A stretch of 28,752 nt of DNA from a virus. This document shows, one piece after another, positions 1 to 28,752 of the stretch. Position numbers and translations under genes: made by a program. How positions within the stretch are numbered: position 1 is the stretch's first letter; each line of letters begins with the position of its first letter. The stretch spans positions 1 to 28,752 of IMG/VR virus record IMGVR_UViG_3300020438_000197, one strand, 5' to 3'. The notes under the pieces were generated by a model. That model was not told the DNA's origin and did not search any database. It was given only the letters and a program-made list of their open reading frames with translations.

Positions 1-214
1 GTGGTGGTGGTGGAGGAGGAGGGGGAGGAGGAGGTGGTGGTGGTGGAGGTACTGGCGGAGTTATTATTATAGGCTCTGGAGGATCTGGCCTAGGTGGAAC
101 TGGTGGTTCAGGTATTGGAGGTGGCGGTTCTGGTGGATCTGGAGGTGGTGGTGCAGGTACATGTACAACCGTCTCATGATGAATAATAACTGGTGGTGGT
201 GGAGGTGGAGGAGT
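1..214 (-). repeat. Proline-rich C-terminal tail with a (CCN)16 run at the window edge
   Basis: On the minus strand this stretch encodes a proline-rich tail of the large structural protein. A first block of seven prolines is followed by an Ile/Val/His/Glu-rich segment of about 12 residues. Then come PPPPDPP-EPPPP-type units, an IIIT linker, and a TPPV that leads into 16 uninterrupted proline codons (positions 2-49). Codons are mixed (CCA, CCT, one CCC), so selection for proline is at least as likely as simple triplet slippage. The repeat ends only because the window ends. Confidence 0.9.
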
Positions 215-3200
215 AGGTTCTCTATATGTTACAGTCGTCTCTGTTATTTCAAATCCTTCTGAGAAGAAGTCAGCACCAGCATTACTAAAGTTTCTACCTG
301 CTACTTGATCTTGTGGTCTTATACTTGATAATATAAGAGTATTTGTACCATTCAAGAAAGTATCACTGGGTATGTATAAACTTCCTATAAGTGATCCTAA
401 ATCATCTGATACCAATCTTATATTGTTTATTTCTGCTTCAGCACCACTAGTCTCACCAACTAATCTCATTCCAATTTGTGCTACCCCGAAGAAATTAGCA
501 TCTGACTTTTGATTTAAAGAAGCAGTATCAACATTTAATACTGCAGTTGTTTCTGAGTATGAAGAAGATAATCCAACAACTTCTTCACCATAAGGGTTCT
601 GTTGATAGAACACTGTTGGTTCATTGAAAGGACCACCTTTATGATCTGGAACTGCTAATCTAAATCTAAGATCTGTTCCCTGACTTGTTTCCTGATTGTT
701 TATTGAAGTACCACGAACAGTCTCTCCTATTTGGAAAGCACCTTGAATTGGAGTAACTTCTAGAAGTTTTGGTATGACACGACTTCTACTGTCAACCATA
801 TCTTCACCAGCAAACGAACAATAATGTGCAGTAAGTGGTTTTAGTCTTACAGCAGTAAACTGTACATTTTGTTCTCTTAGATTGGGTAAAGGTTCAGTCT
901 CAGAAATAAAGTCATTACCATAACCAATACCACCATCTCTTGTATTGAAAAATCTATTTACAAATACATCATTGTCTGGGTTCAAGGTAAGAGAACCGTT
1001 GAACTTACGGAACATGTATGGGTTTACATTCTCTACCCTACTTGCAAGTGGTTGTATATCACGGGTAACTTGAATATAATCTAATGTTATAAGATCACCA
1101 GTTCTTCTTATATTTGGAGATGTAAGATCATTTACAAATCTAGGATCAACAGTAAGATCTGGTGTTCCATTTAAACCAACTATTTGATCAGATCCAATCA
1201 ACAAATCAATCGAATCTTGATGTTTTCTTGCAACTAACGTACCATCCTTTATATCATATTTTAATGAGGATTGAGATAAATCAGTTACATCAAAATTGTT
1301 GAAAGGATCTACAATGAAACCATTTTTGAATCTATCTAAACCTGTTTCTGGATCACTAATAACTAAACTTTCAGTAGATGTTTCTAATAAACTCAGAGAA
1401 GTTACTTCTTCTAGAGTTTCAATACGAGTTTCAAGTTTACCAATATCTTTCATCGTGTAACGTCTGTTACCACGAGAAGTTATCGTAACATCTTGTTTAG
1501 CATCATAAACATATGGTTTATAATCTATTCTAGCAAGTTCAAATGATTCAGTAAGTGGTTCTGGTTCTACTGGGTCTTCAGCAGGTATCCCTTGCTTTAC
1601 AGTAAATGTAGAATCTGCATTCAAATATAATCTATCAACTCTTGGTAGATAGAAACTGTAATCAAAAAGTATATTTTCATCCGAAACAAGAACATTGGAT
1701 GCTGATCCAGTTCCAGTAAAATCTCTTGAATCAAATTCAAAAGGTGATCTACTTCCTGAATAATCAGCAACTCTTGGTCTTAGATCAATAACATCAGTAT
1801 TTCTTACACCGTCAAAAATAGGAACACTATCATATCTATCCGAACTGTAGCTGTTTGCAGTTATTACATCTCCAGAGTCTAGAGCATTTATAGTGTAGTG
1901 ATCATAATATATTTTTAGTTGTCCTTGTGGTTTAGGGAAATTTTGCTTTCTTACTAAACGACCAAAATCATAATACTCATTTCTTTGTCCAGAATCTACA
2001 AGGAAATTCTTTCTTATATTTGGATCGCCAGGTGAAACCTGAGAAAGATTTGCTACTACTCCACTTTCTTGGAATATAATTTCTTCAGTTTCTTTAAAGG
2101 TAAAACTATTTTTGAAACAAACTTCTACTTTAGTTGTACCACTTCTAGCAAGAACCATGGCAGATGCACCAGTGCTTTTGCCTACACCAACCTCACCTAC
2201 AATTATATCTGTATTATCTCCATTAGGACCAGTGAAGGATGATAATGTCAATGATGGAATAGTTGGAGCACCAGTTCCTGAAGATTCAAATACTGCATGT
2301 ACTTCAACCACATCAGCAACATCAAGAGACACCTCTCTATCTTGTACACGCTTACCGTATGCATCACTGAATGTTAGACCATCAGCAATAGAAGTACTTA
2401 CTCCAGAATATGATCTTTCTGAACCAGTAACTACAAGTGATTTACCTCTAACAATATTTTTTTGCTTTGATTTTATTTTAGATTTTTGTCGTGTAGTATG
2501 AATAACTACGCTACTTTGTGATGGAGTCAAACCAGATATAGTAGCACCTTTACCACCACTAGTCAATACTAACTGATCGGTTGTAAGAGGTTCTACTGTT
2601 CCATCAGAGTAGAATACAGAATATCTTTCCTCATCAAAAGGAGCATATACATTATCAGTTCCTGTCAATGAAGGTAAATCTAATTGACCAGATCCATCTG
2701 TGCTTTGACCAGTAACCTCAATTCTAAATTGAACTTGAGAGTCTGTAAGATCAAGAGATTCTATATTTGAATTGGGTAATTCAGAATATAAAAATCCACT
2801 CTTAGATCCCCTAAGATTAGATGCTACTATCTGTACTCCACTTACAGTAACATTTGAACCTGGTAAATCTTTATCACAAACACCACTAACATCATTAGGT
2901 GCAGCAACAACAGTTATTGTCCTGTTTGTAAGATTAATAGCACTTACTTGGTTGAAAGTATTGTCTGTTACACCTGCTAACTTATATGATATAATATCTC
3001 CTACTTTGAAACTTTTTACCCAACCTACGCCAGATCCACTAGTAACAACACCACCTGAAGTAATTGTAAATGATCTGCCACCAAAGTTTACTTTTGGTTC
3101 TAATACTACGTCTGCAGCAAAAGTCCTAGATCCACCCGTAGATCTAACTGATTTTACATCAGTTAAATCTTTTTCACTTATAGATCTAACAACTTTACCA

Positions 3201-4786
3201 TCCTGTACACCATTGATGATAATTGGTTCATCAACACCAAATTGTCCTGATGTTTGTGTTACTACAAGATCTGCAGAATTTGATACAGCAGTTTTCAAGT
3301 AACCTTTAGCACCAGATCTAGAACCCTCTATAAGAGCAGGTACAGCAAGATTGGTTGTTGTGTTTATAGTAATTGTAGTATCTGTTTGAATGTCAAAAAG
3401 ATATAGATCAAATTGAGTATCATTACCAGAGTAATTTGCGTTTGTAGTCTTGTAATCATATACTCTTGCTCTTCCAATACTACTTCCAGCAGCAGTTGAT
3501 TTTGTAGCACCTAATCGTGTGTCACGTAAATCAACAAAGTCAGCATTTGTAGCGTTCAATTTAATTTGAGCACCATTCAAAGTATTGTTTACTCTTAGTT
3601 TATTACCTGCTTCAAAAGGTATTGCGGAACTTTTTACTAACTTTGTTGTTCTAGGTTTTTCTACGTCAAGAATTCTAGATCCAGTTACCAGTGCTTCAAA
3701 TCCTTTTACGTATGCTTTACCTGGACCTACCTTGATATTCAGTAAATCCTTTGATGGTTTATTACCAAAATTTGTCTTTTGTTCTGGGAAGTAAGTTCCA
3801 AAAACAGAATGTCTATCATTTAAACATTCTCTTGATTCAAGATCAAATTTTCTTACATAGTAATTGCCACTTTCATCAAAAGTTCTTCTTGCAAGTTCTT
3901 TACCTATTTCACTGTAGAGAGTATTTGTTATAATACGTTCTTTTACACCATTATTACTTCTAAACAACTCAATAAAATTCTCATCTTGAAAATTACCCAG
4001 TTCTTTTTTAGTAAGTGATAGAATTATTTTTAATCTATCTGCACCTGGTGCTGTATAGTTAGAAAATCCAGCAGCATTATCATATAAACTATCATCATCA
4101 ACAGCAGTTACAATTTCTTCTGTTACAAGAAAACCAACTCTAAATGATGGGTTTGGACTATACTGATCAAGTATTATCGTTTCAGTTGGAACTTCTACAA
4201 AAGCACCACGAGCAAAGAATACACCTTTAGTTATAGTAAAGGCAGAACCTACAGCTGTTGCATTTGATGAAATACAAACAGCAAAATCTGAACCTCCACC
4301 TACGGTTGTTGTACCATATGTGAATGGGAAGGTTGTAAATAAGTTTTCTCCGTCAAGGAATTCTTCTTGAGTTTTATTACTACCAGAGGTCTCATACTTT
4401 ATGTAAAGTGTAGTATTACCAGTTTCTGATTTAGATGATGATAAAACGTTTACAACTCTTGCAGTAACTCCAGATGTCTTTCCTTTTATCTTTATTCCTA
4501 CAAGCTTATCATAGTAGAGTTCTACAGGAACACCAAAAAATGTAGACTCAACTTTGACAGCAGTATATTCTTGATCATAACCTAAAGAACCAGGTATAAC
4601 AACTGATCCTTCTTTAAATATATGTTTACCAAACTTTTCTATCTGTCCTTGTAGGATAGACTGTAAAGTTGTCAGTTCTCTTGCTTGAACTGGAGTGCCA
4701 GGTTTGAATAAGACTCTATTGAAATTTTTCGACGAGTCAAAATCATCAAAATATGGACTAGCGTTTAGATTGGTGTTTTGTGGCAT
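1..4786 (-). CDS. Large DUF4815-type virion structural protein, 3' end outside window
   Basis: An open frame runs from an ATG at 4784-4786 to the left edge without a stop, giving 1,595 visible codons; the C-terminus lies outside the window. The N-terminus (residues 11-70) carries PYFDDFDSSKNFNRVLFKPG followed by a PVQARELTTLQ segment. I recognise this as the start of the DUF4815-type structural proteins of T4-like cyanophages, which are thought to belong to the baseplate or fibre region. The middle is Gly/Ser/Thr/Val-rich beta-type sequence with no enzyme motif. From about residue 1,525 the protein becomes proline-rich and reaches the edge in 16 consecutive prolines. The start lies 4 bp after the gp8 stop with no clear Shine-Dalgarno, so translational coupling is likely. 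The position after gp8 matches the T4 gene 9/10 slot, but I see no clear gp9 or gp10 homology. The exact virion role is unknown. Confidence 0.85.
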   Translation of the reverse strand, partial: MPQNTNLNASPYFDDFDSSKNFNRVLFKPGTPVQARELTTLQSILQGQIEKFGKHIFKEGSVVIPGSLGYDQEYTAVKVESTFFGVPVELYYDKLVGIKIKGKTSGVTARVVNVLSSSKSETGNTTLYIKYETSGSNKTQEEFLDGENLFTTFPFTYGTTTVGGGSDFAVCISSNATAVGSAFTITKGVFFARGAFVEVPTETIILDQYSPNPSFRVGFLVTEEIVTAVDDDSLYDNAAGFSNYTAPGADRLKIILSLTKKELGNFQDENFIELFRSNNGVKERIITNTLYSEIGKELARRTFDESGNYYVRKFDLESRECLNDRHSVFGTYFPEQKTNFGNKPSKDLLNIKVGPGKAYVKGFEALVTGSRILDVEKPRTTKLVKSSAIPFEAGNKLRVNNTLNGAQIKLNATNADFVDLRDTRLGATKSTAAGSSIGRARVYDYKTTNANYSGNDTQFDLYLFDIQTDTTITINTTTNLAVPALIEGSRSGAKGYLKTAVSNSADLVVTQTSGQFGVDEPIIINGVQDGKVVRSISEKDLTDVKSVRSTGGSRTFAADVVLEPKVNFGGRSFTITSGGVVTSGSGVGWVKSFKVGDIISYKLAGVTDNTFNQVSAINLTNRTITVVAAPNDVSGVCDKDLPGSNVTVSGVQIVASNLRGSKSGFLYSELPNSNIESLDLTDSQVQFRIEVTGQSTDGSGQLDLPSLTGTDNVYAPFDEERYSVFYSDGTVEPLTTDQLVLTSGGKGATISGLTPSQSSVVIHTTRQKSKIKSKQKNIVRGKSLVVTGSERSYSGVSTSIADGLTFSDAYGKRVQDREVSLDVADVVEVHAVFESSGTGAPTIPSLTLSSFTGPNGDNTDIIVGEVGVGKSTGASAMVLARSGTTKVEVCFKNSFTFKETEEIIFQESGVVANLSQVSPGDPNIRKNFLVDSGQRNEYYDFGRLVRKQNFPKPQGQLKIYYDHYTINALDSGDVITANSYSSDRYDSVPIFDGVRNTDVIDLRPRVADYSGSRSPFEFDSRDFTGTGSASNVLVSDENILFDYSFYLPRVDRLYLNADSTFTVKQGIPAEDPVEPEPLTESFELARIDYKPYVYDAKQDVTITSRGNRRYTMKDIGKLETRIETLEEVTSLSLLETSTESLVISDPETGLDRFKNGFIVDPFNNFDVTDLSQSSLKYDIKDGTLVARKHQDSIDLLIGSDQIVGLNGTPDLTVDPRFVNDLTSPNIRRTGDLITLDYIQVTRDIQPLASRVENVNPYMFRKFNGSLTLNPDNDVFVNRFFNTRDGGIGYGNDFISETEPLPNLREQNVQFTAVRLKPLTAHYCSFAGEDMVDSRSRVIPKLLEVTPIQGAFQIGETVRGTSINNQETSQGTDLRFRLAVPDHKGGPFNEPTVFYQQNPYGEEVVGLSSSYSETTAVLNVDTASLNQKSDANFFGVAQIGMRLVGETSGAEAEINNIRLVSDDLGSLIGSLYIPSDTFLNGTNTLILSSIRPQDQVAGRNFSNAGADFFSEGFEITETTVTYREPTPPPPPPPVIIHHETVVHVPAPPPPDPPEPPPPIPEPPVPPRPDPPEPIIITPPVPPPPPPPPPPPPPPPP

Positions 4787-4790
4787 TGTA

Positions 4791-6329
4791 TCAGAATTCT
4801 AAAATGATTTTGATATCTTCTCTTTGATTTGAAGCTCTTGTAACTTCAGGTCTATTGTCAACGTAAATAATGTCTCCAGAGTGTTTTTGGATCTCTGGTT
4901 CCGCTACCCCATTGGTAAATGATTGACCAAAGTAATACGTTTTAGCATTGATTGTTGTAGAGACACCAACAAAACCAGTTTCAATACCGACTGTCTCAGT
5001 TCCTGAAGTTGTAGTAATAACAATATTTGTACTACCACCTGCACCAGGTGTATTGCTAAACTTATTTAGCTTATATCCATAAGTGGGTGCTACGCCAGCA
5101 CTACTTTTAGTTGCGAGCGATCTATCTTGCCAATATCTTAATACTTTAGTTGTAGTATCATAAGACACCACTCTTCCTACAGCAGTAGAACCAACACCAA
5201 CAGTTTGATAAACTATACCATCAACTGCTGCTGATAGTGTCCCTGCAGTAGCACCAGTAACTCTCAACGCAGGTAAATTACTTACGTTTGATGCTGATAC
5301 TAAATCAGTACTACCATTCTCTATAGGATTTTTTAGTATACCAATACGTGCAAACTGGTTACCTGATGGGAAATCTGGGTTTGTTAGGTCAGCATTTTCA
5401 ATTCTAGAATAAACAAGAACCTTATTTGATCCAAGTTCTCTATAAACATCACCACCATGTCCACCTGGAGGTGGAATTATTACTGAGAAAGAAGCACCAG
5501 CACCAGTAACAACAGAATCTAAATCCAAAGTAGCAAACGAATAACCAGAACCACCATTCGTTACCTGAACTGCAGATGGTTTACCATTTAAGAAAGTAAC
5601 AGATGCAAGTCCACCCTCACCATCTCCTCTTATAGGTACATTATTTTTAGTGCCATTGAATTGATATGCAGCAGTAGTTGTATCTTCTATCGTTATAACT
5701 TCAACTTTACCATCAACAGCAGCATTCCTTACATCAGCAACATCAGCATTTGTAATCCAATTTCTTGGAGTAGGCATGAAATTAGAACTATCAAATTTCA
5801 AAATTTCACTAGGTGTAATAGTGTAGAGATACTTCCAAATATAACCATCACTTTCTAATCTAGGTTGTAGATCCGTGTGTACTGGTTCTTGTAGAGAAAC
5901 AATTCCTTTTCCACTATTGGATGGAGCAGCACCATTGTATATGCAAACATAGACTCTAAAGTCTTTATTCATTACATAATAATTTGAACTGTATAGATTA
6001 GTCGAACTAGTTTGTGGACTTAACTTATTGATACTATAATCGTGTCGATACATTTCATATATTGTTCCACTTCCCCAAGATGCCTTGTTGACAACTCTAA
6101 GTACATCATTTGATGTAATCTTTTTGGCAGATATTAGAGTATCATATATATCATCTTGTTGGTCAAAATTGTCTATGGGTGATGGAGTATTTGTATTCCA
6201 GTCCGACGCAACAGAAGTTGCATTGGGTAACCCAATAAAGACATAATAACTGTTATCAGTTGTCGAAATTCCACTTACGAAATTTGACGCATTCAAGACT
6301 CTGATCTGATCCGTGATGACGGCTGGCAT
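4791..6329 (-). CDS. gp8: Baseplate wedge subunit gp8-like protein
   Basis: A 512-residue protein. Its ends match my memory of T4 gp8: residues 161-190 have a DGYIWKYLYTITPSEI segment (T4: DGYVWEYLFEIPP), and residues 482-512 have a KHSGDIIYVDNRP segment ending in an IKIILEF-like strand (T4: RHSGEMIYMENRPP...INILFTF). T4 gp8 is a dimeric wedge protein of about 334 residues, so this version is about 180 residues longer. Most of the extra sequence lies between residues 200 and 460. It includes a Gly-Ser-Gly-Tyr beta module (about 236-285) that also occurs in the gp7-like neighbour. A late-promoter box sits 20 nt upstream of the ATG, overlapping the stop codon of the preceding gene. The next gene starts 4 bp after the stop. 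Confidence 0.92.
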   Translation of the reverse strand: MPAVITDQIRVLNASNFVSGISTTDNSYYVFIGLPNATSVASDWNTNTPSPIDNFDQQDDIYDTLISAKKITSNDVLRVVNKASWGSGTIYEMYRHDYSINKLSPQTSSTNLYSSNYYVMNKDFRVYVCIYNGAAPSNSGKGIVSLQEPVHTDLQPRLESDGYIWKYLYTITPSEILKFDSSNFMPTPRNWITNADVADVRNAAVDGKVEVITIEDTTTAAYQFNGTKNNVPIRGDGEGGLASVTFLNGKPSAVQVTNGGSGYSFATLDLDSVVTGAGASFSVIIPPPGGHGGDVYRELGSNKVLVYSRIENADLTNPDFPSGNQFARIGILKNPIENGSTDLVSASNVSNLPALRVTGATAGTLSAAVDGIVYQTVGVGSTAVGRVVSYDTTTKVLRYWQDRSLATKSSAGVAPTYGYKLNKFSNTPGAGGSTNIVITTTSGTETVGIETGFVGVSTTINAKTYYFGQSFTNGVAEPEIQKHSGDIIYVDNRPEVTRASNQREDIKIILEF

Positions 6330-6348
6330 TATTTTGAAACTTTTTGGT

Positions 6349-6356
6349 TATTTATG
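6349..6356 (-). promoter_or_regulatory. Putative T4-type late promoter box before gp8
   Basis: The minus strand reads CATAAATA, a 7/8 match to the T4 late consensus TATAAATA. It lies 20 nt upstream of the gp8 ATG and overlaps the TAA of the preceding structural gene (6352-6354). T4-like late promoters have only this -10-type element, so the call rests on the box and its spacing. Confidence 0.55.
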
Positions 6357-9300
6357 TATAATCTAATGATAATCTTTCAGATCTAACAACTTGAGGAGCA
6401 GTTGCGATACCTGTAAGACCATTTAATGTGTTGCATGTGAACGCAGCACCCACTGCAGAAGCAGTTAGTTTACAGAAACTATAGTTACCGTAGAACTGAC
6501 CTACACCTGAACTCAAACCTGTAAAGTTTAGTCCATGTCCAGATTCAATGTTGCAAGTAACCCTCATGGTTTGTCCAGATCCAACAGCAGCAGGTGTTGC
6601 TGCAACTTGGTATACACCATCTAGGAATTGAGTTGCAACTCCAACAATAGCAGAAGCACCAGAATTTTTTGCAGTTACTCCAGCACCAACATTAGAACCA
6701 GAGACAATAAAGTAATCACCACTAGCAATTGCTGTTGATGTTTTTCCACCGTATTGATTATCTCTATATGGAGAATTCAAAGGTAAAGTAAACTCAAAAG
6801 TAACTTTTGTATTTTGAGTACCAACACCTGAAATGATACCATCATCACCAACAAAACTTACACCCGTTGCATCAAACAAAGGATAACTAAATCCTGTTGA
6901 TCCAAAACCAGTGTTGTTCTTATCAGTGTCAATAATCCTAACTGAACTATTAGTTGAGTCAGGTTCCTCAGAATATAAGAAACTAGCAACACCAGTATCA
7001 ACATATAATACTGTATCATTCTTGGCAATATTTTTTATGATACGACCAGCAGGGAATATGTTACTAATTAATGAATCTCTTGATTTACTAACTTTTACAC
7101 CATCTACAAATGTATCATTTCTTTGTTTGCACCACGATAATGGTCTCAAAGGTGTTCTAGCTGAACTAATACCTGGTCCTTTATAAAGCGTTGTTTGTAT
7201 TTGGTCTCTTGTTATAAGATCTCTTACAACTCTTACAAGTTGTTTTTGAATTGTAACTTTATCACCAGTCTTCAATGATGGAGTAGCAACTAATGTTCCA
7301 ACATCACTATCTGTTCCTCTATAGAATAATATCTGAAGAGATGATCCTTGCTTGGGTGGTTCTAAAAACTCTATCTGTGTACCGCCATTATAGACATATG
7401 CTGTACCAGGTTTTTGTAGAACATCATCAATAAAAATAAGCAAACTATTTTGTATGATGATAGGATTACCAATATCCTTTTCAAAACTTACTGCTTTGGT
7501 ATCTTCCCTAAGAGTGAATACAGTTCTATTACCATTGAATTCATTTGAAAAATCATCTAGTATTTGTAACTTACCAAATACCCAACCAGCAAACTCGTCA
7601 TCATTTGTAAACTTAACTCTAAATGAAGTTTCTAAGAATGCTGCTCCTGCAAACTTGTATTCATATCTTTCATTTACTGGAGGTAACCCTACATTTATAC
7701 TTACAGTAGTGGTTCCTATACCAGTAATAACAGTGCTTATACCAGAAACAGGATCTGTTAGTCTTGGATACTTGTGAACTGTATTGTAAGTATCTTTTCC
7801 GCACGTAAATCCAATACATTCATTTTTTAGACTTACACCCATACCAACTGTCAATGTATGAATACCAATTGCAACAGTTAGTATTCCAACATTTGAATTG
7901 TACTGTGCATGTTGTATCTTATATTCATCTCCACTCAATACATCTATAAAACCTTTTTCTATCAAAGTAGGATCTGTATTAATTCCAGATGAAACCGTTA
8001 GTAACTCACCTTGACTATAACCATAACCAACATTTGATAATGTAAATCCTGACATCTGAGTCAGTAAATTTGTGTCAAGTGAAACGGAAGCACCAATTCC
8101 AGTAAGAGAACTTATTAGTGCAATATCATCATATCCAATGGGAGAATCAAACTCAACCTCAGTTGGTTTATTGATAACACCACCACTACTATAAGTTGTA
8201 GCAACTGTATGCACACCTACATTTACAGAGAATTTTCTAACACTAGGAGTAATCTCAACAACTCTTGCTCCTTGATATCCAACTTCATCTGGGAACGGGA
8301 ATGAATATGTTGAGCTACCATCAGTCATAGTAATGCCACTCAATACAACTCTATCTCCAACTGCTAAGTTGTGATTAGCAGATGTTGTTACAGTCATAAT
8401 ACCTGAGTTTATATTATGAATTGCATTTGATACTGACTTATGGTAGTATCCAGAACCAGGTTCAGTTATATCGATTGTTTTTATATGTCCAACCTCAGTT
8501 ATAAATGTACCAGCAGCACCTGTAGTTGCACCACCACCTAAGACTTTAAACTTATAGGTAGTCTCATTATTATTTCTATAACCACTACCAGTAAATCCAA
8601 AACCAATGCTAGAAACAGTTCCTGCTGCAGATACTACAGCACTACCAACACCAACAACTCTTGGTTGATAACCATAACCTTTCTCCCATTCATCTATACG
8701 TGTAATGATACCTTTTCTAGGTAAATTATTAGAGTTTACATCCGATGTACTGTAACTTTCGGTTTGCGTTGTTGACTCATTTCCAGTAAATGTTATTGTT
8801 GTTATTCCTGTTGCAGCAGTTCCATCTAATCTATAATCAGTTGTTGGTCTCTGGAAGACGTTATTTATTAGTATTGCACCAAAATCAGTAGTAATACCAG
8901 TGGTATTGACACCTGAACTTTTCAGTATAAATGTTTTTCCTATACCCGTAAATGAATCTGCTATATCATCCAATATGATATTTTCTTGATAATCAGATCT
9001 TGTAAATACTCTACCTTGAAATGTACTACCTTCTTGAGAATCTGTCAGCACTAAAGTGTGTGTTCCTATACCAGAACTTGTGAGTGTTATAGCATTACCC
9101 AATAATGCATCACCTCTATTATCAGCAAATGAGAAGTTATTAGCAGCATTTTTTATTATAAAATATTCTTTATTTTCTTCTAATGGTGTTGGTGGGTCAA
9201 GTGTTCTGAGTTTTACTTTTGTACCAGGTTCAAATGAGTCTGTAAGAGCAGTAAATGAGTTTGTTAATGTGCTTACTTTATCTGATGATACACCAACAGT

Positions 9301-10056
9301 TTCTTTATTACCACCAAAAGGAACATCAGAAAAATGAATTTTATCACCTATAATATTATAATCTCCTCGAAGTAATTCAATAGTATCTCCAACTTGATGT
9401 GCATTCTGATTTGTACCTAAAAATTCACGATCAACCAATACATTTAGTGGGTCACCATTAAATCCAATAATTTGGATTCTCATGATTTCATCATTAATTC
9501 TTATCAAATCATACTTATCAAAATTACCTACATCTGCAAAACCAATCTGTTTTCCTGTAACTACGTTAGTGCAAGTGGTTGCTGTGTTTGTTGATTTATA
9601 TACAGGTGACTGTATTACGTTATCAACTTGTATAATACATTTTGTTAGTTCTTTTTCCGAAACAAACCTATGAGTTGATCCAATACCAACTGTTGTTAAT
9701 CCAATAGGTAAATTAGAAGCTGCATTTGCTTCTGTTGCTGCTACCTTGAATTTATTTTCTCCAACCTCAATACAAAATACCTTTAGTGGCATAGTGGTTG
9801 CTGCACCAACACCATTTACACCATGCTGTATACCTACAGAAGATCCACTTGTAGCATCGTAAAATAAAGGTTCACCTGTTCTAAAAAAATGATTATTGAT
9901 TACAAAAGTATCATCTTCTAAATTAACAATTGAAGTATCAGCAGAATCAAATTCCTTAACAAAGATTGGATCACCTCTATGAGTCAAGTTGAATGACTTC
10001 TTGAAGGTTTCCGTTGCTTTATTGAATCCTTTATTTACAGATGCTAACTGAAACAT
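6352..10056 (-). CDS. Large virion structural protein encoded between the gp7-like and gp8 genes
   Basis: A 1,234-residue protein with no T4 counterpart at this position, but of a type common in T4-like cyanophages. The visible architecture is modular. A module of the form H-x-F-x-x-G-E...GxGSTHRF spans about residues 53-131. A segment with an IRINDEIMRI core follows at about 165-215. A first INNVFQRP..DYRL unit lies near 400, and GxGY-type units near 460-540. An NHNLAVGDRVVLSG...GVHTVATTYSSGG module covers about 555-630. A second FIDDVLQKPGTAYVYNGG unit lies near 874-890, with an RDLITRDQIQT segment near 945. No enzyme motif, signal peptide or membrane segment is apparent. It lies between two wedge genes, so an extra baseplate or fibre-attachment role is likely but unproven. 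A CTAAATA late-like box precedes the ATG by about 15 nt. Confidence 0.85.
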   Translation of the reverse strand: MFQLASVNKGFNKATETFKKSFNLTHRGDPIFVKEFDSADTSIVNLEDDTFVINNHFFRTGEPLFYDATSGSSVGIQHGVNGVGAATTMPLKVFCIEVGENKFKVAATEANAASNLPIGLTTVGIGSTHRFVSEKELTKCIIQVDNVIQSPVYKSTNTATTCTNVVTGKQIGFADVGNFDKYDLIRINDEIMRIQIIGFNGDPLNVLVDREFLGTNQNAHQVGDTIELLRGDYNIIGDKIHFSDVPFGGNKETVGVSSDKVSTLTNSFTALTDSFEPGTKVKLRTLDPPTPLEENKEYFIIKNAANNFSFADNRGDALLGNAITLTSSGIGTHTLVLTDSQEGSTFQGRVFTRSDYQENIILDDIADSFTGIGKTFILKSSGVNTTGITTDFGAILINNVFQRPTTDYRLDGTAATGITTITFTGNESTTQTESYSTSDVNSNNLPRKGIITRIDEWEKGYGYQPRVVGVGSAVVSAAGTVSSIGFGFTGSGYRNNNETTYKFKVLGGGATTGAAGTFITEVGHIKTIDITEPGSGYYHKSVSNAIHNINSGIMTVTTSANHNLAVGDRVVLSGITMTDGSSTYSFPFPDEVGYQGARVVEITPSVRKFSVNVGVHTVATTYSSGGVINKPTEVEFDSPIGYDDIALISSLTGIGASVSLDTNLLTQMSGFTLSNVGYGYSQGELLTVSSGINTDPTLIEKGFIDVLSGDEYKIQHAQYNSNVGILTVAIGIHTLTVGMGVSLKNECIGFTCGKDTYNTVHKYPRLTDPVSGISTVITGIGTTTVSINVGLPPVNERYEYKFAGAAFLETSFRVKFTNDDEFAGWVFGKLQILDDFSNEFNGNRTVFTLREDTKAVSFEKDIGNPIIIQNSLLIFIDDVLQKPGTAYVYNGGTQIEFLEPPKQGSSLQILFYRGTDSDVGTLVATPSLKTGDKVTIQKQLVRVVRDLITRDQIQTTLYKGPGISSARTPLRPLSWCKQRNDTFVDGVKVSKSRDSLISNIFPAGRIIKNIAKNDTVLYVDTGVASFLYSEEPDSTNSSVRIIDTDKNNTGFGSTGFSYPLFDATGVSFVGDDGIISGVGTQNTKVTFEFTLPLNSPYRDNQYGGKTSTAIASGDYFIVSGSNVGAGVTAKNSGASAIVGVATQFLDGVYQVAATPAAVGSGQTMRVTCNIESGHGLNFTGLSSGVGQFYGNYSFCKLTASAVGAAFTCNTLNGLTGIATAPQVVRSERLSLDYT

Positions 10057-10070
10057 TATTGTTTTTTAGG

Positions 10071-10078
10071 TATTTAGA
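10071..10078 (-). promoter_or_regulatory. Putative late promoter box before the 1,234-residue structural gene
   Basis: The minus strand reads TCTAAATA, which differs from TATAAATA at one position. It overlaps the stop codon of the gp7-like gene (10074-10076) and ends 15 nt before the next ATG. A CTAAATA also occurs in the tandem box upstream of gp25. The short leader lowers confidence. Confidence 0.4.
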
Positions 10079-13000
10079 ACCCAACCGAGAGGTCGCTAGA
10101 AAGATCATCAGGTTTATCTATTCTCAATTCCACCACTCTAACATTATATGCTTTGTTTGGTGCAGGAGTAAACTTCAATTCTGTGGCAGTTCCAGATGCA
10201 ACAACTTCTGTTGCACGTATATCTCTAACAGCACCTGGTACACTTGTATCTGCACCGATGGTGGATATTCCTGAAGCAGTTGATAGGTTGTTGAATTTTA
10301 CAAAGTTTATACTACCTTCATAACTATTTGCCACAACGTTGTATGAAGAATAAGCATTATCAGTGGTATTTTCAACCTCAATAGTATATCTGATTGAAGT
10401 ATAATTAGAAGATGAGAAACCTGCTATGACAGTAGATGTAGGAGAACCAGCAGATGCTATTGTTGTTCTACGTGAGTTTAACTCAGTATCACCAATTCTA
10501 TACTGGGTTGTTGTAAATCCACTACTTGCAACTGTAGTAGCAATACCAACAACGGTTGACATTGTTGCTACTGTAACAGCAGTATTTGCAGGAGGAGTAA
10601 ATTCTAATCTAATAACACCGCTTGCCTGATTGATTACAAAAGAACCCATATCAGTTCCAGCATCCATCAAACCAAAGTTACTATAACTACAGTCATTTGT
10701 TCCAGAAGCCAAGAATGAAAATTCATCAATTTCTTTCTCAGTTGCTGTCCCTGCAGCAACTATGATACTACCTGATCTAAACTTACTTCCATCAAATTCG
10801 TAAATTGTATTTACTGCAGGTGATCCAGAAGAAGCAATAGCAGATGTCATTCCAACTTTCTGAAGCATTCCCACTGCAGTAGTTCCTACTCCAACAGCAG
10901 AACCAAGAACTTCTTTGTGGAATGTTATATCATATTCGTAAGTTGTATTTTCAGGAGTAAATGATACACTACAAATACTTCCAGATGCATTAGCAGTAAA
11001 TTCACCAAGATCAAATGAATCAGATAACTCTGAATAAGTATTCAAGAATGCCACTGATCCATCATGAGATACAATGAACTCTGTATATTGAGTAGCATTG
11101 AATGAAATTCCCAATGAAGTATCAAGAACAACTTGAGCATAATATTTTATAGCAGACACACTAGTCATATCAAAACGATCTAATTCAATAGATCTGAATA
11201 TATCAGCATCAGAATAGAACTGTGGTGATATATCATCTATATCCAAAACTCTATTTCCCTTACATGCAATTGCTTCTCCAAACCTCTTAGAGTTGAAATT
11301 GACTTCACTACTACTAGTTGCGTCAGAGTTTGTATTTTCAGAAACCAAATCAAATTGATCTCTACAATCTAAATCAACTTCAGCATCAAGAAGCATTACA
11401 CCACCAGCCTGTGAACTGAGTCCAACCACGCTTGAACCAGCACCTGTTGCTATTGATGGAATCAATAGATCTGAATGTTTTTTAAATCCTGTTATGTGTG
11501 CTAATGAATCAACTGGTTCACTCCAACTACTAATACCAACCTGACTCTTCAATGAATAAGAAAAATTTTGATAGTAATCGTTATCTTGAATTCTTTGATA
11601 GAAATCAGAAAGTTTTCCACTATCATCTTCCCACCCAAATCTTTTTGAAATTGAACTATCAATATCAAAATGTCCACTAAAAGATTTCAATGATTCTATA
11701 GTTCCACTTGTACGAGATAATTCACCAGTCAATTTATCACCAGTGCTGAATCCAACAAGATTATCAACTCTCAACGTATTTCTAGTTTTACCATCACCAG
11801 CTATAATTCTTGCCTGAGCACCTAATGGAGTAAACACTCTTTCGTTATTATTGAAAACTCCTTCGGATAAATTTAGTTGAAATTTAGCAATGTCTTTCTC
11901 ATTAGAAACTGTTCCAAATTTTTCAAAGTCATGGAAACCAGGATCATTGTTTACTGCATATGTAATTGTTGCTTGATCTACTAATCCAAATGCAGTGGTT
12001 ACACCCGTAAGAGTAAAGAATTCAAAATCATGGTTTGCTGAATTGTATCCTAATCCTGAACTTACTCCTATGTTTTCTACAAATACTCTATCGCCAATTT
12101 GGAATGGCATTGGTAATGAAGTTGTAAATCCACCACTAGGAGTTTGTAATCTAAGCGTTACATTGGGATCAGAATAAGTAGCAGTGATAATTCCTACACC
12201 GTTTGTATTATCTACAGCAATTAGTTCATTATCAGAACTACTCAAGTTACCACCACCATTTACTATGGTGACCTTACCTACACCAGCACCATTCAATTCT
12301 GCAAGGAATTCTGTTTCTCCAGATATAATATTTTTCTTTCTATTATATACAACAAAATTAGGAGGAGTAAGATACTTAGATCCTACAGAAGTTATTCCTA
12401 CACTAGTTACACTAAAGTTATCTTTCAAACTTATTACTTGACCAACTTCAGCTTCTGGTCTCAAAGTTGTATCTGATGGATAATCATATCCAAAATCTAT
12501 AATTTCAACATTTTCTAATCTACCTATATTGTCTGCAACTGCTTTCAAAGAAGCTCCAGTTCCTGTTGTAGAAGCAATAGAAACTTCAGGAAGATCTTCA
12601 TACACAATACCACCAGAAGTTAGTATTACCTCCTCAACACCACCTCTATGTGTCTTAGAATTTGTTACTGTCTCTATTGTAGAAGAAGTTGAGTATCCTA
12701 CTTTTTCAGGTGTATGTACAATATTAAAATTATATGTGTTACTACCAGTAGTCGTAATAGAATGATTGCCTGTGAATTTACTAGCATCAACAATTATTTT
12801 TGAATAATTATCAATATCTTTATCAATCTCAATTACTTTTGCATTAGCACCTGTTCCAACAGGAACGAACTGATAGTATAAAATACTAGGAACTTCAGGT
12901 GTAAATGTTATAGAAGTCATACCACCAACGTTACCAGGTATAGACTGTTCTGTTACTTCAATTGTAGAAACACCAGATCCCACAAAAGGTTTCTTATAAT

Positions 13001-16000
13001 TTCTATCTAAGAAGAATTTCATCTTAGTATCCAACATGGATCCATCATCCGTGTTGACAATTAATGTATCACCAGTGGTCAATCTCAATGGTGGATTGAT
13101 TGATGATCCTATACTTACAAATCTTGTACCTGGATCATAAGTTGCAGTTACAGTACTTCTAGCAGCAGAGACTAATGTCATCTCTAACTTGTTAGTAGGT
13201 CTCATACTATGAACACCCACTGTTGTTGCCTGAACATCAACTATTCTAAGTGTTCCTGTAACAATGTTTCTAGTCGTAGTAAAGTTATGAGTATTTCCAA
13301 TACCAGTAGTGGTATCAAACATAACTCTATCTAAATCAGAACCAATACCTGTTCTGGTTGTTACAATACCAATTAGATTATTATCTAAAGTTTGAACAAA
13401 AACTTCAGGAGGAAGAGGTCTCTTGAATCCAGTACTGACACGTTTCATCGCATCAGTTTGATATGTCAATGATGTACCAGCACCAGGACTGTAACTTAAT
13501 TTTTCACCATGATTGAAACTATGATTTTCTATGAATATAGTTCTAGTTGGTATAAACTTATCAACATTATTGACTGATATTGTTACTCCAATACCAACAC
13601 CAAACGTCAATCCTACTCCTACAATACTAGTAGCATCAAAGAATTTAGAGAAATCTTCCTCGATAGAATCATAGAATTTTTTAGTTATAGAATAAGTAAA
13701 CTTCCTCTCCATTCTTTCTATGGGTGTACCATAGGTGTGTGCAGCAGCTACCGTACCATTTTGTGCTCGGAATAATTTGTACTGATTGAAGAATGAATCG
13801 TAACCATATACTTTTAGTTGCTCACTATCAATTCTAACAATATCGTTTACTGTAAATTTATTTGCACCAAATCCATCACTAAAAGAAACTTGTGTTGTCA
13901 ATCCTATAGACAACATTGCTTCCGATAAACTAGAACGAACAGACTCAACTTTTATTCTTGGTGTAGCTTCAAATGCAGAATGAGTTGTTGTTGATATACC
14001 AAGCACTCTTGCATAAGTGCTGTTTACTAATCCATGAGGAAGAGTCGTAATTCCTGTAACTACATTATTTAAACTTGAAAATATAACGTCTTCAAAATCA
14101 GTTATAGTTGAAGTGATAGTAGATAATGTTGGACCTGTTACCTTAGTAACTTTTCCTATAGCACCAAAACCTTTAGTATTTTTATTATCAAATGTTAGAG
14201 CATCGTCTACATTAAATTCTCTACCAGAATCTATAACTTCAACTTTATCTAATGAATCAGACTTTATAGAAAGTATTTTTGAATTTATAGTTGTATTTTT
14301 ATTTGAATTAGTAACAAATTGATATTCGTTTATATTATGAGGATCAGTATTTCTAATTAGATTTAATTTGTTTATGTCTATATCCTGTACTGAATCATTT
14401 GCAATATTAAATTCAATAGGAGTGGAATTGTAAGTATCACCTACAACATATGGAAATACTGGTCTTCTTGTATTATCAAAAGGATCAAGTGGGTTTAGAG
14501 TATCGCTGTTTTCAACCGTAGTGTAGTATGCATAAACTCCATTTGGAAAATCTGGAGTAACTGCAAATCTACCATTGTGCTCGTCAAGATCACCATAACC
14601 TTCTACAAAAGTAAAGTCTTCAACAAAGAATCCTGATGGATACTTACTTAGAGGAGGTCCGTCTACTCTATCTACACCAGAAAATAAAGAATAACTAGAT
14701 TCTATATTCTTTAATTGTCCACCTACAATCGCAGTAGGTCCGTAAATAGGATGTCCATCATATGCCCAACCCAATATTGGAGAATGATCTGATCCATCAT
14801 CACCCAAGTAGGATCTTATATTTCTAGGAACATAATAATTGACATATGGATTGCCTAGTTTAGAATCTCTTTCCACTTCAAGGAAACCATCATCATTTTT
14901 TACATCACCATATTTTACTAATCTCTCGACCTGATTCACTGTCCATTCTTTTACGTTTCCAAAAAAGATAGCACCAGAACCAGGTGTCAATGCTTTTACT
15001 CTAGTTTGTCCTTGGGTATAATTCATACCCTTTGTTATCATATCAATGCGAACAATAGAACCATTTTCTATAACTGCTTTTGCCTTTGCACCAACACCAT
15101 CTCCAGTTATGATAATATCAGGTGTGCTAAAGAATTGTTCTCCACCACTCAATATAATAATTTGATCAATTCTACCATTTAGCACAAATGCTTGTAAGAA
15201 AGAATTCTTACCTTCTACTATTCTAATATTAGGTTTGAAATTATCGTTTATAACAGTAGAACCAAAATCAGTACCAGGATTCTCAATATGAAGACCAATA
15301 ACCTTTCCTCTTGCTATTGGTGTCCCAACTGCATTTGCAGTGCTTATACCCTGTCTACCGCTAATTGTTACCTCTATAGGAGGATCTTGGAATGTATGTG
15401 TTCCAGATCCCATGCTGGTCAATTCTATAACATCACTCAAATCTTTCTTTGAAGAAAGTCTAAAAGTGTTTGAATCTATTTTTATTGCAAAATAATCCGA
15501 CCCACTAGTCAGACCACCAATATTATTATCTGCAGTATACCTAACAATATCTCCAGACAAGAAATTATGATCAGTTATAGTAAAAGTACTAGTGAATGTA
15601 TTGATTCCAGTAATACCTGATGTTGTGTTTTGTCTATTCTTGAATTTACCAGGATTATCTAAAACAATTTTATCAATTTTAGTTCTTCTATCTACAGCAG
15701 AAAATCTATGAACACCACCACCATTTGTTGTTAGATCTATGGTTCCTATACCCGATAATGCACTTTCTTTTGTTTCAGAAATGTGCATTTGAAAATCATT
15801 TAATTTTACAACAAAATATGATGACTGATTTTCAAGATTGCCTGGTGTAGTTCCTATACCAATTGGAGCTGAACCCGAAGTATAATAAAGCAATTCCTCA
15901 CCATGCTTGAATCCATGAGGTTCTGGAAATACAAATCTATCAGTTGTGGTATTTACAATTGATCCTTGGGTAGTACTATCAAACTCAACTTCTTGATGAA

Positions 16001-18302
16001 CCAACTTCATCTGTGCTTTCGCTATTGCAGAAATATCATTACCACCAGTGATGCTAACATTTGGAGTATCAAGATAATCTAATCCTTCAGTATCAACTAC
16101 AATTTCTTCTAACTCACCCTCAACATGAGTTATAGCAGATGCACCAACACCAGTATGTCCAGTTTGAGTAACTGATAATCTAGGAGGTGATATTACATCA
16201 TATCCAGATCCACTATTAAGTATCTCTACCGATTCTAAAGGACCATAGAATACTTTATCTGTTGCTTTGTAAGAATATATTTCTACTCCATTTGCAAATA
16301 ATCCAACTCCACCCTGAACAGTTTTTGATTTATCTTCAGCAAATACTGGTTCATCAAATTTTCTAAGTATCTTTTGTGCTCCTATAGAACTACCAAAAAC
16401 AACGTCTGGAGTTAGAAAATGAGTTGTTGTAGATGCTATATCGTCTGCAGTAAACGCAGTAATCAACTCTGAGTTACGAACGTTCTCTAGAGAGTATGCT
16501 AAAGCAACCCTATTGTTATCAATTTTCTTGATATAATATGGTTGATTATTATTTAAATTGGTTAATTTTGTAGATAAACATGTATATACGACCAATTCTC
16601 CATCATGAAAATTATGATCAATAATTTCTATTGTTGATCCAGCAGAGTTCAAAGCTGAGTTGAAGATCCTTAGTCTATCTTGCGGATCAATATTCCAATG
16701 AGGTAAACTATTAGATGCAACATATACTGTTTCATCACTAGAATAAGTGTTTTGAATATCTGCTGTATATCCATCAGAAGTTACTTTTACCCTTCTTCGT
16801 ATGTAATAAGCAACATTGGGATCTAAGTTACCAGTACTAGCTACAACAGATTTAGAATTTGGTGTGCTTAGAACTGTTCCTTCTTGTACATTATTTTCTT
16901 CATCTACAACATCTAACTTATCACCAACATAAAATACATGATCGTTAATTAAATCAAACCTATAACTATTACCACCTAAATCTTGAAATCCTACTAGACT
17001 ATGCTTTGCCGCAGTATTGTAAATCCAAGATGACCATCTCAGATTTTTTTGTACAATACCTAAACTCTTTACATTAATATTACTATTATTTTGTTGATTT
17101 GTAGCATCACCTACAAATTTACTTATGACACCTAGAACGTTCAATCTGACTACTTTACTTATATCACCATCTTCATATGAAAACGCATCCAATCCTGACC
17201 TTACAGTGGATCCTATGCCGCATGGAGAGGTAAGTGTAGCTACACCTACAAACTGTGTTATATTTTTACTAGTATAATCAAATGTTCTATCTTCAAATTT
17301 TATACTTCCTGTTGATCCAAACCCAACTGTAGAATCAACATGTAATATTGTTGCTCCTATTCCAGATGATTTTGTTATGAATGTTTTTCCTATTTGCCTA
17401 AATTTACCAACTATGCTACTCTGGTCAATTCCAATTTTATAGAATTTTTTACCATCAATAATAGCACGTTCTACATTGAATATTGAACCACTGGTTTGTA
17501 ATGGTTGTGTATCTTGTATTAGACTTTGACCCTCAATTTTCTCAGGATCACCCTGTAAACTTTCGCAAATTAAAACATCATTTACAATATAATCTGCACC
17601 AGATGGTTTTATTAGATATTTTGAAGGTTGAACCATTTCAACCTTTTCATTATACAATGCACCAAATAAAATCTTGAATGATTCTTCTGTTCCCTTTGAA
17701 CTATAAAAATCTTTTGCCTGTCTAATAAAATTAGATTGATCTACTTGTGTGTTGATATTTCTTTCAGAGAAACCTGGTAACACCTGAACTTTCAACTTTT
17801 CTAAAAATGAATTTAGAAAAATGTTACTTAGGTTAGTAACTCTAGCATCATTTTTATGAGTACTAACTCCAGTTTGAGTAAACGTTAGAAATTCTGGTTG
17901 ATTAGTTTTTGAATTATTTTCAATACCACTAAAACCACGAGTACATCCTGTAAAGGAAGTTGAACCTATTCCACTGTACGTGATTATCTCATCATCTATT
18001 TTTAATAATCCATATTGTCTAGGCCAACCTTTTGTAGAATCGACATATATTGTTTGCTCATTTGCATTGATATAACTAGTAAGTGAAGTAAAACCTATAA
18101 GGTTTTGGTTGTTCAAAAAATCTAATTTTTTATAGTCTGATAAATTATCAGCAATGTCTATAGATCCACCTTGGAATTCTTGAGAAATATAATATTGTTT
18201 TAAAAAATCAGCAAATAAAGGATTTTCAGTGTCTACGTACTGAGGTATCTGACCCTGAATTACTTCACTGATCTTTACTTTGGTGATGGATGTTTGTATC
18301 AT
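10074..18302 (-). CDS. gp7: Giant gp7-like baseplate wedge protein with YHYH-like segment
   Basis: A 2,742-residue protein directly after gp6, the gene 7 position. Two segments resemble T4 gp7 (1,032 residues) from memory: KDFYSSKGTEESFKILFGALYNE (here broken as KDFYSSKGTEES / FKILFGALYNE) at about 197-219, and DNDYYQNFSYSLKSQV...GFKKH at about 2236-2270. These anchors are about 2,000 residues apart here, against roughly 100 in T4. Between them lie repeated H-N-F-x-x-G-D/E modules (about 560-630, 790-867, 908-972 and near 1585) and GSGY/GGxxF beta units (about 690-755, 1040-1100). A YHYH-like segment spans 1172-1262 (GWAYDGHPIYGP, then NGRF...PNGVYAYY). Three similar C-terminal beta repeats cover about 2384-2462, 2499-2584 and 2636-2731. 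The ATG follows the gp6 TAA with no gap. The gp7 assignment rests on synteny plus the two segments. Confidence 0.82.
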   Translation of the reverse strand: MIQTSITKVKISEVIQGQIPQYVDTENPLFADFLKQYYISQEFQGGSIDIADNLSDYKKLDFLNNQNLIGFTSLTSYINANEQTIYVDSTKGWPRQYGLLKIDDEIITYSGIGSTSFTGCTRGFSGIENNSKTNQPEFLTFTQTGVSTHKNDARVTNLSNIFLNSFLEKLKVQVLPGFSERNINTQVDQSNFIRQAKDFYSSKGTEESFKILFGALYNEKVEMVQPSKYLIKPSGADYIVNDVLICESLQGDPEKIEGQSLIQDTQPLQTSGSIFNVERAIIDGKKFYKIGIDQSSIVGKFRQIGKTFITKSSGIGATILHVDSTVGFGSTGSIKFEDRTFDYTSKNITQFVGVATLTSPCGIGSTVRSGLDAFSYEDGDISKVVRLNVLGVISKFVGDATNQQNNSNINVKSLGIVQKNLRWSSWIYNTAAKHSLVGFQDLGGNSYRFDLINDHVFYVGDKLDVVDEENNVQEGTVLSTPNSKSVVASTGNLDPNVAYYIRRRVKVTSDGYTADIQNTYSSDETVYVASNSLPHWNIDPQDRLRIFNSALNSAGSTIEIIDHNFHDGELVVYTCLSTKLTNLNNNQPYYIKKIDNNRVALAYSLENVRNSELITAFTADDIASTTTHFLTPDVVFGSSIGAQKILRKFDEPVFAEDKSKTVQGGVGLFANGVEIYSYKATDKVFYGPLESVEILNSGSGYDVISPPRLSVTQTGHTGVGASAITHVEGELEEIVVDTEGLDYLDTPNVSITGGNDISAIAKAQMKLVHQEVEFDSTTQGSIVNTTTDRFVFPEPHGFKHGEELLYYTSGSAPIGIGTTPGNLENQSSYFVVKLNDFQMHISETKESALSGIGTIDLTTNGGGVHRFSAVDRRTKIDKIVLDNPGKFKNRQNTTSGITGINTFTSTFTITDHNFLSGDIVRYTADNNIGGLTSGSDYFAIKIDSNTFRLSSKKDLSDVIELTSMGSGTHTFQDPPIEVTISGRQGISTANAVGTPIARGKVIGLHIENPGTDFGSTVINDNFKPNIRIVEGKNSFLQAFVLNGRIDQIIILSGGEQFFSTPDIIITGDGVGAKAKAVIENGSIVRIDMITKGMNYTQGQTRVKALTPGSGAIFFGNVKEWTVNQVERLVKYGDVKNDDGFLEVERDSKLGNPYVNYYVPRNIRSYLGDDGSDHSPILGWAYDGHPIYGPTAIVGGQLKNIESSYSLFSGVDRVDGPPLSKYPSGFFVEDFTFVEGYGDLDEHNGRFAVTPDFPNGVYAYYTTVENSDTLNPLDPFDNTRRPVFPYVVGDTYNSTPIEFNIANDSVQDIDINKLNLIRNTDPHNINEYQFVTNSNKNTTINSKILSIKSDSLDKVEVIDSGREFNVDDALTFDNKNTKGFGAIGKVTKVTGPTLSTITSTITDFEDVIFSSLNNVVTGITTLPHGLVNSTYARVLGISTTTHSAFEATPRIKVESVRSSLSEAMLSIGLTTQVSFSDGFGANKFTVNDIVRIDSEQLKVYGYDSFFNQYKLFRAQNGTVAAAHTYGTPIERMERKFTYSITKKFYDSIEEDFSKFFDATSIVGVGLTFGVGIGVTISVNNVDKFIPTRTIFIENHSFNHGEKLSYSPGAGTSLTYQTDAMKRVSTGFKRPLPPEVFVQTLDNNLIGIVTTRTGIGSDLDRVMFDTTTGIGNTHNFTTTRNIVTGTLRIVDVQATTVGVHSMRPTNKLEMTLVSAARSTVTATYDPGTRFVSIGSSINPPLRLTTGDTLIVNTDDGSMLDTKMKFFLDRNYKKPFVGSGVSTIEVTEQSIPGNVGGMTSITFTPEVPSILYYQFVPVGTGANAKVIEIDKDIDNYSKIIVDASKFTGNHSITTTGSNTYNFNIVHTPEKVGYSTSSTIETVTNSKTHRGGVEEVILTSGGIVYEDLPEVSIASTTGTGASLKAVADNIGRLENVEIIDFGYDYPSDTTLRPEAEVGQVISLKDNFSVTSVGITSVGSKYLTPPNFVVYNRKKNIISGETEFLAELNGAGVGKVTIVNGGGNLSSSDNELIAVDNTNGVGIITATYSDPNVTLRLQTPSGGFTTSLPMPFQIGDRVFVENIGVSSGLGYNSANHDFEFFTLTGVTTAFGLVDQATITYAVNNDPGFHDFEKFGTVSNEKDIAKFQLNLSEGVFNNNERVFTPLGAQARIIAGDGKTRNTLRVDNLVGFSTGDKLTGELSRTSGTIESLKSFSGHFDIDSSISKRFGWEDDSGKLSDFYQRIQDNDYYQNFSYSLKSQVGISSWSEPVDSLAHITGFKKHSDLLIPSIATGAGSSVVGLSSQAGGVMLLDAEVDLDCRDQFDLVSENTNSDATSSSEVNFNSKRFGEAIACKGNRVLDIDDISPQFYSDADIFRSIELDRFDMTSVSAIKYYAQVVLDTSLGISFNATQYTEFIVSHDGSVAFLNTYSELSDSFDLGEFTANASGSICSVSFTPENTTYEYDITFHKEVLGSAVGVGTTAVGMLQKVGMTSAIASSGSPAVNTIYEFDGSKFRSGSIIVAAGTATEKEIDEFSFLASGTNDCSYSNFGLMDAGTDMGSFVINQASGVIRLEFTPPANTAVTVATMSTVVGIATTVASSGFTTTQYRIGDTELNSRRTTIASAGSPTSTVIAGFSSSNYTSIRYTIEVENTTDNAYSSYNVVANSYEGSINFVKFNNLSTASGISTIGADTSVPGAVRDIRATEVVASGTATELKFTPAPNKAYNVRVVELRIDKPDDLSSDLSVGF

Positions 18303-20180
18303 TTATCGAGTTCTCTTACCGATTTGGTAACTAGATTGTGGATTGAATCTTGATCCTGAAGTGTCTGCACCAGATGCTATTGAATCTTTTCTCATATAAA
18401 AATTACTCTTTGATACTTCAAATTGTAAATACAATTCATTTCTTGCTAAGATATCATTAGAATCTGGATTTGCTTCAACCTCTATAATATTATTTGTGAG
18501 TGCAGTAGATGTTACATTCACAGTATCTATAATGATTTCACCCTTCTTATAATCAACAGTTCCAAAACTATTTGAAAGAACTTTTATAGAATCATCAGTA
18601 AGAATTTGGAATAGTATAAGTTTACCATTTGTACTATCAATCTTTTGATCAGTAAAGAAGCAAGTTCCCGATACTCCAGAAACAGTAAATCCAGTGGATT
18701 TTATATTGAAACTATCTTCGTTACAATAAAAAGAGTTCAAGAAACATAACTCATATTGAGTAAATTGATTGATTTTAGAAATCAAATTTCTTCTTATCCT
18801 AACTGTAGTAATGTTAGATGTAATAGAATTATCAACATTATCAATCAATGATAATACTTTACTATACTTAAACCTACCACCAAATTGATTTAGTTCTTTA
18901 CCCGTAGCAAAAGATGCAAGTGAATTTACTACAGAAGTTTTTAGAGTTTCTGCGTTACCAGCAAAGTTTGGGTTATAGTAAATGTAAGTATCAATCTCAA
19001 CAAATAAGAACTTTAGATCAACAAAGGTAGGAACTATACCTGCCACTGAATAATTTTTCAATGAGGATAAAATATCCTTTTTAGTAAAGTCAGATAAGAA
19101 AGAACCATTCTTAGGTTTAGCAGATATAAAAACTCTTCCATACTGAGGTGGAGTCAACTCTTCACCACCATATGCACTCACAGACTCTATATTAGAATAG
19201 ACTGAAGGAATAATTGCTTCATAATCTGAAGCAGTTACTGCTCTATGCTGAGATGAGTAAACTCTAGGAGCGTAGTATCTTACACTATCAAGGTTTTCTA
19301 TATCATCACCATTTTCTGATGGATATTGAGCATTCAACGTAGCAGTAAAATCATCTAAAGTTGCACCATCCTGATCACTAAGAGTACCTGCAAATTTGAA
19401 ACCTGCTACACCATTACCATCCTTTCCGCTTGTTTTTATATAAGTAACATCAACTATATTTCCAGATTCTAATTTTTCACCAAATACGCCATCACCAAAC
19501 AATAATTCATATCTCTCATCAGTCGTCTCTTGTAATAAGAATATATTAGATGTTGATGTAATTCCTATAATATTAGTTGCTAAATTATACTCTGTACTAG
19601 TGCTACTACTAGAACTCTCAAACACTTTTACTTTAATTGTAGAAGTGTCTATATCAGAATTTGGTAAAACAAATCTTTGATTTGGTTGTGAATTATCAAT
19701 TACAAATTGACTTTCTAGGTATTGACCTTGACAAATTTCTATTGTGCCTTGAGATATTCCACCACTAACAGTTCCAGTTACTTCTTCAGGTAAAGAAAAA
19801 ATATAATTTGCATTTGATACTGATCCATTTGCTACCACACCTGGTTCAAACACCATTGTAGATGTAGATGTTGTTATTCCTGATATAAAATAATCTACTT
19901 TTGTTTTTGCTGCAGATTTTGAACGAGGAACATATCCAATATTACGTGCTAATGATACAACGTTTTCTCTAAGTGTGGCAGAATCAATGAAAGTTTCATT
20001 CACCACCATATTGGTGTTGTATGCAGTAATATAAGAATTATAAGCAAGAGTGTTTATAAGAATTGAGAGATTGGAACCCTCAAAATCCATATCTGAGAAA
20101 TTAGAATTTTCTCTCAAATAATCTTTTAGCGAAGATTTTATATCTTCAAAATTTAGGTTTGTAAATTGTTGAAGTGCCAT
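18303..20180 (-). CDS. gp6: Baseplate wedge subunit gp6
   Basis: A 625-residue protein close to T4 gp6 in length (660). In T4, gp6 forms the continuous ring that joins the six baseplate wedges. The N-terminus (residues 8-90) has the family pattern LNFEDIKSSLKDYLREN, then SILINTLAYNSYITAYNTNM and an F-I-D-S-A-T-L-R-E-N segment leading to ARNIGYVPRS. A central GDGVFGEKLESGNIVDVTYI segment resembles the baseplate J / gp6 core shared with other contractile systems. The ATG overlaps the gp25 stop by 1 nt (TAATG) and the stop abuts the gp7-like ATG, so the three genes are almost certainly co-translated. No odd features are visible. Confidence 0.93.
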   Translation of the reverse strand: MALQQFTNLNFEDIKSSLKDYLRENSNFSDMDFEGSNLSILINTLAYNSYITAYNTNMVVNETFIDSATLRENVVSLARNIGYVPRSKSAAKTKVDYFISGITTSTSTMVFEPGVVANGSVSNANYIFSLPEEVTGTVSGGISQGTIEICQGQYLESQFVIDNSQPNQRFVLPNSDIDTSTIKVKVFESSSSSTSTEYNLATNIIGITSTSNIFLLQETTDERYELLFGDGVFGEKLESGNIVDVTYIKTSGKDGNGVAGFKFAGTLSDQDGATLDDFTATLNAQYPSENGDDIENLDSVRYYAPRVYSSQHRAVTASDYEAIIPSVYSNIESVSAYGGEELTPPQYGRVFISAKPKNGSFLSDFTKKDILSSLKNYSVAGIVPTFVDLKFLFVEIDTYIYYNPNFAGNAETLKTSVVNSLASFATGKELNQFGGRFKYSKVLSLIDNVDNSITSNITTVRIRRNLISKINQFTQYELCFLNSFYCNEDSFNIKSTGFTVSGVSGTCFFTDQKIDSTNGKLILFQILTDDSIKVLSNSFGTVDYKKGEIIIDTVNVTSTALTNNIIEVEANPDSNDILARNELYLQFEVSKSNFYMRKDSIASGADTSGSRFNPQSSYQIGKRTR

Positions 20181-20584
20181 TATAGCCTAGTTGGTTCTAA
20201 TACAAATTGTAAGGTTTGACTCGGTGCGGATAAACCAACGAGATCATAGGATAATTTAATATCTAAAGCATTACTATCAGGTTCTGAAAAAACATCAACA
20301 CTCGTCAATTCAACTCTTGGTTCATTATTTGTTATTGTGGTTTCTATTTCAGTTTTTATAGGATCAACGAAATCATCATTTGCTAATTCAAATAAAGCAC
20401 CAGTAATTCTAGTACCTATCAGTTCGTTGAAAAAAACTTCACCTAATTGTATTCTTATCAAATTTTGGACAGAACGCTTTATTGCATCCTCATTTCTCAA
20501 TGCAAGTATATCATTTGTTACTGGATGACGTTTGAAAGACAATGATATGTCTTTGAAACCTTGCGAAAAACGTTGGACAGGCAC
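20180..20584 (-). CDS. gp25: Baseplate wedge subunit gp25 (GPW/gp25 family)
   Basis: A 134-residue protein, nearly the size of T4 gp25 (132), a lysozyme-like-fold wedge protein that sits next to the sheath. The N-terminus PVQRFSQGFKDISLSFKRHP, then an NEDAIKRSVQNLI helix and GEVFFNELIG, fit the gp25 family core (the E-x-F/x-N loop after the basic helix). The start is GTG at 20582-20584. No in-frame ATG lies near enough to keep the conserved N-terminus, so GTG is preferred. There is no obvious Shine-Dalgarno. It is the first gene of the baseplate unit, 23 nt downstream of a late box, and overlaps gp6 by 1 nt. Confidence 0.93.
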   Translation of the reverse strand: MPVQRFSQGFKDISLSFKRHPVTNDILALRNEDAIKRSVQNLIRIQLGEVFFNELIGTRITGALFELANDDFVDPIKTEIETTITNNEPRVELTSVDVFSEPDSNALDIKLSYDLVGLSAPSQTLQFVLEPTRL

Positions 20585-20606
20585 TAGAACGTTGACAATC
20601 TCGGTA

Positions 20607-20621
20607 TATTTATCTATTTAG
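20607..20621 (-). promoter_or_regulatory. Tandem late promoter boxes driving the baseplate module
   Basis: The minus strand carries CTAAATA directly followed by GATAAATA. GATAAATA (20607-20614) matches 7/8 of the T4 late consensus, and its 3' end lies 23 nt before the gp25 GTG. The site lies just downstream of the terminator at 20626-20657, as expected for a new transcription unit. Which of the two boxes is used cannot be told from sequence. Confidence 0.65.
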
Positions 20622-20625
20622 AGGC

Positions 20626-20657
20626 AAAAAAAGACCTCCTCTGTCGAGAAGGTCTTT
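20626..20657 (-). terminator. Rho-independent terminator ending the tailoring operon
   Basis: On the minus strand, arm AAAGACCT (20657-20650), one T-G wobble, CTC, loop GACA, GAG, and arm AGGTCTTT (20637-20630) form a 12-pair hairpin. The downstream arm runs into seven consecutive T's. It follows the 57-codon gene by about 25 nt and precedes the gp25 promoter, so it separates the tailoring operon from the baseplate module. On the plus strand the tail is TTTATT with an A-C mismatch, so use in that direction is unlikely. Confidence 0.88.
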
Positions 20658-20681
20658 ATTGGATGCTCCGTAGCCTGATGG

Positions 20682-20855
20682 TCAGTCGGAATCCTGGTCG
20701 TCGGTTCCCAGGTATTTAATTTCTATTTCGTCGGGGTGGGGGTATCCAGAGTGGTAAAACTCATCGGCAAGTGCTTGTGATATGTCAAGCATTTCCTCTT
20801 CATCGATAGAAGAGAATTCCTTTACTCCCTCAACGTATATATCATACTTTTCCAT
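20682..20855 (-). CDS. Small acidic protein, 57 residues, unknown function
   Basis: The frame runs from ATG at 20853-20855 to TGA at 20682-20684. It encodes MEKYDIYVEGVKEFSSIDEE followed by an EMLDISQALADEFY helix, a GYPHPDEIEIKYL strand and an acidic TDDQDSD end. The clean start, the strongly acidic composition and the alternating strand/helix/strand pattern argue for a real gene, and it resembles short conserved hypothetical proteins of cyanophages. It lies 26 bp after the glycosyltransferase stop and about 25 bp before the terminator, so it is the last gene of the operon. A TATAGATA box lies 24 nt upstream. Function unknown. Confidence 0.7.
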   Translation of the reverse strand: MEKYDIYVEGVKEFSSIDEEEMLDISQALADEFYHSGYPHPDEIEIKYLGTDDQDSD

Positions 20856-20878
20856 ATACGGTAATCATTCTTTACAGG

Positions 20879-20886
20879 TATCTATA
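20879..20886 (-). promoter_or_regulatory. Weak candidate late box before the 57-codon gene
   Basis: The minus strand reads TATAGATA, one mismatch from TATAAATA, 24 nt before the ATG of the small gene. It overlaps the TAG of the glycosyltransferase (20882-20884), an arrangement also seen at two other late boxes in this window. The mismatch falls in the core, so this is tentative. Confidence 0.28.
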
Positions 20887-21640
20887 TAATTCTTGTCTTC
20901 TCATGACCAACACGACATTGTGGATCACACCAGATTTCATATCCTGCCTTGATAGCATCTAAACAAAATGATACATCCTCTCCGCACATGTCTTGAACTT
21001 CACCTGAATCAAACACCTGCATCTGAGGTGCAAACCAAGGATAAGTCATTTCCTTATTTTCAAAAACACCATGTTTGATTAGTAACCAACCAAAACCAGT
21101 GTAATCAACAGTAAATGGTTTTCTACGTTTTTGAATACCATCAACTGTCTCATGATTCATTACCCCACCGTTTTCCTTAAAGTCATCCTCTTCAAGCCAG
21201 TGAGCAACGGATGTCGTTTTACCGTCTTCTGTAGCGTACCAACCAGCAGCAAGATCCTTGTCCATGCATACAATGCGATAAAAGTTTTCGAGGTTGAAAA
21301 CGATATCACTGTCAATCCAAAGTTGATAGTCATACTTGAGCTTCCCGTCCCATGGTAGTTGATCTGGTCCTCTGAGAACATTAGCACCTAAGCACTTACA
21401 ACGTGCGAAGTTTACCATTGAACTATAATCTTGTGAGATTTGAATGCTCGCACCACTTTGAACCAGATCAAAGCAAAGTTGTACAAACGCCTTCAAAAAT
21501 ATATAAGAAACGCCACGACCAGGTAGACAAAAGACAATACTCTTACCTTTGATCAATTCTTTTCCTTTTTCTACAGACCACCAGTCTTCCTTTTGCTCTG
21601 TAGTGGGTGGGGTGGTTACCACTTTAAATCCTTTAGCCAT
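20882..21640 (-). CDS. GT-A fold glycosyltransferase-like protein
   Basis: A 252-residue protein. The DSD at 110-112, in LKYDYQLWIDSDIVF, fits the metal- and nucleotide-sugar-binding DxD of GT-A glycosyltransferases. The downstream CGEDVSFCLDAIKAGY (219-234) supplies the usual acidic ED pair before a helix, and WCDP...VGHEKT (237-249) adds the terminal His often seen in family-2-like enzymes. An N-terminal segment GRGVSYIFLKAFVQL with a later NFARCKCL fits the nucleotide-binding half. There is no membrane anchor or signal peptide, so it should act in the cytoplasm. Donor and acceptor cannot be read from sequence. It lies 37 bp downstream of the SGNH-type gene within the late tailoring operon. 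Confidence 0.75.
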   Translation of the reverse strand: MAKGFKVVTTPPTTEQKEDWWSVEKGKELIKGKSIVFCLPGRGVSYIFLKAFVQLCFDLVQSGASIQISQDYSSMVNFARCKCLGANVLRGPDQLPWDGKLKYDYQLWIDSDIVFNLENFYRIVCMDKDLAAGWYATEDGKTTSVAHWLEEDDFKENGGVMNHETVDGIQKRRKPFTVDYTGFGWLLIKHGVFENKEMTYPWFAPQMQVFDSGEVQDMCGEDVSFCLDAIKAGYEIWCDPQCRVGHEKTRII

Positions 21641-21677
21641 ACTATAATGGGTTGCAATCCAATATTATTATAACAGA

Positions 21678-22433
21678 TTATATAGCTTCTATCAACTCAA
21701 TCAACTTTTCCGCAATCTTTTTATGTCCTAATGTATTAGGGTGATTGCCTTTAGCATGATAATCACCATATACATGGTCTCCTATACCGTCCTCCTTATG
21801 TCCTATGATATGTTCATGAAGACGAGTTATAGGTAAACCCTGATATAATGGTTTCCACCAACCAGTATGTCCAACCCTTTCATGGTAAAACTTTTCTGGT
21901 CTGCGGATTACTTCGTGAAAGTGATCCGCTAACAGAGGAATAAAGGTAATATTATTTGCTTTACAGTATGAATCAAATAAAACCATATTTTTCCACATAT
22001 TTTCTGCACCAAGAATATCACTATACACAAATCTATAAAACCATTTACCTGCAGAGTGTAATCTTTCTCTCAACTCGTCTGACATGGGATTGCCCTTCAA
22101 TTTCACTTTTGCATGAGTTGAAGTAAGTTGTGGTGTAAATCGATGTAAAAAACCTTGTTTATCAAACCACTCCATTCTAGAGTGAACAGTGAACTGTAAC
22201 ACTACAATATCAACTTTTTCTTTTTCAAGATATTCAATGGCTTCTCTTACGATACGATCATTACTATTACCACAGAAGGAGATGTTGTTTTCATCTATAC
22301 CAAAGTTATTGCAGACCAATTTACTATAACGCTCGTTCTCACGATCCTCAAGTTCATCACCCCAAGTAATAGAACAACCATGAAACAGTATTTTCGAGAA
22401 TGTTCTATTTTTTACATGACTAATCAATTTCAT
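21678..22433 (-). CDS. SGNH/GDSL-type hydrolase-like protein (copy 1)
   Basis: A 251-residue protein. Block I is FHGCSITWGDEL (nucleophile Ser21). A GNSNDRI segment at 55-61 supplies the Gly/Asn oxyanion positions. The C-terminal GNHPNTLGHKKIAEKL (His231) is the catalytic His block. The residue three before that His is Lys, not the usual Asp, so the enzyme may use a Ser-His dyad or an Asp from elsewhere (a GDYH lies just upstream). SGNH enzymes add or remove acyl groups, often on glycans. I chose ATG at 22431-22433, which overlaps the carbamoyltransferase stop as TGATG, over a TTG one codon upstream. There is no signal peptide. Confidence 0.75.
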   Translation of the reverse strand: MKLISHVKNRTFSKILFHGCSITWGDELEDRENERYSKLVCNNFGIDENNISFCGNSNDRIVREAIEYLEKEKVDIVVLQFTVHSRMEWFDKQGFLHRFTPQLTSTHAKVKLKGNPMSDELRERLHSAGKWFYRFVYSDILGAENMWKNMVLFDSYCKANNITFIPLLADHFHEVIRRPEKFYHERVGHTGWWKPLYQGLPITRLHEHIIGHKEDGIGDHVYGDYHAKGNHPNTLGHKKIAEKLIELIEAI

Positions 22434-23812
22434 CAAAAAACCTTTACTGAGTATTCACTTGAGAAGAGTTTTGCATCTTCGGTGCTATTTACCATTGGTT
22501 TACCCCGAACATTCAAAGAGGTATTCAATAATACAGGACATCCCGTCTTCTCATACCAGCACTCCAATATGGGTCTCAGAACGCTTTCAGATGTCTCTGG
22601 CACTGTTTGTACCCTAGCAGAGTTATCAACGTGTAGACAGGCAGGAATGAGGTTACTCTGCTTGCATTGATAAACATATGACATATGCCTAGAATGTTCA
22701 GGCATATCAAACCATTCTTGACAATGCTCTTCTAGTATAGCAGGAGCAAATGGTCTAAACTTCTGACGTTGTTTTATTTCGTTGACGAGATCTTTGGTTG
22801 AAATTTCTCTTGGATCCGCCAATAGACTTCTATTGCCAAGAGCACGAGGACCAAACTCAGCACGACCATTTGCAACACCAGCGATTTTATGTTTGAGTAA
22901 ATGATCGACCACTTCTTCTGGATCCACTGTACCCCTGATGTTATGTCCAAGATAGGGGGTAAATTGAACCTTCTTACCGTATGCAAGTAAAGCTGCACCT
23001 AAAGCACCTCCAGCGTCGCCAGGATTGGGCATAATCCATAGATTGCACCTTTCCCTTAGTTTTGTATTTACAACACAGTTTAGGGCAACTCCACCCCCAT
23101 AGCAAATATTGTTACTATATTTTTTAGCAATATCAAATATTTCAAACAGTTCTTCTTGCAGAACAACCTCTGCACTCTTTGCTACATCACATGGGTCACC
23201 TTCTAGTCCACGTATACCTTTATGGTTGTTCTTAGAAAGTAGTGCTCGTAACTCCTTAGTATGACTAGGTTTTCCGAAGGCTGCCATTCCCATAAAGATA
23301 TATTCTTCATCTAATGGTTTCAACCCTGCCCATTTAGTCAACGCACTATACCATAGACCAATAGACTTAGGATATCGTCTAGACCAACGTTTCTTGTATA
23401 CTGCTAAACCATTTACTATGTCAGCAGTCCATACTGAAGAACAATCCCATTCACCAATACTATCTACTACCACACACGCAGCACGAGAGAAATTGGAGGT
23501 TTGAAATGCAGCAGCAGCATGTGACTTATGATGATCAAAGAATCTATTTGGTTGTAAAGACAACTCTCTATCCTTTCTCCACGCTTTTTGACCTGCATAT
23601 AACTGTCTACTTCTTTTTACTGTTGGATTTTCATAGAATGCCACTATATCATCATGTATATTCAAACCTCTTGCCATAGTAACTGCAGTAAGATCTAATC
23701 TCTTATCATGCTTTCTTTTTGAATATCTCTCGGAGTGTGCAGCATAACTGATAGTATTCTTATGCACAACCGCAATAGCAGCATCATGAAACCCTTCGCT
23801 AAACCCTATCAT
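22433..23812 (-). CDS. NodU/CmcH/TobZ-family O-carbamoyltransferase
   Basis: A 459-residue protein with the family's full motif set. HHKSHAAAAF has the two metal-binding His residues at 94 and 98, and VVVDSIGEWD starts at 114. GGGVALN spans 239-245 and PNPGDAGGALGAAL spans 262-275 (metal-ligand Asp266). The C-terminal YrdC-like half has GRAEFGPRALGNRS (316-329), KFRPFAPAIL (351-360) and LLNTSLNVRGKP (428-439). The family moves carbamoyl from carbamoyl phosphate, via carbamoyl-AMP, to a hydroxyl of a sugar or nucleoside. It is shorter than TobZ (570) and stops soon after the last motif. I chose the ATG at 23810-23812, which overlaps the upstream stop as ATGA and begins MIGFSEGFHDAA. A longer start at 23860 would add 16 residues inside the upstream gene. 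The acceptor is unknown: glycan is likely, DNA base is possible. Confidence 0.92.
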   Translation of the reverse strand: MIGFSEGFHDAAIAVVHKNTISYAAHSERYSKRKHDKRLDLTAVTMARGLNIHDDIVAFYENPTVKRSRQLYAGQKAWRKDRELSLQPNRFFDHHKSHAAAAFQTSNFSRAACVVVDSIGEWDCSSVWTADIVNGLAVYKKRWSRRYPKSIGLWYSALTKWAGLKPLDEEYIFMGMAAFGKPSHTKELRALLSKNNHKGIRGLEGDPCDVAKSAEVVLQEELFEIFDIAKKYSNNICYGGGVALNCVVNTKLRERCNLWIMPNPGDAGGALGAALLAYGKKVQFTPYLGHNIRGTVDPEEVVDHLLKHKIAGVANGRAEFGPRALGNRSLLADPREISTKDLVNEIKQRQKFRPFAPAILEEHCQEWFDMPEHSRHMSYVYQCKQSNLIPACLHVDNSARVQTVPETSESVLRPILECWYEKTGCPVLLNTSLNVRGKPMVNSTEDAKLFSSEYSVKVF

Positions 23813-24789
23813 ATATGATGACCCCAAGAACTCGGCAAAGACCCAAACTCGTCTTCCCATTGTGAGTAGACTGGATCCAATTGTTTTCTACCATAATTGT
23901 ACAACTCTTTTGTTAGTGGTTCCTGTACGGATCCCCATTGATCCTTCAGGAAATCGTATTTAGGTGCGTTTTCACCTGCCTCTGGCCAAAACGCATTCTC
24001 ATGTATCTTTTTTATAGGATAATTTAGAAACTCTGATAATATACTTGTTTGTTCCTTAAAGTTACTAGGTTCCCAAAAATCTTCCATTACTATTTGAAGA
24101 GTGGGAACATATTGTTTAAATTTACGATAAAAATCAATATAATGAAATGTTTCAACTGATGAGTCCAACTCCTCTACAAACAACTGCCCTATTGTATCAT
24201 ATCGTTCCTTTTTCATTTTCATACCAGGATTGAACATACCCTTCTTTATCCAATCACTACTATTGCAATTTCCAGTAAACTTTGCACTAAAATCAGAGTA
24301 ACTTCTACGAACTGGATCTCTAGCAACAAATATAACTTTTATATCAAAATATTCTTGAAGTCTTGGTACATACTTATCTAAAAAAGGTTCTCTTAACCAA
24401 CCATTACAATTACTAAAATCAGCAACTGCGTGATAGTCGTGTTTTATATTACGCCAATGTATGAGATAGTAATCAATATACTTTTCTATATTTGGTGGTT
24501 CTGCTATCCAATCTTGAATAAACTCTTCTGGGAAGTCATTATATGGAGAATGATGATTTAGTTCTGGTGGCACATTAGGAGTATCTGGTCCTAGTATTCT
24601 TTCATATGGGTTAGAGTTATACTCCCACATAGGTCTATCAAAATATTCATACTGTTCCATGTTGGGAAGATATGAAGGTTCTTTGATATGACCTCCATGA
24701 CAATACATATTATCCGCAAGGGTATAATAAAATGGAGTGGAGGCAGCATGACCCCACCCACAAAAAAGCAGAAATGGTATCTTAGTCAT
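23809..24789 (-). CDS. Sulfotransferase-like protein, paralog 1
   Basis: A 326-residue protein. RDPVRRSYS at 157-165, after a beta strand KVIFVA, is the 3'-phosphate (PAPS) binding motif of sulfotransferases. The N-terminal CGWGHAASTPFYYTL (10-24) occupies the 5'-phosphosulfate loop position, but has His where the classical P-K-x-G-T-T has Lys. Features shared with three paralogs in this window are DFSNCN (124-129), VMEDFW, and AFWPEAGENAP followed by L-x-x-Q-W. Cytosolic, no membrane segment. The start overlaps the 29-codon gene by 8 nt and the stop overlaps the carbamoyltransferase start by 4 nt, so it is translated as part of the late operon. Substrate unknown; the neighbours suggest a glycan. 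Confidence 0.78.
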   Translation of the reverse strand: MTKIPFLLFCGWGHAASTPFYYTLADNMYCHGGHIKEPSYLPNMEQYEYFDRPMWEYNSNPYERILGPDTPNVPPELNHHSPYNDFPEEFIQDWIAEPPNIEKYIDYYLIHWRNIKHDYHAVADFSNCNGWLREPFLDKYVPRLQEYFDIKVIFVARDPVRRSYSDFSAKFTGNCNSSDWIKKGMFNPGMKMKKERYDTIGQLFVEELDSSVETFHYIDFYRKFKQYVPTLQIVMEDFWEPSNFKEQTSILSEFLNYPIKKIHENAFWPEAGENAPKYDFLKDQWGSVQEPLTKELYNYGRKQLDPVYSQWEDEFGSLPSSWGHHI

Positions 24790-24871
24790 CCTCTTCGTAA
24801 ATATATGGATCTTCTCTACGTAATTTCCAAAGCTTATACTCTCCTTTGATCCACTCCCAAAGTCTTCTCAT
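24782..24871 (-). CDS. 29-residue basic-to-acidic peptide, first gene of the tailoring operon
   Basis: ATG at 24869-24871 to TAA at 24782-24784. The product begins MRRLWEWIKGEYKLWKLRRE and ends DPYIYEEDD: an amphipathic Trp-rich basic helix followed by an acidic tail. Its last codons overlap the start of sulfotransferase-like paralog 1 (ATGACTAA), an arrangement typical of translational coupling. A CATAAATA late box lies 23 nt upstream of its ATG, so this peptide, not the sulfotransferase-like gene, is the first open frame of the transcript. It resembles very short conserved cyanophage proteins I have seen, but I know no function. It could be a leader peptide or an adaptor. Confidence 0.6.
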   Translation of the reverse strand: MRRLWEWIKGEYKLWKLRREDPYIYEEDD

Positions 24872-24874
24872 AAT
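24846..24874 (+). promoter_or_regulatory. Putative sigma-70-type promoter for the rightward paralog 2
   Basis: TTGATC (24846-24851), a 17-bp spacer, then CATAAT (24869-24874): 4/6 and 5/6 matches at ideal spacing. It would start transcription near 24,881, giving a leader of about 18 nt before the ATG at 24899. It lies inside the antisense 29-codon gene. The rightward gene needs its own promoter because every gene to its left is on the minus strand. The evidence is sequence match only. Confidence 0.4.
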
Positions 24875-24893
24875 ACATAAAGGGTAAGTGTGA

Positions 24894-24901
24894 TATTTAT
24901 G
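24894..24901 (-). promoter_or_regulatory. Late promoter box of the tailoring operon
   Basis: The minus strand reads CATAAATA, identical to the box before gp8, 23 nt upstream of the 29-codon gene. It explains how the 29-codon, paralog 1, carbamoyltransferase, SGNH, glycosyltransferase and 57-codon genes could be transcribed together down to the terminator at 20626-20657. The box overlaps the ATG (24899-24901) of the oppositely oriented paralog 2. Confidence 0.6.
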
Positions 24902-25735
24902 AAACCAAAACTGATCATCTGTGCAGGAGTAGGATGGGCAGCAACAAGGTCTATAATGCACTCATTGAAGAACTTTAACCATGGTTTAGGAAAAGAAGAT
25001 CATATTTTATATCAACTTTCAATAAATGATCCAGAACATCTAAAATTTTATACTGAGTCAAAAGAAACAATAGAAAGAAATAAAAGATATGGTATTGAGG
25101 ATGGTAATCCAACTTTAGATAAATTTATCGAACTTTACTTGAGAAACGCAGAAGGATATGATGGAGTAACAGATTTTACTAATGCAAACCAAAAATTAGA
25201 TCCATTTTTTCTAAGAGATATAAAACCACGTTTAGATGAGCATTTTGACGTAAAAGTCGTAATGATCTTTAGAGACCCTGCCAGAAGATTGTTTTCAGAG
25301 TGCTGTGCATACTTCAATAACAAATGGGTACAAACAGACCATAAAAACGTTAGGGACTACTTTATAGAGGTTCTAAAGAATGGTAGTGTTACTAATTCAG
25401 AAAAGTATGCAGAATATTTTAATAACTGGAAATCAAACAAATATAAAATATATCCCATAATCATGGAAGATCTATATCAAAATAAAAAAGATTGTTTTGG
25501 TAAATTACAAAACTTTCTTGGATGTTCTATGGAATTATATCCTACAGCATATTGGCCAGAGAGGGGAGTAGATGCACCTCTTATAAAAGGTCTAAGTTGT
25601 CAAAAATCAGACACTGAAGTATTATCCAATGAAGATTATAGATACGCAAAAAGAAAATTACGTATACACTATGAATTTATGGAATTTATATCAATCAAAT
25701 ATAGTCCTGATTTTAAGAATTACCATGCACGGTAG
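24899..25735 (+). CDS. Sulfotransferase-like protein, paralog 2 (rightward)
   Basis: A 278-residue protein on the opposite strand to most of the window. It shows the same family layout: N-terminal loop AGVGWAATRS (9-18), TDFTNAN (91-97), VVMIFRDPARRLFSEC with the PAPS 3'-phosphate motif at 125-133, IIMEDLY, and AYWPERGVDAP followed by L-x-x-Q-K. It is the shortest copy; in place of the FGS-x-P end of the others it ends with a different tail. A GTG three codons upstream (24890) is better spaced from an AGGG at 24881-24884. I prefer the ATG at 24899 because MKPKLIICAGVGWAAT then aligns residue for residue with paralog 4 (MKTPLIIGAGKGWCAT). Its 3' end overlaps paralog 3 tail-to-tail by 23 bp. 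Substrate unknown. Confidence 0.75.
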   Translation: MKPKLIICAGVGWAATRSIMHSLKNFNHGLGKEDHILYQLSINDPEHLKFYTESKETIERNKRYGIEDGNPTLDKFIELYLRNAEGYDGVTDFTNANQKLDPFFLRDIKPRLDEHFDVKVVMIFRDPARRLFSECCAYFNNKWVQTDHKNVRDYFIEVLKNGSVTNSEKYAEYFNNWKSNKYKIYPIIMEDLYQNKKDCFGKLQNFLGCSMELYPTAYWPERGVDAPLIKGLSCQKSDTEVLSNEDYRYAKRKLRIHYEFMEFISIKYSPDFKNYHAR

Positions 25736-26870
25736 TATACTTTTTCATGATAGTAGCAAGTTTGTCTGAAGGTTCATAAATCATATTTTCATAATGCCAT
25801 GCCTCAGGTATGCTACCAAACTTTTTTTTCCACTCTTTATAATGCGTTCTCATATATGGAATTGCCTTCTGTATAGACTCTTCGCTAATTGTTTCTCTGT
25901 CTGACTTTTGATCAATCAAACCTGTTAGTTTAGGAGCATCTGAACCGAGATCTGGAAAATATGCGTTAGGATATATGCTTTTGATGGGATAATCTAAGAA
26001 ATTAGATAATCTTTCGCATTGTTGTCTTTTATACTGAGGATTCCAAAATTCTTCCATGACAACTCCCAATATATTATCCTTCCCCACTATTTCTTCCCAA
26101 GCATTATAACACCTAACATATTGACAATTGCCACCACCGTCAATATGAAATTTCAAAGCCATTTGAAAGAAATCATTATGCCTATTCTCTTTTATCAACT
26201 TCATTCCCATTCTTCTCAACTTATTCGCTGGTGCAGCTTCACCTTCTTCATGTTCTGCTATCAATCCAGCAATATCACCAAACAAAGCACCTAACTCCGA
26301 ATATAACCTTCGTATAGGATCTCTAAATTCAATAAGAACCTTTATGTCAAAATGTTTTTGTATCTCTTCTATAAAATACTTTCCCCACCTTGCACTTCCA
26401 TCATTAGATCCATAATTAACCAATGGTAGGTTCCAATTATTATTACAAAAATCTGCAACAGCAACATAGTCTCCTTTTATATGCTCCCAATGTCTTAGAT
26501 AGTAATCAATATACTTTTCAACACTAAGTGGTTTTTGCCACCACTTATGGATATAATCATTTTCATGAAAATGAGCACAATACGCATGTTCAACTGGTTT
26601 CCATCCAGTATATGTCCACATCATCTCATCCTTAACTGTTTGACTCATCCAATTCCATGCCGTATAAACATTACCCTTCTCCTCACACAATGCTCTTAGA
26701 TAGTGATTCTCTTTTATATGACCAGGATGACAATATCTTTGGTTGATAGATAAGGTATAACACATCGGAGTAGTGGCAGCCCAACCAACACCAATATTCA
26801 TTAGTAAAATTGGTTTCTTAGGTTTTTCAACCGCAGGTTCTATTATTTTCGGTCTATGTAATGCTTTCAT
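25713..26870 (-). CDS. Sulfotransferase-like protein, paralog 3
   Basis: A 385-residue protein, the longest of the four. It has an N-terminal extension of about 20 residues rich in Lys/Pro (KPKIIEP-type, with EKPKKP) before the NIGVGWAATTPMCYTL loop (25-40). Then come YCHPGHIKENHYL, shared closely with paralog 1 (YCHGGHIKEPSYL), DFCNNN (140-145), and VLIEFRDPIRRLYSEL with the PAPS 3'-phosphate motif at 183-191. VMEEFW, AYFPDLGSDAP, and a KKFGSIPEAWHYE end region follow. A GGAG lies 7 nt before the ATG at 26868-26870, which supports this start over an internal Met24. It overlaps paralog 2 at its 3' end, and its start codon abuts the start codon of paralog 4. A TATAAATG box lies about 130 bp upstream. 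Confidence 0.77.
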   Translation of the reverse strand: MKALHRPKIIEPAVEKPKKPILLMNIGVGWAATTPMCYTLSINQRYCHPGHIKENHYLRALCEEKGNVYTAWNWMSQTVKDEMMWTYTGWKPVEHAYCAHFHENDYIHKWWQKPLSVEKYIDYYLRHWEHIKGDYVAVADFCNNNWNLPLVNYGSNDGSARWGKYFIEEIQKHFDIKVLIEFRDPIRRLYSELGALFGDIAGLIAEHEEGEAAPANKLRRMGMKLIKENRHNDFFQMALKFHIDGGGNCQYVRCYNAWEEIVGKDNILGVVMEEFWNPQYKRQQCERLSNFLDYPIKSIYPNAYFPDLGSDAPKLTGLIDQKSDRETISEESIQKAIPYMRTHYKEWKKKFGSIPEAWHYENMIYEPSDKLATIMKKYTTVHGNS

Positions 26871-26876
26871 ATGAAA
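26865..26876. promoter_or_regulatory. Zero-gap divergent start-codon junction, palindrome TTTCATATGAAA
   Basis: The ATG of paralog 3 (minus, 26868-26870) and the ATG of paralog 4 (plus, 26871-26873) are adjacent, forming CATATG inside a perfect 12-bp palindrome. No intergenic sequence exists, so ribosome-binding and promoter elements of each gene must lie in the coding sequence of the other. Only the minus side shows a recognisable GGAG. Confidence 0.85.
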
Positions 26877-27782
26877 ACTCCACTAATCATTGGAGCTGGT
26901 AAAGGTTGGTGTGCCACTAGTCCTCTTCACCTTACACTACAGTGTGCTACCAAATGTAGTCACACAGGTATACTAAAAGAAGATCACCTATTATATAACA
27001 TTTATAATAAAGACGCATGGGGGTGGAGAGAGTATTGGTATAAGCGTTTAGTGAATGACTCAATGACTCCTAATTGGAAACATCCTTATGGATATCAATC
27101 AAAATATGGTTTTCATAACAACTTAGAGGAAATTGAAGAACTTTTTACTAGAAATCCAACGTTACAAACTTATATCAAATATTATAAGCGTCATTATCAA
27201 AGAGTAAAGCATGAATACAAGTATGTTCATGACTTTTCTAACAGTAATGCTCTCTTACCTAGAAATTTTCTTGCAAAAATAGCACCAGTTCTAAAAAAAC
27301 ACTTTGATATAAAAGTTTTAATGATTTTTAGAGACCCTGTTAGAAGATTATATTCAGAATTATCACAAAAATATCAAGATTCTCCAAATTTACAAAAAAG
27401 TTATAATACTTCAAAGGATTATTGGAAGAGTTATCTTAAAAAAGGAAAAATTACCCAAAATTCTGATTATATTTGGTCATTTAAATCGTATAATGAGTTT
27501 TTTAGTACCATATCTATCGTTTCTGAGGAATTATGGGACGGAAAAAATAATTGTCAAGAAAAATTAGCTAAATTTTTAGATTTTGACATAAAAGAATTGT
27601 GGCCAAATGCTTACTTTCCAGAAATGGGAACAAAAGCACCTCATCATGAGTATTTGAAGGATCAATGGTCGTCAGATTTAGAAGACTTGACAGAAGAAGA
27701 CCTTGAGTTTGGAAGAAAATATATGAAAAAGTACTATGACGAGTGGTATGACTACTTTGGTAGTATGCCTTGGAGATGTTGA
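26871..27782 (+). CDS. Sulfotransferase-like protein, paralog 4 (rightward)
   Basis: A 303-residue protein. N-terminal loop GAGKGWCATSPLHLTL (8-23), HDFSNSNALL (120-129), and VLMIFRDPVRRLYSEL with the PAPS 3'-phosphate motif at 154-162. AYFPEMGTKAP is followed by LKDQWSS, and the end is YYDEWYDYFGSMPWRC. The Q-W-x-S and FGS-x-P features are closest to paralog 1. This is the only copy with a Lys in the N-terminal loop (GKGW), although it is two positions away from the canonical Lys column as I align it. I see no Shine-Dalgarno before the ATG and no convincing promoter in the preceding 170 bp. The 3' end overlaps the second SGNH-type gene by 31 bp, tail-to-tail. Confidence 0.76.
   Translation: MKTPLIIGAGKGWCATSPLHLTLQCATKCSHTGILKEDHLLYNIYNKDAWGWREYWYKRLVNDSMTPNWKHPYGYQSKYGFHNNLEEIEELFTRNPTLQTYIKYYKRHYQRVKHEYKYVHDFSNSNALLPRNFLAKIAPVLKKHFDIKVLMIFRDPVRRLYSELSQKYQDSPNLQKSYNTSKDYWKSYLKKGKITQNSDYIWSFKSYNEFFSTISIVSEELWDGKNNCQEKLAKFLDFDIKELWPNAYFPEMGTKAPHHEYLKDQWSSDLEDLTEEDLEFGRKYMKKYYDEWYDYFGSMPWRC
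26999..27006 (-). promoter_or_regulatory. Weak candidate late box for paralog 3
   Basis: The minus strand reads TATAAATG (7/8 of TATAAATA), about 130 bp upstream of the paralog 3 ATG and inside paralog 4. It is the nearest late-like box I found for this leftward gene. The distance and the AT-rich context make it tentative. Confidence 0.25.
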
Positions 27783-28450
27783 GCAATCAATTTATGACCA
27801 TTTGCACTTGGATGACCACCTCCATACATAGGATCTACGTGACTTAGGTCGGGACAAAAGTTTGCATTCCTTGGTTTTGTTGTTTTTAGGTGTTTTCCAA
27901 TAATTGAATCACATATTTCTATCATATTTTTATTACTTGATGCTTTTTTGTATGGACAATTTACATCATCCCTAAGTTCATTACCCTTCATTTCAAATCT
28001 CATGAAATAATAAGGTATATTTTTATTTTCTAAGTAAGTTTCTAACGATAACACGGATCTCCAAAACTCATTTGTAGCATAAACATTATTATGAATGGTT
28101 TTATAAAAAGATCTTACTGATGTAAGATGTATATTTCTATTAATTATGTTCATAAGAGTGTTGGATGGATGCATGTCGAACCAACAACCTTTTTTCTCAT
28201 CATAAACAGCGTATCTATTTGGAAGAGTGAACTGAGCAATTACAAAATCTATTGTATTTTTGTTTGATTCGATATAATCAATCACAGATCTTGATATCAT
28301 TTCGTTAGACCATCCATTAGATCCAATGTTTACATGGGGGTGACCCACAACAGATGAAAATCTGTTAGCTATTCTGTATTCATGGTTTTTATCTAAACCA
28401 TCTAACTCAGCACCGCAAGTCCAACTATCACCAGAGTATAATATGTTCAT
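27752..28450 (-). CDS. SGNH/GDSL-type hydrolase-like protein (copy 2)
   Basis: A 232-residue protein. MNILYSGDSWTCGAEL gives block I (Ser9). NIGSNGWSNEMI (41-52) carries the Gly/Asn segment, and DFVIAQFTLPNRYAVY matches a DIVVLQFTVHSRMEWF segment of copy 1. GGGHPSANGHKLIAQHL at the C-terminus gives the catalytic His block, again without Asp three residues before the His. It is related to copy 1 but clearly diverged, with a different central insert. Its ATG overlaps the stop of the upstream gene as ATGA, and its last 31 bp overlap the end of paralog 4 on the other strand. No signal peptide, so it should act inside the cell unless carried on the virion. Substrate unknown. Confidence 0.75.
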   Translation of the reverse strand: MNILYSGDSWTCGAELDGLDKNHEYRIANRFSSVVGHPHVNIGSNGWSNEMISRSVIDYIESNKNTIDFVIAQFTLPNRYAVYDEKKGCWFDMHPSNTLMNIINRNIHLTSVRSFYKTIHNNVYATNEFWRSVLSLETYLENKNIPYYFMRFEMKGNELRDDVNCPYKKASSNKNMIEICDSIIGKHLKTTKPRNANFCPDLSHVDPMYGGGHPSANGHKLIAQHLQGILPK

Positions 28451-28752
28451 GCGTATACGTTAGGGTTTGGCATAGAATAATATCTTTCCCATAGAAAAGT
28501 ACGTAACTCCATAGACACCTTTCTATAAGAATTCAAGTCTATCGCATACACACCAGATATCTGAGGATGATTTACTGTTATAAAATTCATAATATTGAAA
28601 TCTGCAAAAGTATATTCAGATTCTCTTAAAACTAAGTCATCATAGAGTTTTATCATATCACCCTGCTTAGTTGGATATCCCTTCAAATACTGACAAGTAT
28701 ACTGTATCACATTATTTGATGCTTCAAAACTATATTGTGGTATTTTGATAAT
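28447..28752 (-). CDS. Unidentified protein, 5' end outside window
   Basis: The frame is open from the right edge to TGA at 28447-28449, giving 101 visible C-terminal residues. A GTG at 28710 could be read as a start, but the frame continues upstream to the edge without a stop, so the gene is most simply 5'-truncated by the window. Visible features are an aromatic-rich helix (YTCQYLKGYPTKQGD), LYDDLVLRESEYTFADFNIM, a VNHPQISGVYAIDL segment, and an RTFLWERYYSMPNPNVYA end. I do not recognise the family. The 4-nt ATGA overlap with the second SGNH-type gene places both in one operon. Confidence 0.6.
   Translation of the reverse strand: MIKIPQYSFEASNNVIQYTCQYLKGYPTKQGDMIKLYDDLVLRESEYTFADFNIMNFITVNHPQISGVYAIDLNSYRKVSMELRTFLWERYYSMPNPNVYA

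Follow-up and report, generated by a model that had tools for sequence, protein, structure and literature searches.

A phage-specific family of predicted sulfotransferase-fold proteins arrayed beside the baseplate genes of a T4-like cyanophage

Four neighboring genes (ST1 to ST4, positions 23809-27782) in the window, the whole 28,752-nt stretch of viral DNA analyzed here, encode homologous proteins with a predicted sulfotransferase fold, and they belong to a separate, unnamed phage-specific branch of which a single island can carry up to nine copies. The reading that we favor, with a probability of about 0.42, is that these proteins, predicted to be soluble, would tailor a glycan in the cytoplasm late in infection and that this glycan would be displayed on the progeny virion.

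The array and its neighbors

Considering the gp25-gp6-gp7 synteny and the cyanophage relatives, the window was assigned to an uncultured marine T4-like (Kyanoviridae-like) cyanophage, in agreement with the T4-like phage of the preliminary description. The relevant features are as follows.

10074-18302, minus strand: gp7-like large baseplate protein (position and family as in S-SSM7)
18303-20180, minus strand: gp6 baseplate wedge subunit (51% identity to Synechococcus phage gp6 and 64% to Marine virus AG-345-D19)
20180-20584, minus strand: gp25 baseplate wedge subunit (synteny with annotated cyanophage gp25)
20607-20613, minus strand: late promoter motif (ATAAATA) located 23 nt ahead of gp25
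20630-20657, minus strand: intrinsic-terminator-like hairpin (12-pair stem and T-run) between the island operon and gp25
20882-21640, minus strand: phrog_1574 protein (9.5e-115), glycosyltransferase (GT)-like, with a DSD motif
21678-22436, minus strand: SGNH/GDSL-type protein (SGNH family member; weak GDSL Pfam match)
22433-23812, minus strand: O-carbamoyltransferase (CT) of the NovN/TobZ/NodU superfamily, 459 aa, phrog_1601
23809-24789, minus strand: ST1, ORF of 326 aa, predicted sulfotransferase-fold protein
24782-24871, minus strand: 29-aa micropeptide MRRLWEWIKGEYKLWKLRREDPYIYEEDD, absent from the ORF list, its stop codon overlapping the ST1 start
24894-24900, minus strand: ATAAATA motif of the T4 late-promoter type, heading the micropeptide-ST1-CT-SGNH-GT operon
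24899-25735, plus strand: ST2, 278 aa, Pfam Sulfotransfer_1, divergent from ST1
25713-26870, minus strand: ST3, 385 aa, with the family motifs and 34% identity to ST1
26871-27782, plus strand: ST4, 303 aa, 87% identity to the L015 ortholog
27752-28450, minus strand: second SGNH/GDSL-type protein (AlphaFold2 pLDDT 90.1; Z 14.2 to GDSL hydrolase 4rsh)
28447-28752, minus strand: F12 family protein, function unassigned, cut at the window end and common to L002, L003, and L015

All four ST ORFs are intact and alternate in strand; the starts of ST3 and ST4 lie head to head with zero gap (26870/26871), and tail-to-tail overlaps occur as well. An alternative GTG start at 24890 is possible for ST2 (281 aa), while its homologs begin at the ATG at 24899. 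The shared layout claimed previously was confirmed: the N-terminal loop reads GWGHAAS, GVGWAAT, GVGWAAT, and GKGWCAT in ST1 to ST4, and DFxNxN, RDPxRRxxS, A[FY][WF]PxxGxxAP, and LxxQ were each found in 4/4 paralogs, with not even one of the four main motifs in any other window ORF of at least 100 aa. Given pairwise identities of 28 to 34% and BLASTP E values of 1e-17 to 1e-48, the four proteins are homologs rather than chance resemblances.

The company of the array is consistent as well, with the GT-like gene in 42/42 gp25 loci, an SGNH gene in 39/42, and the O-carbamoyltransferase in 37/42. The carbamoyltransferase matched Carbam_trans_C (6e-52) and Carbam_trans_N (1e-32) in Pfam and NovN (1.7e-44) and TobZ (3e-35) in the PDB. 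In the SGNH proteins S9, N49, and H213 are invariant, and carbohydrate esterases are among the structural matches of the second one. The phrog_1574 gene is kept beside gp25 in Kyanoviridae (synteny in S-SSM7 and S-CAM9), while its match to the glycosyltransferase phrog_34859 reached only 0.003. Relatives also carry an HpcH aldolase, a 2OG oxygenase, a radical SAM protein, and a second sulfotransferase family (PF03567), and psbA is present in related ST-carrying contigs.

Fold, distribution and transcription signals

The AlphaFold2 model of ST1 (pLDDT 89.2) aligned best with the heparan sulfate sulfotransferases NDST1 (1nst; Z 15.6, rmsd 3.3 over 227 residues, VIA-align), 3-OST-3 (1t8t; Z 15.5), and 3-OST-1 (Z 15.0), with lower values (Z 10 to 12) for tyrosylprotein and cytosolic sulfotransferases, and a profile search matched 3rnl (9e-5) as well as 3-OSTs. 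Taken together, the profile search and this confident ST1 model assign ST1 to ST4 a predicted sulfotransferase fold nearest to the heparan sulfate N- and 3-O-sulfotransferases. The sulfotransferase-like fold proposed at the outset is supported by both approaches, and the structure prediction for ST1 did not yield a non-sulfotransferase fold. Pfam Sulfotransfer_1 (PF00685) matched ST2 (25.8 bits, above the cutoff of 22) and none of ST1, ST3, and ST4, and it was matched at E ≤ 0.01 by 3/38 family representatives.

The family was detected in 67 uncultured virus groups, with one to nine copies per island; the viruses are cyanophage-like T4 relatives in which the island adjoins gp25-gp6-gp7 of the baseplate. 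It has no PHROG, and tblastn of ST1 to ST4 against 50,697 phage records matched only contigs of Marine virus AG-345-D19, a single-virion assembly from the extracellular-particle sort gate of plate AG-345 (PMC6122165). The other circumstance that was to count against an undescribed system joined wide occurrence of the gene set, which was observed, with prior annotation under another function, which was not. No paper on phage-encoded sulfotransferase arrays was found in the open-access literature. A bacterial origin was set aside when two limited scans of 84,980 bacterial/archaeal genomes with the A4 and A8 peptide patterns (13 and 124 pattern matches) gave no relative; distant bacterial relatives could be missed because such scans require exact short patterns.

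In a 143-row tree, ST1 to ST4 fell into four old, strongly supported orthogroups, each common to other phages, which bears out the earlier view that they are too diverged to be recent copies. The ST1 ortholog adjoins the carbamoyltransferase in relatives, and the ST3 ortholog occurs in L004, L008, and L015. The four orthogroups are under purifying selection, as indicated by low dN/dS (0.085 for ST4 versus its L015 ortholog). Another ST orthogroup flips orientation between lineages. In addition, three further ST copies of the 192-kb phage G001 are flanked by a fibre-like gene (1430 aa) on one side and by the neck genes on the other.

The micropeptide occurs at 28 loci, the window among them, and each time it lies a short way upstream of ST1, F7, or the carbamoyltransferase operon; its 23 unique sequences gave a pS of 0.77 and a pN of 0.098, with no convincing match in phage records. 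The ATAAATA motif of the ST1 operon lies 26 to 31 nt before the micropeptide and is kept at the divergent junction in the window, L002, L003, L004, L006, L007, and L008; before gp25 genes the same motif occurs in 12/16 cases versus 0.8 expected. General sigma-70 promoters showed no excess over shuffles. The T4-type late promoter and the micropeptide at the head of the ST1 operon suggest that it is expressed late, together with virion genes, and late transcription of the ST1 operon is well supported by this motif evidence. No late motif was found in the window on the plus strand, where ST2 and ST4 lie, so that late expression may not extend to all copies.

Possible roles of the island

In the favored scheme, the ST proteins would act as cytoplasmic transferases of a phage-specific PAPS-sulfotransferase-fold branch, and their most likely product would be a glycan sulfated at several positions. 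ST1 would be produced late from a single operon, adjoining the gp25-gp6-gp7 baseplate genes, that comprises the late promoter, the micropeptide, ST1, the O-carbamoyltransferase, an SGNH gene, and the GT-like gene. Our best guess places the decorated glycan on tail, baseplate, or fibre structures of the progeny and has the copy set exchanged between phages, which would alter adsorption or allow escape from recognition. We infer a glycan acceptor and a virion destination; the former is supported by the nearest folds being glycan sulfotransferases (NDST1, 3-OST-3, and 3-OST-1). The reading also draws on the retained 3'-phosphate motif, the constant neighbors of the array, the late motifs before the ST1 operon and gp25, the G001 copies beside a fibre-like gene, the absence of predicted TM or signal segments, and the low dN/dS. 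Against this reading, the window holds no glycan assembly genes apart from the GT-like gene, and T4-like virion-gene neighborhoods include many non-virion genes; the replaced PSB-loop Lys/Arg, the lack of PAPS genes in the phages tested, and the plus-strand copies without a late motif count against it as well. Virion decoration, if borne out, would amount to a phage version of glycan shielding and would open questions of cyanophage adsorption and host range to direct tests.

Alternatively, the island may modify the host surface polysaccharide (LPS/O-chain), much as the LPS gene clusters of large cyanophages might; such a change could, for instance, keep out superinfecting phages or free the progeny from receptors. 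Cyanophages do hold carbamoyltransferases and LPS clusters of unassigned role (PMC3037559), and nucleotide-sugar genes (epimerase, DegT, cytidylyltransferase, and heptose genes) are among the flank families of related contigs. However, the promoter motif of the ST1 operon is of the late and not the early type, the ST and CT proteins are predicted to be soluble, and no membrane, flippase, or export gene was seen in the island of the window. We regard this role as somewhat unlikely, and the virion as a slightly more likely destination than the host surface.

The PAPS site bears on the chemistry. Among 193 full-length members, the 3'-phosphate motif is kept (R157 97%, R162 99%, and S165 96%), whereas the Lys/Arg position of the 5'-phosphosulfate (PSB) loop is W in 135, F in 33, H in 14, and Y in 11, and never K or R (GTGWSGTTP versus the classical PKSGTT). 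This position maps to residues 68 in 3-OST-1, 162 in 3-OST-3, and 614 in NDST1 if the alignment is ungapped at the structural-alignment starts, and in a motif-level alignment (EKTP to DFSN) the second lysine position is replaced by F in 89%. K36-E37 is conserved (88%), with E37 lying 23 residues past the loop position, as against 22 residues for the catalytic Glu (3-OST E90 type) in 3-OST-1. Despite the lost lysine, we infer PAPS as the donor from the kept 3'-phosphate motif, and PAPS-dependent sulfation appears likely; neither APS kinase nor PAPS reductase was found in the phages tested, and PAPS would therefore have to be host-supplied.

The proteins might instead have retained fold and 3'-phosphoadenosine pocket without transferring sulfate from PAPS, through changed chemistry or donor or as binding proteins. 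The aromatic or His residue in 193/193 members and the F at the second lysine fit this idea, as does K/R retention in other sulfotransferases of the same phages or relatives (LPRSGST in S-SCSM1, FPKSGRT in G004, and IAKCGGT in L003). Nevertheless, K36-E37, which may correspond to the 3-OST catalytic-Glu position, could supply charge, and the conservation of the pocket suggests catalysis, so that we consider such a role improbable. If the lysine loss does mean new chemistry, one of the best-studied transferase folds would be extended. It is more doubtful still that, with the pocket retained and an aromatic residue in place of the sulfate-holding lysine, the donor has switched to another 3'-phosphoadenosine compound such as acyl-CoA, which would make the island an acylation/carbamoylation/deacylation system for virion glycans rather than one for sulfation.

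Phage DNA hypermodification likewise employs 2OG oxygenases and group transferases, which would allow a non-glycan acceptor, either a small metabolite or the DNA or RNA of the phage. Yet no base-modifying or hydroxymethylation gene was seen in the island, and the late expression, the baseplate synteny, and the glycan sulfotransferases as nearest folds all make such an acceptor very improbable. The alternating strands also recall an invertible phase-variable (fibre) cassette, which we dismiss, as there are no long flanking inverted repeats (at most 33 nt, at 73%) and as the ST1 to ST4 orthologs of the compared island phages do not change their direction with respect to gp25.

Comparison with known systems

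The phage family and the heparan sulfate N-/3-O-sulfotransferases (1nst and 1t8t) or bacterial 3rnl have in common a predicted fold (224 to 227 residues, Z 15.2 to 15.6) and the RDPxxRxxS 3'-phosphate motif, and the phage KE motif may lie close to where the catalytic Glu sits. Their identity is only 12 to 17%, and the phage proteins differ in the W/F/H/Y replacement of the PSB-loop lysine, in their own motifs DFxNxN and YxPxxGxxAPxxxxLxDQW, and in the lack of a signal or membrane anchor, no TM or signal segment being predicted in 268 ST ORFs.

The carbamoyltransferase resembles NovN, TobZ, and NodU in both Carbam_trans domains and in the HHKSH, GGVALN, and FGPRALG motifs, but it is shorter (459 aa versus 576 to 687 in the solved chains of this group). 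Of the likeness to Nod-factor decoration raised in the preliminary description, membership in the NodU superfamily stands; the NodU equivalog (NCBIfam NF041651) scored 128 bits versus a cutoff of 1000, and proteins resembling NodH or NodL were not found, which leaves the comparison an analogy only. The SGNH proteins share the fold (Z 12 to 14) and the Ser and His with SGNH/GDSL hydrolases and carbohydrate esterases (TesA, Est24, and CE2), from which they differ in being multi-copy in a phage island.

Among phages, the large cyanophage LPS clusters of S-SSM7 and P-SSM2 likewise hold surface-sugar genes in Kyanoviridae and share a carbamoyltransferase (PMC3037559, in which sulfotransferases are not mentioned), but they sit elsewhere (near hli03 or phoH) and lack the ST array. 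Sulfotransferase-superfamily genes of marine T4-like and other phages include that of S-SCSM1, which has the canonical loop PRSGST, matches PF00685 once, and lies outside the ST family and outside any array, and a PF13469 gene in contigs of OM43 phages that resemble S-SRM01 (PMC10580990); both are of unassigned role. Whereas phage sulfotransferases have so far been noted singly (PMC10580990), here a separate family with the predicted fold forms an array that phages appear to exchange and that is linked to virion genes expressed late in uncultured marine T4-like viruses.

Four diverged paralogs with a sulfotransferase fold

The preliminary description had placed four sulfotransferase-like paralogs (ST1 to ST4) in the window, and their open reading frames, coordinates and all listed motifs were confirmed in its sequence:

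23809-24789, minus strand, ST1
24899-25735, plus strand, ST2
25713-26870, minus strand, ST3
26871-27782, plus strand, ST4

The strands alternate, with ST2 and ST3 overlapping tail to tail by 23 bp and ST3 and ST4 standing head to head with zero gap (26870|26871). Pairwise identities were 28 to 34% (E values 1e-17 to 1e-48). Only ST2 passed the Pfam cutoff, no PHROG matched the family, and a PDB search with the single ST1 sequence gave no match; a 38-homolog profile retrieved 3rnl, a bacterial sulfotransferase (9e-5), as well as heparan-sulfate 3-O-sulfotransferases. The AlphaFold2 model of ST1 (pLDDT 89.2, pTM 0.89) matched sulfotransferases throughout, led by NDST1 (Z 15.6), 3-OST-3 (Z 15.5) and 3rnl (Z 15.2), with tyrosylprotein and cytosolic sulfotransferases lower (Z 10 to 12). 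Foldseek agreed at modest E values (best, 1.5e-4), and annotated sulfotransferases, including that of S-SCSM1, ranked near the top in a viral structure library. We class these proteins under the sulfotransferase fold, as a divergent family of phage proteins whose sulfotransferase activity is putative.

Carriers, gene company and history of the arrays

Two IMG/VR scans yielded about 100 loci with the ST family, which formed 67 virus groups after loci having identical proteins in common were merged. The baseplate gene gp25 lay within the same locus in 42 groups, and these 42 loci held 1 to 9 ST copies, together with a phrog_1574 (glycosyltransferase-like) gene (42/42), a carbamoyltransferase (37/42) and an SGNH gene (39/42). 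Whole-record searches found the family in 20/20 records (1 to 8 copies each). Since 3 of these 20, and also the single-virion assembly AG-345-D19, carry psbA, and the window's gp6 is closest to Synechococcus phages, the carriers are cyanophage-like; the window being a 28.7-kb fragment, its own host is one that we infer. Two isolates, S-SSM7 and S-CAM9, have small genes, most of them hypothetical, at the equivalent position, flanked by the phrog_1574 gene and the helicase.

The window's carbamoyltransferase (likely true start, 23812) matched NovN and TobZ and retains the core motifs, and the SGNH protein at 27752-28450, modelled with confidence (pLDDT 90.1), has the fold of GDSL proteins (Z 14.2); its structural matches include carbohydrate esterases. 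Related islands also carry an HpcH/HpaI aldolase, a 2OG oxygenase, a radical SAM protein and a second sulfotransferase family, PF03567, with a canonical IAKCGGT loop (L003:5450-6403, minus strand; also islands L060, L071 and L076). In several phages, ST1 is separated from the carbamoyltransferase by a member of F7, a ~350-aa family without a Pfam match (L003:10960-12012 and relatives). A protein of a further family, F12 (window 28447-28752, minus strand, truncated by the window end), recurs in related islands. Three ST copies in a 192-kb relative are flanked by a fibre-like gene and neck genes. Two small paralogs with TGPQGSGNHL loops adjoin sulfotransferase-fold genes in a 192-kb cyanophage (L108:8144-8776 and 13194-13871, minus strand), possibly another sulfotransferase-like family without the loop lysine. 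Elsewhere in the 192-kb phage, a solitary ST copy (L109:8344-9207) has, ~3 kb away, a gene with the N terminus of an NAD-dependent epimerase (L109:12305-13198), a possible sugar-nucleotide source.

In the tree, ST1 to ST4 fell into four separate supported clades, each with orthologs from other phages. The best identity between copies within one island had a median of 34.7% and a maximum of 66.6%; the arrays are thus mostly old paralogs shuffled among genomes, plus some newer duplications. Purifying selection acts on each of ST1 to ST4: dN/dS was 0.085 for ST4 and 0.27 for ST3, and synonymous change was saturated for ST1 and ST2 (pN, 0.15 and 0.19). One ST copy is broken into adjacent fragments (G012:C1:37465-38341), which suggests decaying copies and gene birth and death.

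Late-promoter motifs, a micropeptide and the possible acceptor

The late-promoter motif ATAAATA was depleted four-fold in the window (4 sites versus 16.3 expected), and its sites, listed here with the micropeptide, lie mostly before genes:

6349-6355, minus strand, ATAAATA
8862-8868, minus strand, ATAAATA
20607-20613, minus strand, ATAAATA 23 nt upstream of gp25
24894-24900, minus strand, ATAAATA upstream of the ST1 operon
24782-24871, minus strand, previously unannotated 29-aa micropeptide (MRRLWEWIKGEYKLWKLRREDPYIYEEDD), first gene of the late operon

Across loci, the motif preceded 12 of 16 gp25 genes (0.8 expected). Seven phages conserve it at the ST2/ST1 junction, 26 to 31 nt upstream of the ~30-aa peptide, and it is mostly absent, with a few exceptions, where the upstream gene is already co-directional; none was found in the window for the plus-strand ST2 and ST4. 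The minus-strand unit reads promoter, micropeptide, ST1, carbamoyltransferase, SGNH and phrog_1574, followed by a terminator-like hairpin and the separate promoter of gp25. The micropeptide, whose stop overlaps the ST1 start, occurred at 28 loci under strong constraint (pS 0.77, pN 0.098), was more conserved than its neighbours and had no convincing match in phage records.

Gene company, nearest folds and a cytoplasmic location (membrane segments in 0 of 268 ST open reading frames) fit a glycan-tailoring island. Because the ST1 operon is predicted to be expressed late and lies amid genes for baseplate and fibre proteins, the virion is the slightly favoured acceptor, with the host surface nearly as likely.

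The phosphosulfate loop and its putative chemistry

In the 193 full-length members, the 3'-phosphate motif is retained, but the classical Lys/Arg position of the 5'-phosphosulfate loop is W (135), F (33), H (14) or Y (11). The register against PKSGTT is clear, because fifteen members have GTGWSGTTP. With the Lys/Arg replaced, PAPS-dependent sulfation is therefore putative, a default rather than an established activity, and loss of the lysine makes a switch to another donor a real possibility. At this position, K or R is present in other sulfotransferases from these phages or their relatives. The structural alignments began with residue 3 of the ST1 model at position 57 in 3-OST-1 and position 151 in 3-OST-3, and with residue 1 of the model at position 601 in NDST1, so that, assuming an ungapped stretch, model residue 14 corresponds to residues 68, 162 and 614, respectively, the loop lysines required for activity in these enzymes.
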